Source of the DNA: Fabrea salina
Taxonomy: Eukaryota > Ciliophora > Heterotrichea > Heterotrichida > Fabreidae
NCBI GenBank assembly: GCA_022984795.1
Contig: JALIHJ010000039.1
Span: 124,001 to 188,000, forward strand
Length of the DNA: 64,000 nucleotides
Reading direction: 5' to 3'
Under the pieces are notes generated by a model. That model did no database searches, was not told the origin of the DNA, and saw nothing but the letters and a program-made list of their open reading frames with translations. A program made the position numbers and the translations under genes. Of this stretch, positions 1 through 64,000 are shown piece after piece (positions within the stretch are counted from its first letter, which is position 1; every line of letters begins with the position of its first letter).

Positions 1-2751
1 GTACTTCCAGTTTTAGAATCTGAGCAAGTGCTTAAAAACAAAAGCAAGAACTCCTCCAGCACCCAAAAAACTCCTACCACTACCTTCAATCCTGACGAAA
101 GTTACATTACTGAAGACTCTTTTCCAACTGAGTTCATCGAAGATGTAGAAGTCCCCCAAACCTCTGAGATAGAAACTAATCTGATTAGAATCAGCAGGCC
201 TTTCAGAATTAAGTGGGACCTCCTTGTTATGGTTCTAGCTTTGTATAACTGCTTCACAGTGCCATTTTTCGTGGCATTTTACACTGAAAAAGATTTAACT
301 TTTTTCTTTATAAACACTCTGATTGACTGCGTGTTTTTAGTAGACATTGGTTTGAACTTTTTTACTACTTACATAGACTCTTCAGGAGAAGAAGTTACTA
401 ACAAAAAAGCCATACGTAGAAAGTACCTAAGGGGGTCTTTTTGGCTGGACTTGGCTGCTTCAGTACCCATTGACAACTTTTTAGTGATGTTTTCTGACTT
501 AGAAAGTGGCTCTGAGATCATCCAAATGTCAGACTTGTTCAAACTGATAAGGATCCTTCGAATAGGAAGAATCATAAGGTACACCAGAACCAGGGATGAC
601 ATTAAAGCCACTATGAAACTGCTGCAACTCACTCTTTACTTGATTATGTGGGTCCACTTCACAGGGTGCATTTGGTTTTTACTGATTAAATCTGAAGAAG
701 AGTGGGTTCCTGTGCCTGACTTCCTGACTGGAACTACTCGGCTTTACGAAAGTGACATTTGGACTAAGTACTTCACTTGCTTTTACCACGCTGTTTGGTT
801 ACTTACTGGAGGAGAAGTAGGCCCTAGGAACTCTTTGCAAGCAATTTATGCCTGCATTATGTTTATTGTGGGGGCTTTGATTACTGCTGTGTTGTTTGGA
901 GAAATGGCTGTGCTTATGTCTAACTTAAACAGACGCCAAACTCAGTTTCAAGAAATTCTTGACGGCGCCTTAACTACTATGCACAACATGAACCTTCCTC
1001 AGAACTTAATGGACGAGATCCTGGACTACATTACTTCTACTCAGAGTTCTTTAAGTGCCCAAGAAGAGTACGAAACCTTCCAAAAGTTCATTTCTCCTTC
1101 TTTGCAGCAAAAAGTTTCTTCCCAGATATACGAACCAATAATTTCTTCTAACTACATACTGCTTTCAGAAGACAACTTGACTGACATGCTTCTGAGCAAA
1201 CTCAATAACTGCTTTGCTAAACCTGAAGAAGAAATCATTACTGAAGGAACTCAGGCAAAGTCTCTTTACTTCTTAGTTAACGGAGAAGTAAAGATCACTG
1301 TAACCAACAGGTACAAAGAAAAGAAGTTTGTTTGCTACTTAAGCGAAGGTGCTCACTTTGGAGAAATTGGAGTGATATACAACACTCTGAGGACAGCTAA
1401 TGTAGAGTCAGTTGGTTACTGCACAATTGCTGGACTCAATAAAAAGGATTACGAAGTTCTGTTGTCTAACTACGGAGATCTAGAGCACAGGTTCCGAAGC
1501 TGTACAGACGTGTACAACGACGAATGGAAGCAGTTTGTTTTAAGTGTTTTGTCACAAGGAGACTACTTCAACTTGCTACCTTCAAACGTTTTCAACGAGT
1601 TGATTTACTTCATGGACATTCATAAACTCCAAAAAGGAGATTACTTGTTTAAGCCAGGAGATTCTGTGAATGCAGTGTACATTGTGGCAGAAGGGGAACT
1701 GGAACTTTCTGTGACAATCAATGAGAAGCATTTGCATCTTCTAAAAAACAACGCAGGACTCTCAGGAATTGAAAAGCCTCCCTTAGTACCTAAAAAGAAC
1801 TCTAGACTAGAAGACTTTTCCAACTACAACTTTGACATCTTAATGGCTGAGTTCTTAAAAAAGAAAGCTGAACTGGTACCTGTTGCTAACGAAAAGGGCA
1901 CTATAGGCAGCAAAAGAATTGACGACTTTGCAGAAACCCATTCAATCGGAGACTACCCTCAAGAAATAGTTCTTAAGTTTTTAGAACAAGGAACCCTTTT
2001 GCAGCCTTACTACGCCCTAAGCAACAGAGTGCAAGAACTCCAGTGCAAAGCTATGAAAGCCACTACTGTTTATGCTTTGAAACTAGAAACTATCGAAAAC
2101 TTAGCTAGAGAAAACTCTGACTTCAAAAGAGAAGTTAATAAAATCAAGGCAAACCTCAAAGCAAGTGAGGAGTTTCCAGAAGTATTGGACTTTTACTCAG
2201 TTGACCCCCAAAACGACTACAGTCGGAACTTGTTTAAATCTGCAGTCTGCAGAGTGATTCTTAAATCCAGAGAAAGCAGGAGAAAAGGCAGTGGCCAAAT
2301 AGCTTCAATGATCAACAAACTCAAAGCTATGATTGCATGTGAAGAAGCAGGCAACTTCGAACTCTCTGAAAGAGTCATTAGAGGAGAAATTCCTCCCCAC
2401 TACGTGCAAGAAGACGGAACTTTGGACCCTGCAGCTATAAACGGCTCAGAAGCCCAGTCTTCACTGTCCAGAAGTCACCCTATAATGAAGACTTTCAAAA
2501 CTATCTTTGACTCAATTACTCAACCTGGAGGAGAAATAGTTAAACAGTACAACACGATTGAAAGGAACATCGACTACCAAAACAAAAAACTCCAGAACTT
2601 TGAGTCCCAAGTTGAAAGGATCCAAGAAAAACTTCTGACTCTAGCTCAGAACTTAGCAGAAAGTGAAGAAGTCAAACAAGACTTGAAAAATGTCTGGGAA
2701 GACCAAAAGCGGTCTAAGTCCAAACGCCAGCCAGATGAGGTTGTGATATAA
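1..2751 (+). CDS. Voltage-gated-type cation channel with cyclic nucleotide-binding domains (5' partial)
   Basis: The frame is open to base 1, so the true start lies off the window. The visible ~916 residues show a six-helix channel core: S1 and S2 (about residues 70-130), an arginine-rich S4 (FKLIRILRIGRIIR), S5, a pore helix and S6. The filter reads TGGEVGPRN, not the GYG/GFG of potassium channels; it resembles the G-E filter of CNG channels. A C-linker and a cyclic nucleotide-binding domain follow, with a phosphate-binding cassette FGEIGV...RTANV. A second, degenerate cNBD-like segment (KLQKGDYLFKPGDSVNAVYI) and a C-terminal coiled coil complete it. Probably a ciliary or plasma-membrane cation channel modulated by cyclic nucleotides. 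Family sure; ion selectivity inferred. Confidence 0.9.
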   Translation, partial: VLPVLESEQVLKNKSKNSSSTQKTPTTTFNPDESYITEDSFPTEFIEDVEVPQTSEIETNLIRISRPFRIKWDLLVMVLALYNCFTVPFFVAFYTEKDLTFFFINTLIDCVFLVDIGLNFFTTYIDSSGEEVTNKKAIRRKYLRGSFWLDLAASVPIDNFLVMFSDLESGSEIIQMSDLFKLIRILRIGRIIRYTRTRDDIKATMKLLQLTLYLIMWVHFTGCIWFLLIKSEEEWVPVPDFLTGTTRLYESDIWTKYFTCFYHAVWLLTGGEVGPRNSLQAIYACIMFIVGALITAVLFGEMAVLMSNLNRRQTQFQEILDGALTTMHNMNLPQNLMDEILDYITSTQSSLSAQEEYETFQKFISPSLQQKVSSQIYEPIISSNYILLSEDNLTDMLLSKLNNCFAKPEEEIITEGTQAKSLYFLVNGEVKITVTNRYKEKKFVCYLSEGAHFGEIGVIYNTLRTANVESVGYCTIAGLNKKDYEVLLSNYGDLEHRFRSCTDVYNDEWKQFVLSVLSQGDYFNLLPSNVFNELIYFMDIHKLQKGDYLFKPGDSVNAVYIVAEGELELSVTINEKHLHLLKNNAGLSGIEKPPLVPKKNSRLEDFSNYNFDILMAEFLKKKAELVPVANEKGTIGSKRIDDFAETHSIGDYPQEIVLKFLEQGTLLQPYYALSNRVQELQCKAMKATTVYALKLETIENLARENSDFKREVNKIKANLKASEEFPEVLDFYSVDPQNDYSRNLFKSAVCRVILKSRESRRKGSGQIASMINKLKAMIACEEAGNFELSERVIRGEIPPHYVQEDGTLDPAAINGSEAQSSLSRSHPIMKTFKTIFDSITQPGGEIVKQYNTIERNIDYQNKKLQNFESQVERIQEKLLTLAQNLAESEEVKQDLKNVWEDQKRSKSKRQPDEVVI

Positions 2752-2770
2752 ATCAACTAATAAACCCTAA

Positions 2771-4072
2771 ATGGATAAAAAAGAACTCATTCAAGACTTG
2801 CAAACCAACGGGATTACTCCCCAAAACAAGGAATTCCTCATCAATGCTATGACAAACGGTCCTTACTACGAAGAAAGAAAGCTAGTTTGGCTAGAAGCTA
2901 CAGGAGCAAACATGTGCATTCGTTCAAATCCTACGTATTACTCCACAATACTGGAAATCCACAGAAACGTCGAAACTAACTTTACGGCACAGATAGACAA
3001 AGACCTATGGCGCACTTTTCCCCAAGAGGAATTTTTCATCAAAAACGCAACTATCCAGTCTTTGAGGAACGTGCTAGTCGCGTACTCATACAGGAACCCC
3101 AACATTGGGTACTGTCAAGGAATGAACTTTATTGCAGGGCGGCTGTTGTCTTTGGGGTTCACTCAGGAGCAAAGTTTTTGGATAATGGCACATATTGTAG
3201 AAGTTTTGCTGCCAATTGACTACTTCTCGGTGATGACAGGAGTTGTTGTTGACCAAAAGGTGTTTAACTACCTTCTCAAAAAAGCAGTTCCTGAGGTGTA
3301 CTATCACTTTAAAGAAATCAAAGTAGAAGCTAGTTTCTTTGTGGTGCAGTGGTTCATCTGCATGTACTCTTACAGCTTTCCTGAGAATGTGCTAGTTAGG
3401 ATATGGGACATTCTGTTTGTAAAAGGAAATGTTTACCTGATGCAGGTAGGACTAGCTATACTTTGGAACGGAAGACAGAAACTTCTAGAAGCCACCAACA
3501 TAAACGAAATCATGACAGTGCTTAACACACTAACTCATGATTTCAAAGACCCTGACCACTTGATTTGTTTAACTAACAAGAAAAGGTTCAATACTAATCA
3601 GAATTACGTTGATAAACTAAGAAGGTTCTTCAAAACTGGCGTTGATAAAGAAATGGACAAACTAGACTCCAACAGTAATGGCTTAGAAACCGTAGTTTCT
3701 TTCAGTGAAGAGTGCCAAGGAATCATAGACTGCCGCAAAAAAATGCGTAAAACTTCTTCTTTTTTCACTTTCCAAACTAGCCACAAGGTCCACATTCTAG
3801 ACAATTACTTAGACAACGAGTCTTACCCTTTTAAGTTCGACACTTCTCTTCTAAGGGACGCTCAACTACCTCTTTTGTTAGGAAGACGCAACCACAAGTG
3901 CATGATAGACTCCAACAGTCAAGAACTGAGCAATAAGTACGAAGTGCAAAACTCACAAGCTTTAATCGTCAAAAACAAAGAAAGGAAAGTCAGAGAAATG
4001 AGGCACTCTTTAGTGCTAACTACAGAATCCTTCGAAGAGTGGACCAGGAACTCAGACATAGTTGAAATCTAA
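2771..4072 (+). CDS. TBC domain Rab GTPase-activating protein
   Basis: A 433-residue protein starting 19 bp after the channel stop. It carries the TBC fold with the two catalytic fingers visible: the arginine finger in IDKDLWRTFP and the glutamine finger in GYCQGMNF. Later TBC signatures are FFVVQWFICMYSYSFPENV and RIWDILFVKG. TBC proteins accelerate GTP hydrolysis by Rab GTPases in membrane traffic. The C-terminal ~170 residues are charged and unrecognised. Substrate Rab cannot be read from sequence; a Rab gene lies at 19.5-20.1 kb, but no link is implied. Confidence 0.93.
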   Translation: MDKKELIQDLQTNGITPQNKEFLINAMTNGPYYEERKLVWLEATGANMCIRSNPTYYSTILEIHRNVETNFTAQIDKDLWRTFPQEEFFIKNATIQSLRNVLVAYSYRNPNIGYCQGMNFIAGRLLSLGFTQEQSFWIMAHIVEVLLPIDYFSVMTGVVVDQKVFNYLLKKAVPEVYYHFKEIKVEASFFVVQWFICMYSYSFPENVLVRIWDILFVKGNVYLMQVGLAILWNGRQKLLEATNINEIMTVLNTLTHDFKDPDHLICLTNKKRFNTNQNYVDKLRRFFKTGVDKEMDKLDSNSNGLETVVSFSEECQGIIDCRKKMRKTSSFFTFQTSHKVHILDNYLDNESYPFKFDTSLLRDAQLPLLLGRRNHKCMIDSNSQELSNKYEVQNSQALIVKNKERKVREMRHSLVLTTESFEEWTRNSDIVEI

Positions 4073-4095
4073 GTACTATACTAATTTAAATATAA

Positions 4096-5127
4096 ATGGA
4101 AAAAGAAGAGATCCTGCACCTGAGCTTCAATCACGAAAAAGACCTGTTGACTATGGGGACTAGTTCAGGCTTTAAAGTATTTAGACTCTACCCACTAGAA
4201 CTAATTCATAAAGAACTAATGGGCAATTTTAAGATAGTCGAAGCTTACGAGTCTTCTCACTTGCTAGCTTTAGTGGGAGCGGGAGAGCTTCCAGCCTACT
4301 CTCCTAGACGACTTACTATTTACAACCTGCAAGAACGCACTCCTATTTGTGAAACTGCTTTCCAAGACACCATTTTGGCTGTAAGGTCCAATCGGTTGCG
4401 AATTGTTGCGGTGCTAGCCGACAGCATTTACATTTACGACACTACTACTATGAAGACACAGAAAACTATCCACACTGTGCATAATCCTTTAGGATTAGCA
4501 GCACTCTCGCCTTCTCACTCGTCTTGCTACTTAGTCTACCCCGCCAGTGAAGAAAGAGGCCACCTCCAGATCTTCGACTGCTTCAACATGTACATGTGCA
4601 ACGAAGTCGCAGCCCACAAATCCCCCCTTGCTGCTGTTTCTATCAACTCAGAAGGAACTATGTGTGCAAGTGCTTCCGAAAAAGGCACTGTGATTAGGGT
4701 TTTCTCTGTGCCTGAAGCCCAAAAGTTGTTTACTTTTAAAAGGGGAATGATGAATGCCCAGACCTACGACCTGAGTTTTTCACTGGAGAGTGACTCCGTG
4801 GTAAGCTGCAGCGACACTGGAACTATACATGTGTACAACTTGTCCAGACAGGTAGAAGTTACTAATTCTTGGGGCAGCATGCTGCGCAGTTCGATTTACA
4901 ACGCTGCAAGTTACATTGTGCCTAGTTCTTACCGGGACTCGTTTGAAACTTCAAGGAGTTATATAGTGGCAAGGACTGGTTTCACTGGCAAGTACATTGC
5001 TATTTTGAGAAACGAGCTGTTAGTGGCATTGGCGTTTGATGGAAAGTTTAAAGAATTTAAAGTAGACTTATCTAGAGAAGGAGAAGCTGTCTTACAGAAC
5101 GAAGGGAACTTATCTGAAATAATTTAA
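4096..5127 (+). CDS. PROPPIN-type WD repeat protein (Atg18/WIPI family)
   Basis: A 343-residue WD-repeat propeller. The family mark is LFTFKRGMMNAQTYDLSFS in the middle of the protein, matching the phosphoinositide-binding L/FRRG loop of Atg18/WIPI proteins with Lys replacing the first Arg. The opening motif LSFNHEKDLLTMGTSSGFKVF is also typical. PROPPINs bind PI3P or PI(3,5)P2 and act in autophagosome formation and vacuole traffic. Whether it is nearer WIPI1/2 or WIPI3/4 cannot be decided by eye. The ATG sits directly after TATAA. Confidence 0.9.
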   Translation: MEKEEILHLSFNHEKDLLTMGTSSGFKVFRLYPLELIHKELMGNFKIVEAYESSHLLALVGAGELPAYSPRRLTIYNLQERTPICETAFQDTILAVRSNRLRIVAVLADSIYIYDTTTMKTQKTIHTVHNPLGLAALSPSHSSCYLVYPASEERGHLQIFDCFNMYMCNEVAAHKSPLAAVSINSEGTMCASASEKGTVIRVFSVPEAQKLFTFKRGMMNAQTYDLSFSLESDSVVSCSDTGTIHVYNLSRQVEVTNSWGSMLRSSIYNAASYIVPSSYRDSFETSRSYIVARTGFTGKYIAILRNELLVALAFDGKFKEFKVDLSREGEAVLQNEGNLSEII

Positions 5128-5150
5128 CTTGTTTGATAGAACTTAGTTAT

Positions 5151-5155
5151 AAAAA
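5151..5155 (-). terminator. Pol III oligo-T terminator of tRNA-Gly copy 1
   Basis: Five T residues on the minus strand directly after the discriminator base of the tRNA gene. Confidence 0.8.
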
Positions 5156-5227
5156 TGCACTGTCCGGGACTCGAACCCGGGTCGAATGCTTGGAAGGCAC
5201 CCATCCTAACCTCTAGACTAACAGTGC
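5156..5227 (-). tRNA. tRNA-Gly (anticodon UCC), copy 1
   Basis: A complete 72-nt cloverleaf on the minus strand. Acceptor GCACTGT pairs with ACAGTGC, with discriminator A and no encoded CCA. The anticodon stem holds the loop CTTCCAA (anticodon UCC, reading GGA). The T stem CCGGG/CCCGG encloses TTCGAGT. Internal promoter boxes are visible: A box TAGTCTAGAGG and B box GGTTCGAGTCC. No intron. It lies between the convergent PROPPIN and SMC2 genes. Confidence 0.95.
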
Positions 5228-5260
5228 TCTGGAAGTAACTCTCAAACTAACCTTTTATAC

Positions 5261-8200
5261 TTAGCTACTTAAGTTGGTTACCTGGACTTTACTGGTTTCC
5301 TCGGAGTAACTTATGTCAAACAGAACATTTGCTTTCATGTGCATTTCTTCTTTCAAACTAACTACTAAAAACTGGGACTCTTGAAAGTTGTTTTTTATCA
5401 TGCTGGCAATGTTTTCTGTGTATGACATGTCCAAAGCAGCGTCTACTTCGTCTAGGATGTAAATAGGTGAAGGTCTTTGTTTTTGAAGCGAAAAAATAAA
5501 CGCTAGGGCAAATAAGCTTCTTTGGCCCCCACTTAGTTCGTTCAAGCTTGCTTTTTTGATTCCGTTGAGTTCAATTCCGAACTTTAACCCTACGATTATT
5601 TCAGTTTCTAAGTAATCTTCTTCAAGTTTGATTGCACGATCGATCCTTTCTTTTATGGTCGGAAGCTCGTGAAATCTATCTTTTGGCATAAATTTTTCTA
5701 GATCTAGCTTTATTTTGTTGAGAATTTCTAGGTTTTGGTTATTTTTGGGTGGTTTTCCGTACTCAGGAATAAGCTCAACTTTTGCGTTCCTAACTAAGCT
5801 TCCAAATATCTCACTTAATTTTTGGACAACTTTCGAAAAGCAATTTTCTAAGAGTTTGTATTTCTTGTAGTTTAATTCTGAGATTTTTTCAGTGATCTTA
5901 ATTAAGTCTTCTAGAAGTAAGAGTCTTTTTTCTTTAAGTTCCGATCCTTCTTGTTGGAGTTTTTGAACTTGAGACAAGTCTAAGAAGGAATAAGTCGACT
6001 CCAAAAGTTTTATTTCTTCTTTAAGTTTTTTTAATTCTTCTATTTTCGATTCTGAATCAAACTCATTTACTTCAAACTTAATTTGTTTAACTTTTGGGTT
6101 TTTTTCTAAGATTTCATAGAGTTCAGTTGACACTCTTTCAATGTCTTTTTGAATATCGCTTATTTTTTTCTCTAGTCTTTTAATTTCTCCTTCGTTTGTT
6201 TGAGTCTCTTTTTCGTTTTCTTTTTTGTCTTTTAGTATTTGTTCTTTTCTCTGGGAAAATTCTCGGTTCTTTTCTTCGATCTCGTTGACTTGGTTTTTCT
6301 TGCGTTCGTAAATATTGCTTAGCTTAATTATTTCTTCCTCTAGTTGTGTTTGTTTTTCTTCGGAAGCTTTGAGTTCCTCTGTTTTGTGGCGGAATTCTTG
6401 AGGAATTTCTTGAGTTCTTTTGTCTACTTTTTTGGTTTCTAGGTCAAGGGTTTCTATAGTCTTTTTTGTTTCGAATTTGGAGTTTTCGAGTCGTTTCAGT
6501 TCAGTTTCTAGTTTCTTGATTTCATTTGGCAAGTTTAGTTTTTTGGAGTTGACTCCTATTTTCAGAGTTTGTTCTTCTTGGAGTTTTTCACTTAGTTCAT
6601 CCTGACACTTTTGCTTTTGAGCTTCGAGTTCAACTATTTGTGCATTGAGTTCTTCTGAGTTGGTTTGGGTTGCTTTTAGCTTAAGTAACTGTTTGTGCTT
6701 AGTTTCTAAATCTTGTTCTGAATTCAACCGTCTGTTTTGGAGTGTGTTTAACTCTTCTAACCCAGATTCATACCTGTTAATTGCTTGGCCGTTTTCATAC
6801 CTTTCTTTTTTAAGCTTCAAAATTCGGTTATAAAGCTCAAAAATAGACCTCTGCGAACTTGAACCCCCTGACATTGTTCCACTTGGCTCGTACACATCGC
6901 CTTCTAGAGTTATAGCTTTCTGTTTGAAATCAAAAGCCACTGCTCTGGCAACTTGTCTGTTTTCGCACACAAAAAACCCTCCAAAAACACTACTCACACT
7001 GTTGTAAAAGTCTGGTTTGTAGTCAATTAAGTCCAAGGCAAGTCTTGCTTTGTTTTCAAACCTTTTTTGTATTTCCTGAGTGATTCTGCTGTCAATCGAA
7101 AAAGGTCTCATTCTGTCGTTAGGAAACACTCTAAGGCTTTTCTGGGGGTTCCTATCTATAAGCTGCTTTCCGGATTGTTGGTTACTCATTACTAAGGCCA
7201 GCAGTGCTGAACCTGCTCCTACTTCTAAAGCTTTTGAGTACTTTTTGTTTTTTAGCCTCACTAACTCAACTAAGTAACCCATTAACCCAGGGATCTGCTT
7301 ACCTAAAAAACTGAATTTTCGAAACTCAACAGATTGCAGTTCTTGGATTATTCTTCCTTGTGAGTTTTTGTAGTCAGTTATTTTTTTTTGGTATTCTCTA
7401 GCTGTGCTTGGGTCGATATTGCTCATTTCTTTAAGTTCGTTTTGGAGAGTGTAAACTTCGGCATCTAGTTTTTGGATTCTCTCTTGACAATTACTTAGTT
7501 CTCCTAACTTTCGGTTCTTTTTGCTGAGTTTGTTTTGGATTTGGTGCATTTTGCTCCTTAGGTTGCTCACTTCTGTTATCACTTGTTCATGTTGTTTCTT
7601 TTTGAAAGCAGCTGCTGAGTGTGCCTGAAGTCCTCCTCTTAGAGCTTCTAGTTCCACTGCTTTTTGTTCAACTGAGGTGCTGAGTGCTTCAAGGGTGTTT
7701 TTGGAGTTCCCAAGGTCTTTTTGAAGCTTATTTTTTCGTTTAAGCAAAAAACTAGATTCCGCTTCTAATTTTTCAATGTCAGCTTTCATAGAACGAATCT
7801 CTTCCAATCGTCCTTGGTTTAGGGATTGGTGTTTGTTAATGCTTTCTTCAATACTTCTTAGTTTGTTTTTTTTATGCTCAAGAGATTCATCTGTCTGTGG
7901 GTCTAGAGCTTTTTCTTCGGCTTCTAAGTTGTTAAGTTCTAAACTAAGTTTGTTGCGGTTTTCTTGCTTGAGTTCGAGTTTTTCAGCGTACCTCCTAAAG
8001 CTTATTTGGTACTGTTCATGGTCTGCTTTTTTAGAAAAGTACTCAAAGCAAGCAAGATCAAGTTTGATTTCATCTGCTCTTTTTCTCTTGTCTTCAAGTT
8101 TTTTGTTTTCTTTTTCATAATTAGAAAGCTTATCAAGTCCAGAGGTGACTTCGTTTATTATCTTATTGTCGATTTCACTGAGTTTCTTTTCTTTCCTTTC

Positions 8201-8755
8201 AAACTCTCTCTCGGATTTTTCCCTAGAACGAGTGTAGTCACTTATACCTAGTGCATCTTCAACCATCTCTAGAATTTCCTTTTCTTTCTTTGAAATGGTT
8301 TCTTGGATTTTGTTTTGCATTATCAAAAAGTTGTGCTTGTCTACTTTAAGTCCGCACTTAAACAAAAAGTCTTTCAGATTTTCTAAGGTAACTCGAGTTC
8401 CGTTAATAGAGTACTTAGACTGGCCTTGTATAGAGTACTCTCTTCTAATTGAAATGCTGTCTTTGTTTAAGTATTTTGGGTGTGAGTTGCTTTTGTCTGA
8501 GTTGTCGAATATAATCGTCACATTGGCTTTCTTAACGTTGGCCTGGCCGCTCTTGTAGATGAGTTGTGCCAAAACGTTTACTCTTATTCTTTTGAGGTCT
8601 GAAATTCCTAAGACAAAGCATATCGCATCTAGTATGTTAGACTTGCCACTTCCGTTGCGGCCTCTGATGGCGTTGTAGTGACTGTGGAACCCAGATATAA
8701 TAGTTCGTTTTTTGTAGGACTTAAAGCCTTCAATAACTATTTCCTTGATAAACAT
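5261..8755 (-). CDS. SMC2: Condensin subunit SMC2
   Basis: A 1164-residue SMC ATPase of normal family length. The N-terminal head has Walker A GRNGSGKSN at residues 32-40, in the SMC2-like context MFIKEIVIEGFKSY. Two long coiled coils flank a hinge (around residues 480-650, near LGKQIPGLMGYLVELV). The C-terminal head has signature LNELSGGQRSLFALAF and Walker B PIYILDEVDAALD. SMC2 pairs with SMC4 in condensin to compact chromosomes. It starts 11 bp after the ORC1 stop on the same strand, and its stop lies inside the tRNA 5' flank. No internal intron seen. Confidence 0.96.
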   Translation of the reverse strand: MFIKEIVIEGFKSYKKRTIISGFHSHYNAIRGRNGSGKSNILDAICFVLGISDLKRIRVNVLAQLIYKSGQANVKKANVTIIFDNSDKSNSHPKYLNKDSISIRREYSIQGQSKYSINGTRVTLENLKDFLFKCGLKVDKHNFLIMQNKIQETISKKEKEILEMVEDALGISDYTRSREKSEREFERKEKKLSEIDNKIINEVTSGLDKLSNYEKENKKLEDKRKRADEIKLDLACFEYFSKKADHEQYQISFRRYAEKLELKQENRNKLSLELNNLEAEEKALDPQTDESLEHKKNKLRSIEESINKHQSLNQGRLEEIRSMKADIEKLEAESSFLLKRKNKLQKDLGNSKNTLEALSTSVEQKAVELEALRGGLQAHSAAAFKKKQHEQVITEVSNLRSKMHQIQNKLSKKNRKLGELSNCQERIQKLDAEVYTLQNELKEMSNIDPSTAREYQKKITDYKNSQGRIIQELQSVEFRKFSFLGKQIPGLMGYLVELVRLKNKKYSKALEVGAGSALLALVMSNQQSGKQLIDRNPQKSLRVFPNDRMRPFSIDSRITQEIQKRFENKARLALDLIDYKPDFYNSVSSVFGGFFVCENRQVARAVAFDFKQKAITLEGDVYEPSGTMSGGSSSQRSIFELYNRILKLKKERYENGQAINRYESGLEELNTLQNRRLNSEQDLETKHKQLLKLKATQTNSEELNAQIVELEAQKQKCQDELSEKLQEEQTLKIGVNSKKLNLPNEIKKLETELKRLENSKFETKKTIETLDLETKKVDKRTQEIPQEFRHKTEELKASEEKQTQLEEEIIKLSNIYERKKNQVNEIEEKNREFSQRKEQILKDKKENEKETQTNEGEIKRLEKKISDIQKDIERVSTELYEILEKNPKVKQIKFEVNEFDSESKIEELKKLKEEIKLLESTYSFLDLSQVQKLQQEGSELKEKRLLLLEDLIKITEKISELNYKKYKLLENCFSKVVQKLSEIFGSLVRNAKVELIPEYGKPPKNNQNLEILNKIKLDLEKFMPKDRFHELPTIKERIDRAIKLEEDYLETEIIVGLKFGIELNGIKKASLNELSGGQRSLFALAFIFSLQKQRPSPIYILDEVDAALDMSYTENIASMIKNNFQESQFLVVSLKEEMHMKANVLFDISYSEETSKVQVTNLSS

Positions 8756-8766
8756 TTATTATTTGA

Positions 8767-10578
8767 TTAAGAACCACTTAAAATCCTTACAGCGTCAGAA
8801 AACTGGAAGTCGGACTTAAGGCCTTGAAGCACTTCGTCAGGGGAAATAACTAACCTAACGTTTTGTTTGTCCCTACTGCAGATTCTGAGGCTTGAAAGTC
8901 TGTTAGCAATTTCTTCGGCTTCTAAAATACTGAGGCCTTCTTTTCCCTGTAAAAGACTACTGTCGTTAATGCGAGTTCTTACCCTCGCTAAACTGCAGCT
9001 TTCACTCATGTTGTTCTTAAGGTCCATACACAAACATATCAAAAACACCTTTAGGTAAAAGGGCAGTTTGGGAATAGCCAAAACGTAGCTTGAAGCAAAC
9101 AACTGCGAAAACCCTTTTTGGACGTGTCCCATGTTCACAGTTTTGTCTTTGGCTTCGAAGGCAAGGAAAGCTGCTCGCTTGCAAACTTGGAATGCCCTTC
9201 GAGCGTCTCCAGAGTAAGAAGCTACTTTGGCTGAACAGAATATTATAGCTTCTTCTTCAAACACCAAAGTGTCTTCGAGTCTTTTAGTAATGATATTTTC
9301 AAGTTCTCTGCGGCTGTAAGGAGAAAACACTAACTGTTTGCGGCCCATACGACTGCTTACCTTCGAAATAAACCGCTCTGAAAGATTCATAGTGTTAGCA
9401 ATTCCTGTGATTATGAAACTAGACCCTTTCAGTGTACTCCAGTTAAAGATGTTGTACACTACGTCTTGTTTCCGGTTTATAAGTGCATCTAGTTCGTCTA
9501 ACAGAATGACTACTGGAGTTTTTTTCTTAGAGCTTTTTACGTAGTTGTCTAAGGCTTTGAAAGAAGCGTTGGGGTGCTTTTTTGAGTCAAAGATTTCTTG
9601 GTGGATTACTGTGTAGATTTCGTTAGGCTTAGCTAGTTTCATGCAGTTCACATGGACGAACAAGAAGCTTTTGTCTGAGTTCTGGAGAGTCGAAACTGCG
9701 TATAAGAAGGTAGCAGTCTTGCCTGTGCCAGGCATTCCACACATGTAAAGAGAGGACTTAGAACCTCTGCTTTTGATCCCAGCTTCTAGAAACTCAAGTA
9801 TTTGGGAGGTTTCTTGCTCGCGACCTACTAGTTTTGAGGGCACTGAAGAAAGAGTTAAAAGTGCTATTGCCCTCAGCAAAGGGTTTCTGTGGTGGAAAAG
9901 TTCTAGGTAAAGTCTGCTGTGGTTAAGTGACCTTTCTAGTCGGGAGTTTTCGTCGTCTTCTACTTGCTGCAGTGAGTTGTTTTTAGTTTTTAGTTTGCTT
10001 GCACAGAACTCTTCGGAGTCTATGACTTCTATGACTTTTTTAAGGGATATGATGTAGTACTCAAGGGTTTCTATATACTCTTCTTTTTTGTGGTAGAAAA
10101 GTCTGACTTCAGCTTTCTTTTTGGTTTCTTCTTCGTAAAGAAAAGTAATCTGGGCTAAGTAGTGCCCTTTTACAGCAAGCTGCTTAAGTTTAACGATAGA
10201 GCCAACTTCTATTTCTATCCCAGATACTGAGTCAAGTGCTTTTTCGTAGAAAACCAACTGTTTGTTGCCTCTGTTTATTTTGATTTCGGGCTTTCCTAGC
10301 CATTTCCACTTAGCTTCTTTGTCGCTTTTAAGTTCGAGTTTTTTTGAAGTGGTGTGCTTAAAAGGGCTTTTGATTTCAGAGTTTTCTTTAAGTTCGTTTT
10401 TTAGCTTTTTAAAGTTCTCAATGCATTTAGAATTAGGTCGTTGAGTTTCTTGGGAACTCTCTGTGTTGGTTAGGGGCTTTTTGAACTCTATAACTAACTT
10501 CTGAGTATTAGGTTTCGATTTCTTTGCAGGGGGGTCTTCGCTGGTGCAACCCCGCTTTCTAGCTGCCCTAGTTAACAT
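8767..10578 (-). CDS. ORC1: Origin recognition complex subunit 1 (BAH + AAA+)
   Basis: A 603-residue protein with a basic, disordered N-terminus, a BAH domain (about residues 105-190, VGSIVKLKQLAVKGHYLAQI), then an AAA+ module with Walker A GMPGTGKTAT and Walker B VVILLDELDAL, and a C-terminal winged-helix region. The BAH plus AAA+ order separates ORC1 from CDC6. It marks replication origins in the nucleus. It lies head-to-tail with SMC2; its ATG is 34 bp from the 3' end of the second tRNA-Gly. Confidence 0.93.
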   Translation of the reverse strand: MLTRAARKRGCTSEDPPAKKSKPNTQKLVIEFKKPLTNTESSQETQRPNSKCIENFKKLKNELKENSEIKSPFKHTTSKKLELKSDKEAKWKWLGKPEIKINRGNKQLVFYEKALDSVSGIEIEVGSIVKLKQLAVKGHYLAQITFLYEEETKKKAEVRLFYHKKEEYIETLEYYIISLKKVIEVIDSEEFCASKLKTKNNSLQQVEDDENSRLERSLNHSRLYLELFHHRNPLLRAIALLTLSSVPSKLVGREQETSQILEFLEAGIKSRGSKSSLYMCGMPGTGKTATFLYAVSTLQNSDKSFLFVHVNCMKLAKPNEIYTVIHQEIFDSKKHPNASFKALDNYVKSSKKKTPVVILLDELDALINRKQDVVYNIFNWSTLKGSSFIITGIANTMNLSERFISKVSSRMGRKQLVFSPYSRRELENIITKRLEDTLVFEEEAIIFCSAKVASYSGDARRAFQVCKRAAFLAFEAKDKTVNMGHVQKGFSQLFASSYVLAIPKLPFYLKVFLICLCMDLKNNMSESCSLARVRTRINDSSLLQGKEGLSILEAEEIANRLSSLRICSRDKQNVRLVISPDEVLQGLKSDFQFSDAVRILSGS

Positions 10579-10607
10579 ATTTATTAAAAGCAGAAACTCA
10601 GCTCAAC

Positions 10608-10612
10608 AAAAA
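10608..10612 (-). terminator. Pol III oligo-T terminator of tRNA-Gly copy 2
   Basis: Five T residues on the minus strand directly 3' of the tRNA gene, as in copy 1. Confidence 0.8.
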
Positions 10613-10684
10613 TGCACTGTCCGGGACTCGAACCCGGGTCGAATGCTTGGAAGGCACCCATCCTAACCTCTAGACTAACAGTGC
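10613..10684 (-). tRNA. tRNA-Gly (anticodon UCC), copy 2
   Basis: Base-for-base identical to the tRNA at 5156-5227, with the same cloverleaf, anticodon UCC, A and B boxes and following T5 terminator. It sits between the divergent ORC1 and DHHC genes, only 49 bp from the DHHC start codon. Confidence 0.95.
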
Positions 10685-10733
10685 TCTGGAAGTAACTCTC
10701 AAACTAACCTTTTATACTTAAAGTTTATATTTA

Positions 10734-12314
10734 ATGTCTGAAGAAAAGAACTTCATTGCCTCCATATACAACCCAGACAACGAAGCTATATACAGGATCT
10801 TGAAAAGGTCAGGAATCGAACCTTACAAGTGCAAGGACTCCAGAGGCTACACTGCCTTGCACATAGCCAGCCTCAATGGAAACTTTTCTGTTATTGACTT
10901 TCTCATAAAGTACGTGGAGTCCAATTTTGAAGGCCACCAAGAAAAACTAAAGTTCTGGGTTAACTCAGTCACTGACGAGCACTTTACACCTTTGCACTTT
11001 GCAGCTTTTAAAGGCTACTTGAAAATACTCAAAAGGTTACTGGAAGTGGGTGGAGACATTTATGCCAGAAACAAGCAAGGCTTAGGGTTGATGCACGTAG
11101 CAGCCCAAGGAGACCAAGCTTTGATTCTAGCTTACTTGAAAGAGCAAGGCTTGAAGTTTGACGAAGTTGACGAAAAAGGAGGAATTCCTTTGCACTGGGC
11201 TGCTTACATGGGATGTGACATAGCAACTGGTTTACTGCTTTCTTGGGGAAGTTTTCCTGACCACCAAGACCACGACGGACACACTCCTTTGCACTTAGCT
11301 ACTATTTCTGGGCAGTCAAGAATCATCAGAAACCTGCTTTTAAAAGGAGCTACCAGGAAAATATTTGACTCCAAAAACAGAACCCCCATGGACCTTGCCC
11401 TTGAAAACAACCAACAAAGCATAGCTAATATCCTTAAGCCTCCTTCTTTAGCCTCTGAATTCGGACTTAAACCACCCTTGAGACCGCCCAAACCTAACTA
11501 TGCTTCAGTTATGTCCTTTTTGGTGCTGTTTTGTGGAGGCATGGGAGTTAACATTGTGTTTAACTCTCAGTACTGTTTGAATGAAGTTAAATATGCTTAC
11601 TGGGGACTTATAGTAATGACAATGCTAGTTTTTGCAGTGGTGCTTTTGAAGGACCCTGGCTACATTAAACCTAGCAACTCAAGTATCTTGGAACTCTATG
11701 AAAGGTTTGAGTCTCACTTAGTGTGTCCGGACTGCAGAGTGTTCCGGCCTGCAAGGTCTAGACACTGCCAGTGCTGTGACAGGTGCGTTGAAAAGTTCGA
11801 CCACCACTGTCCTTGGGTAAATAACTGCATAGGAGCTAGGAACTTAGGCTGGTTCTTTGCCTTCATAAACCTAGTGTGGCTATCCTTGGCAGCAACTATC
11901 TATTTGGGACTTGTTGTGATTTTGCACAGTGAGAACAAGAACTGGGTGCTTTCGGTTTCCTACCAAACATCGCAACTAGTAGCGATCATTTGCATCAGTG
12001 GAGCAGGTTTGTTTTTGGTTCCAGTGACTCTGTTGCTGTACGTGCACTACAAGAACTTTGCTCTTAACCTAACTACAAACGAAAGGTTTGGGAAAAAGCA
12101 CACAGACGAAAACGAAGAAAGCATTATGTCCTTTATAAGAGCTAAAAAGGGGTGCTTTTACAACTTTAATTCTATGTGCTGCAACTCTGAAGTGAATAGA
12201 AGGGCTTCTAAAGAGCTTAGGTCTTTGGAAGAAGAGTCAGTGGAGTACGAAGAGATCGCCAGAGACTATGAGAAAAAATATGGAACTGGACTGCGCTCTC
12301 CTTTGCTTGAATAA
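10734..12314 (+). CDS. Ankyrin repeat DHHC palmitoyltransferase (Akr1/ZDHHC17-like)
   Basis: A 526-residue protein with about six ankyrin repeats (residues 35-235, e.g. [20 protein letters not shown]), two membrane helices, the cysteine-rich DHHC domain ([18 protein letters not shown] and then [13 protein letters not shown]) and two more helices. The catalytic DHHC motif is intact. Such enzymes S-palmitoylate proteins at the Golgi or endomembranes; the ankyrin part recruits substrates. The 3' end may overlap an antisense reading frame (12217-12687). Confidence 0.96.
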
Positions 12315-12687
12315 CTCTTGAGTAACTTTTTTTGACCTTTAAGTTAATTCCATTATTAGAGAAAATTTTTCTGTTAGGCAGGTTTTTCACGGTGAGCTTA
12401 TCGAATTTCTTATTGACTGGGCGTGTTTGTTTGACGATCTTAGGAGTTTCTTGGGTTATTTTGAAGTTTGTGTACTTAGGAGGAGTGCTACTGGGCACAC
12501 TGTTTCTTGCAAAAAAGCTATCAATGCTTTTGCCAACATCATCTAGAGTTTTGGTGATTTCTTTGATAAAACTACTGTCCCTATTGGTGTTGAACCTTAC
12601 TTTTTTTGCGGTACTTTGTACAGAGCTAGACCTAGTGCTTCTTCTGGTTGGAACTTTTCTTAACTTAAGTATATTTCCAGACATCAT
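12217..12687 (-). CDS. Basic, low-complexity protein of unknown function
   Basis: An open frame of about 155 residues from an ATG pair (12687/12684) that stands 10 bp from the divergent LRR gene start. The product is rich in Lys, Arg, Ser and Thr, without a recognised domain. I prefer this frame over the hydrophobic antisense one because codon composition fits the neighbours and the LRR gene clearly starts at 12698. Its last ~98 nt overlap the end of the DHHC gene, which is unusual. No 15-16 nt intron that would shorten it was found. Confidence 0.5.
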
Positions 12688-12697
12688 AATATTATAC

Positions 12698-13693
12698 ATG
12701 GCAGCCAAGTCTGAGTCTAAAAAAGAAGAAGCTGACGAGTCTACTGAACGCCTATTTAGAGCTTATAGAAAGAACCTTTTGGAGTTCGGAATTCACATGC
12801 CTAAAAAGCTAGAAGAAAAATTCAGCGAAATTCGTGATGATAAAAATCCAGGAATCTTAAGTGACTTGGTTCTTTGGGAATCAATTGGCCCTGCAGGAAT
12901 CAAAGCGATTTCCGACGCCTTGCGTGACTCTGAGTACAAACATCTGCGGAACATTAGGCTTTGGAAAGCTAACTCAGAGGATGAAGGAGTTAGGTCTATT
13001 TGCCAGTATTTAAGGGTTACGCCTTGTGTGATCACTTTGGAGTTCCTTGAGTGCGATGTGACTCCTCTAGGGTGTGAGTTTTTGGGCAACTACTTGAACC
13101 CTAACTGCAACCCTTCACTGGTGACTTTGAAGTTGGACCACAACGCAATAGGCGACTTAGGCATAAGGAACCTTGCTATAGGACTAGCTATGAACTCAGT
13201 ACTTGCGCACTTGAGTTTGACTTACTGCGAAATAACTGAAGAAGGCGCAAGGGCCCTGATGGAAATTCTGATATTTCAGAGCTCGTCCCTACAAGACCTA
13301 GACCTCCAAGGCAACTCTTTGAAGAACCCTGGAGTAAGTCTTATTTTCCACGCTATGCAAATCAACCAGTCCTTAACCCAGTTGAACCTAGCAGACAACC
13401 AGTTCGGAGAAGAAGAAATAGTTCTAGAAAAGCTTAGCAAAATGCTAGCAAGTAATAAAACCCTGCAAACTCTAGATCTTAGGTACAACGGGTTCTACGA
13501 CGCTGGGGCTGAAACTATTTACAACATGTTTTTAAATAGTCCAGAAGAAAGGTCTGAAAGTTCGCTTAGTCAGCTTTTGCTTCCCCAAAACAAGATCAAC
13601 CCTGAGTTGCTTGAAAACATTGAAAAAGTACTTAGCTCCAACAAGTCCAAAGGCAAAAAAGGCAAAAAAGGCAAGAAAAAAGGTAAGAAGTAA
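12698..13693 (+). CDS. Leucine-rich repeat protein, ribonuclease-inhibitor type
   Basis: A 331-residue protein read from MAAKSESKKEE; the frame stays open upstream but there it is antisense to another gene and gives an implausible hydrophobic stretch. It has about seven RI-type LRRs (e.g. LVTLKLDHNAIGDLGIRNLA, LQDLDLQGNSLKNPG) and ends in a lysine/glycine tail of KGKK repeats. Probably a cytosolic binding scaffold. It has no N-terminal zinc finger, unlike the LRR genes near 26 and 35 kb. Confidence 0.8.
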   Translation: MAAKSESKKEEADESTERLFRAYRKNLLEFGIHMPKKLEEKFSEIRDDKNPGILSDLVLWESIGPAGIKAISDALRDSEYKHLRNIRLWKANSEDEGVRSICQYLRVTPCVITLEFLECDVTPLGCEFLGNYLNPNCNPSLVTLKLDHNAIGDLGIRNLAIGLAMNSVLAHLSLTYCEITEEGARALMEILIFQSSSLQDLDLQGNSLKNPGVSLIFHAMQINQSLTQLNLADNQFGEEEIVLEKLSKMLASNKTLQTLDLRYNGFYDAGAETIYNMFLNSPEERSESSLSQLLLPQNKINPELLENIEKVLSSNKSKGKKGKKGKKKGKK

Positions 13694-13697
13694 TAAG

Positions 13698-14708
13698 TTA
13701 AAAGTTAAAAATCAAAAGAACAACTGAAGCGTACTGAATAATTCCAGCACCACTAAGGTCATAGTACCACCTGTTGATAGTTCTTTTGACGCACTCGTCG
13801 TTAGCTTGGAGTTTGGGGTAAGAAAGGTAAGTCCATTCAGCTAACTGGTAGTCTTCCAACAACCAATCCCCAATCATCTCCACACAGTCGTATTTGAACC
13901 TTCTGGCAGTGTTGCACAAAGTGTTGGTTGTTCTATAAGCAATGCTTTTTAACACACTCAAGTATTGCTGTCCAGGGTAGTCTCCTTGCAAAGGGGCACA
14001 GAATCCAGAACCTTCAGGGTCGTACCCACACTCACAGTAACCCTCCACAGCTGAGTCGCTGTTTCTGCCTGTACAGTCATCGGAGGACTCACACTTAGAA
14101 GGGAGTCTTTTGTTGCTCCAAGGTGCGTCCTTGCAGATTCCTACTCGAGAGTACTCTCCAACCTTACTGCAGTAACCTGAACTACAAAGGGAGTTCGATG
14201 AACTTGAACAGTCACTTACGTAAGTGCCGTAGTAAAGACTAAAGTACTCCACACAAGTACCTCTTCGGTTTCCATAAGTAGCGTTGCACCCAAGGTTCAT
14301 TTCGCAGTCGAAGTCATTAGTGCAGCCAATTTCGTTTTCTTTAAGAAGAGGCTGGCACAAGTTTTCAATGCAGCCTAGTCCCACGTCGCATTCTTCATGT
14401 AAGTAGCAGGTTTCATTTAGAGCCTTGCCCTTGCATACTCCTTCTACACAAGAGCCGTGGTTGCAAGAAGAGTCCACTTCGCAGGCTCCGCCAACCCAGG
14501 ACTTTTCTTGGGGTTGCTCTGGTTTTTCTTGGCACTCAACAGTCCTGTCAAGTTCAAACGGACAGAACTTAGATTCTTCACAAGGTTGAATATGGTAAGT
14601 GTCAGCTATGAACTGGACACAGGTGTCTTGGGGGAGTTCGGAAGTAGAGCACTTTACTTTGGGGCATGTTAAAGCTGAAGCTTGGAACACTAGCAGCAGG
14701 TATAACAT
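13698..14708 (-). CDS. Secreted or GPI-anchored cysteine-rich protein
   Basis: A 336-residue protein with signal peptide MLYLLLVFQASALT and more than 30 cysteines in EGF/dickkopf-like spacing (GGACEVDSSCNHGSCVEGVC, then CYLHEECDVGLGC). A C-terminal hydrophobic tail (GAGIIQYASVVLLIFNF) follows a small-residue patch, as in GPI-anchor signals. Probably on the cell surface or in secretory granules. Such proteins are common in ciliates; no specific function is claimed. It converges with the LRR gene at 4 bp. Confidence 0.75.
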   Translation of the reverse strand: MLYLLLVFQASALTCPKVKCSTSELPQDTCVQFIADTYHIQPCEESKFCPFELDRTVECQEKPEQPQEKSWVGGACEVDSSCNHGSCVEGVCKGKALNETCYLHEECDVGLGCIENLCQPLLKENEIGCTNDFDCEMNLGCNATYGNRRGTCVEYFSLYYGTYVSDCSSSSNSLCSSGYCSKVGEYSRVGICKDAPWSNKRLPSKCESSDDCTGRNSDSAVEGYCECGYDPEGSGFCAPLQGDYPGQQYLSVLKSIAYRTTNTLCNTARRFKYDCVEMIGDWLLEDYQLAEWTYLSYPKLQANDECVKRTINRWYYDLSGAGIIQYASVVLLIFNF

Positions 14709-14815
14709 TTTTATTACTGGTGACTATTTATTCAACTTTAACTTAGAGTTATATTTTAAGCAGTGCCTTTTAAGTTGCTTTTACACTGAATCAACAAATT
14801 GCAAGTTAAGAAAAA

Positions 14816-15511
14816 ATGGGAGATTGTGCTAGTAGACCAAGCGAACTTGAAATAGAAGAGCATAAACAGTCAATTCTCAAAAAACACGATAACTACTTTC
14901 GGTCTCTTCCGTTTAACCCTTCTAAAGACTCAATTAACTCAGAAAGAAACATCCACAATCTTGAAACAAAAAGAAAGTTCTTAGCAAAAAAGATCCATGA
15001 ATTCCAGACACTCACAGAAAGTGCTTCTAAAGGACTCAAAACTCTGCCTGAGCTAAACATCGAAGTCCAAAAAGCAGTTAACCTCTACAACTCTTGCTTC
15101 TTAAAAGGAAAGCCTTACGTCAGTGTTAAGCTCGAACCCAAAGGTCCCTGTTTCGAAACCTTTTTATCTGACAGACATAAGCCCTACTGGTACAAGTTCT
15201 ACCAACTAAGACAAAACATGCAGACTTACACAGAAGTAGTTTTTAGAGTGTATTCTACTGGACTCAGAAAAAACAAGTTAATTGGAAAAGTCCAGTTCAA
15301 AGTTAAAGAACTCCAAGACCAAGTTAAAAGAGAAGGTTGGTTTGACTTAGAAAGTCAGTCAGAAACCAAACCCTCGCTCAGACTGCAGATTCAGTTAATT
15401 CATGATGAAGTGGCTTTGTACAAGAACCTCATCTCTGTGTGTGAAGAGAAGATCTTAAGCATAGACAAAGCTATACAGAAAATCCACGATGCTTCTTACA
15501 ACTCAGATTAA
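14816..15511 (+). CDS. C2-domain protein with N-myristoylation/palmitoylation motif
   Basis: A 231-residue protein starting MGDCASRPSE: Gly2 with Ser6 fits N-myristoylation, and Cys4 could be palmitoylated. Residues ~95-200 look like a C2 beta sandwich (PYVSVKLEP, VVFRVYSTGLRKNKLIGKVQF, EGWFDLES). It probably associates with membrane through lipid and C2 domain. Calcium-binding aspartates are not obvious. It shares a divergent 107-bp promoter region with the cysteine-rich protein gene. Confidence 0.7.
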   Translation: MGDCASRPSELEIEEHKQSILKKHDNYFRSLPFNPSKDSINSERNIHNLETKRKFLAKKIHEFQTLTESASKGLKTLPELNIEVQKAVNLYNSCFLKGKPYVSVKLEPKGPCFETFLSDRHKPYWYKFYQLRQNMQTYTEVVFRVYSTGLRKNKLIGKVQFKVKELQDQVKREGWFDLESQSETKPSLRLQIQLIHDEVALYKNLISVCEEKILSIDKAIQKIHDASYNSD

Positions 15512-15515
15512 CTAA

Positions 15516-16484
15516 CTATATATTAGTGACATAGTCTAAAATAGCCCATGCCTTAGAAAGCTCTTTTTTAAGCTTGGCGTTTTCTTTTTCTAGTTGAAAC
15601 AGTTGAGAGTCTAGGTCTTCTTTTTGGTGCAGTTTGTACTTTTTCCTTTCGAAACTCTGACTTTTGTTTTTCTTTGAAACTCTTGATTTTGACTTAAGTG
15701 TCAAGTAAGCCGAAATTTTTGTCTCATCGCTTAAGATTTCGCCGTCAAGTTGGCCTAAAGAACAATTGCATATAAGTTGTTCCTTAGAATTTGCAGTTTT
15801 TATCATACAAGGGTTGTAGTAAATTTCTAAAATGGTGAGCTCCTCTAAACCCTTAAGAACCTTAAGCGTTGAGTCAAAACTGTACAGTCGATTGTATTCA
15901 ATGATCAAATGCTTTAGTTTGGTGCATTTTTTTAAGGGGTATATGCTTGTTATCTGGTTGTTGTCTGCGATCAGTATTCTTAAATTGGGGACTTTAGCCA
16001 GAGGAGTCAAGTCCTCAATTAGATTGTTACTGATGTTAAGGTGTCTTAGTTTGGTGCACTTAGAAATCCCGTCTAAGCTTTTGATGTAATTGCCGCTTAA
16101 GTCTAGCGACTCAATGCTTTCCAGAACTCTTTCAGTGATCCAGTTATCGTAAAAAATATGGGACAACCCCAAGTTGGACAAGTTTAACTCCTTAACTTCT
16201 GATAAGTTGTTGGCATTGGATAGTTTTAGTATAGTACCTTCCGTTATTGTACTAACTTCACACAGAGGGTTCTGAGGAATTTCTATGTTCTGCAAGATTG
16301 AGAACAAATCTTTATTGGATTCCTTAAGTGGAATCGAGAACTCGTCATCAGTGCTTTCGCGGCTGGAAGGGGGGCTTAGTGATTCCTTTTTGGTATTAAA
16401 CTCTGTGTAAGTACTGTTGCTTCTTAGTTGTATACACTGTATGTTCAAACTACTATTTCCTGGGTTACAGTAAAGGCCTTTCAT
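15516..16484 (-). CDS. SDS22-type leucine-rich repeat protein
   Basis: A 322-residue protein with five or six 22-residue SDS22-type LRRs (residues ~110-235, e.g. IESLDLSGNYIKSLDGISKC, LRHLNISNNLIEDLTPLAKV), an LRR cap, a basic segment and a short C-terminal coiled coil. Similar proteins act in phosphatase regulation or in cilia and centrioles; I cannot assign one. Ends in TAG, 4 bp from the convergent C2 gene. Confidence 0.78.
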   Translation of the reverse strand: MKGLYCNPGNSSLNIQCIQLRSNSTYTEFNTKKESLSPPSSRESTDDEFSIPLKESNKDLFSILQNIEIPQNPLCEVSTITEGTILKLSNANNLSEVKELNLSNLGLSHIFYDNWITERVLESIESLDLSGNYIKSLDGISKCTKLRHLNISNNLIEDLTPLAKVPNLRILIADNNQITSIYPLKKCTKLKHLIIEYNRLYSFDSTLKVLKGLEELTILEIYYNPCMIKTANSKEQLICNCSLGQLDGEILSDETKISAYLTLKSKSRVSKKNKSQSFERKKYKLHQKEDLDSQLFQLEKENAKLKKELSKAWAILDYVTNI

Positions 16485-16547
16485 TTTTATATGCTTGTTA
16501 AGGATCTAATTTACTTAAACCGATTTAATGACTCAAAACTTTTATAA

Positions 16548-18617
16548 ATGGAAAGGCAAGACACAAACTACTTTTTGAACTTGAAGTTACCAAACCCAGA
16601 GCACTCCTTTGACCCTAATTCATCCAGCATAATAACTGAGCCAGAAGACCTAGAAATAAACACTCCAGACCTAGAAGACCTCAGAGGAAACATCTTAAAC
16701 ACTCCTCCTACTTCTGAGACCAGGTTTCTTCCTAGAGACATTGTGTCTCTAAACGACGAACAACTCGAAGACCTCAAAGCCGAAAGCCCTGGCGCTTACC
16801 AAGACTGGCTAAGGAACCAAATGCAACTTGACGTGGAAAACTACAACAAGCAAAACGAAGCCCAAAGACTATCTGAACAATCCCGTGGAAGACTAGTATC
16901 TTCCTTCCTTTCTCGGAAAAAGTTCATAAGTGACGCTGAAAAAGGTGCAAAGAAAAACTCAAAAGGCAGAGCAAAAGTAATTAAGAAACGGTTCCAAGGA
17001 GCAGGTAAGCACCTAAAAGACGTTATTTCTCAGAGAAAAGTAGCAGCTAAGAAAAGAATTGGGCCTCTTTACGAAGAAGAAGACCAAGCTGTCAAACTTT
17101 GGGGCAAAGGCAAAAAACTCCATGTCAGAGTAGAACTCTGCAGAGCCGTTAAGGATAAACTGCCCTGTGCGTTTTACGTCTTGCTTGTTTCTTTGTGGGA
17201 CAGACTGGGTGGTTCCAAGATTGAAATCTCTAAAAAGCATAGAATCACTCTTCCCAAAAGACACGCAGGAAGGTACTTCCACAACTGCTTGAGGTTCGAA
17301 GAAGACCTAGAAATAAGAGTGCCTGCTGAAAACCAAATAAAGCCTTCTATGGCACTGTCTTTCGAGTTGTTTATCCTTAAAAACAGAACTCTGAACTACG
17401 ATAAACCTGTAGCTTACGGGTACTTTCCTTTGATCAACTCTGACTTTGAACTAGTTGAAGGGCGCTTTAAAGTGCCTCTTCTGAAAGGCGAAATCGATAA
17501 AAGAGTTGAAAAGTTTGCTGACATCGAAAGCAAGTACACTGAAAACCTTGACTCTTGGCTTTGCAACCTTTACTTCCAAACTAAAGTTAACGAGAAACCT
17601 GATCAGTTGAGCTTGAAACTGCCTGAAGAGTTTGAGGAGTTCCAGTACAGTGTAACTTCAGGTGACGGAAACAAGGCTAGGTCTGAGGGGTCAAGGCGTC
17701 TTAGGTACTTGTTTTCAGAGGTGTTCCAGGACTTGGGGTTCCGTTCTGGAATCCTTAAAAACGTTCAGATGTGGGTAACCGTTTTGATTCTGTTGTTTAC
17801 TTTGTGGCTGAACCGTTTCACTCACTACTTCGGAGAGTGGATTTACCTTAACATGCTAGACATTGAGGTAACTGAGTACACTGTGTTTTGGATGACCTTT
17901 TTGCTTGACTACGCTTCAGACCTTAAGTTTGGGACCATTGTGGGGCTGTTGATATTTGGGAACTTGTTTACTCTTTTCGTGTTTATGTTGTTTACTCTTT
18001 TGGCTTTTTACTTCTACTACAAGTTCGACAACTTCCCAACTTACGGGTTCAGAATAGGGGTTTTGTATGGTTTCTGCATGCTTTTGGACCCCTTGATAAC
18101 TACTGCAGACTCAGTTATTTTGGCAAACGTTCAAGATGACTGGGAGCAAGAAAGTTTCCTTCTGTACCATTACTTTAATGACTACGAAAACAGTAACTTC
18201 TATGGACCCTCAGTTACAGTTCTGCTTTACTTAGCAATTATTGTAGGAAACGGTTTGGTCCTTTACCTGTACCTTGTGTACGTGCACATGAACGGAAGGG
18301 TGCTTGACACTTACCGGAGACTTACTTCGCTTGAAATAGAGTTTTTCCTGCCTTACGACAGCGAAGTCAGTGAAAAGTACCTAGCTTGGGTTATAGACAA
18401 AGCCCACAGGTACCAAACCTTAGAAGGTGACACCCGTAAAGTAGCCGTTGCTGAGTACACCGAAAGAATAACTGAAAAGGTTTCAACTCACGTAGCTATT
18501 TACAACGTTGGCAAAACTAAAGGGCTCTACAGGCACTTTATGCGGCTGCCTACAGGTGCTATATGCGAACTTTCAGCTTCAACTTACAGTGTAAGTGCTG
18601 TCGAAGAAGACTCTTAA
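16548..18617 (+). CDS. Multi-pass membrane protein with basic N-terminal half
   Basis: A 689-residue protein. Residues 1-130 are acidic and disordered, 130-190 are lysine-rich. Residues ~195-330 look like a beta-rich, possibly C2-like domain (LHVRVELCRAV..., MALSFELFILKNRT). The C-terminal half has about five membrane helices (MWVTVLILLFTLWL, GLLIFGNLFTLFVFMLFTLL, VTVLLYLAIIVGNGLVLYLY) and a cytosolic tail. I do not recognise the family with certainty. Starts directly after TTATAA. Confidence 0.65.
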   Translation: MERQDTNYFLNLKLPNPEHSFDPNSSSIITEPEDLEINTPDLEDLRGNILNTPPTSETRFLPRDIVSLNDEQLEDLKAESPGAYQDWLRNQMQLDVENYNKQNEAQRLSEQSRGRLVSSFLSRKKFISDAEKGAKKNSKGRAKVIKKRFQGAGKHLKDVISQRKVAAKKRIGPLYEEEDQAVKLWGKGKKLHVRVELCRAVKDKLPCAFYVLLVSLWDRLGGSKIEISKKHRITLPKRHAGRYFHNCLRFEEDLEIRVPAENQIKPSMALSFELFILKNRTLNYDKPVAYGYFPLINSDFELVEGRFKVPLLKGEIDKRVEKFADIESKYTENLDSWLCNLYFQTKVNEKPDQLSLKLPEEFEEFQYSVTSGDGNKARSEGSRRLRYLFSEVFQDLGFRSGILKNVQMWVTVLILLFTLWLNRFTHYFGEWIYLNMLDIEVTEYTVFWMTFLLDYASDLKFGTIVGLLIFGNLFTLFVFMLFTLLAFYFYYKFDNFPTYGFRIGVLYGFCMLLDPLITTADSVILANVQDDWEQESFLLYHYFNDYENSNFYGPSVTVLLYLAIIVGNGLVLYLYLVYVHMNGRVLDTYRRLTSLEIEFFLPYDSEVSEKYLAWVIDKAHRYQTLEGDTRKVAVAEYTERITEKVSTHVAIYNVGKTKGLYRHFMRLPTGAICELSASTYSVSAVEEDS

Positions 18618-18653
18618 GTTTAAATTCTATTAGCTTGAAGTTAAGTATTTCAA

Positions 18654-19247
18654 TTAAGTTAAAGATGCTACAGAGTGGTACACAGACGGCACATCCTGCT
18701 CCGTTACTAAGTAATCACTTATATAAGTGGTGTCATAGTGCTCTTCAGTGTTTTTCCTTGCAAAACTAGTTAACTTTCCAAACAGAAAAAACCCTTCAAA
18801 AGTAACAGCAAGGATAATAAGTACACCAAGTTGACTTATTCCCAAGTAAGAAGAGTTTGCAATTACAAAAGCCAAAACTCCTACATCTTGTCCCAATAAC
18901 TGCACAATTAGTTGCAGTAAGTAAAGTTTACGATTAAAATTCACTGAAAGGTACCTGTGCAAAGCATGTGACTTGTGCATGTTGATACAAAACAGTATGT
19001 GCAAGAGCAAACAAAAGTAGAATAGCAAGTGGAGTATTGAGTTCATCAAGAAGTCAGTCAAGTCAAGGTTTTTGAAGGTGAAATAAATAGCTAGTGCTAA
19101 AAAATAAAACAACTGCAAAGAAACACTAATGAGCATACCCCAGAAGTAACCACTGGATAAGTCCTCTGTGCACAGGTAAGTCCCTACCAGCACCAGTCTT
19201 GCTGTTATTAGCAACAAAAAGCTCGCTTTAAATATCGCTTTCATCAT
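18654..19247 (-). CDS. Small multi-pass membrane protein, unknown
   Basis: About 197 residues from the MMKAIFKAS start (19247 or 19244). A longer upstream start would overlap the SUB1 gene and is unlikely. It has six or seven hydrophobic segments (FLLLITARLVLVGTYL, SILHLLFYFCLLLHILFCI, GVLIILAVTFEGFFLFGKL) and a short polar tail. Topology suggests a receptor-like or channel-like membrane protein, but no family motif is visible. Confidence 0.6.
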   Translation of the reverse strand: MMKAIFKASFLLLITARLVLVGTYLCTEDLSSGYFWGMLISVSLQLFYFLALAIYFTFKNLDLTDFLMNSILHLLFYFCLLLHILFCINMHKSHALHRYLSVNFNRKLYLLQLIVQLLGQDVGVLAFVIANSSYLGISQLGVLIILAVTFEGFFLFGKLTSFARKNTEEHYDTTYISDYLVTEQDVPSVYHSVASLT

Positions 19248-19269
19248 TAGAATGGACAATTTATGGTTA

Positions 19270-19512
19270 TTATTTTTTAGTTTCAAACATTTCAATCATC
19301 GAGTCGATTTCCTGCATGTGCTTTTGAAGGGCCCTCCATTGCTCTACAGTAAGCGAGATACCCTTTTTAGTGGGTTTGAGGTTGCCTAACTCGTCCGTAA
19401 AGAACTCTCTGATGCTCACTAAAGTTTTCCCTCGGTACTGGGTGACTTCAGCGTACCTGTTCCTGGATAGTTGGAGTTTGGTTTCTTCGTCAGAATCTTC
19501 CCTTTTATTCAT
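19270..19512 (-). CDS. SUB1: Transcriptional coactivator PC4/SUB1
   Basis: An 80-residue protein from MNKREDSDEE (start at 19512; the upstream in-frame extension would run into the Rab gene). It is the single-stranded DNA-binding PC4 domain: RYAEVTQYRGKTLVSIREFF, then GNLKPTKKGISLTVEQWRAL. PC4/SUB1 acts in Pol II initiation and reinitiation in the nucleus. It follows the Rab gene by 14 bp on the same strand. Confidence 0.93.
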   Translation of the reverse strand: MNKREDSDEETKLQLSRNRYAEVTQYRGKTLVSIREFFTDELGNLKPTKKGISLTVEQWRALQKHMQEIDSMIEMFETKK

Positions 19513-19526
19513 TATTATTACAAGAG

Positions 19527-20096
19527 TCACTTAACAGCCTTGTTCTTATTCCTTATAGCCTCTGCTACGTTAGTGAACAGAACTTTAACGTTGTCTCCTA
19601 GTTTCGCAGAAGTTTTGAAAAAGTCACATTGGTGCTTTTCAGCCAGTTCTTGGGCCATCTTTTCGTCTACCTGCCAGTTAGGCAAGTCAGCTTTGTTTCC
19701 TACGAGGAACAGCATACAGTCAGGTTCTTGGCTTTTTAGCCTGTCTATCCAGTACTCACACCTTTCAAAGCTGTCATGGCTGCTCAGGTCAAACACTATT
19801 AGTGCAGCTGAAGCTTGCCTGTAGTAGAGGTGCATAAGTGACTTGTACCTTTCTTGGCCTGCAGTGTCCCAAACGTCCAGTGTCATTTTGGAGCCGTCCT
19901 CTAGATCTGCTTCTACTTGCAAAAATGCTCCGCCAATCGTAACTTCGAATTCCTCTGAAAACTCGTTTTGAGTGTAACGTAGAAGTATCGAGGACTTCCC
20001 TACTGAGGAGTCCCCAAGGATCACTAGTTTTTTTTCAGTCCGGTTTGAAGTAGACATTCTCAGAGAACCGTCCGGTCTTTTGGATCTGCAACACAT
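19527..20096 (-). CDS. Rab-family small GTPase lacking a C-terminal prenylation motif
   Basis: A 189-residue GTPase with all G motifs intact: GDSSVGKSS (P loop), TIGGAFL (switch I), WDTAGQE, NKAD and TSAK. The effector region resembles Rab5/Rab21. The C-terminus ends NKNKAVK with a TGA and no cysteine. Instead the N-terminus starts MCCRS. This recalls ARA6/Rab5B-type proteins anchored through an acylated N-terminus, but the glycine needed for myristoylation is missing, so palmitoylation of Cys2/Cys3 is the likely inference. Only 28 bp separate its ATG from the divergent TPR gene. Confidence 0.88.
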   Translation of the reverse strand: MCCRSKRPDGSLRMSTSNRTEKKLVILGDSSVGKSSILLRYTQNEFSEEFEVTIGGAFLQVEADLEDGSKMTLDVWDTAGQERYKSLMHLYYRQASAALIVFDLSSHDSFERCEYWIDRLKSQEPDCMLFLVGNKADLPNWQVDEKMAQELAEKHQCDFFKTSAKLGDNVKVLFTNVAEAIRNKNKAVK

Positions 20097-20124
20097 ATTT
20101 TATCTACACAGTTGAATAATAAGT

Positions 20125-21285
20125 ATGCTAGAGGAAACCACTTTCAGTAATCATCAGGTGTTTTCTGAACTTGAGGAGAAGTTCAGCACCTTAGAAAGCT
20201 ACTTGAAAGAAAAGGAAGAAACTGAGGACTTAGAAGCAGCAATTCAAGTTAGAGTCCATCAGTTAGCAATTTGCAAAGTACTCACTGAGATTCACAACAG
20301 ACCACCTTCACTGCTAGTGCAAGCACACTCTAACCTTGCGCAGAGTTACCTTAAGCTCAAGTACCTGGACCAAGCTCTAGACCACCTTTCTCAGGCACTT
20401 AAGTACAACTCCGTTCACTACAATGAAGGAGAAGTTTACAAGCAAACACACGTAGACCTGCTTTGTCTCTTAGGAAAGGTGCACCTCTTAAAAGGCAGCA
20501 CAAACGAAGCCAAAGAGCTTTTAACTAAAGCTGAAATAGTGAACCAGTCCACAAACCTCCGAGATGACATTTCCTTCGCAAGGATTTACTGGAATATTGG
20601 GAAAGTCCACAAGTCCAACAAAAACTACTCAGAGTCTATAAAGTTCTATGAAAAAGCCTGGAGTATTTTCAAACTCCACGAAGAAAACAGTCCTGACTTA
20701 GCAGACCTTTACTTAGACTTAAGTAACGCCTACTACAAACAAGGCAACTCCCAAGAAACAGTGGACTTTTTGAGAAGAGCCATAAACGTATTGTTAAATA
20801 CTCAGAGTTACCAAGTCAAAGCAGCTTCTTTGTGCCTTTCTTTGGCCAAACATCTTCAGAAACTAGATAACTTCCATGAAGCTTTAGATGCTTTGAGACA
20901 GGCTGAACACCTCCAGTCAGAGTCTTTGGGTGTGTACAACAAGTCCACAGCAAGTACCAAAAGAAGAATCTGTGGAGTACTATTGAGTGCCCAAGAGTAC
21001 CAAGAAGCCCTTAAAGAATGCAAAAGCCTCGAAGACATTGAAGCTAATATCTTTGGCACCAAAAGTCTGGAGTTTGCGAAGCACCTAAAAGTCACTGGAA
21101 CTATTTTTCTGATTCTAGAAAACTTCAGACAAGCCTATAATTATTTATCAAAGGCCTTATCGCTTTATACTAAACTAGGCGGCTCTATAAGCGTGGCAAG
21201 GGACCTTAAACTCAAGCTCAGATCCATAAAAAAAACATCAACTCGGATTCAAGTAACTCCCAAATCTAAAAAAGTTAATCCATAA
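20125..21285 (+). CDS. Tetratricopeptide repeat protein (kinesin light chain-like TPRs)
   Basis: A 386-residue, almost wholly helical protein with about seven TPR units, e.g. QAHSNLAQSYLKLKYLDQAL, RIYWNIGKVHKSNKNYSESI and AYNYLSKALSLYTKLGG. Unit length of ~42 residues resembles kinesin-light-chain/TPR_12 repeats. There is no other domain, so it is probably a scaffold or chaperone-like binding protein. The short basic C-terminus ends RIQVTPKSKKVNP. Confidence 0.82.
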   Translation: MLEETTFSNHQVFSELEEKFSTLESYLKEKEETEDLEAAIQVRVHQLAICKVLTEIHNRPPSLLVQAHSNLAQSYLKLKYLDQALDHLSQALKYNSVHYNEGEVYKQTHVDLLCLLGKVHLLKGSTNEAKELLTKAEIVNQSTNLRDDISFARIYWNIGKVHKSNKNYSESIKFYEKAWSIFKLHEENSPDLADLYLDLSNAYYKQGNSQETVDFLRRAINVLLNTQSYQVKAASLCLSLAKHLQKLDNFHEALDALRQAEHLQSESLGVYNKSTASTKRRICGVLLSAQEYQEALKECKSLEDIEANIFGTKSLEFAKHLKVTGTIFLILENFRQAYNYLSKALSLYTKLGGSISVARDLKLKLRSIKKTSTRIQVTPKSKKVNP

Positions 21286-21359
21286 TATAATTTTTTTTAC
21301 ACTATGAACTTTACTTACTTTCTCTGAATTCAAATAACTTATGCTGTAGATTTAATTCA

Positions 21360-21884
21360 ATGGTGAAGTACCACAGTTCTGGAGCCTGCACAGAGGAAAT
21401 GCCGGGCCACTCACAGCTAATCCACAACCAAGAGAACCAGGCTTGGGAAAAGGGTTACGAGTGCCCTTGCTGCTACAAGCTATTCTACTCAACTCCAGCC
21501 TACAGGGAGCATTTTCTCAGGGAATTTCCAATCGACAACGAAGTAAAAAAATTCTTGGATCTCGACTTAGGGATTAGTTTAGATTCCTTACCTTCCAAAA
21601 AACCAGAAACTACACCCAACTCACCTCAAAGCCCTTGTCCCAAGTGCCAAAAAACCTTTAAAAGCTTTAAGGGCCTCAAACAGCACCTGGCCAAAGCTCA
21701 CCAAAAACAAAGGCGGTCTTCAATCTGCAGTATTTGCGGTAAAGGCTTCAAGCACAAGTACGCCCGGAAGTTCCACATAGATCAAGTGCATAACGCCAGC
21801 ACCCGTGCTGAGTGCACTCTATGCGGGAAGGTTTTATATAACAAGTACCTCCTCACCAAGCACACTGCTGAAAAGCATCAATGA
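21360..21884 (+). CDS. C2H2 zinc finger protein
   Basis: A 174-residue protein with three well-formed C2H2 fingers (residues ~90-172: CPKCQKTFKSFKGLKQHLAKAH, split here as CPKC...H-x4-H, then SICSICGKGF and ECTLCGKVLYNKYLL) and a degenerate N-terminal finger at YECPCCYKLF. Probably nucleic-acid binding. The gene ends in TGA, direct evidence that TGA is a stop here. A second, shorter C2H2 gene lies at 63166. Confidence 0.88.
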   Translation: MVKYHSSGACTEEMPGHSQLIHNQENQAWEKGYECPCCYKLFYSTPAYREHFLREFPIDNEVKKFLDLDLGISLDSLPSKKPETTPNSPQSPCPKCQKTFKSFKGLKQHLAKAHQKQRRSSICSICGKGFKHKYARKFHIDQVHNASTRAECTLCGKVLYNKYLLTKHTAEKHQ

Positions 21885-22025
21885 CTTTTCTTATTTAAAT
21901 AATCCTTCTGAGTTCTAAGACTGTTTGTTTGCGGCGCTGGTTTGATTCAAACTATTCTGAACTTAATTACATTGCTTTTTAAAATTATAAATGTCATAAT
22001 TCATCTTTATTCAATTACTTAAGAA
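21885..22025. other. Convergent intergenic spacer
   Basis: 141 bp, AT-rich, between two convergent genes. I see no ORF, tRNA or convincing structured RNA in it. It is long for this genome. Confidence 0.6.
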
Positions 22026-23468
22026 CTAAAAATTAATAGTTTTTGCGTAGGTGTTCAGACAAGCTTCTTTAATGGCTTCGGAAAAGCCTGGGTGTGCGTG
22101 GCATGTCCTAGCAATGTCCTCAGCAGCTGCTCCGTACTGCATTCCAAGTACAAGTTCGTTAATGGTTTCTCCTGCTTCAGGGCCCATAATAACTGCTCCT
22201 AGCAGTTCGTTGGTTTCTTTGTGAGCAAGTGCTTTCACAAACCCTTCACTTTCGTGGTTGGCTCTTGCACGGGAGTTAGCCATGTAAGGGAAGCTACCTA
22301 CGGTGTAAGGAATTCCTTCTTCTTTGAGTTGCTGCTCACTCTTGCCTACGTAGGCAAGTTCGGGGTGCGTGTAAATCACAGAAGGAATAGCGTTGTAGTT
22401 GATATGCGGAGAAACCCCAGCAATGTGCTCAGCAGCGTAAATTCCTTCTTCTTCGGCTTTGTGGGCAAGCATCACTCCCCTTACGCAGTCTCCTACAGCG
22501 TAGATGTTGGCGTGTCTTAAAGTTTGCAAGTGGTCGTTCACGTTGATTCTGCCAACACTGTCTCTGGACACGTCAATGTAGTCTAAATGGAGGCCTTGCG
22601 TAAAAGGCCTTCTGCCAACGGCCACCAGTGCATAGTCTGCTTCTATGTAGCTAGGAGTGTTTTTAGCCTTGTCAGAAGCAGGTTCTAAGTTAACTCTAAC
22701 TCCACTTTCGCCCACCTCGCCTCCAACAACCTTAGTTGAAAAATGGAATTTAAGTCCTTGTTTTGCTAAGCTTTTGCAAAGTTGCTGTGCAGCGTCTAAG
22801 TCAGCAGCAGGGCAGATTCTGTCTAGGTACTCTACAACTTCAACTTCAGTTCCCAGTCTCGAATAAACACTTCCTAACTCGAGTCCAATGATTCCAGCAC
22901 CTATCACAACCATCTTCTTAGGAACTTCTCTTAAAGAAATAGCTCCTACATTCGAAAGGACCCTCCAGTCGTCAATGGGCAAAATGTTCCCAGGCAACTC
23001 AGCTGGGGCTGAGCCGGTAGCAATCACTACGTTGTTAGCTGTGATGGTTTCTTTTTCATCAATAGCCAGAGTGTTTCGGTCTCTGAAAGAAGCGTAGCCT
23101 TTTAGGTAGTCGATTCCGTTTTTTTTGAAAAGGCCTTCAACGCCCTTAGTGAGTCCTGTTACAGCTTTTTCTTTTGTTTGGATCATCATTCCGAAGTCCA
23201 GCTTCAGACTGTCATAAGCTATTCCGTGTTCTTTAAGGTGCTCTTTGGCTTCGTAGAACTTGTAAGAAGAGTTTAGAAGTGACTTAGAAGGAATACACCC
23301 CACGTTCAAGCATGTCCCTCCGGCTGGTCCCCGCTTGTCTATGCAGGCTGTTTTGAAGCCTAGTTGGGCACTTTTAATTGCACTGACGTAACCTGCTGGC
23401 CCAGCTCCGATCACCACAACGTCGTAGTCAAAGTTAGCTATTCCTCGCTTGCAGACTTTGCGCAGCAT
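22026..23468 (-). CDS. DLD: Dihydrolipoamide dehydrogenase (E3), mitochondrial
   Basis: A 480-residue flavoenzyme. A short basic leader (MLRKVCKRG) suggests mitochondrial import. FAD-binding VVIGAGPAGYVSAI, redox-active disulfide GGTCLNVGCIPSKSLL, NAD-binding VIGAGIIGLELGSVYSRLG and the catalytic-base region CHAHPGFSEAI are all present. It reoxidises dihydrolipoamide in pyruvate and 2-oxoglutarate dehydrogenases and glycine cleavage. Its ATG lies 2 bp after the stop of the exonuclease gene upstream on the same strand. Confidence 0.97.
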   Translation of the reverse strand: MLRKVCKRGIANFDYDVVVIGAGPAGYVSAIKSAQLGFKTACIDKRGPAGGTCLNVGCIPSKSLLNSSYKFYEAKEHLKEHGIAYDSLKLDFGMMIQTKEKAVTGLTKGVEGLFKKNGIDYLKGYASFRDRNTLAIDEKETITANNVVIATGSAPAELPGNILPIDDWRVLSNVGAISLREVPKKMVVIGAGIIGLELGSVYSRLGTEVEVVEYLDRICPAADLDAAQQLCKSLAKQGLKFHFSTKVVGGEVGESGVRVNLEPASDKAKNTPSYIEADYALVAVGRRPFTQGLHLDYIDVSRDSVGRINVNDHLQTLRHANIYAVGDCVRGVMLAHKAEEEGIYAAEHIAGVSPHINYNAIPSVIYTHPELAYVGKSEQQLKEEGIPYTVGSFPYMANSRARANHESEGFVKALAHKETNELLGAVIMGPEAGETINELVLGMQYGAAAEDIARTCHAHPGFSEAIKEACLNTYAKTINF

Positions 23469-23470
23469 TT

Positions 23471-24983
23471 TTATTTTAGTTGATTATTGCATAAGAAAAT
23501 GCCAAAGGTTTTGGCGAGGTTAGCCTGTAACTTTTGTAAGTTGCTTTCTTGTGAACTGCTCCAGTTGTAAGAGTGGGTCTTTACAGCTAAGTGACTAAGT
23601 AAGTATTACTAGTTGGCTCTTCCTATGTCGCCTTCTCCACACAGAAGCACAAACCCTGTGTTGGGCGAAGCTTCCAGTATTAAGTTCTTGAGTTTTTGGT
23701 CCCAAGTTTTAAGTGTTTCGCTCAGGTGTGTGTTTCTGTTTTCGTAACGAGTGTTGTGGAGGATTTCTAGGAACTCTGAGAATATAAGTTGATGGTCAGA
23801 ACTAAGGTACTTGTCCAAGTTCCCAGAGTGGTCCACAGAAACGTTGCCAGTAACTAAGTGTGGCTGCGGGTGCGAAGTAACTAGGGCTGTTTTGGTGTTT
23901 TCTTTAGCTAAGACTTCAAATAAGTTCTGCTTTGTAACTGAAACTGGAGGCAACCCGAAGTTAGGGCCTTTTGCTTGTTTGAGTTTGATAAGTTCTAGGG
24001 CGGTTATGGCGTCTTGGATGCTGTCGTGGGATCCCTGACTTTATCATTACGTTTTGTATAGATTTTTGTAGGTACCTTTCAGCTAGTTTTTTCAGTCCGA
24101 ACTTAAAAGTAGGAACAGGGTGGGGGTAAAGCACAGAAGAGTCTATTATTTTTTTGTGAACAAGTTTTAGAACCTTCATGTCGTTTTCAAGTGAGTGCCC
24201 ACACACAATCGTGCTTTTGGAAATGAGCTTTTTTACTTCAGTTTGCACTTGAGTTAAGTTTACTGTGGCTTTGCTAAGTAACTCTGAAGTAATTCCTGAG
24301 TAAGGAGTTAAGTAGTCTACTACTTCGTTATCAGGCTTCACAAACGCGTCGTAGATAACTTCCCCAGTTTCAGAGACTATGCTGAGTCTAGCCAGTTCTA
24401 GGCCTTTCTGAGTTCTAACCATTTCACAGTCTATTCCCACTAAAGCACTGGCTTTGGCTTCTTCAGACTCCACAAAGCCTTCTTCGAGCTCACAAGGGAA
24501 CCCGTTTTCTAGTAGTTGTTGTTCTGTGAGGAGGTAGTCTTCCAACGAGTACTTTGCCTGGGGGTCCTGAAGTTGCCTGAAGACCTGTTTGGGGTTGTTG
24601 ATGACTTTGTCCATGTAAGTAGTAGGTTCCATTTCTTTAAAAGAAGACTTCATGAGGGAAAAGACTTCTGGGTTCCTGGCTAAAGAGTTCAAAAAAGGTG
24701 CTTCTTTGGAGTGCTCTTGGAGAGTCTCTGAGTCTAGTCCGGGCAGAAACACCACAAAGACTTTTTCAATTAAGTGTTTGTTCTAATCAATTCTTACCTG
24801 CACAAATATCCACTTAGGCATGCTTCCTTCGCTGCTTGAAAAGATCCAAAGCAGCAAGTTGTGCACATCACGCAGCACTGGACTACGCTGGGGTTTAATT
24901 ACAAATTTGGGAAAGTTGGACTTTTTCCGTTTAGTGACTTCTTGGAACTCTGTGGGTTTCCTCTTTTTAGGTAGGTTTTCCAT
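23471..24983 (-). CDS. REXO-type DEDDh RNA exonuclease with three 15-16 nt introns
   Basis: Four exons: 24983-24798, 24782-24051, 24034-23610 and 23594-23471. Removing 15-, 16- and 15-nt introns gives a 488-residue protein in one frame. The exonuclease domain has GIDCEMVRT (D,E), then CGHSLENDMKVL (D), and GSHDSIQDA (H,D), which is only complete after splicing out the 16-nt intron. Exon 1 contributes a basic leader and PKWIFVQ, which joins NKHLIEK as in REXO5/REX1 relatives. These enzymes trim 3' ends of structured RNAs in the nucleolus. The final exon accounts for the apparent gap before DLD. Confidence 0.88.
23595..23609 (-). other. 15-nt intron 3 of the exonuclease gene
   Basis: Minus-strand GTAATACTTACTTAG; it hides a TAG at its 5' border and opens a 41-codon final exon ending 2 bp before DLD. 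Confidence 0.78.
24035..24050 (-). other. 16-nt intron 2 of the exonuclease gene
   Basis: Minus-strand GTAATGATAAAGTCAG; removal restores the conserved GSHDS...DA motif in frame (phase 0). Confidence 0.92.
24783..24797 (-). other. 15-nt intron 1 of the exonuclease gene
   Basis: Minus-strand GTAAGAATTGATTAG; removal joins ...FVQ to NKHLIEK in frame (phase 0) and skips the stop inside the intron. Confidence 0.88.
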
Positions 24984-25000
24984 TTATATGCTTATTTACA

Positions 25001-25501
25001 TTAGTACCCAATACTTCTTAAGTACTGGGCAAAGTTAAAGCACTGCTGGTAGCACAGTTGTGGACTTTGGTGGGTTCTTTTGACACCCCCAGTTTCTAAG
25101 CTTTGGCTCCAACTGCAAAACAGTATAAACGTCTCTGTTGGGGCTATGCAAGCTCCCCCGTCTGACTTAGTAAGTATCATCATGTGAGTGCTCGGCTCAA
25201 ACTTTTCTAGTTGGTACTCTTCTCCGTTTATCCGTAGTCCTCCTCTGGGCTGTATGTGGCCTTTGCTGGCTACTGCAGTTTGCAGAGCTGCTTTTTCGTC
25301 GTAGGGTCTTACTACAGTCCCTGTTTCTGACTCATTGGGCATTTCTAGATCGTATACTTTTAAATGGAACCCTGGAGTTGCTGCTTCTGGGGAAAGGTTT
25401 GACTTGTTGAGCAGTGCTGCTTCTTCTATACAGTTGTGCATTTTGCCTGTAGAAGTAACTTTTTCACAGACTTGGGTGTTCAGAGTTTCTTGCCAAGACA
25501 T
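25001..25501 (-). CDS. Profilin-like actin-binding protein
   Basis: A 166-residue protein opening MSWQETLNTQV, the typical profilin start (poly-proline-binding Trp). The second half, PRGGLRINGEEYQLEKF then ILTKSDGGACIAPTETFIL, matches the profilin beta-sheet core, and the C-terminal helix NFAQYLRSIGY fits too. It is longer than animal profilins (~130), with an insertion around residues 35-75. Profilin binds G-actin and promotes barbed-end growth. Family call is by pattern and needs a profile search. Confidence 0.72.
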   Translation of the reverse strand: MSWQETLNTQVCEKVTSTGKMHNCIEEAALLNKSNLSPEAATPGFHLKVYDLEMPNESETGTVVRPYDEKAALQTAVASKGHIQPRGGLRINGEEYQLEKFEPSTHMMILTKSDGGACIAPTETFILFCSWSQSLETGGVKRTHQSPQLCYQQCFNFAQYLRSIGY

Positions 25502-25572
25502 TTTTGTAGGATTATTAGAACTAACCCTTAGCTTTATTACAGGGCGATGTTATAGATCAATGGATTATTTAG

Positions 25573-27036
25573 TTATACAGACTCATCGCCTATTTCATTG
25601 TATTCCAAATACAATTTAGTGAGTTGGGATCTAGGCAAAGCTTTAGCTAGTGTCTTCGCTCCCTCTGCACCTATTCCATTGCATTGCAAATACAATTTAG
25701 TAAGTTGGGAACTAGGCAAGACACTAGTTAATGCCTTTGCTCCCCTATTCCTGTTCCTGGTACTATCAAAATAAGTGAAGTGAGTTGGGATCAATGACAG
25801 AACTTTAGCTAATGCCAATTCCCTCCTTCTACACCTATATTGTTACACCCTAAGTCCAGTAGAGTCAATTTGGAACTACGCAAAACTTCAGCTAGTGCAT
25901 TCGCTCCCTCTGCACCTATTCCATTGCAATTCAAACTCAGTTTAGTCAGTTGGGAACTAGACAAAGCACTAGCTAGTGCCACAGCTCCTTCATCACCTAT
26001 TTCTATTGACTCCCAAATCCAGTGTAGTGAGTTGGGATCTAGGCAAAACACTAGCTAATGCCACAGCTCCTTCATCGCCTATTTCATTGTCTTGCAAATA
26101 CAATTTAGTGAGTTGGGAACTAGGCAATGCACTAGCTAGTGCTTTCGCTGCCTCATCACATATTGAATTCGACCTTAAGTTCAGTTTGGCAAGTTTCGAA
26201 CTAGGTAAAGCACTAGCTAGTGCTTTGGCTCCTTCTGCACCTACTTGATTAAACTTTAATCCCAGTATAGTGAGTTGGCAACTAGGCAAAGCACTAGCTA
26301 ATGCCTTGACTCCCTCATCACCTATTCGGCCATATCTTAAATCTAGTCCAGTGACTTGTGATCTAGGTAAAGCACTAGCTAATGCTTTGGCTTCCTCTGT
26401 GCCTATCGATTGATCGTTCCGAGAATCAATTAAAAAATCCAACTAAGTAAGATCTGAGTAAGGCAGGACCTTAACCAATACCTCGACCTCTCTTTTTGTT
26501 ACTTCCAAAAAAGCAACTGATTTAGGATATCTAACGAGCTCTACAAGCCTGTTAGAAAATGCAGGTTCTTTAATCCCACTGCTCAGAAACTCTATTTCCA
26601 TCTGAATTCTCATGTGGAAGCCCATCTTATCCACTTTTGGTGCTATTATTCTTCTGAGATTTTCTTCAGGGCTCTTGATATCGATGTGTTTTTCCGGGGC
26701 TCCAAGCCTTGTCTGGGGTGAGTTCAATGCTTTCTTAGCTTTTTTGCACTCCTGGATGACTCTTGTTAACTCAGAGTTGTAATCTTTCACAGTCTCTAAG
26801 ATTTTTTGGATGCACTCATTAGCATTCAAAATGAATTCCTGTCTTTTTTGAGTGCATTCTTCTTGAATTCTAGAAATGCAATTTGTGAATGACTCCAAAT
26901 CAACCATTTTAATTACATGACCGTCATGTTTCTTCCTAGCCTCTCTACAGTCACACAAATAAGCCAAGGAGTGACTAGAGTCACTGCAGTAGTTTTCAAT
27001 TCCTTGGCAGTTGGTTTTATTACAAGAATGATCCAT
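25573..27036 (-). pseudogene. Decayed B-box-like zinc finger/LRR gene
   Basis: The N-terminal 197 codons (27036-26446) closely match the intact gene at 35975: MDHSCNKTNCQGIENYC, CxC, HxxH, then a coiled coil. A TAG follows the first LRR boundary (26443-26445), then LRRs continue in frame to about 25993, after which at least two frame changes break the repeat series (segments 26051-25809 and 25818-25573). LRR units still read SSQLTKLYLQDNEIGDEGA and alike. No 15-16 nt intron removes the stop. Non-coding by now, or at most a truncated zinc finger/coiled-coil peptide. Confidence 0.8.
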
Positions 27037-27060
27037 ATTATATTGGACTGTAATGTTTTG

Positions 27061-28455
27061 TTAAATTATCTTAACTGACCACACTTGACTAGTATGGCCT
27101 TTTAGTTCTTGAGTCTGTCTGCCTGTAGAGAGGTTCCAAACTCTCACTGATTTGTCTCCATAGCCACCTCCAGACACCAAGTACTTGTCGTCATTTGATA
27201 GACTCACTGAAAGTACTCCTCCGGCATGCCCTCTGAGTACTTGAGTAGTTTTTCCAGAAGTGAGACTCCACACTCTAATAGTTTTGTCATCACTTCCTGA
27301 GACTACAAACTGGTCATCACTTGAAATAGCAATCGAATTGACATAACCACTATGTCCTTTAAAAACTCTAATCAGATCTCCAGAAATGAAACTCCACACT
27401 CTAACAGTACGGTCATCACTCCCGGAGACAATGTAGTGGTCAGTCTTGGAAATACCCACTGAATTAACATAATCACTATGGCTTCTTAAGACTTTAACCA
27501 CTTCTCCAGTATTTAGACTCCACACTCTAACCGTACTGTCAGCACTACCAGAGACAATGTGTTGGTCCCTGCTAGAAATGGCTACTGAGTTAACAACACT
27601 ACTGTGGCTTTCAAGCAATAAAGTTTGTCTTCCAGAAGGTAGACTCCACACTCTGATAGTTTCATCACGGCTTCCTGACACTAAGAATTCATCCTTGTTC
27701 GAAATAGCTAAACATAATATTGTATTACTGTGACCCTTAAGCACTTGAGTTGCTTCTCCAGTAGCTAGACTCCACAGTCGAATAGTTGAGTCTCCGCTGC
27801 CTGATGCAATTAGGTCTTTTGCCCAAGACACAGCCAATGAATAGATTGTGTCATCATGCCCCTTTAACACTCTGCACTGGCCATTCTTCCACACTCTGAC
27901 ATTGGTGTCAGCACCAGCAGAGACTATTGTACGTGGAGTTTCTTTTTGGAGTAACTCAACTTGCTTTTGTAGACTAGCAACATTAGACTCAAGGGCCTTT
28001 CTTTGGTTTTCAAAATCTTGCTTAAGTTTCTGAATTTCTCTTTCTTTCAACTCTGCGTTTCTTTCAGCTTCCTCCGAATCACCCAAACCCAGTTGGTTGA
28101 CAGCCTGCTTGAGCATTTCTTGAGGTTTGATTTGGTTAACTTCTTGGACTACCTGGTCAATGATTAGTGAGCTCTTGGAATAAGAACCAACCATCTGCTT
28201 CCTCAGTTGACTAAGCCGGAGGAGTTGTTGGGAGGTTGCTTTAGTGAGCTCTGAAAAAACTAGTTCAGTCGTTTGAATGATTTGGTTCTTCTTCTCAGAA
28301 ATCACTTCAAAGGCTTCGTTGAGTGTTGCTTTTCCAGGCAGAGGACATACACTGTGACGCTGTGTGATATGGCTCATGACCAAATGATCACAGAGGAGAA
28401 CTCCACAACTGCATTTGTAAATAGCCGGACACCCTGAACCACAACTAGTTTCCAT
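27061..28455 (-). CDS. B-box-like zinc finger, coiled coil, WD40 propeller protein (copy 1)
   Basis: A 464-residue protein. Residues 5-34 carry C-x3-C-x5-C-x-C-x4-C-x-H-x4-H-x4-H, a B-box-like zinc site. Residues ~55-175 are coiled coil. Residues 180-464 form seven WD40 repeats of unusually uniform sequence (VSGSDDKTIRVWSLTSGK type). The architecture is TRIM-like without RING. It has a near-identical twin at 45173. It is 24 bp upstream of the decayed LRR gene on the same strand. Likely a protein-recognition scaffold; partner unknown. Confidence 0.88.
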   Translation of the reverse strand: METSCGSGCPAIYKCSCGVLLCDHLVMSHITQRHSVCPLPGKATLNEAFEVISEKKNQIIQTTELVFSELTKATSQQLLRLSQLRKQMVGSYSKSSLIIDQVVQEVNQIKPQEMLKQAVNQLGLGDSEEAERNAELKEREIQKLKQDFENQRKALESNVASLQKQVELLQKETPRTIVSAGADTNVRVWKNGQCRVLKGHDDTIYSLAVSWAKDLIASGSGDSTIRLWSLATGEATQVLKGHSNTILCLAISNKDEFLVSGSRDETIRVWSLPSGRQTLLLESHSSVVNSVAISSRDQHIVSGSADSTVRVWSLNTGEVVKVLRSHSDYVNSVGISKTDHYIVSGSDDRTVRVWSFISGDLIRVFKGHSGYVNSIAISSDDQFVVSGSDDKTIRVWSLTSGKTTQVLRGHAGGVLSVSLSNDDKYLVSGGGYGDKSVRVWNLSTGRQTQELKGHTSQVWSVKII

Positions 28456-28594
28456 TATAACTACTTAATTTATACTTACCCTGGCTTGTGAATATACTTC
28501 TGAGCCTTTAAAAACTAAGTTAATTTCTCATGCTTTGGCAATCTCTTTTATTGGCAACCGTCTGAACTTATTTTCCATTTGTAACTAACATTAA

Positions 28595-29797
28595 ATGACT
28601 GACTGGGGAGGTTTCCAACAACTAGGTTTAAAAATAGGCCAAGAATCGATTCAAAAAAGGTACTTTGCTTTGAAACGAGTGCTTCTAACAGGGGCTTCAA
28701 GTGGAATAGGACGTGCTTGTGGAATATGGTTACTGAATCAAGGAGCAAGGGTGGCACTTGTAGGCAGAAACATTGAAGAACTCACAAAAATAGGGGAACA
28801 GTTTCCAAACCAAGCAATAGCAGTTAAGTGTGACTTAGCAATTGACTTGGAACAGTACGACATGGTAAGGTCAGTAGTTGAGTCTTTTGGAGGCCTGGAC
28901 ATACTAATTAACGCCGCAGGTGTAGTTTTTGACGACGACACTGAGCACACTTACCCACAAGACCACGACTACTTAGTGGACATCAACTTAAGGTCAATCT
29001 ACCACATCTCACAACTGTGTCAGTCTTTCCTAGAAAAAAGCAAAGGATGCATAGTTAACATTTCAAGCATCTGGGGAAACAAACCTGCCCAAGGAATGAC
29101 TTCTTACTGCATGACTAAGGCAGGACTTGAAATGCTCACTAAGTGCCTTGCTTTAGAAATGAACTCTGTGCGAGTCAACGCTGTTGCCCCTGGGTTTGTA
29201 AATACCAACTACTTCGCCAACGCTGGAGTTAGTCCTTTAGAACTCAAAAAGCTTTCTAAGAGACTCAAAGAAACCAACCCTATGAAGAAGACTGCCTGGG
29301 CAGACGACATAGTTAAAGCCATAGTGTTTTTGTGCAGTGACAGAGCTTCTAACATCACAGGACAAGTACTAAGAGTTGACGGAGGCCAGCACTTAACTTC
29401 TTCACTGTACACTCACTGGGACTCAACTCCTAAAATGAACTCTAAGTACTTCCCTACAGGAGTCAAGTTAGTTGAAAGAATGACTGGCTGGGTTTCTAAG
29501 CAACTAGGAGGCGAACAAGAACACGGAACCGAGTGGCTTATGGAACAGGAGTCCAAGTCTAACTGGAGCACCAACCTAGCAGATGCCCACCTGAAAGTGT
29601 CTGACAACTACTCTAAACTAGAAAACGAACAACACGTAATAGCAGGACTAGGCCAGAAAAAAGACGAAGAAGGGACTATCTACACTGCAGAGAACCCCAA
29701 ACCTGCGCGCTTCATCCAAGATGATGGATCGAGTAGCATAGGTTCCCCAGTTAAAACTCAGGTTTCTCCTACAAGTGCCCCGGCTAAGTTTAAGTGA
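28595..29797 (+). CDS. Short-chain dehydrogenase/reductase with C-terminal extension
   Basis: A 400-residue protein. Rossmann NAD(P) site TGASSGIGRACG, structural NAAG, catalytic Ser in NISSIWG and Tyr/Lys in SYCMTKAG are all present; the GQVLRVDGG end of the classical SDR core lies near residue 270. Some 130 further residues (MTGWVSKQLGGEQEHGTEW...) are polar and unrecognised. Substrate not predictable. Ends in TGA, 4 bp from the convergent kinase gene. Confidence 0.9.
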   Translation: MTDWGGFQQLGLKIGQESIQKRYFALKRVLLTGASSGIGRACGIWLLNQGARVALVGRNIEELTKIGEQFPNQAIAVKCDLAIDLEQYDMVRSVVESFGGLDILINAAGVVFDDDTEHTYPQDHDYLVDINLRSIYHISQLCQSFLEKSKGCIVNISSIWGNKPAQGMTSYCMTKAGLEMLTKCLALEMNSVRVNAVAPGFVNTNYFANAGVSPLELKKLSKRLKETNPMKKTAWADDIVKAIVFLCSDRASNITGQVLRVDGGQHLTSSLYTHWDSTPKMNSKYFPTGVKLVERMTGWVSKQLGGEQEHGTEWLMEQESKSNWSTNLADAHLKVSDNYSKLENEQHVIAGLGQKKDEEGTIYTAENPKPARFIQDDGSSSIGSPVKTQVSPTSAPAKFK

Positions 29798-29801
29798 TTA
29801 A

Positions 29802-31715
29802 TTACTTGATTGTGTTAGAAAGTCCTTTCACAGGGTTAATGAATGACCAGTCGTCCAGTCTTTTTTCTTCTTCTTCAAGAACTCCAAACATCCTTTCTGC
29901 AGTGATTTCTTTAGGAATTCTCCTAACTGGCTTGATTTCAGGTGGTTTGACTTGTTTCTGCAAGTAGGCTTCCCAGTTCACGTCTCTGAAGAAGTCGTGG
30001 GACTTAATTTCTTCAGAGTCTCCTGGTCCTGCTCCCAGTCTTTTGGTGGGGTCTCTGTGAAGCAGTTGCTTTATGAGGGTTTTGGACTCTACAGACAAGT
30101 GCTTGGGAACCTTGAGTTTGCCTCGCTGGATGTTGTTGAAGAGCTGCTCTCTGTTGGAGGAGTAGTAAGGAGGGCTTCCAACTAACATTTCGTACATGAT
30201 GACTCCTAACAAGTACCAGTCCACTGAACGGGTGTGTCCAGACCTGCGTAGCATTTCAGGGGCCAAGTAAGCTACAGACCCACAGAAGGACCTGGAGATC
30301 TGTCCCTCGGTGACGCCTTCTTTAGACAGGCCGAAGTCAGTGAGTTTGGCATGGCCTTCTTCGTTAAGGACTACGTTTTCAGGTTTAAGGTCTCTAAAGA
30401 TGATTCCGTGCTTGTGGAGTTCTTCAAGTGCCAAAAGAATCTCGCAGATGTAAAACCTTGCTTTTTCGTCAGTGAACCTTTTTTCTCTAGCCAAGTGAAG
30501 TCCTAAGTCCCCGCCGCCACAGTAGTCCATGACCATGCAGAGTTTCTCAGGAGTCTGGAAAGAGTAGTTGAGTTTAACTATGTAGGGGTGGTTGATGTTT
30601 TTGAGTATGTTTCTTTCAGTAAAGGCGTAGCGAATAAGGTTGTTGCCCAGAACCTTTTCTTTCTTAAGTGTCTTCAGTGCAAACTGCTGGCCAGAGTCAA
30701 TCTTCTCCACAAGAAACACCTCTCCAAAACTGCCTTTGCCCAGTTGAAGGATCCCTCTGAAGTCTGAAGGACCAACTTTGCTAGGAGGCAAAGGGAGTTC
30801 GATGCTTTTGGGCAGAGCTAAAGTTTTTTTGAACAGTTGGAGTTTAGGTCTGTCATTGAAGGTTTTTAAGTCTTGTTCGCGAGGCTTGATGTTTCCTTTA
30901 AGCATCATTTTGTTGATGTGGTCTTCCCTGGAGTTGTGCATTATCACTCCAAAAAAAGGAGTCCGGTTGTAAGGAGTTGAAGGCAGTTTTAAGTTGTTTT
31001 TTTTGCAGTGTTTGTAAAAGGCTTCGTAAGTCTCTATGTTAATCATGTAGTCAAAAGAGGTTTTGCCCAAAACATTAGTAACAAATATGTCTGGCTTCTG
31101 CCCAAGCAGCCAAGTCACCATATCTGCGTGCCCGTACATAGCAGAGTAGTGCGTTGGGGTGTTGTTTTCAAGGTCCTGAGCGTTAGTGTCAGCTCCGTGT
31201 TCCACCAAAAGTTTAGCTACGTTCAGGTGTCCGTGCACACAAGCTAGGTGAAGAGGTGTTCTTCCAATAGAAGTTCTGCTGTCAACGTTGGGTTTTTCGC
31301 CTTGTAGAAGCACTACTTCGCAGGCATCATGGAACCCGTCTGCGGCAGCCATATGAAGGGCTGTCCAGTCGTTAAGCCCTTTAGAGTTGGGTTGGGCTAC
31401 TAGTTCTCCATAGATTTCTCTGTCCAGAAGTTCTTTGCACCGGTTGACATCGTTCCTCTGAACAGCAGCCCAAAGGGACTGGTTCATCTTTCTTTTTTCT
31501 TTGTAGAACTCCTCAAGTTCGATTTTGGAGGCTTTCATACTTAGAACGCTGGTGTACTGGGAAGCAAATTCAGTTTTGTTTTCATCCCTTACATCAATTT
31601 CTTCACCTGTGTCTAAGTTCCTTATTTTAAACATTTCTTCAGGCATGCTGCCTTGGCGGTCCAAACAGCTGTCGTAGTCCGACTCGTAGATGGAGGCTTC
31701 CTCTTTTATCATCAT
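29802..31715 (-). CDS. Ankyrin repeat AGC-type protein kinase
   Basis: A 637-residue protein: about five ankyrin repeats (residues ~75-230), then a kinase domain (residues ~320-585) with LGKGSFGEVFLVEK, FALKTLKKEKV, IIFRDLKPENVVL (Phe in place of the usual His/Tyr before RD), LTDFGLSKEG and CGSVAYLAPEM. An AGC C-tail follows (KSHDFFRDVNWEAYLQKQV) and ends with a WSFINP hydrophobic-motif-like stretch. The ankyrin-AGC fusion is not an animal-type arrangement. All catalytic residues are present; substrates are unknown. Confidence 0.92.
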   Translation of the reverse strand: MMIKEEASIYESDYDSCLDRQGSMPEEMFKIRNLDTGEEIDVRDENKTEFASQYTSVLSMKASKIELEEFYKEKRKMNQSLWAAVQRNDVNRCKELLDREIYGELVAQPNSKGLNDWTALHMAAADGFHDACEVVLLQGEKPNVDSRTSIGRTPLHLACVHGHLNVAKLLVEHGADTNAQDLENNTPTHYSAMYGHADMVTWLLGQKPDIFVTNVLGKTSFDYMINIETYEAFYKHCKKNNLKLPSTPYNRTPFFGVIMHNSREDHINKMMLKGNIKPREQDLKTFNDRPKLQLFKKTLALPKSIELPLPPSKVGPSDFRGILQLGKGSFGEVFLVEKIDSGQQFALKTLKKEKVLGNNLIRYAFTERNILKNINHPYIVKLNYSFQTPEKLCMVMDYCGGGDLGLHLAREKRFTDEKARFYICEILLALEELHKHGIIFRDLKPENVVLNEEGHAKLTDFGLSKEGVTEGQISRSFCGSVAYLAPEMLRRSGHTRSVDWYLLGVIMYEMLVGSPPYYSSNREQLFNNIQRGKLKVPKHLSVESKTLIKQLLHRDPTKRLGAGPGDSEEIKSHDFFRDVNWEAYLQKQVKPPEIKPVRRIPKEITAERMFGVLEEEEKRLDDWSFINPVKGLSNTIK

Positions 31716-31744
31716 TTTAAGTTCTTAATAAACATGCAACTAAA

Positions 31745-32623
31745 ATGAAAAAACTTATAGAGCCATACATTCGACTTGGCAGGTTCGACAAACCTATTGG
31801 AGGAATGCTTGTACTGTGGCCTTGTTCTTGGTCGGCTTCTTTGGCTTCAGCCAGTGGCTTCCCACATCTAGGCTGGTATGCCTGTGCAGTTGGAGCTTCT
31901 TTTATGCTGAGGGCTGCAGGCTGCACAGCTAACGACTGGTGGGACCGCGAGATCGACAAAAAGGTTGAACGCACCAAAAACAGACCCCTTGCTTCTGGAG
32001 AAATCTCTCAAAAAGGCGCAGCAGCTTTCTTTTTATTTAACTTAGCACCTATTCCTGTGGCTTGGTCACTTATGGGACCAAACACAAGGTCCTTTTTGCT
32101 TATGTCTTTACCTTTGCTGAGTTTGTACCCCACAGCTAAGCGCTTCACTAACTGGCCTCAAGCAGTACTGGGATTAGCTATGAATTACGGGTGCCTTGTG
32201 AACTACGTTTTTCTAACTGAGAAACTCGACCCTTCAATAACTGTTCCTCTGTACTTAGGCAGTTGGTGCTGGACTATGGTTTACGACTCAATTTACGCTT
32301 ATCAAGACGTGAAGGACGACAGAAAGATTGGAGTGGGTTCAACTGCTTTGACTTGGGGAGAGAACTACAAGCCTTTTTGCGCTTTGTTCACAGCAGGTTC
32401 AGCTTTGGGTTGGGGACTGTGTGGAGTGTCTGCCAACTTGGGCTGGGGTTACTTTGTGTGCTTAGGTGCTTCTATTTCACACATGACTTACCAGTGGACT
32501 ACTGTAGACATCAAAAACGTGGACGACTGCTGGAAGAAGTTCGTGAGTAACCAGTGGATGGGAGGAATTATGCTTTTGGGTTTCTTTTTGGGCAAAGTGA
32601 CTCGCAAAGAAGAAAATAAATAA
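31745..32623 (+). CDS. COQ2: 4-hydroxybenzoate polyprenyltransferase (UbiA family)
   Basis: A 292-residue integral membrane prenyltransferase with the two aspartate-rich motifs NDWWDREIDKKVERTKNRPL and YDSIYAYQDVKDDRKIG, and about eight membrane helices. It attaches the polyprenyl tail to 4-hydroxybenzoate in ubiquinone synthesis in the mitochondrial inner membrane. Only 29 bp separate it from the divergent kinase start, and 1 bp from the convergent hydroxylase stop. Confidence 0.94.
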   Translation: MKKLIEPYIRLGRFDKPIGGMLVLWPCSWSASLASASGFPHLGWYACAVGASFMLRAAGCTANDWWDREIDKKVERTKNRPLASGEISQKGAAAFFLFNLAPIPVAWSLMGPNTRSFLLMSLPLLSLYPTAKRFTNWPQAVLGLAMNYGCLVNYVFLTEKLDPSITVPLYLGSWCWTMVYDSIYAYQDVKDDRKIGVGSTALTWGENYKPFCALFTAGSALGWGLCGVSANLGWGYFVCLGASISHMTYQWTTVDIKNVDDCWKKFVSNQWMGGIMLLGFFLGKVTRKEENK

Positions 32624-32624
32624 G

Positions 32625-33899
32625 TTATTTACTAGCTTTGATTCTTTGAAGGACTCTTACTTGGTTGATGTCCTTGTCAAACGATACAGTAACTGCCCTG
32701 GGGACTTCTTTGGCGTAGTTAGCCATCATTTCTTTAGCCTCTGCAAAGCTGTGGCTGTACCAGTAAATAGGCTGCAGTTTAGTAATGGGGTAGTCTACTT
32801 GACAAGCCTTCCTAGGGTCGAAGTACCTTTTCTCAGAAGCTTCGCTGACACAGTTTAGTATCTCGTCAACTGAACTGAGGTTGCCTGCTCCGTAAGCTTT
32901 GATTTTGCCTTCTTTGGTTTTTAGAACTCCAAATTCAACTGAAAACCAGTAACAGGTTGCAAGTTTTTTAATTTCTTCGTCTGAGACTCCTAAACTCGCA
33001 AGCCCAATTTCCTGCGAGAAGTCTGCAAAGTCAGGGTTGGCAAACATTGGAGCGTGTCCTAAAAGTTCGTGCACCAAGTCAGGTTCTGGAGTGTAGAAGG
33101 GAACAGAGTGGTGCCTTATGTACTGCGTGGAAGCAAATACTCTAAGTGCTAAGGAGTTCAAAAAGTCCCTTGCTGAAAGAAGCCCTGTGATGGGCTTCAA
33201 GCGGAAACCTGTTTTGTTGACTAGGTAATTGCTGATGTCTGCTAGTTGGGGAATGTTTGACTCACTGTAGCCACAGTGCTTTTCCATGTCGATAAACGAC
33301 TCGTTGAATTCTTCGCAGGCGTGCTTTCTGTGGAGAGGAGTAAGGGTGTTGTAGATCACTTTCCAAGTTTCTAGTTCTTGTTGGGTGTAGGTCACACGTG
33401 GAATTTCTGAGTCAGTAGTTTTATAGTCCTTTGCTATTTCTGCGATTTCGTGTCTGCGCTTTTTGTAAACTTCGTCTTTGAACCCAGGGTGGTCGGACTC
33501 TAGTTCAGACCCAGCATTCAGAGTGGTTTGGTCAAGTAAGTCGAGGTCTTCAAGTTTCCGAGGAAACCAAGGAACTTCTTTGCTTCCTATTATTTTCACC
33601 TCAATGTCGTGCTTGCTAAGCTCCTCAATAGTTTTGTCTAAAGACCCACTGTCGCTTCCTTCGATGTCAGCAATGAAGCTGTAACCTTTCTTGGTGTCAA
33701 GCAAACTCGCAGGTCTGCTTTCAATATGCGTGAGGGTTAAGTTATTGTTAACGAAGCAAGACAAAGCATGCTGTAAAGCCCCAGGTCTGTCTTTGTTGAT
33801 GGTGAACAGCACTGACTGCAAGTTGCCCACCTCGAACGCAGTGTCAGTTGAGTATGGTTCAAAATGAGAAAGTCTGCGACACAAAGCACGAAGAATCAT
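32625..33899 (-). CDS. PAH: Phenylalanine hydroxylase (aromatic amino acid hydroxylase)
   Basis: A 424-residue enzyme read from MILRALCRRL (33899), since a longer start would overlap the divergent ferredoxin gene. An N-terminal ACT-type regulatory domain (SVLFTINKDRPGALQHALSC) precedes the catalytic domain. The iron ligands are visible in VHELLGHAPM (two His) and SVEFGVLK (Glu). The pterin-dependent enzyme makes tyrosine from phenylalanine; tyrosine or tryptophan specificity is less likely but not excluded by eye. Confidence 0.92.
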   Translation of the reverse strand: MILRALCRRLSHFEPYSTDTAFEVGNLQSVLFTINKDRPGALQHALSCFVNNNLTLTHIESRPASLLDTKKGYSFIADIEGSDSGSLDKTIEELSKHDIEVKIIGSKEVPWFPRKLEDLDLLDQTTLNAGSELESDHPGFKDEVYKKRRHEIAEIAKDYKTTDSEIPRVTYTQQELETWKVIYNTLTPLHRKHACEEFNESFIDMEKHCGYSESNIPQLADISNYLVNKTGFRLKPITGLLSARDFLNSLALRVFASTQYIRHHSVPFYTPEPDLVHELLGHAPMFANPDFADFSQEIGLASLGVSDEEIKKLATCYWFSVEFGVLKTKEGKIKAYGAGNLSSVDEILNCVSEASEKRYFDPRKACQVDYPITKLQPIYWYSHSFAEAKEMMANYAKEVPRAVTVSFDKDINQVRVLQRIKASK

Positions 33900-33906
33900 T
33901 TTATAA
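33900..33906. promoter_or_regulatory. Seven-base spacer between two divergent start codons
   Basis: The bases TTTATAA separate the PAH ATG (minus) from the ferredoxin-like ATG (plus). Any promoter must lie in coding sequence or within these bases. Confidence 0.7.
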
Positions 33907-34455
33907 ATGCAAGGAGTAAGGGCCACTTTTAGAAGAGGAATCTTGGCAAGAGTCCCTGTTAGAGGCGACAAAGACATTCAGTCCCACCAAAGAAAACCCA
34001 TTCCCAAAGTTGCTGACAAAATAGTTTGGCTCAACGTTATTGACGTAGACGGGCTTAAACATGTAGTGCCTGGAATGGAAGGAGAGTCCATGATGCACGC
34101 TATTAAACGAAACATGATCTACATTCCTGCAAGTTGCAGAGGAGGCGACCAGATGATTCCAGAAACAGAGGACCCTGTAGACCCCCTTCGTTACGGTCCA
34201 GTTTGTTCAGAGTGCCAAGTGGTCATTGGAGATCCCTGGGTTAGGTACTTGAAGCCTTTGGGGAAGTGGGAGTACGACAGACTCACCAAGTCTTCTACAG
34301 GTTTCTTCACTCCGCAGTCCAGACTTTCTTGTTGTTTGAAACTTGAAAAGTGGATGAACGGGATGGAACTAGCCATTCCTCTAAACATGGAGCAACGCAC
34401 TGAAGGGCTTGAATGGAATGTTAGTGTTGGTGAAAACCGAGTCTTCAGGGATTAA
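33907..34455 (+). CDS. Mitochondrial ferredoxin-like protein with widened cysteine spacing
   Basis: A 182-residue protein with a basic, Arg-rich leader suited to mitochondrial import. Cysteines at 77, 100, 103 and 142/143 match the adrenodoxin order but with C-x22-C-x2-C-x38-C where C-x5-C-x2-C-x36-38-C is usual. The context (YIPASCRGG, GPVCSECQVVI, SRLSCCLKL) is ferredoxin-like. Plants and Tetrahymena carry such a divergent ferredoxin as a bridge subunit of respiratory complex I; this is a reasonable guess here. An electron-transfer ferredoxin is the alternative. Confidence 0.72.
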   Translation: MQGVRATFRRGILARVPVRGDKDIQSHQRKPIPKVADKIVWLNVIDVDGLKHVVPGMEGESMMHAIKRNMIYIPASCRGGDQMIPETEDPVDPLRYGPVCSECQVVIGDPWVRYLKPLGKWEYDRLTKSSTGFFTPQSRLSCCLKLEKWMNGMELAIPLNMEQRTEGLEWNVSVGENRVFRD

Positions 34456-34534
34456 CTAACTCGAATTTATTTAAGCATTACGTGGTAGAGTGGTTAGTTT
34501 CAATGACCTACTTACTTTAAACTTCCTATATAAT

Positions 34535-35791
34535 ATGGATCACTCTTGCAAAGGCATCAATTGTCAAGGTATTGAGAATTACTGCAATGATCCTAGTCAC
34601 TCTTTGGCTTATCTGTGTGACTGTAAAGGGGCCAGGAAGAAACATGATAGACATATGGTTAGAATACTTGATTTTGAGTTTTTCACTGATTGCATTTCTA
34701 GAGTTCAACAAGAGTGCATGCAGAAGAAGAAGGAATTTACTTGTAAAGCTAATGACTGTATTGACAGTATTCTAAAGACTTTAAACAATTACAACTCTAA
34801 TCTAGAAAAACTTTTCCAAGAATGCAAGCAAGCCAAGGAAGCATTGAACTCACCCCAGACAAGACTTGGAGCTCTCAAAAAGTACATTGATCTCGAGAGT
34901 CCTGAAGAACAACTTAAAAGAATATTAGACCCTAAGGTAGAAGAAGCAGAGTTTTACATGGAGATCCAGAGAGGAATGGGGTTATTAAGTAGTGAAATAG
35001 AAGAATCTTTAGTCTCTGAGAAGTTCCAGGAATTCTTGAGGTACCCTAGATCAGTTACTTCTGTTAAGATAGGAGGAGGAATAGAGTTTGAGGTATTTTT
35101 GAGTTCACTGCCTTACTCAAATCTTACTATAGCAGATCTGGGATATAATGCAATAGGTGCTAAAGGAGCCAAGGCACTAGCTAGGGCTTTGCCTAATTCT
35201 CAACTTACCGGGCTGGATTTGGGATTCAATGAAATAGGTGATGAGGGAGCTAAAGCACTAGCTATTGCTTTGACTAAGTCCCGACTCATTCAGCTTAATT
35301 TAGGAGGCAATTGGATAGGTGATCAAGGAGTCAAAGCATTAGCTAGTGCTTTGGCTAGTTGTCAATTAACTCAACTGAGTTTGCGAGAGAATGTAATATG
35401 TGACGAGGGAATAAAAGCATTGGCTACTGGCTTGTCTAGGTCCCAACTGACTCTACTAGGTTTGGGATGGAATAGAATAGGTTCAGAGGGAGTTGAGGCA
35501 CTAGCTAGGGCTTTGTCCAGTTCTAAACTGATTGAACTAGATTTATGGAACGATTCTATAGGTGACACAGGAGCTGTAGCACTAGCTAGTGCTTTGTCTA
35601 GTTCCCAACTCATTAAACTATATTTAGGGAGCAATGAAATAGGTGACCAAGGAGCCAAAGCATTAGCTATTGCTTTGCTTAGTTCCAGAATTACTAAACT
35701 GAATTTGGGATTCAATAGAATAGGCTCAGAAGGAGCCAATGCACTAAAAGAAGCTAACACTCTAATTCCTAATATTGAAATAGTCTTTTGA
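34535..35791 (+). CDS. B-box-like zinc finger, coiled coil, LRR protein (copy 1)
   Basis: A 418-residue protein from MDHSCKGINCQ, right after TATAATATGG. The N-terminus has C-x4-C, a later C-x-C (LCDCKGARKKH) and H residues as a B-box-like site. A coiled coil covers residues ~45-125, then a linker, and from ~205 about eight RI-type LRRs of 28 residues (QLTGLDLGFNEIGDEGAKAL type), nearly uniform. Paralogue of 35975-37405 and of the decayed gene at 25573. Likely a recognition scaffold. Confidence 0.85.
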   Translation: MDHSCKGINCQGIENYCNDPSHSLAYLCDCKGARKKHDRHMVRILDFEFFTDCISRVQQECMQKKKEFTCKANDCIDSILKTLNNYNSNLEKLFQECKQAKEALNSPQTRLGALKKYIDLESPEEQLKRILDPKVEEAEFYMEIQRGMGLLSSEIEESLVSEKFQEFLRYPRSVTSVKIGGGIEFEVFLSSLPYSNLTIADLGYNAIGAKGAKALARALPNSQLTGLDLGFNEIGDEGAKALAIALTKSRLIQLNLGGNWIGDQGVKALASALASCQLTQLSLRENVICDEGIKALATGLSRSQLTLLGLGWNRIGSEGVEALARALSSSKLIELDLWNDSIGDTGAVALASALSSSQLIKLYLGSNEIGDQGAKALAIALLSSRITKLNLGFNRIGSEGANALKEANTLIPNIEIVF

Positions 35792-35850
35792 TTTCTAGAC
35801 ATAGAAATTCACCTTACATAGGATAGTCATCAAAATTAATGTAAGAATAA

Positions 35851-35942
35851 ATGGGTTGTTGAAGCCGAAAAACTGCTTAAGTACTATAAACTCCTTCATA
35901 CCTAGGGGAAGAAGGCTCAGGAATAGTCCACAAAGCAACAAG
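35851..35942 (+). pseudogene. Truncated relic of a CDPK gene 5' end
   Basis: The sequence from ATGGGTTGTTG matches the start of the CDPK gene at 37503 and then, after an internal deletion, its bases 37642-37720 (AACTGCTTAAGTACTATAAA..., GGCTCAGGAATAGTCCACAA). About 30 bp upstream is also shared with 37470-37502. It marks a tandem duplication that carried the LRR gene plus the beginning of the neighbouring kinase. Not a functional gene. Confidence 0.85.
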
Positions 35943-35974
35943 GTCTTCTAAGTAGTTTGTTCATATAATATAAT

Positions 35975-37405
35975 ATGGATCATTCTTGTAATAAAACCAA
36001 CTGCCAAGGAATTGAAAACTACTGCAGTGACTCTAGTCACTCCTTGGTTTATTTGTGTGACTGTAGAGAGGCTAGGAAGAAACATGACGGTCATGCAATT
36101 AAAATGGTTGATTTGGAGTCATTCACAGATTGCATTTCTAGAATCCAAAAAGACTGTGTAGAGAAGAAACAGGCATTCACTCTCAAGGCTAACGAGTGTA
36201 TTGAGAAGATCTTAGAGACTCTGAGTGAGTATAACTCTGAGTTAAAAAGAGTCATTCAGGAGTGCAATCAAGCCAAGAAAGCATTGAACTCACCCCAGAC
36301 AAGACCTGGAGCCCTTAAGAAGTACATTGATCTCGAGAGTCCTGAAAAACAACTCGGAAGAATACTACATCCTAAGGTAGAAGAAGCAGAGTTTTACATG
36401 AGAATTCAGAGAGAAATGGGGTTTCTGAGTGAAGGGATAGAAAGGCCTGTAGTGTCCGAAGAGTTCCAGGAATTCTTGAAGTATCCTGAGTCAGTTACTT
36501 CTTTGAGAGTAGCAACAGAAGTAGAGTTTAGGGTGCTAGTGAGTGTACTGCCTTATTCGAGTCTTAATGAACTGGATTTGGAGTATAATGGAATAGGCGA
36601 TGAGGGAGCGAAAGCATTAGCTAGTGTTTTGCTTAGTTCCCAACTCACTGAACTAAATTTGAATTGCAATAGAATAGGTGGAAAGGGAGCTAGGGCACTA
36701 GTTAATGTCTTGCCTAGTTCCCAACTCACTAAATTGTATTTGGGAGACAATAAAATAGGTGCAGAGGGAGCTGTGGCATTAGCTAATGTTTTGCCTAGTT
36801 CCCAACTCACTGAACTAGATTTGGGATACAATGAAATAAGTGCAGAGGGAGGGAAGGCACTAGCTAGTGTTTTGCCTAGTTCCCAACTCACTACATTGTA
36901 TTTGGAATACAATAAAATAGGTGCAGAGGGAGGGAAGGAATTAGCTAGTGTTTTGTCTAGATCCCAACTCACTAAATTGTATTTGGGAGGCAATGGAATA
37001 GGTAGAAAGGGAGCTAGGGCACTAGTTAATGCTTTGCCTAGATCCCAACTCACTAAATTGTATTTGGGAGACAGTAAAATAGGCGATGAAGGAGCTGCGG
37101 CATTAGCTAGTGTTTTGCCTATATCCCAACTCACTACACTGGGTTTGGGATACAATGAAATAGGTGATGAAGGAGGGAATGCATTAGCTAATGCTTTACC
37201 TAGATCCCAACTCACTACATTGTATTTGGGAGACAATAAAATAGGCGATGAAGGAGCTGTGGCATTAGCTAGTGTCTTGCCTAGATCCCAACTCACTACA
37301 CTGGGCTTGGGAGACAATGAAATAGGTGATAAGGGAGCTAGGGCACTAGAAGAAGCTGAATCCAAACTCCCCAACATTTACCTAGACTTTACTGTAGACT
37401 TCTAA
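35975..37405 (+). CDS. B-box-like zinc finger, coiled coil, LRR protein (copy 2)
   Basis: A 476-residue paralogue with the same N-terminal pattern (C5, C10, C17, C28-x-C30, H37-x2-H40), coiled coil, and about nine or ten 28-residue RI-type LRRs. The 84-nt units are very similar at DNA level, e.g. CCTAGTTCCCAACTCACT recurs many times, so unequal exchange could add or remove repeats. Its N-terminal half is closest to the decayed gene at 27036, not to its tandem neighbour. Confidence 0.87.
   Translation: MDHSCNKTNCQGIENYCSDSSHSLVYLCDCREARKKHDGHAIKMVDLESFTDCISRIQKDCVEKKQAFTLKANECIEKILETLSEYNSELKRVIQECNQAKKALNSPQTRPGALKKYIDLESPEKQLGRILHPKVEEAEFYMRIQREMGFLSEGIERPVVSEEFQEFLKYPESVTSLRVATEVEFRVLVSVLPYSSLNELDLEYNGIGDEGAKALASVLLSSQLTELNLNCNRIGGKGARALVNVLPSSQLTKLYLGDNKIGAEGAVALANVLPSSQLTELDLGYNEISAEGGKALASVLPSSQLTTLYLEYNKIGAEGGKELASVLSRSQLTKLYLGGNGIGRKGARALVNALPRSQLTKLYLGDSKIGDEGAAALASVLPISQLTTLGLGYNEIGDEGGNALANALPRSQLTTLYLGDNKIGDEGAVALASVLPRSQLTTLGLGDNEIGDKGARALEEAESKLPNIYLDFTVDF
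36570..37340 (+). repeat. 84-nt tandem LRR-coding repeats
   Basis: About nine head-to-tail units inside the LRR gene. They encode 28-residue repeats and share long identical blocks. Confidence 0.85.
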
Positions 37406-37502
37406 TAAGCTTACTAAACAAAGCAATTAAACATAGAAATTAACCTTAGACTCTCTAAGTTCCTAACATCTAACATAGTCATCAAAATTAATGTAAGAAT
37501 AA

Positions 37503-38984
37503 ATGGGTTGTTGCAACTCCAGCGAAATTGAATTTAACCAAGAACTTAACCCAGAACCAAGCGCCAAAAACTCTTCCCGAAACCCCCAAGAAAGCCAAGA
37601 CTTAAAGTTTTCCAAAAGCAACTTCGTCAAGAAAAGAGACGGAAAACTGCTTAAGTACTATAAACTCCTTGAAACTCTAGGCGAAGGAGGCTCAGGAATA
37701 GTCCACAAAGCAACAAACAAAGCATCTGGCGACAAAGTAGCAATTAAAGTCATTAGCAAAAAGTCTCTTTTAGAGAGCCGTGAAGAATTTATCCAAGAAG
37801 AAATAGAAGCTTTGAAACTACTCGACCACCCCAACATTCTTAGAGTCTTTGAAATCTTTGAAGAACCCAATAATGTAAGCTTCATCTCAGAACTCTGCAC
37901 AGGAGGCGAATTGTTCGATAGAATTGCCAGTCAAAAAAGCTTCAGTGAAAATAAAGCAGCTTTTTACGTCAGTCAAGTAACTTCAGCCTTGATGAGCTGT
38001 CACTCAAATGGCATCTTTCACAGAGACATTAAACCTGAAAACATACTTTTTGAAGACGAAACTGAGGACTCACTTCTTAAGCTGATTGACTTTGGAACTT
38101 CAATGAGGGTTTCGAACTTAGACATGAATGCAAGGTGTGTTGGGTCTGCTTTTTACATGGCTCCAGAAGTGATCCAGAGGAAAAAGTACACTTCTAAGTG
38201 CGACATTTGGAGTTGCGGTGTTTTGCTGTACATTATGCTTTGTGGCTACCCCCCTTTTACAGGTTCCTCAGAAAGTGCTATTTTGGCTAAAATCAACAGA
38301 GGAGTTTTCAGCTTTTCAGGACCTGACTGGGCCAACGTGTCAAGGGAGGCTAAGTCTCTAGTAAGCAAAATGCTCAAAAAGGACCCAGAGTTAAGGCCCT
38401 CAGCTAGCGAAGTATACCATGACGAGTGGGTCCAGAATAGTGTGAACAACTTAGTTCCAGACAACCAGCTGAACACTCAGGTGCTTAAAAACTTAGTGAG
38501 TTTTAAAAGCGACATGAAGCTCCAACAAGCAACTCTTACCTTTTTAGCTTCGCAGTTAAGTGCAGACTCAGAACTCAAAGAACTATCAAAGCACTTTGTT
38601 GCACTGGACCAAAATGGAGACGGACAACTCTCCGAAACAGAACTTAGTAAGGTCTTTAAAACTTCAGGACTGGCTTACAAGTACGACTTCAAAAGTATAC
38701 TGAAGAACTGCGACTACAACCACAACGGCAAAATAGACTACACAGAGTTCATTACAGCCACAACTAACTGGAAGAAGAAGCTTTCCAAAGAAAAACTAGA
38801 GTCTGTTTTTGATCTTTACGACGAAGACAACAACGGAAAGATTTCAATAGAAGAAATCAAGAACTTCATAGGGGCAGAGCACCAAGAAGAAGCAGTGTGG
38901 AAAAAAGTGATTGCAGAGATTGACTCTGACAAAGACGGAGTGCTGGACCTCCACGAGTTCACTTCAGCTATACTAAAACTATAA
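37503..38984 (+). CDS. Calcium-dependent protein kinase (CDPK)
   Basis: A 493-residue protein starting MGCCNSSE: Gly2 fits N-myristoylation and Cys3/Cys4 palmitoylation, so membrane anchoring is likely. The kinase domain has LGEGGSGIVHKA, VAIKVISKK, FHRDIKPENILF, LIDFGTSM and FYMAPEVI. Four EF hands follow, with loops DQNGDGQLSETE, DYNHNGKIDYTE, DEDNNGKISIEE and DSDKDGVLDLHE, all with good calcium ligands. CDPKs are shared by plants, ciliates and apicomplexans. A relic of this gene's 5' end lies at 35851. Confidence 0.96.
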   Translation: MGCCNSSEIEFNQELNPEPSAKNSSRNPQESQDLKFSKSNFVKKRDGKLLKYYKLLETLGEGGSGIVHKATNKASGDKVAIKVISKKSLLESREEFIQEEIEALKLLDHPNILRVFEIFEEPNNVSFISELCTGGELFDRIASQKSFSENKAAFYVSQVTSALMSCHSNGIFHRDIKPENILFEDETEDSLLKLIDFGTSMRVSNLDMNARCVGSAFYMAPEVIQRKKYTSKCDIWSCGVLLYIMLCGYPPFTGSSESAILAKINRGVFSFSGPDWANVSREAKSLVSKMLKKDPELRPSASEVYHDEWVQNSVNNLVPDNQLNTQVLKNLVSFKSDMKLQQATLTFLASQLSADSELKELSKHFVALDQNGDGQLSETELSKVFKTSGLAYKYDFKSILKNCDYNHNGKIDYTEFITATTNWKKKLSKEKLESVFDLYDEDNNGKISIEEIKNFIGAEHQEEAVWKKVIAEIDSDKDGVLDLHEFTSAILKL

Positions 38985-39002
38985 AGGGGTAATATATTAA
39001 TT

Positions 39003-39563
39003 ATGGACATGAGTCTTATAGCGGACTTACTAAGACTTGGGTCTAAGTTCCTAGACGAGGCAGCTGAACTAATCACAAACCACCAGAGACGTGACGAACT
39101 GCTTAAAAAAACCCCTAGGTAATTCCCATCCAGAAACAACACAAAGAAAAGGCCCCAAGAAAAAGTTAAGCGCCATAAGTCAGGCTACCAGCTATTCATG
39201 GACAAAAAGATGCAAGAACTGAAAGCCAAGCCTGGCAATGAAAGTAATTTCCAAAAAGACCTCAAAATGGGAGACATGTCTACGATGATTTCTAAGATTT
39301 GGAACGAAATGGACGTTTCTGAAAAAGAAATTTGGCGTGAAAAAGCTGACGACCTCAAAAGACAGACTGAAGAAGGAATTAAAACCCCAGAGAGGCCCAG
39401 AGACCCTACCCCCGAAAAACCCGAAAAGAAGTCTAAGGACCGTGAAAAGTCCCACAAAAAAAACAAAAAAAGTAACCTTTACTCAGAGCCTAAGCAACAA
39501 GAAATCCAATTGAGCGACACAGAAAGCGAAGAAGACAAGCCCAAGAAAAAACACAAGGCTTAA
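39003..39563 (+). CDS. HMG-box protein with a 15-nt intron
   Basis: Exons 39003-39118 and 39134-39563 join to a 181-residue protein. Without splicing, exon 1 would stop at TAA within the intron. The HMG box spans about residues 55-120 (SGYQLFMDKKMQELK ... MISKIWNEMDVSEKEIWREKA), followed by a lysine/glutamate-rich tail. It is likely a chromatin architectural protein of the HMGB or Nhp6 sort. It starts 18 bp after the CDPK stop. Confidence 0.88.
39119..39133 (+). other. 15-nt intron of the HMG-box gene
   Basis: GTAATTCCCATCCAG; removal links ...KKTPR to NNTKKRP in frame and supplies the start of the gene. Confidence 0.88.
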
Positions 39564-39586
39564 CTTTAAAGCATTCTTAGAATTAA

Positions 39587-40411
39587 ATGAACAGCATAAA
39601 GATACCCGGACTTTCCCCAATACGCAATCGCCGCGAAACTGAAGTTGTTCTCTCACACAAACGGTCCTGGGTGCTCTGCGTGACTTCTAACGACTTAACA
39701 AAGGTCCAGGAGTTCTTTGAGCTAAACTTAACTGGCGACGACGGAGTGCACATAATCATAGTAGGCAGCCCCGAAAAGATCAGTAAAGACCTAGAAGGCA
39801 TCCGAGCTACTTGCTACAAAGTGGACAAACTAGAGAACTTAAGTACTTTAGAAGTAAACTCAGTTCCTTGGGTCTTAGGTTACTTAGACGGGAACAAAAG
39901 GTTCAGTTCCCAAGAAGTCCCTCAAAGTCTGTCTTTCGACTCTGAAAGCTCTAGAATCTCACTTGAAGAGCTAAAAGCTCAGCTTGAAAAACAAAACTCC
40001 AAAATCGAAGCCTACGAACGAGAAATATCCCAACTCAAAGAACTACTCACTCAAAAAAACAAAGAAATTGAATCCCTTAAATCCCAAAAACCCAAAAAAC
40101 CTCCAGAACCCCCCCTAAACATGAACCTCAAACAACCAAAAACCAAACCTCCTGAGTACAACCAAGATGACTTGGACTTTTGGCAAATCGGACACCAAGA
40201 GTCAAAAAAAGCTTTAAAACTCGATGAAATCGCAGTTGCAGAGAACTTATGGATAATGTCTTTAGAAGAACAAAACCGCAAAAAAGGCGTTAAACCTAAT
40301 GCCCTTACTTCACGGAAAGCTTCCAATTTCAGGAACTCAAAAAGAGTCCCAAGCATCCAAAGGTCTTCTAAAAACATCAACAGGGCTGTTAACAAGTCAG
40401 CTTTGCGCTAA
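39587..40411 (+). CDS. Coiled-coil protein with possible thioredoxin-fold N-terminus
   Basis: A 274-residue protein. Residues ~20-115 alternate strands and helices and include VPWVLGYLDGNKRF, reminiscent of the cis-Pro region of thioredoxin folds, but no CxxC is present. Residues ~125-170 are a coiled coil (LEELKAQLEKQNSKIEAYER), and the tail is basic and Ser-rich. I do not recognise the family. Confidence 0.6.
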   Translation: MNSIKIPGLSPIRNRRETEVVLSHKRSWVLCVTSNDLTKVQEFFELNLTGDDGVHIIIVGSPEKISKDLEGIRATCYKVDKLENLSTLEVNSVPWVLGYLDGNKRFSSQEVPQSLSFDSESSRISLEELKAQLEKQNSKIEAYEREISQLKELLTQKNKEIESLKSQKPKKPPEPPLNMNLKQPKTKPPEYNQDDLDFWQIGHQESKKALKLDEIAVAENLWIMSLEEQNRKKGVKPNALTSRKASNFRNSKRVPSIQRSSKNINRAVNKSALR

Positions 40412-40419
40412 TTAAGAAT

Positions 40420-40701
40420 ATGGAAACTTCCGCAGTCAAATTCGAAGTGTTTGGAAAAGTCCAAGGAGTCTACTTCAGAAAGCACACTAAGTCCCAAGCA
40501 CAACAACTGGGCATTCTAGGTTGGGTCAAAAACACCAGAAGAGGAACTGTTATTGGAAAAGCCCAAGCAACAACTGAACAGATGTCAGAGTTCTGTCACT
40601 GGTTAAGGCATGTCGGGTCTCCTAAATCCGAAATCACTAACCTTGTGTTAGAAAGCACTCAACCAAACCCAGCTTTTAAAAGTTTCATTATTAAAAAGTA
40701 G
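40420..40701 (+). CDS. Acylphosphatase
   Basis: A 93-residue protein of normal acylphosphatase length. The phosphate-binding loop GKVQGVYFRKHT carries the catalytic Arg, and GWVKNTRRGTV carries the catalytic Asn. It hydrolyses acyl phosphates such as 1,3-bisphosphoglycerate in the cytosol. It starts 8 bp after the preceding gene and converges at 2 bp with the next. Confidence 0.96.
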   Translation: METSAVKFEVFGKVQGVYFRKHTKSQAQQLGILGWVKNTRRGTVIGKAQATTEQMSEFCHWLRHVGSPKSEITNLVLESTQPNPAFKSFIIKK

Positions 40702-40703
40702 CA

Positions 40704-40922
40704 CTAGTTAAGTTGTTGGAGTTCAAAGTCTAAGTCTGAGGTAAAGTCTTGCAGTTTAGACTGTATAAGTGAAGCTGGCACGTCTTCTTCTTCTTGACTG
40801 AAAAAGTAGTCAGGGGGCTCACTGGCGATGAGTCTTACTTTGTCCACTAAGTCTTTTAAGGAGACTTCTTCTTCTTGGGCTGTCATGAAGCTCACTAAGC
40901 ACAACAATACAAACAACTTCAT
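40704..40922 (-). CDS. Small secreted acidic protein
   Basis: A 72-residue protein with signal peptide MKLFVLLCLVSFMTAQ and an acidic, helical mature part of about 56 residues (EEEVSLKDLVDKVRL...). No known domain. The compact placement and clear signal peptide support a real gene. It resembles in style, though not clearly in sequence, the secreted coiled-coil proteins at 42.5-43.7 kb. Confidence 0.65.
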   Translation of the reverse strand: MKLFVLLCLVSFMTAQEEEVSLKDLVDKVRLIASEPPDYFFSQEEEDVPASLIQSKLQDFTSDLDFELQQLN

Positions 40923-40942
40923 TTAAATTCTAACGACATTAC

Positions 40943-41983
40943 TTAGAAGATTTGGCACTTACAGCAAGTGCCCTCTCCTACTCTTTCTTCTTGTCTGCTT
41001 GAAGCCATTGAGTTCTTGCTAGAAGTCACAACTTGGTTTTTGGTTGTCATGATTGGAATTCTGGGTGAAGAGATTTGGTGGTCTTTCTTTTCTTCGTCAC
41101 TTTCAGGTTCTTCTTCTTTGCTTGAAGCACTTGAGCTGCTTGATTTTTGGGATTTAGTTTTGGGTTCTTTTGGGCTTTCTTCAGGAATAGAAGATTGAGT
41201 TGTTTCTTCTGGGAGTTGTTGAACAGGTTCCTCTGTGGGTTCTTGAACAGGTTCTTGTGGTGACTCTTCAACAGGTTCCTCTGTGGGTTCTTGAACAGGT
41301 TCTTGTGGTGACTCTTCAGCAGGTTCCTCTGTGGGTTCTTGAACTGGCTCCTCTGGAACCTTTTCTTGGCTTGAAGAACTTGAAGAGCTTGAACTGGAAC
41401 TCCTTGAACCCTTATTTTCCAGTTTAGGTTCTAAACTCAACTTGCTTTCAACTTCATAATCTACCAATTCTTTGTTGACCTCATGAGGACTTACAGGCTC
41501 AGGGAAGCTAGTTTCATATACCTTTTTCTCAGTGCTAGTAGGACTTACTGGAGTTTTATCCACTGCGCTATAGTCTTTCTTATATGTCTCAGAAAGTCCC
41601 ACAGGCTCAGGCAAACTAAAACTGGAATAAACCTTCCTCTCAACCAAAACAGGACTTACATTAAAAATTTCTTGCCCAGAGTGGCTATAAGTTTCGACCA
41701 AAGCAATTCCTGGACTCTCTGGAAGTTCTAGACACTTAAAACTTTCCTTTTCAACTAAAATTGGATGTAACTTATGCTGGTCACAAATTGAGAAGTCAAA
41801 GCTCTCGGTGCTAACAAGTACGTTTTCAGGAGGAGCACTGGACTCCTCTACACTTGACTTGCGACTTGAAGAACTAGAGGAGCTTGAAGAACTCTTTTCT
41901 GAGCCCTTGTCAGACTCTTTTTGTTCCTCAATTTCTTCTGTTTTCTCAAACTCCTCAGAGCTAGAACGACTTTGGTCTTCCAT
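40943..41983 (-). CDS. Acidic Ser/Glu/Pro repeat protein with C-terminal CaaX box
   Basis: A 346-residue, mostly disordered protein. Poly-Ser stretches alternate with acidic runs. Residues ~60-190 hold three diverged copies of a motif like PVLVERKVYSSFSLPEPVG, and residues ~215-265 hold tandem EEPVQEPTEEP units. The C-terminus GEGTCCKCQIF ends in CQIF, a CaaX box suited to prenylation, next to two cysteines for palmitoylation. A membrane-tethered structural protein, perhaps cortical, is the inference. Confidence 0.72.
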   Translation of the reverse strand: MEDQSRSSSEEFEKTEEIEEQKESDKGSEKSSSSSSSSSSRKSSVEESSAPPENVLVSTESFDFSICDQHKLHPILVEKESFKCLELPESPGIALVETYSHSGQEIFNVSPVLVERKVYSSFSLPEPVGLSETYKKDYSAVDKTPVSPTSTEKKVYETSFPEPVSPHEVNKELVDYEVESKLSLEPKLENKGSRSSSSSSSSSSSQEKVPEEPVQEPTEEPAEESPQEPVQEPTEEPVEESPQEPVQEPTEEPVQQLPEETTQSSIPEESPKEPKTKSQKSSSSSASSKEEEPESDEEKKDHQISSPRIPIMTTKNQVVTSSKNSMASSRQEERVGEGTCCKCQIF

Positions 41984-42069
41984 TTACTTTATGAGCGCTT
42001 GTGAATTTTTTCAACTAATTTAAGTTTCGATCTCTTGTCTGAGTGCTAACGATTAAGTTGTAATTAACT

Positions 42070-42489
42070 ATGGCAAACAAGTACTTAAAGCAGTTTCCTG
42101 TGCCGGAGGAGTATCCTAACATTCTGAGGGACTTAACTCGGGAGATTCTTAGACTGCAGCCTAGAGACATAATTAGCTTCGCAGCTAAGTATTTCAAGTG
42201 TAAAGAAAACAATACTGAATTTGCATGGGATGACCCTGACCCAAGAGCTCCTAGGCCTTGTGACTACTCCAAGCATAAAGTTCAAGTTAACGAAACTGAA
42301 CAAGCAAACGCTTCTGCAAGCTTGCCTGACTTAAAAGTCCAAGCTCAAGACCCAGGAAAAAAAGTTAACGAAACTGAACAAGCAAACGCTTCTGCAAGCT
42401 TGCCTGACTTAAAACTTCAAGCTCAAGACGCAGCAAAAACATATGTAGAGTTCCTTATCCGACAAGCTATAGATAATTACATTTTCTAG
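42070..42489 (+). CDS. RIIa (dimerisation/docking) domain protein, probably ciliary
   Basis: A 139-residue protein. Residues ~10-50 (VPEEYPNILRDLTREILRLQ then DIISFAAKYF) match the RIIa domain of PKA regulatory subunits, ROPN1 and SPA17, which docks to A-kinase anchoring helices and is common in radial spokes. Two copies of a 26-residue repeat (NETEQANASASLPDLK...) follow. No cyclic nucleotide-binding domain is present, so this is a docking adaptor. Confidence 0.82.
   Translation: MANKYLKQFPVPEEYPNILRDLTREILRLQPRDIISFAAKYFKCKENNTEFAWDDPDPRAPRPCDYSKHKVQVNETEQANASASLPDLKVQAQDPGKKVNETEQANASASLPDLKLQAQDAAKTYVEFLIRQAIDNYIF
42286..42441 (+). repeat. Two tandem 78-bp coding repeats
   Basis: The units at 42286-42363 and 42364-42441 are nearly identical, pointing to a recent in-frame duplication. 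Confidence 0.9.
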
Positions 42490-42500
42490 AACTGAATTAA

Positions 42501-43007
42501 CTAAAGGTCTACTTTCTTACCGGGGTACATTGAATACCTGTAGTCACCCTCTGTTAAAGTATCTCTGAAGACAAGGGCCTCTGAGTCATCAATCATTTCT
42601 TCATTCAAGAACCACCTTTCGCCCAGACTCAGTCCGTTTAGTTTTATGTAGTCAAGCACCTGCTCCACTGTAACATACTCACCCTCAACTGCAGTGGTCC
42701 TTGACTCCAAGTCTTCGTAGTCTGACTCTAGTTGGCTCACCCTTTCTTTTAAGTTAGTGACTTGAGAGTCTAGGGTTAGGTAGTTTTCTCCAGTTGCATT
42801 GGTTTCAGAACTTATTTGGGACAAAACTTGGTTTAGGAGTTCGGTCAGTTCGTTGATGTCTTGGGATAGATCACTAGCTGTTTGCGAAAGCTGCACCATA
42901 GAAGAGGAGATTTTAGTTCTCCCTGCTAAAAAGTTGCCTGGGATTAGTGTCTTCTGAGTTGCTGAGACAATGCTTATGACAAAGGCCAAAGTAAATAGTT
43001 TGTGCAT
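42501..43007 (-). CDS. Secreted coiled-coil protein (paralogue 1)
   Basis: A 168-residue protein with signal peptide MHKLFTLAFVISIVSAT, a coiled coil over residues ~35-110, and a C-terminal segment of about 55 residues with LGERWFLNEE and EALVFRDTLTEGDYRYSMYPG. The same C-terminal motif occurs in the divergent neighbour at 43216. Likely secreted or in extrusomes/vacuoles; function unknown. Confidence 0.75.
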   Translation of the reverse strand: MHKLFTLAFVISIVSATQKTLIPGNFLAGRTKISSSMVQLSQTASDLSQDINELTELLNQVLSQISSETNATGENYLTLDSQVTNLKERVSQLESDYEDLESRTTAVEGEYVTVEQVLDYIKLNGLSLGERWFLNEEMIDDSEALVFRDTLTEGDYRYSMYPGKKVDL

Positions 43008-43215
43008 TTTAATTACATATTCGTTTTGGTTTTAAACACTAATATGGAATGGTTGCCGACTAGCTCCTAGACAGAGACTGCTTAGATTAATCATACTTAA
43101 TGTTTGTCATAAGTACAGATATAATGTTTTAGAACTAGTTTTGCGAAGCAGATGCTTGGCTGCCCAAGCCAATATGATTGGAATAACAGTTTAAAATGGA
43201 AACGGGTATTATAAT
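43008..43215. promoter_or_regulatory. Divergent spacer between two secreted-protein paralogues
   Basis: 208 bp without an ORF; long for this genome. It contains a small hairpin (GCTTGG/CCAAGC, 43154-43169). Probably a shared promoter region; no specific site can be assigned. Confidence 0.45.
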
Positions 43216-43686
43216 ATGAAAAAGGTTCTATTGATTTTGTGCTTAATTTGCTTTGGTATTGCTAAAGACTCTGGAAAAGACCCCAAGCAACTGATGCAAC
43301 TTAAACAAGCCCAAGAAACCAGTGAAATAGAAGATTTATCTAACTTGCTTAATGAGGTTTTGACTGATATGGACGAAGAAATCAACGCAGTTGAAGAAGA
43401 CTACAAGACTTTAGAAGATGAAGTCAATGACTTAGCAACAAGGATAAGTACCGTTGAAACTCAGTACTCCCAAGTAGAGTCCAGAATCAACACCATAAAC
43501 GGGAAATATGCTACTACTCAAAGTGTAGCTGACTACATTAAGCAAAACGGGTTCTACATAGGAAACAGGTGGTTGGTAAGAGAAGAAGGAACTGGAAGTT
43601 ACGAAGCTCTAGTCTTCCGTGACACTGTGACAGAAGGCGATAACAGATACGCAATGTGGCCTGGAGAATACGTAAACCTTCGGTAA
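43216..43686 (+). CDS. Secreted coiled-coil protein (paralogue 2)
   Basis: A 156-residue paralogue of 42501-43007 in the opposite orientation: signal peptide MKKVLLILCLICFGIA, coiled coil (residues ~35-100), and C-terminal GNRWLVREE and EALVFRDTVTEGDNRYAMWPG. Conservation is strongest in this last part, which is presumably a small folded domain. No known family recognised. Confidence 0.77.
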   Translation: MKKVLLILCLICFGIAKDSGKDPKQLMQLKQAQETSEIEDLSNLLNEVLTDMDEEINAVEEDYKTLEDEVNDLATRISTVETQYSQVESRINTINGKYATTQSVADYIKQNGFYIGNRWLVREEGTGSYEALVFRDTVTEGDNRYAMWPGEYVNLR

Positions 43687-43723
43687 GTTAAGGGATTATA
43701 ATACTTCATTAGTCTGAAATATA

Positions 43724-45154
43724 ATGTCAGGTGAAAAATCACCCCCAGAGTACAGTTCGAAAAAAGTGCACAGAATGTGCTTGACAGCCACTTTAGGCAG
43801 TTTTTTATTTGGTTACAACGTTGGAGTGGTTAACTCTACTCTGGAGGTAGTAGCTTCAGTGCTTGAGTGGGGAGACTACGAAGAGATTCTGACTGCTGTG
43901 GTCGGAGGCGCAATGCCCTTTGGTGCAATGATATCTTCACTACTTGCAGGGAAATTTTCCAACAGGGTAGGGGCCAGAAAAACCCTGATGGTTTCTAACT
44001 TGATTACTTTAGTTGGCACAGTCATTACAGTTATTCCTTATACACTTACCTTTGCACTTGGAAGGTTTTTGAGTGGGTTGAGTGTAGGGGTGTATGCTGC
44101 ACTGGTCCCACTGTACATTAACGAAACCTCCCCCACTCAAATGAGCGGGCAAATGGGGATACTTGCTCAAGCCCAAATAACTTTTGGAATAGTAGTGGCT
44201 TATGCCCTTGCCTTAGTGCTTCCGACTGAGAACTACAAGTCCAACCCACTCACTTACTGGTGGATGGTTATGTTTGGACTCCAAGGAGTCATTGCAGTGT
44301 GGCAGTTTATAGTGTTTTTGTGGTTTTACAAACTAGAAACTCCACTGTGGCTGTGGAACAAAGGCCTAAAAGAAGACGCACTTAAAAGTTTGAAGCAAGT
44401 TTACACAGAAGAAAGTGCCTGCAAAGCACTGAGTAGAATGGAAGCAGCTCAAAAGTACGAAAGGGGGCTAAACAGTCCCTTAGTTTCTGAAAAGACTTAC
44501 GACCCCTTTTACTCAGAGTTACTTCTTTGCAAGCAAAACGCAGGTAAACTCATGAGACTGGGTTACTCAAGTAACTTCTTCCAGCAGTTTTCAGGAATCA
44601 ATGCTATACTGACTTTTTCAACAGTTATTTTTGCACAACTGGGAGGAGGAGTCTTTACTTCAAGGGTCTATACACTGATCCTAGGAGTACTAAACATGGT
44701 TCCTGGACTGGCCACGGGTTCTCTAGTTGACAGGTTTGGCAGAAAGCTTATACTTGTGTTAGGCTGCTTAGGAATGGCAGCTTGTCACTTTATGTCAGGG
44801 TTCTTTGCAGGTCCACTTTCGGACTCAAGCATTGTGTTTCCTTTAACTTGTATTTTGGCCTATATATTCTTTTTTTCCATTTCAATTGGGCCTATTTGTT
44901 GGCTTTACTGTGGAGAAATACTCACGCCTAGGGCTATGAGCATCTGCACTAGTGTTAACTGGCTTTGCAAAACTGTGGTTCTGTTCAGCTTTACACCTCT
45001 CAAGAACTCTTTGGGTATGCCAGCAGTGTTTTGGATATACTCTGGAGTTTGTGCCCTGGGGTTCTTGTACTTCATACTTGATATGGTTGAAAACAAGGGC
45101 TTGACTAAGCAGGAGATACAGAAGTTACTTGTGGGAGAGTCTAAGATCGATTAA
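43724..45154 (+). CDS. Sugar transporter, MFS/GLUT type
   Basis: A 476-residue protein with about twelve membrane helices. Sugar-porter signatures are present: GNRVGARK-like loop NRVGARKTLM, GRFLSGLSVGVYAALVPLYI, FFQQFSGINAIL (the QQxSG motif), DRFGRKLILVLG and a final PETKG-like region reduced to VENKGLTKQEI. It probably moves hexoses across the plasma membrane or a vacuole membrane. Confidence 0.92.
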   Translation: MSGEKSPPEYSSKKVHRMCLTATLGSFLFGYNVGVVNSTLEVVASVLEWGDYEEILTAVVGGAMPFGAMISSLLAGKFSNRVGARKTLMVSNLITLVGTVITVIPYTLTFALGRFLSGLSVGVYAALVPLYINETSPTQMSGQMGILAQAQITFGIVVAYALALVLPTENYKSNPLTYWWMVMFGLQGVIAVWQFIVFLWFYKLETPLWLWNKGLKEDALKSLKQVYTEESACKALSRMEAAQKYERGLNSPLVSEKTYDPFYSELLLCKQNAGKLMRLGYSSNFFQQFSGINAILTFSTVIFAQLGGGVFTSRVYTLILGVLNMVPGLATGSLVDRFGRKLILVLGCLGMAACHFMSGFFAGPLSDSSIVFPLTCILAYIFFFSISIGPICWLYCGEILTPRAMSICTSVNWLCKTVVLFSFTPLKNSLGMPAVFWIYSGVCALGFLYFILDMVENKGLTKQEIQKLLVGESKID

Positions 45155-45172
45155 GTATAAGCTCTTGTTATA

Positions 45173-46567
45173 ATGGAAACTAGTTGTGGTTCAGGGTGTC
45201 CGGCTATTTACAAATGCAGTTGTGGAGTTCTCCTCTGTGATCATTTGATTACCAATCACATCATGCAGCGCCATACTGTAGGGCCTTTGCCTGGAAAAGC
45301 AACACTCAACGAAGCCTTTGAAGTGATTTCTGAGAAGAAGAACCAAATCATTCAAACGACTGAACTAGTTTTTTCAGAGCTCACTAAAGCAACCTCCCAA
45401 CAACTCCTCCGGCTTAGTCAACTGAGGAAGCAGATGGTTGGTTCTTATTCCAAGAGCTCACTAATCATTGACCAGGTAGTCCAAGAAGTTAACCAAATCA
45501 AACCTCAAGAAATGCTCAAGCAGGCTGTCAACCAACTGGGTTTGGGTGATTCGGAGGAAGCTGAAAGAAACGCAGAGTTGAAAGAAAGAGAAATTCAGAA
45601 ACTTAAGCAAGATTTTGAAAACCAAAGAAAGGCCCTTGAGTCTAATGTTGCTAGTCTACAAAAGCAAGTTGAGTTACTCCAAAAAGAAACTCCACGTACA
45701 ATAGTCTCTGCTGGTGCTGACACCAATGTCAGGGTGTGGAAGAATGGCCAGTGCAGAGTGTTAAAGGGACATGATGACACAATCTATTCATTGGCTGTGT
45801 CTTGGGCAAAAGACCTAATTGCATCAGGCAGCAGAGACTCAACTATTCGACTGTGGAGCCTAGCTACTGGAGAAGCAACTCAAGTGCTTAAGGGTCACAG
45901 TAATACAATATTATGTTTAGCTATTTCGAACAAGGATGAATTCTTAGTGTCAGGAAGCCGTGATGAAACTATCAGAGTGTGGAGTCTACCTTCTGGAAGA
46001 CAAACTTTATTGCTTGAAAGCCACAGTAGTGTTGTTAACTCAGTAGCCATTTCTAGCAGGGACCAACACATTGTCTCTGGTAGTGCTGACAGTACGGTTA
46101 GAGTGTGGAGTCTAAATACTGGAGAAGTGGTTAAAGTCTTAAGAGACCATAGTGGCACTATCGATTCAGTGGCCATTTCCAAGACTGACCAATACGTTGT
46201 TTCCGGTAGTTGGGATCATAGTGTGAGAGTGTGGAGTTCGATTTCTGGCGAAATGACTAGACTTCTTAAAGGACATAGTGGTTATGTCAGGTCAGTTGCT
46301 ATTTCAGGCAACGGAAAGTTTGTAGTATCAGGAAGTGATGACAAAACTATTAGAGTGTGGAGTCTCACTTCTGGAAAAACTACTCAAGTACTCAGAGGGC
46401 ATGCCGGAGGAGTACTTTCAGTGAGTCTATCAAATGACGACAAGTACTTGGTGTCTGGAGGTGGCACTAGAGACAAATCAGTGAGAGTTTGGAACCTCTC
46501 TACAGGTGAACAAACTCAAGAACTAAAAGGGCATACTAGTCAAGTGTGGTCAGTTAAGATAATTTAA
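45173..46567 (+). CDS. B-box-like zinc finger, coiled coil, WD40 propeller protein (copy 2)
   Basis: A 464-residue twin of 27061-28455 with the same length and architecture. Residues ~45-325 are almost identical to the twin. Differences cluster in the zinc finger (ITNHIMQRHTVG vs VMSHITQRHSVC) and in WD blades 4-5 (residues ~325-385). This pattern points to recent duplication or gene conversion with a diversified block. It starts 18 bp after the transporter and lies just before the kelch-like array. Confidence 0.88.
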   Translation: METSCGSGCPAIYKCSCGVLLCDHLITNHIMQRHTVGPLPGKATLNEAFEVISEKKNQIIQTTELVFSELTKATSQQLLRLSQLRKQMVGSYSKSSLIIDQVVQEVNQIKPQEMLKQAVNQLGLGDSEEAERNAELKEREIQKLKQDFENQRKALESNVASLQKQVELLQKETPRTIVSAGADTNVRVWKNGQCRVLKGHDDTIYSLAVSWAKDLIASGSRDSTIRLWSLATGEATQVLKGHSNTILCLAISNKDEFLVSGSRDETIRVWSLPSGRQTLLLESHSSVVNSVAISSRDQHIVSGSADSTVRVWSLNTGEVVKVLRDHSGTIDSVAISKTDQYVVSGSWDHSVRVWSSISGEMTRLLKGHSGYVRSVAISGNGKFVVSGSDDKTIRVWSLTSGKTTQVLRGHAGGVLSVSLSNDDKYLVSGGGTRDKSVRVWNLSTGEQTQELKGHTSQVWSVKII

Positions 46568-46743
46568 TACAGATTTCTAGAACACCCTAAGTGTGCAGTC
46601 AGAAGAAGAAAGAATGAAATTTTAGAGATCCTAAATGATTACAAGTCGAAAACAGAAAAGTCAATCTTTATTGAAGCGAGAAGTTGTATACACGAAATCA
46701 CTCAACAGTTTTTTGAATCAACAACTAATATAAATGGAAGATA
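46568..46743 (+). pseudogene. Chimeric gene relic between WD40 gene and array
   Basis: Directly after the WD40 stop the same frame stays open for 58 codons. It reads like a coiled coil of a zinc finger paralogue (KNEILEILNDYKSKTEK) and ends EITQQFFESTTNINGR, almost the exact end of the array gene at 48099-49475. It therefore joins two different fragments and carries no start of its own. Confidence 0.6.
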
Positions 46744-48092
46744 GTTGTTTTAAAAATGGGTGTGAAGAAGAGCCTTCTATGTCCTGCAAATGCACTAATC
46801 CACCTACCAAATCATGCGAGTCCCACTTCTTGAAGCACATGAGGAATAATCCCTTTGGCAAACACGATCCTTTAGTCCTAAAGATTTATGTTGACTCGAT
46901 TGATTGTCAGGAAGTCATTGAAGTTTTAGAGTCCCACAAAAAGAACATCTACAGCAACATTCAGAAGCTAACTCAAGTAACTAAGCAGTTGTACTTGTGC
47001 ATTGAAACAGAATTTGTCAACGAGTCAAATAGATTAAGAAAAAGAGAAATGGAGATACAGAAGTTGATTGAAGAACTAAGCGATCTAACAGAGTTTAAGA
47101 TCGGTCAAGAAAACCCTATTCTATTCGACTGCAAGAAGAGGCAAACGCTTGAACAAGTATGAGGAATTTTCTAGAGTCTTTAATCTGTCAAGTCTCAAAA
47201 AAAGCTGTGACCAGATTTTCAATCAGAATGCTCACTTGAACTATTCAGCTAAGACCATTCCAGAAGAAGAAAAAATTCCCGCTCTAGAAGACAACAAAGT
47301 CTACCAATTCAGCACCATTTCAAGCTCTCTCATTACTTACGACTTATCCACTATGCAGAAGACAGAAAGTTTCATAGAAGGAGAACTCTTAGGAGCTTCT
47401 ATTAAGTGTGTTTTGCCTGATGGAAGACTTTTCTGCTACAAAGAATCAACAAAGAGTTGTTTTCTGTTTGATGTTGACAATAATACTTTTACTTCTTTAG
47501 ATAAACCTACTGCTGAACGTATTGTTACTTCCGTCGAGATCAAGTTATTGAGTCAGTAAAGGACACAACTGCACTGGTAGATGATGATGTCATACACTTT
47601 GTCGGGACTAAAAATGAAAGAAACTCAGTGTCAGATGTTTACATGCAGTTTGACCTAAAAACTATGAAGTGGGGTTGTGATACTCACAAGCAGTTGAACC
47701 TAGAAGGCTTTAGTGGAAGAGAGGCGAGCTTGATTAAGTTCGAAGGCAGAATTTATGCTACTTTTTATAACTCTCAATACGTGTACATGTATTCGAGAGA
47801 GAGGAACAATTTCATAGAGATATTCAAATTGAATTCTAACCGAAATAAGCTTTTATTTCAGCATGGGAATAGATTGTTCCTACTAATTGATCGTGAATTA
47901 TACCGTATGGAATCTAGCTCAAAGAGATTCACTAGAATGGGAAATTCTAGCTCACCTATCACTAGCAGCCTTTACACCACCAAAACATCAGGAAATTCAG
48001 TGATCTTCTGTTGTAACAATACAGAACCCTTGAAATTGGATCTGGCGGCATACAGTCTCACTCAACTACGATTCAGTGAAGCAAGAACTTAA
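46734..48092 (+). pseudogene. Array unit A: frameshifted B-box-like/kelch-like gene
   Basis: N-terminal 130 codons match unit C (49465) with only a few differences. Around 47130 a 17-nt deletion relative to unit F changes the frame, and near 47500 an insertion of about 38 nt changes it again. The three open segments (46734-47162, 47149-47559, 47628-48092) together cover the family length. No 15-16 nt intron repairs it. Confidence 0.85.
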
Positions 48093-48098
48093 TAATAA

Positions 48099-49475
48099 AT
48101 GGAAGATAAGTGTTTTCAAGAGGATTGCCAAGAAGACGCTTCTTTGTCATGCAAGTGCACTGAGTCTTTAGTAGGGATGTGTGAGCTTCACTTCCTCAAG
48201 CATATTAAGAAAACTCCTTTTGCAGAACACTCCTCTGTGGTGTTGAAGATTAGTGTTGGCTCAGAAGACTCACAAGAAATTATAAATGTTTTGGAGAGTC
48301 AGAAGAAAAACATCTATGAAAGTATTGAAAAGTTAACTCAATTCGTTCAAAGAATACATTCTTGTGTCCAGAACGAGTCAGCTAAAGCACTGAGTGAACT
48401 AAAAAAAAGAGAACAGGAGATACAGGACCTTATTGAGTTGCTAAAGAATTTGAAAGACTTCAGAACTGACGAAGACAACAAAGTTCTGTGTGACTTGTTT
48501 TCTGGGGACGCAGAAGTAAAAGCTAGTCGCTTGAAAGACTATGAAGAGCTGTCGAAGTTGTTTGATGTATCTAACTTCGAGAAGAGTATTGGCGAACTGT
48601 TAAATGAAAGTAATCATCTGAACTACTCAGGTGTTTCTGGAAATGAGGACGTCTACTACTTTAGTCAGCTTTCAAGTGCATTGGTTACTTATGACTTACT
48701 GAATATGCAAGTAAAGGAAAAGGTGCTTGAAGGGGACTTTTTAGAAGCTTCGGTGGTTTGTGTTTTACCTGATGAAAGGCTGCTTTGTTGTAAGGGACAG
48801 AACTATTTTATTTTTGATGTCCGGGAAAACACTAGAGTTGATGCAGGGGCGTGTGATTCGATTAAAGATTCAGTTAGTTTTGTAGATGACGGGGTTGTAC
48901 ACTTTTTTACAAATCCTAATGCACAGAGGCAATATAACTTACATAGCCAACTCAATTTGGAAACATTAAATTGGTCTCAGGTAAATTACGGAAATAGTCT
49001 TTATGGTACGTTTGGTGGACCCATACAACCACAACAACCAAGAAACCCTAAAACCATCAGTTTCCAAGGAATCAATCAAAATGGCATTACCTTGGTTAAA
49101 TTCAAAGGAGAAATCTATGCCGCTAATTTTAATTCTCCATATGTGTACAAGTACTCCCAAGAAAAGAGTAATTTCATACAGTTATTCAATCTAAGATCCC
49201 AAAACCAATCCAAGTCACTATTTCAGCACAAAGAGACTTTGTACTTGCTACAGGGTCCTAATTTGTACTACATGGACTCCAAGTCGAGCAAATTCATTCT
49301 ACTGAAGTCAGATTGTGGACACTTATCTACAGTCAATCTATATTGCACTAAAGAAATTGGCAATTCACTGTACTTCTGCTACAGAGACGAGAAGCTCTAT
49401 AGACTCAACCTAGACACCTACGAAATCACTCAACTACCATTCAGTGAATCAACAACTAATATAAATGGAAGATAG
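48099..49475 (+). CDS. Array unit B: B-box-like zinc finger, coiled coil, kelch-like propeller
   Basis: A 458-residue intact member. Zinc-site residues C5, C10, C18, C20, C28, H31, H35 and H44 follow the family pattern. A coiled coil covers ~55-150. From ~210 on, repeated strands of kelch/F-box-associated style occur (VYYFSQLSSALVTYDLLNMQ, LVKFKGEIYAANFNSPYVY, LYCTKEIGNSLYFCYRDEKL). A one-base shift at the end removes the usual stop, so it reads ESTTNINGR and ends 11 nt inside unit C. Confidence 0.82.
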   Translation: MEDKCFQEDCQEDASLSCKCTESLVGMCELHFLKHIKKTPFAEHSSVVLKISVGSEDSQEIINVLESQKKNIYESIEKLTQFVQRIHSCVQNESAKALSELKKREQEIQDLIELLKNLKDFRTDEDNKVLCDLFSGDAEVKASRLKDYEELSKLFDVSNFEKSIGELLNESNHLNYSGVSGNEDVYYFSQLSSALVTYDLLNMQVKEKVLEGDFLEASVVCVLPDERLLCCKGQNYFIFDVRENTRVDAGACDSIKDSVSFVDDGVVHFFTNPNAQRQYNLHSQLNLETLNWSQVNYGNSLYGTFGGPIQPQQPRNPKTISFQGINQNGITLVKFKGEIYAANFNSPYVYKYSQEKSNFIQLFNLRSQNQSKSLFQHKETLYLLQGPNLYYMDSKSSKFILLKSDCGHLSTVNLYCTKEIGNSLYFCYRDEKLYRLNLDTYEITQLPFSESTTNINGR

Positions 49476-50822
49476 GTGTTTTAAAAATGGGTGTGAAGAA
49501 GAGCCTTCTATGTCCTGCAAATGCACTAATCCACCTACCAAATCATGCGAGTCCCACTTCTTGAAGCACATGAGGAATAATCCCTTTGGCAAACACGATC
49601 CTTTAGTCCTAAAGATTTATGTTGACTCGATTGATTGTCAGGAAGTCATTGAAGTTTTAGAGTCCCACAAAAAGAACATCTACAGCAACATTCAGAAGCT
49701 AACTCAAGTAACTAAGCAGTTGTACCTGTGCATTGAAGCAGAATTTGTCAACGAGTCAAATAGATTAAGAAAAAGAGAAATGGAGATACAGAAGTTGATT
49801 GAAGAACTGAGCTACTTAACAGAGTTTAAGATCGGTCAAGAAAATACTACTCTGTGTGACTTATTCTCAAATAACCGTAGAAGAAGGATTAAATGCTTGA
49901 GCAAGTATGAAGAACTCTCTAAAGTCTTTAATTTCTCTGAGTTGCAGAAAAGTTGTGAAAAAATTTTCAATCAGAATGCTCATTTGAACTACTTAGCTGA
50001 TACTGTTGAAGTAGAGAAGTTTGTGTCAGCAGACAACAAAGTCTACCAATTCAGCACCATTTCAAGCTCTCTCATTACTTATGACCTATCCACTATGCAG
50101 AAGACAGAAAGTTTCATAGAAGGAGAACTCTTAGGAGCTTCCATCAAGTGTGTTTTGCCCGATGAGAAGACTTTTCTGCTACAAAGAATCAGCAATGAGT
50201 TGTTTTCTGTTTGATGTTGACAGATAATACAACTATTTACTTGGATAAACCTGCTGAGTCAATACAGGATACAACTGCACTGGTAGATGATGATGTCATA
50301 CACTTTGTCGGGACTAAAAATGAAAGAAACTCAGTGTTAGATGTTTACATGCAGTTTGACCTAAAAACTATGAAGTGGGGTTGTGATACTCACAAGCAGT
50401 TGAACCTAGAAGGCTTTAGTGGAGGAGAGGCGAGCTTGATTAAGTTCGAAGGCAGAATTTATGCTACCAATTCAGTATCTGGATGTTTGTACATATATTC
50501 GAGAGAGAAGAACAAGTTCATAGAGATATTCAAATTGAATTCTGACCGAAATAAGCTTTTATTTGAGCATGGGAATAGATTGTTCATATTATATGATGAA
50601 GATCTATACCTTATGGAATCCAGCTCAAAGATATTCACTAGACTAAGAAGAATTGTTCCGGTAGGCATTAGTTACTGTGGTAACTTTTTTGGTACTAGTC
50701 CTTATTGGACCAAAACATCAGAAAATTTAGTAATCTTCTGTTGTAACAACGAGGCACCGTATGTATTGAATTTGGAGACACAAAAGATAACTCAACTACC
50801 ATTCAGTGAAGCAAGAACTTAA
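49465..50822 (+). pseudogene. Array unit C: frameshifted B-box-like/kelch-like gene
   Basis: The first 240 codons are intact and nearly identical to unit A. Single-base insertions relative to units A/E at about 50165 and 50223 shift the frame, so the propeller is split (49465-50214 and 50211-50822). The 3' segment continues the family sequence to the usual EART end. Recent decay, or an expressed truncated protein of 249 residues. Confidence 0.82.
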
Positions 50823-50827
50823 TATAA

Positions 50828-52204
50828 ATGGAAGATAGGTGCTTTCAAGAAGGGTGTTGGGAAGAGACTTTTCTATTGTGTAGGTGCACTGACCCTCCCA
50901 CTGGAGTATGTGAGTCTCATTTCTCTCAGCATATAAGAACTAATTTCTTCGGCAAGCATGACACTGTATTCTTGAAGACCTATGTTGACCCAGAAGATTC
51001 TCAGAAAGTGATCAGCGCCTTAGAACGCCAGAAAGAAAGTGTCTACGAAAACATGAAGCACCTAGACGAGGTAACTAAAAAACTCCACCTGTGCATAGAA
51101 GCAGAGTTCAAGAAAGAGTTAAACCAACTAAAGACGAGAGAAAACGAAATTCAAAACCTGATTGACCGAATAACTGGACTCAAAGAGTTCAAAATTAGCC
51201 AAAGCGATAGTGTTTTGTGTGAATTATTTTCAGGAGACAACTTCAGAAGAAGCAAATGCTTACAAAACTACGTGCGACTTTCAATGACTTTTGACACGTC
51301 AAGCTTGAAGAAGAGCTGTGAGAAGATCTTTAGTGAGTATGAACACTTGAACTACTCAGGTGAACTTTCAGAAGACGAGATATACTGGTTCAGTGATACC
51401 TCCACTAGTTTGGTTACTTATAACTTATCAACTAAACAGAAGTCAGAAAAGCACTTCGAAGGCGAACTGTTGGGGGCTTCTATGGAGTGTGTCTTGCCTG
51501 ACGGAAGATTGTTTTGTCGTAACAAGCAAAGACTTCAGCATTACTTCATTGTTGATATTTGTAATGGTAGAGTCATTCCTTTAGAGGAACCTACTAACAA
51601 AACTGGAAATCAAATAACAACGTTGCCAGATGATGATGTTGTACACCTTGTTGATTATTCTAACCAGGCTCAGTTAACTTATATGCACTTTGACTTGAAA
51701 ACAATGCAATGGGACTCCAATCCTAACAAGAAACTGAACTTAGAAGCACTCACTGCATTTCCATTAAGTTTGGTAAAACGTGAAGGTAAGATTTATGCCA
51801 TCAGTAGCAATTACAATGGAGTCTGGATGTACTACAAGGAAAGAGGCCAATTTATACAGATATTTGGAGTGAGATTACCTCAGGATGCTTATAATCGTTG
51901 CTCCGTTACTAACAAGGCGCTATTTGTGCACGGTAATAGACTCTTTTTCTTCTGCGAAACTAATAACAACAATCGGTATAACGGTGGAGTTCAAAATACC
52001 AACGCTTTATACTGCATGGAAGCAGGCTTGAACGAATTTACTCAGGTGAAACTCTATGATCACAATCCGAATTTCAATACCTCTAGCTACTTCTACAAAA
52101 CCCGAAACTCAGTGTACTTTTGGACAAACAATCAATCAGTTGCTAAGTTTGACCCAAAAACGTATGAAGTCACCCAAGTAAAACTTAATCAAGCAAGAGC
52201 TTAA
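50828..52204 (+). CDS. Array unit D: B-box-like zinc finger, coiled coil, kelch-like propeller
   Basis: A 458-residue intact member (CFQEGCWEETFLLCRC...CESHFSQH). Zinc ligands, coiled coil (residues ~55-150) and propeller strands (IYWFSDTSTSLVTYNLSTKQ, SLVKREGKIYAISSNYNGVW) are all present. It starts five bases (TATAA) after unit C and ends five bases before unit E. Confidence 0.83.
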   Translation: MEDRCFQEGCWEETFLLCRCTDPPTGVCESHFSQHIRTNFFGKHDTVFLKTYVDPEDSQKVISALERQKESVYENMKHLDEVTKKLHLCIEAEFKKELNQLKTRENEIQNLIDRITGLKEFKISQSDSVLCELFSGDNFRRSKCLQNYVRLSMTFDTSSLKKSCEKIFSEYEHLNYSGELSEDEIYWFSDTSTSLVTYNLSTKQKSEKHFEGELLGASMECVLPDGRLFCRNKQRLQHYFIVDICNGRVIPLEEPTNKTGNQITTLPDDDVVHLVDYSNQAQLTYMHFDLKTMQWDSNPNKKLNLEALTAFPLSLVKREGKIYAISSNYNGVWMYYKERGQFIQIFGVRLPQDAYNRCSVTNKALFVHGNRLFFFCETNNNNRYNGGVQNTNALYCMEAGLNEFTQVKLYDHNPNFNTSSYFYKTRNSVYFWTNNQSVAKFDPKTYEVTQVKLNQARA

Positions 52205-52209
52205 TATAA

Positions 52210-53558
52210 ATGGAAGATAAGTGCTTTCAAGAAGGGTGTGGGGAAGAGGCTTTTCTATTGTGCAAGTGCACTGACCCTCCTACTGGAGTATGTGAGTCTC
52301 ATTTCCCTGAGCACATGAGAAGTAATCCTTTTGTTAAACATGATCCTGTAATTCTAAAGGTTTATGTTAACCCAAATGACTCCCGAGAGGTCATCAATAC
52401 TCTGGAGTCCCACAAAAGGAACATCTACAGCAACATGCAGAAACTAGCCGAAGTAACTAAGCAGCTTCATCTGTGTATTGAAGCAGAGTTTGCCAAAGAA
52501 ATGAAACAATTCAAGAGCAGGGAAAGGGAGATTCAGGACCTAATTGACACCCTAATTGAACTCAAAGAACTTAGAACTGACCAAGACAATAGTTTTTTGT
52601 GTGAGTTATTTCAGGAGACAATGTAAGAAGGAGTAAATCCTTGAGTAAGTATGAGAAACTTTCAAAAGCCCTTAATTTCTCTAACTTGAAAGCCAATTGT
52701 CAACAGATTCTCGATGAGAATGCCCACTTGAATTACTTACCTAGTGCTCGCCCAGAAGAGAAATTTATATCAGAAGACAATAAAGTCTACCAATTCAGCA
52801 CCACTTCAAGTTCTCTCATTACTTACGACTTATCCACTATGCAGAAGACAGAAAGTTTCATAGAAGGAGAACTCTTAGAAGCTTCCATTAAGTGTGTTTT
52901 GCCTGATGGGAAACTTTTCTGCTACAAAGAATCAACAAAGAGTTGTTTTCTGTTTGATGTTGACAATAATACAACTATTTACTTGGATAAACCTGCTGAG
53001 TCAATAAAGGACACAACTGTACTGATAGATGATGATGTCATACACTTTGTCGGTAAAGTTTACATGAACTTTAACATAAAAACTATGAAGTGGGGTTGTG
53101 ATATTCACAAGCAGTTGAACTTAGAAGGCTTTAGCGGAATAGAGGCGAGCTTGATTAAGTTCGAAGGCAGAATTTATGCTACCAATTCTGTATCTCAATA
53201 CGTGTATATGTATTCAAGAGAGAGGAACAAGTTCATAGAGATATTCAAAATCCCTTCCTTTCGCTATCTGGATAATAAGCTTTTATTTGAGCATGAAGGT
53301 AAACTATTCCTAATTGATACTGAATTATACCGTATGGAATCCAGCTCAAAGACATTCATTAAACTGAGAAATATTTCTAGTTATACTAGCTCACCTGGCC
53401 CTAGTAGATTTTCTAGCTCACCTATCCCTAGTAGCCTTTACACCACCAAAACATCAGGAAATCTTATGATCTTCTGTTGTAACAATATAGGACCCTTGAA
53501 ATTTGATCTGGCGGCATACAGTATGACTCAACTACGATTCAGTGAAGCAAGAACTTAA
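52210..53558 (+). pseudogene. Array unit E: B-box-like/kelch-like gene with one frameshift
   Basis: Zinc finger and coiled coil are intact to codon 138; then one T is missing from a TTTT run (about 52607) relative to unit D, ending the frame at 52626. The rest (52641-53558) is open and family-like to the EART end. A single recent lesion, or a sequencing error in a homopolymer. A 14-nt GTGAGTTATTTCAG would restore frame if spliced but creates a TGA at the junction, so it is not an intron. Confidence 0.8.
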
Positions 53559-53559
53559 T
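53543..53559. repeat. 17-bp direct repeat, left side of insertion
   Basis: TGAAGCAAGAACTTAAT, identical to 53747-53763; flanks a 187-bp foreign segment. Confidence 0.85.
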
Positions 53560-53746
53560 TTATTTATTTATGTGAGCTAGTTCAAGCCGCCTAGGCCTCT
53601 ACTGACTGGGTTTTTCTTGTGTTTTTTCATTCGTTTTTGGTCTTCGGTTCTTTTCCTTTTTCGCGTTTCTTCTTGAGTTAGGAGTGTTTTTGCTTCTTTT
53701 TGTCGTTCTGTTTTTTCTTGTGAGGTTTTTCTGGTCTTTATGATGA
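53560..53746 (-). pseudogene. Inserted 3' fragment of an unrelated gene
   Basis: On the minus strand a Lys/Arg-rich frame without ATG runs to a TAG at 53579-53577 and ends KRMKKHKKNPVSRGLGGLN, then an A-rich stretch (ATAAATAAATAAA). It reads like the 3' end of a nuclear basic protein gene and has nothing in common with the array. It sits exactly between two copies of a 17-bp repeat. Confidence 0.65.
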
Positions 53747-53763
53747 TGAAGCAAGAACTTAAT
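53747..53763. repeat. 17-bp direct repeat, right side of insertion
   Basis: Second copy of TGAAGCAAGAACTTAAT; it leads straight into TATAAATG of unit F. Confidence 0.85.
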
Positions 53764-53767
53764 ATAA

Positions 53768-55132
53768 ATGGAAGATAAGTGTTTTCAAGAAGGGTGTGAA
53801 GAAGAGTCTTTTTTATTGTGCAAGTGCACTGAACCTCACACCAAAGCGTGTAAGCCTCATTTCTTCAACCATATGGTGAATAACCCCCTCGGCAGCCATA
53901 GTCCTATAGTTTTAAAGATCCAAGTGAGTTCCAGCGATTGTCAGGAAGTCATTGAAGTTTTAGAGTCCCACAAAAAGAACATCTACAGCAACATGCAGAA
54001 GCTAGCCCATATAACTAAGCAGTTGTACCTGTGCATTGAAGCAGAGTTTGTCAAAGAAATGACTGGACTGAGGAAAAGAGAAATGGAAATCCAAAAGTTG
54101 ATTGAAGAACTGAGCTACTTAACAGAGTTCAGAACTGACCGAGAAAACCCTATTCTATTCGACTTGTTTTCAAACGAGAGTGCAAGAAGAGGCAAACGCT
54201 TGAACAAGTATGAGGAACTCTCTAGAGTCTTTAATCTGTCAAGTCTCAAAAAAAGCTGTGACCAGATTTTCAATCAGAATGCTCATTTGAACTATTCGGC
54301 CACGAACACTGGCGAATTGACCTCAGATGATAAAGTGTGCCAATTCAGCAGTACTTCCAATACTTTGACTATGTACAACTTATCAACCATGCAAAAAACG
54401 GAAAAATTCTTAGAAGTAGATGTACTAGGAGCTTCTGTGAAGTGTATTCTCCCTGACGGAAGACTATTTTGCTGTAAGAATATAGGATTTAATTCGAATC
54501 AGGGAACAGGACAAAAGTGGTTTCTGTTTGATATTCTTAGCAGCAGTGTAAGTTCTTTAGGTTCTTGTGGGACTAAAAATGTAACTGTATTCTTAGAAGA
54601 TGACATTATAAATGTAGCGGGCTATGAAAATGGATATCGAGGGAGTATAGATCCGGTGCATGATCATTTTAACTTAAAAACAATGAAATGGTACCGTAAT
54701 TTCAATGAAGAAAAAAGAATCAAATTTTATAATAGTACTTACAGAAGCTTAGTTAGGTTTGAAGGAAAAGTCTATGCTACTACCAATGCCTCTTCTCAAT
54801 ATGTCTATATGTATTCTAGAGAAAGTGGAAGTTTTATAGAGGCATTTAGACTGGATAGCGGCAATAAATTCTTGTTTGAAGGAAGGAATAGGCTCTTTTT
54901 ACTCTCGCAAATTTCAAATTATTCGAATCAACTCATCTTATATCATATGGAACCAGGCTCAAAGAAATTCATTGAATTAAAGCGGTATAACCTTAGTGCA
55001 TTCTCAATGCCTAGCTACACGAAGAAACTTGGAAATTCATTGTACTTTTGCTCTGATAATGGACTACCTGTCAAGTTTGATCTAGAAACATACGAGATTA
55101 CTCAGCAAAAGTTCTCAGAAGCAAGCATTTAA
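53768..55132 (+). CDS. Array unit F: B-box-like zinc finger, coiled coil, kelch-like propeller
   Basis: A 454-residue intact member (CFQEGCEEESFLLCKC...CKPHFFNHM). Its coiled coil and the segment LFSNESARRGKRLNKYEELS share long stretches with decayed unit A, showing exchange between units. The propeller half differs more (VCQFSSTSNTLTMYNLSTMQ, SLVRFEGKVYATTNASSQYV). It ends EASI, seven bases before unit G. Confidence 0.83.
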   Translation: MEDKCFQEGCEEESFLLCKCTEPHTKACKPHFFNHMVNNPLGSHSPIVLKIQVSSSDCQEVIEVLESHKKNIYSNMQKLAHITKQLYLCIEAEFVKEMTGLRKREMEIQKLIEELSYLTEFRTDRENPILFDLFSNESARRGKRLNKYEELSRVFNLSSLKKSCDQIFNQNAHLNYSATNTGELTSDDKVCQFSSTSNTLTMYNLSTMQKTEKFLEVDVLGASVKCILPDGRLFCCKNIGFNSNQGTGQKWFLFDILSSSVSSLGSCGTKNVTVFLEDDIINVAGYENGYRGSIDPVHDHFNLKTMKWYRNFNEEKRIKFYNSTYRSLVRFEGKVYATTNASSQYVYMYSRESGSFIEAFRLDSGNKFLFEGRNRLFLLSQISNYSNQLILYHMEPGSKKFIELKRYNLSAFSMPSYTKKLGNSLYFCSDNGLPVKFDLETYEITQQKFSEASI

Positions 55133-55139
55133 TAATAAG

Positions 55140-56456
55140 ATGGAAGTTAAGCAGTCTGAGGACGAAGTAGAGATAGTAGAAGAGAAGTGCTTTAAAGAAG
55201 GCTGTGAAGAAGATGTCTGCTTGTTGTGTAAGTGCGCTGATCTTCCTACTAGAATATGCAAGGCACATTTTTTCAGCCATATGGTGAATAGACCCTTTGT
55301 TAAGCACGATCCTATAATTCTAAAGATGTATGTTGACCCAAACGACTCCCAAGAGGTCATCAATACTCTGGAGTCCCACAAAAGGAACATTTACAGCAAC
55401 ATGAAGAACTTGGCTGAGGTAACTAAGCATTTACACCTTTGCATTGAAGCAGAGTTCATCAGAGAAATGAATGAACTTAAAAAGCGTGAAAAGGAAATCC
55501 AGGACCTAATCGACAAGTTAATTGACTTAACTGAGTTCAGAACTAACCAAGAAAATACTGTTCTGTGTGACCTTTTTTCAAATGATAACGCGAGAAAAAC
55601 CAAGTGTTTGAGTAAGTATGAAGGATTGTCAAAGGCTTTCAGTCTCTCTGACTTAAAAGCTAGTTGCAGACAAGTCTTTAGTGAACATGAACACTTGAAC
55701 TACTCAAGCAACCTTGAAGATAGTGAATTTTACTCCTTCAGTAACGATTCAAGTGCCTTGATTATTTATGACTTATTAACAATGGAAAAGAAAGAAAGGC
55801 CTTTGGAAGGGGAATTCATGGGAACTTCAGTATTATGTGCCTTACCAGATAGGGTGTTGCTTTGTCGTAGGGAGAGTAACTATTTTCTGTTTGATGTTAA
55901 AAGAAACAGTGTTACTGACTTAAGATCGCCTGGTTATAATATTGGTGCTGTATTCAGTTTGATAGAGAGCGATACTGTTCATCTCCTTGGAAATATTTAT
56001 TCACGATTTGATCTTCAAAAATTAGAATGGAATAATGAGAAAAAATTGAATTTAGAAGGAAATACGAATGGAGTAAGCTTGGCTAAGTTTGAAGGTGATA
56101 TTTACGCCACCAATGATAAGTCCGAATGGATATACATGCACTGCATTGAAAAGAAGCGATTCATAAAAATATTTCGGCTGGATTATAATGGACCTAAGTT
56201 ACTGTTTGAGCACGGAAACATACTCTTTCTAGCACTATATGGTAATCAACCAAAAAAAGCCTTATATCATATGGAATCAACCTCAAAGAAATTCTTTCAA
56301 TTAAAGACCTATGATTATAATCCGTTTATTAGTATATATCAATCCATCAAGAAACTGGAAAATTCAGTATACTTCTATCAGGGTCAAGCAATCACTAAAT
56401 TCGATCCAAAAACGTATGAAGTCACCCAAGTAAAACTTAATGAAGCAAGAACTTAA
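55140..56456 (+). CDS. Array unit G: B-box-like/kelch-like with extended N-terminus
   Basis: A 438-residue intact member. An acidic leader (MEVKQSEDEVEIVEE) precedes the zinc finger (CFKEGCEEDVCLLCKC...CKAHFFSHM), unlike its sisters, which start MEDKC/MEDRC. Coiled coil and propeller follow (FYSFSNDSSALIIYDLLTME, SLAKFEGDIYATNDKSEWIY). It ends EART, then TATAA, then unit H. Confidence 0.83.
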   Translation: MEVKQSEDEVEIVEEKCFKEGCEEDVCLLCKCADLPTRICKAHFFSHMVNRPFVKHDPIILKMYVDPNDSQEVINTLESHKRNIYSNMKNLAEVTKHLHLCIEAEFIREMNELKKREKEIQDLIDKLIDLTEFRTNQENTVLCDLFSNDNARKTKCLSKYEGLSKAFSLSDLKASCRQVFSEHEHLNYSSNLEDSEFYSFSNDSSALIIYDLLTMEKKERPLEGEFMGTSVLCALPDRVLLCRRESNYFLFDVKRNSVTDLRSPGYNIGAVFSLIESDTVHLLGNIYSRFDLQKLEWNNEKKLNLEGNTNGVSLAKFEGDIYATNDKSEWIYMHCIEKKRFIKIFRLDYNGPKLLFEHGNILFLALYGNQPKKALYHMESTSKKFFQLKTYDYNPFISIYQSIKKLENSVYFYQGQAITKFDPKTYEVTQVKLNEART

Positions 56457-56461
56457 TATAA

Positions 56462-57934
56462 ATGGAAGATAGGTGCTTTCAAGAGGGGTGTGAGGAGGAG
56501 GCTTCTCTATTGTGTAAGTGCGTTGAACCTCATGTTAAGGCGTGTGAGTCTCACTTCTTCAACCACATGACAAGCAATGCTTCACGCAACCACAACCCCA
56601 TAGTTCTGAAGATCAAGGTTGACTCAAGCGACTCCCAAGAAGTTATTGGCATTCTAGAGTCGCATAAAAGAAACATCTACGACAATATTAAGAACCTGGC
56701 TGAGGTGACTAAGCATTTACACCTGTGCATTGAAGCAGAGTTCGTGAAGGAGTCCAACAACCTAAGAGCAAGACTAAACGAGATTCAGAACCTGATTGAG
56801 AAACTAAGCGACCTCAAGCAATTCAGGAACGACCAAACCAATGCTACTCTGTACGAACTGTTCTCAGGAGACAACGTAGAAAGAAACAACTGCTTAGAAA
56901 AATACGAAGAGCTGTCTAAAGCACTTGACTTGTCAAACTTCAAAAAAAGCTGTGAAAGAATTTTCATTGAAAGTAGTCGCTTGAACTACTCACCTGTTCC
57001 TGAAGAAGATAAGGATAGCGAAGTCCACGAATTCAGTGACTCTTCAAACGCACTGATTACTTACAACCTTTCAACTATGCAGAGAAGAGAAAGGTTCTTA
57101 GAGGGAGAATTCATAGGCTCGAAGGTAAAGTGCGTGTTGCCAGACGGAAGACTGTTTTGCTACAGAGAACTAAGAAGTCAAATATTCATTTTTGATCCTA
57201 GCAACAACAATATATCCTACGTAGAGCCTTTTAGTTCATTCAACTTATCTCGAGATATAGCCTTTTTGGTAGATGACTACATCATACACTTTATCTTTAC
57301 CGTAATTTTTGATGGGCATCTAAGAACAGAACGTTACCTTAGGTACGTTCAATTTGACTTGAAGAGAATGAACTGGATTCACAATAGCCAGAAAACTTTG
57401 AACCTAGAAGGATTCATTAAGGAAAATTCAAGTGAATATTCAGCAAGAAGTATAAGCTTGGTTAAATTTGAGGATGATATATATGCTACTGCTACTTACT
57501 CTAGTTACGTTTACGTTTACTGCAGACAAAGAAATCGTTTCATAGAAATATTTAAGTTGGAGCATTCTGATAATGATTCTATGTTGTTATTTGTGCATAA
57601 AGACAAACTTTATTTACTTGAACGTGGAATTTTACCTCAACTTGGGATTAGATCAGGCTTTACTAAGTTATCTGTTATGATACCACATTCAAAGAGGTTC
57701 ATTAGATTGCATAGCTTCGATTGTGATATTGGCTTAAATCCTTATTGTATCAGAAGCATCAGTAATGGTATATACCTTTGTTATTACCATGGATATTTCA
57801 TAAAAATCAATCTAGAAAACTACAATGTTGAGCTGATTGATGGAATTAGGTTCACTTTGATCACTGGAGCTCCAAAGGAGTTTCATACTCAAGCGACCAC
57901 TGTAGTTCGAAACTCATTTTGCAGTTTAATTTAA
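56462..57934 (+). CDS. Array unit H: divergent B-box-like/kelch-like member
   Basis: A 490-residue member. The zinc finger (CFQEGCEEEASLLCKC...CESHFFNHM) and coiled coil are family-typical and close to unit J. The propeller is longer, and the final 30 residues (GAPKEFHTQATTVVRNSFCS...) are unique: the usual EART end is gone. A 91-bp spacer follows before unit I, the longest clean spacer inside the array. Confidence 0.8.
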   Translation: MEDRCFQEGCEEEASLLCKCVEPHVKACESHFFNHMTSNASRNHNPIVLKIKVDSSDSQEVIGILESHKRNIYDNIKNLAEVTKHLHLCIEAEFVKESNNLRARLNEIQNLIEKLSDLKQFRNDQTNATLYELFSGDNVERNNCLEKYEELSKALDLSNFKKSCERIFIESSRLNYSPVPEEDKDSEVHEFSDSSNALITYNLSTMQRRERFLEGEFIGSKVKCVLPDGRLFCYRELRSQIFIFDPSNNNISYVEPFSSFNLSRDIAFLVDDYIIHFIFTVIFDGHLRTERYLRYVQFDLKRMNWIHNSQKTLNLEGFIKENSSEYSARSISLVKFEDDIYATATYSSYVYVYCRQRNRFIEIFKLEHSDNDSMLLFVHKDKLYLLERGILPQLGIRSGFTKLSVMIPHSKRFIRLHSFDCDIGLNPYCIRSISNGIYLCYYHGYFIKINLENYNVELIDGIRFTLITGAPKEFHTQATTVVRNSFCSLI

Positions 57935-58025
57935 TTATTTCCGCGATTCTTTGGCTTTTCTAGAATCGCTTTGAGTTGCTCTTAAACTATTAAACCAGCA
58001 TCACATTAGGTATGGTTAATCAAAT

Positions 58026-59330
58026 ATGGAATACAAGTGCTTTCAAGAGGGCTGTCAAGAAGAAGCTTTTCTGCTATGCAGGTGCACTATGACCGGCACA
58101 AAAGCTTGTAAGTCTCATCTCTTTGACCATATGATGAATAAATCCGCTGTCAACCATAATCCTGTACCCTTGAGATTTTCTGTTGACCCAGATGACTCAA
58201 ACAAGGTCATCAACACTCTAGAAGCTTACAAAAGAAACATCTACAGCAGCATGAAGAATTTGGTTCAAGTGGGTAAGGAGCTCCACTTATGCATTGAAGC
58301 AGAGATTGCCAAGGAAATGAAGGAACTCAAGAAGCGGGAAAAAGAGATCGAGGACTTAATCGATACTCTAAGCGAGTTGACCTATGTAAGAATTGACCAA
58401 GACAGCACTAATCTGTGTGACCTGTTCTGTGAAGACAATGCAAGAAAAAGCAATGCTTTGAGTAAGTACGAAGGGCTCTCCAAGGTTCTCAATCTCTCCA
58501 ACTTAAACAATAGTTGTCAAAGAGTTTTAAATCGAAATTATTACTTGAGTCGTTTAGGCGATTACTCTGAGATTGCAGAAAAAGACAAAATCTACTACTT
58601 CAGTGAGTTCTCAAGTAGTTTGATTACTCTTGATCTGTCAACTATGCAAGAAACAGAAAAGGTAATAGAAGGAGTATTAGGGGCCTCTGTAAAGTGTATT
58701 TTGCCTTATGGAAATCTTTTGTGTTATGTTGATTTATTGTCAAAAAGGACTTACTTTAAACTTGATGTTATTGACGGTATAGTTACCTTCTTAGAACAAC
58801 CGAATGAACAAATAGATCAGATGAATGCACTCGTAGGTAACAAATTTGTACGCTTTACACGAAAATCAAATTATAGTCCCAGCTACGTACTTCTTGATTT
58901 AACAACAATGGAGTGGTGTAACAATAATCATCCAATAGTATTGGATATGCAAGGATTTGATTACTTGATCAGATTTGGAGGTAAGATTTATGGTACTGAA
59001 CCTAATTCTCCGTACGTATATGTCCGTTTAAATAATTACCATTTCACGAAAGGTTATAGATTAGAAAATGGGCGTAAGATGTTATTCGCACACCGAAATA
59101 AACTCTTTTTATTAGCTCAAAATAGTAAAACATTATACTGCATGGAATCAGGTTCGAAGAGGCTTGTCCAACTGAAGACCTATGATTCTGATCCAGGTAT
59201 TTTAGATCCCATTTACACTAACACCCTGATATATTCAGTGTGCTTCTATTTTGAAAACAAATCAATCATTAAATTCGACCCGGAGACATATGAATTTACC
59301 ACTTTACAACTCAATCAAGCAAGAACTTAA
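58026..59330 (+). CDS. Array unit I: B-box-like zinc finger, coiled coil, kelch-like propeller
   Basis: A 434-residue intact member (CFQEGCQEEAFLLCRC...CKSHLFDHM). Coiled coil over residues ~55-150. Propeller strands include IYYFSEFSSSLITLDLSTMQ and LIRFGGKIYGTEPNSPYVYV. It ends NQART, then TATAA, then unit J, restoring the array's short spacing after the gap behind unit H. Confidence 0.82.
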   Translation: MEYKCFQEGCQEEAFLLCRCTMTGTKACKSHLFDHMMNKSAVNHNPVPLRFSVDPDDSNKVINTLEAYKRNIYSSMKNLVQVGKELHLCIEAEIAKEMKELKKREKEIEDLIDTLSELTYVRIDQDSTNLCDLFCEDNARKSNALSKYEGLSKVLNLSNLNNSCQRVLNRNYYLSRLGDYSEIAEKDKIYYFSEFSSSLITLDLSTMQETEKVIEGVLGASVKCILPYGNLLCYVDLLSKRTYFKLDVIDGIVTFLEQPNEQIDQMNALVGNKFVRFTRKSNYSPSYVLLDLTTMEWCNNNHPIVLDMQGFDYLIRFGGKIYGTEPNSPYVYVRLNNYHFTKGYRLENGRKMLFAHRNKLFLLAQNSKTLYCMESGSKRLVQLKTYDSDPGILDPIYTNTLIYSVCFYFENKSIIKFDPETYEFTTLQLNQART

Positions 59331-59335
59331 TATAA

Positions 59336-60880
59336 ATGGAAAATAAGTGTTTTCAGGAAGGTTGCGAAGAAGAGGCTTCTTTCTTGTGCAAGTGCATTAG
59401 CCCCCATGTCAAAACGTGTGAGTCTCACTTCTTCGACCACATGACAAGCAATGCTTCACGCAGACACAACCCCATAGTTCTGAAGATCAGGGTTGACTCG
59501 GATGACTCTAGGGAAGTCATTGACATCCTAGAGTCGCATAAGAATAACATTTACAGCAACATGAAGAAACTCGCTGAAGTAACCAAAGAACTTCACCAAG
59601 GCATTGAAGCAGAGTTTGTGAAGCACTCAAACAGCCTAAGAACAAGACTGAACGACATTCAAATCCTGATTGAGAAACTAACTACTCTGAAGGAGTTCAG
59701 AAACAACAAGCTGAACGCCAGTCTATACGAACTGTTTTCAGGAGACAGAGCAAGAAGAAACAACTATTTACAGAAGTACGAAGAGATGTCTAAAGCAATT
59801 GACTTGCCGAACTTCAGAAAAGAGTGCAACAAGATTGTGAGCGAAATTAATCGCTTAGACCAGCCATCTCCTCCTAGAAAAGAAGTTAGATCAGGGAGTA
59901 GCGAAGTCCACGAATTCAGTGACTCTTCAAACGCACTGATTACTTACAACCTTTTAACAATGCAAAGCAGAGAAAGGTCCTTGGAAGGAGAATTTAAAGG
60001 CTCAAAGGTAAAGTGTGTACTACCAGACGGAAGACTGTTTTGTTATAGAAGTCCAGAAAACACAGGATTTATCTTTGACCCAGCTGAAAGAACTGTAGTT
60101 AAAATAGGTGAGCCTCCTTGTGTGTTTAACTCGTTCATAAATTCCAAAGTGTTTATACACGACGGCGTGGTCTACTTCCCTGGCTGTGAGATTACTGACT
60201 TAAGAATATGCAATCAAAACTTATGCCTGAGGTTTGGGTTCGAACCTATGAACTGGGGTTGGAATCCCCCCAAAAGTCTAAGTCTACTAGGATGCGATAT
60301 GAAAGGCACAACTGTAGATAAGTTGAACAACCAGATCTACGCTACAAACAACTACTCTAATCAACTTTATATTTACAGTGAAGAAGGCGATCTAATACAT
60401 TCATATGGTTTAGAAGGCCGAGTTGGCTTTAAGTTGTTATTTGTACACAAAGGCAAGCTTTATCTACTTGACAGAGACCCATCAGACCGTTTGACTAATC
60501 TCTTGTGCATGGAAACCAGTTCAGAAGCATTTCACTGGGTGAATTCATTTGAGTTGCCAATTGGCTTAAACCCTTACTGTGTCAAAAGCATTGGGAATGC
60601 AGTGTACTTCTGCTTTAATGACCAAAGCTTCGTTAAAATGAACCCAGAACACCTTTTAGATGATTGTGCTTACATAAAGAAGTCTGCTTTTAGTTCCTGG
60701 ACAAATCTTAACTACTATTCAGAGCGGTCAAGAGAACTGCTGGACCAAAACAAACTAAATCCTCTTTTATGGGGTTTGGGATTTCTACTCATAGTGTACT
60801 TTCCTGGTATTCTATGGGCCATTGTGATAGTTATATTTCTAACTATTATCATAAGTACTTACCTTCGAACTAATAACTAA
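59336..60880 (+). CDS. Array unit J: B-box-like/kelch-like member with C-terminal membrane helices
   Basis: A 514-residue member. Zinc finger (CFQEGCEEEASFLCKC...CESHFFDHM), coiled coil and propeller match unit H. After the propeller a polar linker leads to a hydrophobic hairpin near residues 480-510 (LLWGLGFLLIVYF, GILWAIVIVIFLTIII) and ends STYLRTNN. Only this unit has membrane segments, so its receptor-like part would be tethered to a membrane. It stops two bases before DDRGK1. Confidence 0.83.
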   Translation: MENKCFQEGCEEEASFLCKCISPHVKTCESHFFDHMTSNASRRHNPIVLKIRVDSDDSREVIDILESHKNNIYSNMKKLAEVTKELHQGIEAEFVKHSNSLRTRLNDIQILIEKLTTLKEFRNNKLNASLYELFSGDRARRNNYLQKYEEMSKAIDLPNFRKECNKIVSEINRLDQPSPPRKEVRSGSSEVHEFSDSSNALITYNLLTMQSRERSLEGEFKGSKVKCVLPDGRLFCYRSPENTGFIFDPAERTVVKIGEPPCVFNSFINSKVFIHDGVVYFPGCEITDLRICNQNLCLRFGFEPMNWGWNPPKSLSLLGCDMKGTTVDKLNNQIYATNNYSNQLYIYSEEGDLIHSYGLEGRVGFKLLFVHKGKLYLLDRDPSDRLTNLLCMETSSEAFHWVNSFELPIGLNPYCVKSIGNAVYFCFNDQSFVKMNPEHLLDDCAYIKKSAFSSWTNLNYYSERSRELLDQNKLNPLLWGLGFLLIVYFPGILWAIVIVIFLTIIISTYLRTNN

Positions 60881-60882
60881 TA

Positions 60883-61680
60883 ATGCTGCTTGAAGTTGTA
60901 AGTATAGGGTTGCTAAGTGTTTTAATAGCCACAATAGGAATCTGGTTCTTCAAAAGCTCCTCACAAACAGAACCTGAAGCTCCCAGAAGAGGCCTCAACA
61001 GGATGCAACTAAATCCCGAAGAAGAAGAACAAGAAGAACAGAAGATGACAGAAAAAGAAGCTAAAAAAGCCCAGAAAAAAGAAGAACGCAAAGCCCAAAG
61101 GGAAGCAAGACAAGCAGTAGTGGACCAGAAAGAAAAAAAACGCCAAGACAGAGAAGCCAAGTGGCTAGAAAGGGAAAAAGAATGGGAACAAAAAGAAGCT
61201 GAAGAAGAAGCCAAACGCAAAGCTGAAGAAGAAGCCAAACAAAAGGCCCAAGAAGAAGAATACATGAAGTGGAAAGACATGTTCCAAGTAGAAGACGAAG
61301 GCGAAGAACTCCAAGAAGGTTCTTACGACCTGAACCGGTTCTTAGAGTACATAAAGCTCCGCAAAGTAGTGATGATAGAAGACATAGCGGCTGAGTTTGG
61401 GCTTGAAGGGAAGTCAGTGGTAGAGAGACTCCAGGACTTAGAGAACAGTGGGTACTTAACTGGAATAGTTGACGACCGAGGCAAGTACATCTACTTAACT
61501 GAAGAAGAACTACTTGGAGTCAAAGCTTACATTGAGAACCGAGGCAGAGTCACCAGGATGGAACTCAGTCAAGAAGGCAACCGACTCATTAGACTAGAAC
61601 CCACTCAAGAAGACAAACTTAAAATCGAAGAAGAAGAAAAAAGCTTGGCACAAAACTTAGACGAAGAGCATAATGCTTAA
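60883..61680 (+). CDS. DDRGK1: DDRGK domain protein, UFMylation adaptor
   Basis: A 265-residue protein. An N-terminal membrane helix (VVSIGLLSVLIATIGIWFF) and a long charged Glu/Lys/Arg-rich helix precede the conserved PCI/winged-helix-like domain with the name-giving IVDDRGKYIYLTEEEL. DDRGK1 (UFBP1) recruits the UFM1 ligase UFL1 to the ER. It starts two bases after unit J and its stop abuts the convergent dehydrogenase stop with no gap. Confidence 0.95.
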   Translation: MLLEVVSIGLLSVLIATIGIWFFKSSSQTEPEAPRRGLNRMQLNPEEEEQEEQKMTEKEAKKAQKKEERKAQREARQAVVDQKEKKRQDREAKWLEREKEWEQKEAEEEAKRKAEEEAKQKAQEEEYMKWKDMFQVEDEGEELQEGSYDLNRFLEYIKLRKVVMIEDIAAEFGLEGKSVVERLQDLENSGYLTGIVDDRGKYIYLTEEELLGVKAYIENRGRVTRMELSQEGNRLIRLEPTQEDKLKIEEEEKSLAQNLDEEHNA

Positions 61681-62790
61681 TTAAGGAGCTGGCTTAAAGC
61701 TTTTGAAGAAACTTTCGGTCTCCAAAACAGCTCTATACCTAGGGTAGTGGGGATCCCCGTGGGCCAAAGAGTTGAACCCAGCCTGAGCGTCTGCAAAGGC
61801 ATATACTTCAGTCTTGGGGAAGATGTTATGCAAGGAACAGAAATCCAGCATTTCTATGGTTTCTACCCTGGATCCTACCAAACTAGGTTTGAATTCAATA
61901 TGATTGAACAAGAAAGGCGTCAAGTTGAAGTTAAAGTCGTGGCCTCTTTCAGGAGCTCCAACCAAGCTGTAAATGCCTCTCTTCTTCAAAAGCATTGCGT
62001 CAGCAGTTAAGTCAATTCCAGTAGAAGTGTTCATTAGGAAGTCGAAACTCGCAGTGGCGTTTTTGACCTGTTCAGGGTCTTTAGAGTTTAGGAAGTGGTG
62101 GGCCCCAAAACTGCGGGCCTCAGCTTCTTTAGAAGGAGAAGTCGAGATAGCTGTTACCTCACATCCCATTTTGTTGGCGAACTGAATAGCTAAGTGGCCC
62201 AGTCCCCCAATTCCCACTATAGCTACCTTCATTCCTGGAAGCACGTTCCTTTTCATTGGAGCATAAGTAGTGATTCCAGCACAGAAAATAGGAGCAGCCT
62301 CACCCGGAATATTTTCAGGCAAATGGAAGAAAAACTTGGCTTTAGCTTGGAAACTTGTAGCGTAGCCTCCGAAGTAAGGATCATAAGTACCTACTCTTTG
62401 AGGGCAGCAGTTGTCTCTTCCAATTTGGCAGTTAATGCAACTGTCACAGCAGTCTCTTCCAGTGCCAAAACCAACTCTATCGCCTTCTTTGAAGCTAGAA
62501 ACCTTTTCGCCTACTTTTTCGACGATTCCAATCATTTCGTGACCTGGAACGCACGGAAAGGCTACCTGGTCGAACCAAGAGCAGCTAGTCCAAAACACAT
62601 CAGTGTGGCACTGTCCAGAGTGAGTGATCCTCATGCGTACTTCGTCGTCCAGAAGAGGAGGATGCTTGAAGGGCAGAGCAGTCAGAGATGTGCCAGGCTC
62701 CATAGCAGCCATAGCTACTGCGTCTGCGTCGTCTTTATTGCAAGGAACAGGGGCTCTATCTCCCAATACTTCGTAAGTGTTGCGGGCCAT
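61681..62790 (-). CDS. Zinc-containing alcohol dehydrogenase (cinnamyl alcohol dehydrogenase type)
   Basis: A 369-residue medium-chain dehydrogenase. Catalytic zinc ligands lie in SGQCHTDVF, PGHEMIGIVE and PIFCAGITTY; structural zinc cysteines in CCDSCINCQIGRDNCC. The cofactor loop VGIGGLGHLAIQFA is typical, and a following STS suggests NADP(H). The CAD/YahK-like group reduces aldehydes to alcohols. The true substrate cannot be told. The gene starts at ATG after AATAA. Confidence 0.94.
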   Translation of the reverse strand: MARNTYEVLGDRAPVPCNKDDADAVAMAAMEPGTSLTALPFKHPPLLDDEVRMRITHSGQCHTDVFWTSCSWFDQVAFPCVPGHEMIGIVEKVGEKVSSFKEGDRVGFGTGRDCCDSCINCQIGRDNCCPQRVGTYDPYFGGYATSFQAKAKFFFHLPENIPGEAAPIFCAGITTYAPMKRNVLPGMKVAIVGIGGLGHLAIQFANKMGCEVTAISTSPSKEAEARSFGAHHFLNSKDPEQVKNATASFDFLMNTSTGIDLTADAMLLKKRGIYSLVGAPERGHDFNFNLTPFLFNHIEFKPSLVGSRVETIEMLDFCSLHNIFPKTEVYAFADAQAGFNSLAHGDPHYPRYRAVLETESFFKSFKPAP

Positions 62791-63165
62791 TTATTTATTG
62801 TTTGAGTAGTGTCAAGCCAAAAAATATGTTCACCTTTAAGCGTAAAAACTGGTTTTATTTTGGGCCATTTATATAGAATTCAGTAGGCTTAAGCTCCAAC
62901 TAAAAAGGGTGGGGGACCATACAAACCCTCTTAGTTAAGTCAAAGCTTAAATAATTAATAGCACCCCCTTAGGACTTAGTTAAATAATCCACAAAGTGCC
63001 CCATACTAATAATAACAGCCCCTGTGTAGGTTCTTTAAAGCCTTTGATAATTAGTTTACCTCAACTAGACCACTACGCCCTATTTAGATCGAACCAAGTA
63101 CCTAAACAGCCTACTCAAAATACACAAAAATAATAGGGGGCACAATACCTGGAGATATAAATAAA
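62791..63165. other. Long noncoding spacer between divergent genes
   Basis: 375 bp, the longest gene-free stretch in the window, upstream of both the dehydrogenase and a zinc finger gene. AT-rich with short G/C runs (GGGTGGGGG, TAGCACCCCC). No tRNA or long ORF. On the minus strand, TATAAATGGCCC near 62865 imitates the dehydrogenase start but opens only a ten-codon frame. Probably promoter sequence. Confidence 0.5.
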
Positions 63166-63510
63166 ATGGATCCAGCAATCCGACCTTTTGCCTGCCACAT
63201 CTGTCACGCAAGGTTCAAAAACAAGCAGTTTCTACAAAGACACTACATATCCCACACGGACGAGCGTAACTATTCGTGTGAAATATGCGGAAAAACCTAC
63301 AAATACAAGAAAGGCGTTAACAGACACAAGCAGAAGATCCACAGCGAGTCTTACATTCCACGCAGAAAACACACAAAGCGAACTAAGAGCTACAAGCCAG
63401 AGGACTTCCTTGCTCTTCCCGAGACTAAAGAAAACAAACGCGAAAACCCTGACCTAAAACCTATCTACCAAGTCATTTTCACTTCTCCATTCCCTATTGA
63501 GAATAATTAA
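63166..63510 (+). CDS. Small two-finger C2H2 zinc finger protein
   Basis: A 114-residue protein with two C2H2 fingers near the N-terminus: CHICHARFKNKQFLQRHYISH and CEICGKTYKYKKGVNRHKQK with the last His after I. A TDERNY linker joins them, close to the TGEKPY consensus. A basic tail (RRKHTKRTKSYK) follows. Probably a DNA-binding transcription factor. Confidence 0.87.
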   Translation: MDPAIRPFACHICHARFKNKQFLQRHYISHTDERNYSCEICGKTYKYKKGVNRHKQKIHSESYIPRRKHTKRTKSYKPEDFLALPETKENKRENPDLKPIYQVIFTSPFPIENN

Positions 63511-63648
63511 CTAACTGACATTTTTAGAGCGTTGCTGGGCAGTTCAGTATCCAGACTGGATAAGCTTTGAGTGTTGTCCGGAACAGTAGTTAGCTGTTAG
63601 GGAAGACTTTAAAAGGGTTTAGAAGTTGTTTGAGTTGTTAATTATTCA
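63511..63648. other. Convergent spacer
   Basis: 138 bp between convergent genes; nothing recognisable. Confidence 0.5.
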
Positions 63649-63999
63649 TTAAAAGTAAGGCTCGTCTAGGGCTGAAGCTAAGTTGCAGGCAGAGTTGATA
63701 GCTCCTTTAGACAGCTTGGAACAAAAGAACTTGTTTCTAGAGATACTTGGCAGAGAAGGCACGCTTTGGAGAATCCTAGCTGAAGGAAAGTTCTTTGACT
63801 CAGGGGCTTTTTTGTGTCTGGGAGAAATGTTCTTCTGGAGGAAGCCTTTAGGAACGTACTTGGTGTAGTCGCTTTTGCCAATGAATCCTTGGGTGGCTCT
63901 GCCCTTTTTGGCGTTCTTAATTGAGTACTTATCTAGTAAGTCCAGAGAGCGTTTCTTTTTGGAACGTTGAGTTTTAGCTAAGCTCACTTTGTAGTTTTG
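63649..63999 (-). CDS. Basic protein of unknown function (5' partial)
   Basis: The frame is open to the right edge, so the start lies outside; the visible 116 residues begin QNYKVSLAKTQRSKKKR. The sequence is Lys/Arg/Ser-rich, with ATQGFIGKSDYTKYVPKGFL as its most structured part, and ends SALDEPYF. A competing minus-strand frame (63678-63881) is shorter and starts inside. No domain recognised. Confidence 0.55.
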   Translation of the reverse strand, partial: QNYKVSLAKTQRSKKKRSLDLLDKYSIKNAKKGRATQGFIGKSDYTKYVPKGFLQKNISPRHKKAPESKNFPSARILQSVPSLPSISRNKFFCSKLSKGAINSACNLASALDEPYF

Positions 64000-64000
64000 G

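Follow-up and report, generated by a model that had tools for sequence, protein, structure and literature searches.

A tandem array of ten paralogues joining a conserved Cys/His N-terminus to a variable, predicted kelch-fold propeller in the ciliate Fabrea salina

Why would a ciliate carry ten neighbouring copies of one gene whose N-terminal parts stay alike and whose C-terminal parts differ? The question is raised by positions 46734-60880 of the window analysed here, a stretch of 64,000 nucleotides of Fabrea salina. As the first-pass annotation had proposed, ten homologous, head-to-tail paralogues lie here on the plus strand, with pairwise DNA identities of 0.65-0.89 across the ten; seven are intact and three (A, C and E) are, as was also claimed, frameshifted by few lesions. 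The array runs from unit A (46734..48092, frame broken at two places) through B (48099..49475; intact, 458 aa, its 3' end 11 nt inside C), C (49465..50822, frame broken at two places), D (50828..52204; intact, 458 aa), E (52210..53558; frame broken at one place, with the entire propeller in a single frame), F (53768..55132; intact, 454 aa), G (55140..56456; intact, 438 aa, with an N-terminus longer by 12 residues), H (56462..57934; intact, 490 aa, with a divergent C-terminal tail) and I (58026..59330; intact, 434 aa) to J (59336..60880; intact, 514 aa). The C-terminal tail of J is hydrophobic and may form a transmembrane helix, with a 19-aa Kyte-Doolittle mean of 2.8 at residue 484, whereas none of the other six intact units exceeds 1.7. 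The description of the array as almost without spacers holds for six of the nine junctions (gaps of 5-7 nt) and for B-C (the 11-nt overlap), but not for H-I (91 nt) or E-F (209 nt, 53559..53767), the last stretch of the latter being a short remnant from the 3' end of a unit. Unrelated genes in the window (hand-made list of 36 genes) also lie 0-28 nt apart, so tight spacing is no peculiarity of the array. A single long fused gene in place of ten was rejected, as every unit's stop falls before or just inside the next unit. The compact host genome resembles that of Stentor in its standard code and in two candidate 15-nt introns. TAA, TAG and TGA all end genes (30, 3 and 3 of the 36 hand-listed genes, respectively), hence the standard genetic code; a scan for GT..AG stretches of 15-18 nt gave 15 candidates, two of the form GTAA..TTAG, and the candidate introns found by sequence scan lie on the minus strand at 24783-24797 (GTAAGAATTGATTAG) and 23595-23609 (GTAATACTTACTTAG). 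Introns of 15-16 nt are described in an excerpt of a Stentor study (PMC9505925).

All ten units share an N-terminal series of eight invariant Cys/His residues, C5-x4-C10-x7-C18-x-C20-x7-C28-x2-H31-x3-H35-x8-H44, so that the ligand series spelled out earlier for unit H alone proved to hold more widely. The name 'B-box-like' given to this module stands as a likeness, through the invariant ligands and the structural matches, but not as a family assignment: Pfam zf-B_box matched neither the seven intact proteins nor five short N-terminal pieces of array units, and a Foldseek search with the N-terminal model returned 16 matches at E up to 10 and none at E up to 0.001. The top match, although weak (E 0.28), was the KAP1 RBCC domain, and eight of the 16, all at E 0.28 and above, bear the name of a B-box or KAP1 RBCC/tripartite structure. 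None of the seven intact units has a RING anywhere in its full Pfam table (E up to 10), and there is no room for one ahead of the module because its first Cys is residue 5 (17 in G). In the N-terminal model a poorly resolved Cys/His part (zinc-region mean pLDDT of about 36-55 and 47-71 in the two models) is followed by a long helix at residues 55-123, with pLDDT of 95-98 over residues 61-120. The claimed coiled coil is thus modelled as one amphipathic helix, its periodicity being strongest at 3.60 (a peak reached by 15 of 2000 shuffles) and weaker at 3.5.

The C-terminus of unit F was predicted to fold as a kelch propeller of 23 strands, assigned to six blades. The propeller model gave 502 structural matches in the PDB at E up to 0.001, the best at 2.4e-11 and KLHL17 at 9.6e-10; among the best 50 of the 502 (E 2.4e-11 to 2e-8), 48 titles name SAKe designs, which we take to be kelch-based, KLHL proteins, KEAP1 or other kelch structures, and two name none of these. 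The whole-protein model, built on an alignment of seven sequences, has a pTM of 0.50. 'Kelch-like' is thus apt for the predicted fold but has no counterpart in Pfam, since none of the seven intact units shows a Kelch model in its full table (E up to 10); BTB and F-box were likewise absent from these tables, and solved structures searched by sequence gave a best E of only 0.03.

The claim of a conserved N-terminus and a variable propeller was borne out, with mean pairwise amino acid identities among the seven intact units of 0.54 in the zinc finger and 0.51 in the helical part compared to 0.37 in the propeller. With strand limits taken from one predicted model, mean column entropy was 1.76 in the BC/DA loops (69 columns) versus 1.24 in the AB/CD loops (41 columns; one-sided p 1e-4), and the seven intact units alone gave 1.67 (61 columns) versus 1.28 (41 columns; p 0.001). 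Loop length varied by more than two residues in five of 11 BC/DA loops and none of 11 AB/CD loops (Fisher p 0.035), where the aligner placed some length changes inside the strands adjoining those loops (A3, D5 and A6). Variation, which the first-pass annotation had linked to a recognition surface, is thus concentrated on what is the likely ligand face of kelch domains: according to passages of a KLHL20 study, the substrate surface there is shaped by the BC and DA loops (PMC6720452). BC/DA variability is not general to kelch domains, because in Plasmodium K13, as described in part of a study of that protein, BC/DA loop positions are the most conserved (PMC6650413), whereas in the array they are the most variable. 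Part of the loop divergence among A, C and E may be post mortem, since this closest trio consists of broken genes.

We consider it slightly better than an even bet that the array encodes RING-less, TRIM-like adaptors, in which a conserved scaffold carries propellers that each bind a different partner through the BC/DA face. The Cys/His module would coordinate two zinc ions, cross-braced as in a B-box; the long helix would dimerise the protein, and module and helix together would form a shared scaffold or effector end, leaving the BC/DA face of each propeller to grip a protein or peptide of its own. Such binding might act in defence, in self-recognition, in the sensing of prey or simply in selecting substrates. 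The set would be renewed through tandem duplication, segment exchange between copies and copy loss, and such turnover is supported, as the earlier claim of birth and death held, by duplication, exchange and gene death all being seen. Upstream of A lies the 3'-end remnant of a further unit (46692..46733, plus strand), the last 20 nt of which are identical to the 20 nt before C, so that all 20 nt preceding the start codons of A and C are identical; blastn aligned 46692-48279 with 49420-51007. The reported near-identity of A and C over 350 bp was confirmed, with three differences in the first 344 nt. Successive stretches of A match C, then F, then E, then C again; therefore, segments appear to have been exchanged between copies. 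Identical runs reach 249 nt (A-C), 67 nt (A-E), 65 nt (A-F), 56 nt (H-J) and 39 nt (E-G), each matched in none of 1000 codon shuffles. Compared with C, unit A is missing 17 nt at one site and carries 38 additional nt at another; relative to A, unit C has two single-base gains; and unit E is one base short at its frame change, between 52605 and 52626. The frameshifts were also considered as unspliced mini-introns, which was rejected: in the array, the GT..AG scan (15-18 nt) picked up nothing at A or C and only a single candidate, 17 nt long, at E.

The strongest alternative, which we nevertheless hold to be rather unlikely, is that a family of cytoskeletal or scaffold proteins undergoes ordinary birth and death under relaxed constraint, with redundant copies, loops that drift because they are the least important parts, and no target repertoire. 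Positive selection, addressed by site tests, was not supported. Overall omega was below 1 in both parts (0.28 in the N-terminus, 0.36-0.39 in the propeller), and the advantage of M2a over M1a fell from a 2dlnL of 15.48 (omega 38; gapped columns kept) to 8.11 (omega 21; gap-free columns) and, once columns within three of a gap were dropped, to 2.85 (118 codons, eight units) or 2.81 (119 codons, seven intact units), with omega about 4; few sequences and saturated dS give these tests low power, synonymous sites being saturated in many intact pairs. The all-column run, whose M0 halted at 25 iterations, flags F residues 296, 380 and 406, none of which is flagged in the cleaned runs, where residue 257 appears instead (posterior 0.88 and 0.91). 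The all-column signal is probably alignment error. BC/DA-loop dN/dS reached 1.22 for A-E (strands 0.57), a value set aside as evidence because A-C (0.56) and C-E (0.87) are lower and all three genes are broken. The lack of robust positive selection, the omega values under 1, the large share of near-neutral sites under M1a (48% in the propeller compared to 33% in the N-terminus) and the three broken copies among ten all fit relaxed constraint. However, relaxed constraint alone does not predict variation confined to the loops on one side of the propeller, although the structural freedom of longer loops could contribute; moreover, seven copies remain open and propeller omega stays well below 1.

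Known systems bear on the TRIM-like adaptor reading from several sides. TRIM/RBCC proteins such as KAP1 and TRIM5alpha, a family known for rapid turnover, likewise place a Cys/His module and a long helix ahead of a C-terminal recognition domain, KAP1 RBCC being the top, weak structural match; the array differs in having no RING, a module missed by the Pfam B-box model and a kelch propeller in place of B30.2. With KLHL3, KLHL17, KEAP1 and K13 the array shares the kelch-fold propeller and, as far as excerpts of that literature go, BC/DA as the likely ligand face, but it has no BTB, and its kelch repeats are undetectable by Pfam. The NWD/HNWD proteins of Podospora, which act in non-self recognition, carry a NACHT domain. 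Passages of a study of that family describe ten members, some broken, with exchange between members and one variable propeller face, as in the array, the WD40 repeats showing concerted evolution, both inside single genes and across them, and positive selection at four positions (PMC1805685); the array differs in its kelch fold, its whole-gene units and its lack of robust positive selection. The young LRR genes of Tetrahymena, according to excerpts of a genome study, are likewise a ciliate repeat-protein family with rapid turnover and ectopic recombination, but are built there from 90-bp exons, only about 1.6% arising from direct whole-gene tandem duplication (PMC6564038).

The window also carries two WD40 and three LRR genes, each with its own Cys/His N-terminus: a WD40 gene at 45173..46567 (plus strand) and its inverted sister at 27061..28455 (minus strand), 94.7% identical with patchy differences, two LRR genes at 34535..35791 and 35975..37405 (both plus strand), and a broken LRR copy with several frame changes at 25583..27060 (minus strand). 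A wider reading, which we regard as improbable, would make the array and all of these a germline-diversified recognition repertoire of this single-celled eukaryote, a ciliate counterpart of TRIM or NLR repertoires in which one plan (Cys/His module plus helix) carries three interchangeable ends (kelch, WD40 and LRR) and is renewed by segment exchange. Comparisons of the N-terminal profiles, all very thin, gave p 0.27 for kelch-LRR, 0.015 for kelch-WD40, where Cys residues are partly in register, and 0.18 for LRR-WD40, and as judged from these sequences the three N-termini appear alike in plan only. In the WD40 neighbours, positions 4, 6, 22 and 24, matched to the four under selection in HET-D/E (7, 9, 25 and 27), vary between repeats, as do many others. 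A tblastn search for array relatives gave none in viral contigs (133 pattern matches) or prokaryote genome contigs (69).

A further alternative, quite improbable in our estimate, is that the units serve a protein-modification pathway as adaptors for housekeeping substrates, the zinc module replacing the BTB or F-box of kelch adaptors. The kelch fold agrees with this, as do ligand-face loop lengths that vary among members as excerpted accounts describe for the BTB-kelch family, and 2 nt downstream of J lies a gene with a DDRGK domain, presumably a UFM1-pathway protein; however, Pfam gave no BTB, F-box or RING, and the DDRGK placement may be chance, many neighbours in the window being equally close. 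Least of all do we credit a collapsed or chimeric assembly of fewer genes as the source of the mosaics and frameshifts, since, although near-identical tandem stretches (A-C, for example) are a challenge for assembly and C and E are broken by single-base lesions, the units are 11-35% different over their aligned length and the 17- and 38-nt lesions in A are untypical of base-call errors.

To conclude, sequence comparison and predicted models hint that the array may be a set of differently tuned binding proteins. Even with an ordinary function, these genes would represent a kelch-fold group missed by Pfam models. If the propellers do bind different partners, the array would be a ciliate set of TRIM-like adaptors whose diversity can be traced both to a single surface of the protein and to an observable process, the exchange of segments within a short array. 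It would then be directly testable whether unicellular eukaryotes maintain recognition repertoires, and by what means.

Ten head-to-tail paralogues encoding proteins predicted to have a zinc part, a helical part and a kelch-like propeller fill the plus strand from 46734 to 60880, which confirms and sharpens the array proposed in a first-pass annotation (units A 46734-48092, B 48099-49475, C 49465-50822, D 50828-52204, E 52210-53558, F 53768-55132, G 55140-56456, H 56462-57934, I 58026-59330 and J 59336-60880). Seven of the ten (B, D, F, G, H, I and J) are intact and open. The other three are broken by few lesions, as had been claimed: compared with C, unit A is 17 nt short near 47130 and carries 38 additional nt near 47510; C, compared with A, shows one-base gains near 50165 and near 50223; and E is one base short at its frame change, between 52605 and 52626. 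The description of the array as almost without spacers holds for most junctions, with 5 to 7 nt (TATAA, TAATAA or TAATAAG) from stop to start at 6/9 and unit B ending 11 nt within C, but not for E-F (209 nt) or H-I (91 nt). Within the H-I spacer (57935-58025) a short inverted repeat, GCGATTCT .. AGAATCGC, was spotted by eye. The stop region of B is unlike that of other units, and an identical variant junction precedes A. Since the 20 nt directly upstream of A equal those upstream of C and a blastn match before A reaches back to 46692, a fragment of a former neighbour sits before A. Unit J, whose protein ends in a hydrophobic C-terminal tail, is followed after 2 nt by a DDRGK-domain gene (60883-61680; PF09756, E 2.3e-50), whose own start seems to be a hydrophobic stretch.

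The scarcity of spacers is nothing special here, because many unrelated genes in the window are tightly packed: the gap from UbiA to phenylalanine hydroxylase is 1 nt, and the divergent pairs kinase/UbiA and Rab/TPR lie 26 and 28 nt apart (UbiA, Rab and TPR being our own interpretation of the translations). Judged by its sequence, the window looks like macronuclear DNA from a heterotrich ciliate. Two of 15 short GT..AG candidates, each 15 nt long, follow the pattern GTAA..TTAG and are putative introns (24783-24797 and 23595-23609, minus strand); removal of either joins long open frames. Stop codons in 36 hand-listed genes (TAA 30, TAG 3, TGA 3) fit the standard code; excerpts of a Stentor study describe 15 to 16 nt introns and the standard code (PMC9505925). 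Two tRNA-Gly genes lie in identical 113-bp copies (5151-5263 and 10608-10720), and a direct repeat of 78 bp occupies 42284-42439, its copies 95% identical.

Eight residues, C5, C10, C18, C20, C28, H31, H35 and H44, are invariant in all ten units. This part of the proposed B-box-like ligand series stands, but no model for B-box, RING, BTB, F-box or kelch appeared in the complete Pfam listings (E up to 10) of the seven intact proteins, and a Pfam B-box was likewise absent from the results for ten short N-terminal pieces, five of which came from array units. In a second Pfam search with the same seven proteins, 25 of 27 families were among the matches listed. An AlphaFold2 model of F, built on an alignment of the seven intact units (mean pLDDT 67.9, pTM 0.50), has residues 55-116 as a helix and, between 189 and 446, 23 strands, which by our own assignment would form six blades. 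The kelch-like propeller was borne out by Foldseek, which matched the propeller model to 502 PDB entries at E up to 0.001 (best E 2.4e-11); the titles of 48 of the best 50 refer to a SAKe design, a KLHL protein, KEAP1 or another kelch protein, those of the other two to none. When the first 124 residues were modelled separately, on an alignment of all ten units, a helix was predicted at 55-123 (pLDDT 95-98 over 61-120). The zinc region was of low confidence in the model of F, and the Cys/His part was weakly resolved in that of the N-terminus. Of 16 structural matches to the N-terminal model at E up to 10, eight are named B-box or KAP1 tripartite structures; none is significant, the top one being the KAP1 RBCC domain at E 0.28. 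The claimed coiled coil survives as a predicted amphipathic helix whose periodicity peak was matched by 15/2000 shuffles, but the period is 3.60, with half that power at 3.5. Taking the Pfam absences, both models, the structural matches and the amphipathicity together, we call the predicted anatomy TRIM-like without RING, and claim no TRIM membership.

A conserved N-terminus beside a variable propeller had been noted, and mean pairwise identity among the seven intact proteins agrees (zinc part 0.54, helical part 0.51, propeller 0.37). Over 21 pairs, with dS saturated in many, pN/pS was 0.19-0.60, 0.26-0.48 and 0.50-0.65, respectively. With loops classed according to strand positions in the F model, the BC and DA loops, which make up one propeller face, had higher mean entropy than the AB and CD loops, both in all units (1.76 vs 1.24; one-sided Mann-Whitney p 1e-4) and in intact units alone (1.67 vs 1.28; p 0.001). 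Compared loop by loop (11 vs 11), p was 0.033 for intact and 0.004 for all units. Length ranges exceeded 2 residues in 5/11 BC/DA and 0/11 AB/CD loops; some length changes were put by the aligner within strands, those in A3, D5 and A6, which adjoin DA loops, being the largest, and including these the count is 6/11 (intact) or 7/11 (all units) vs 0/11. The structural freedom of long loops may explain this variability in part. In KLHL20 the BC/DA face binds substrate, according to excerpts of PMC6720452, whereas in Plasmodium K13 the DA- and BC-loop positions are the most strongly conserved, as given in part of a published evolutionary analysis (PMC6650413) on which the contrast rests. The array shows the reverse of the K13 pattern, which is what different ligands for different copies would be expected to give.

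Selection analysis used a codon model purpose-written for this work. Omega was 0.28 in the N-terminus and 0.385 in the propeller (0.36-0.38 in trimmed columns). M2a exceeded M1a by 15.48 over 251 propeller codons, but this fit put omega at an implausible 38 and flagged three sites; the difference fell to 8.11 in gap-free columns and, in columns at least 3 from any gap, to 2.85 (8 units, 118 codons) or 2.81 (7 intact units, 119 codons). We conclude that propeller constraint is weaker and more uneven, and that positive selection is without support.

Scanning unit A in 25-codon windows (F-residue numbering) showed a mosaic: it is nearest C over 1-125 (0.95-1.00), F over 121-185 (0.80-0.97), E over 181-265 (0.85-0.97; the first window is a tie with C) and C once more over 261-325 (0.89-0.99). 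Identical runs, tested in 10/45 unit pairs, span synonymous sites too, and the codon shuffle carries no correction for the more conserved N-terminus; the longest runs of five pairs (A-C 249 nt, A-E 67, A-F 65, H-J 56, E-G 39) were each matched in 0/1000 shuffles, D-G 36, C-E 48 and E-F 24 were weaker (1, 6 and 29/1000), and F-G 17 and G-I 15 gave no signal (215 and 576/1000). The simplest reading is that units swap segments with each other.

Genes of similar plan lie nearby. Two WD40 genes with a Cys/His N-terminus, at 45173-46567 (plus strand) and, as an inverted sister, at 27061-28455 (minus strand), are 94.7% identical, with 50 differing codons, 33 of them changing the amino acid. Codons 40-186 show no difference, and 40/50 cluster in two patches: 10 at codons 26-39 and 30 at codons 325-385, the second patch lying nearly all within WD repeats 4 and 5. 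Three LRR genes, two at 34535-35791 and 35975-37405 and a copy broken by several frame changes at 25583-27060 (minus strand), carry a Cys/His N-terminus different from that of the WD40 genes, and their internal repeats are alike. Profile comparison was insufficient to establish common descent of the kelch, WD40 and LRR gene N-termini.

By titles, among the matches listed, the open-licence literature held no tandem ciliate family joining zinc finger or B-box to kelch; the sole match for ciliate, B-box and kelch concerns, by its title and the start of its abstract, TPPP-like proteins, and a term search of the main text of a Stentor regeneration paper (PMC9371601) found neither 'kelch' nor 'B-box'. 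Podospora NWD genes (PMC1805685) and Tetrahymena LRR genes (PMC6564038), as far as excerpts of these papers describe them, offer parallels to the array. The proposal of a recognition repertoire gains part support from the position of the variation and from segment exchange but none from the selection tests, and the array may serve Fabrea salina as such a repertoire.
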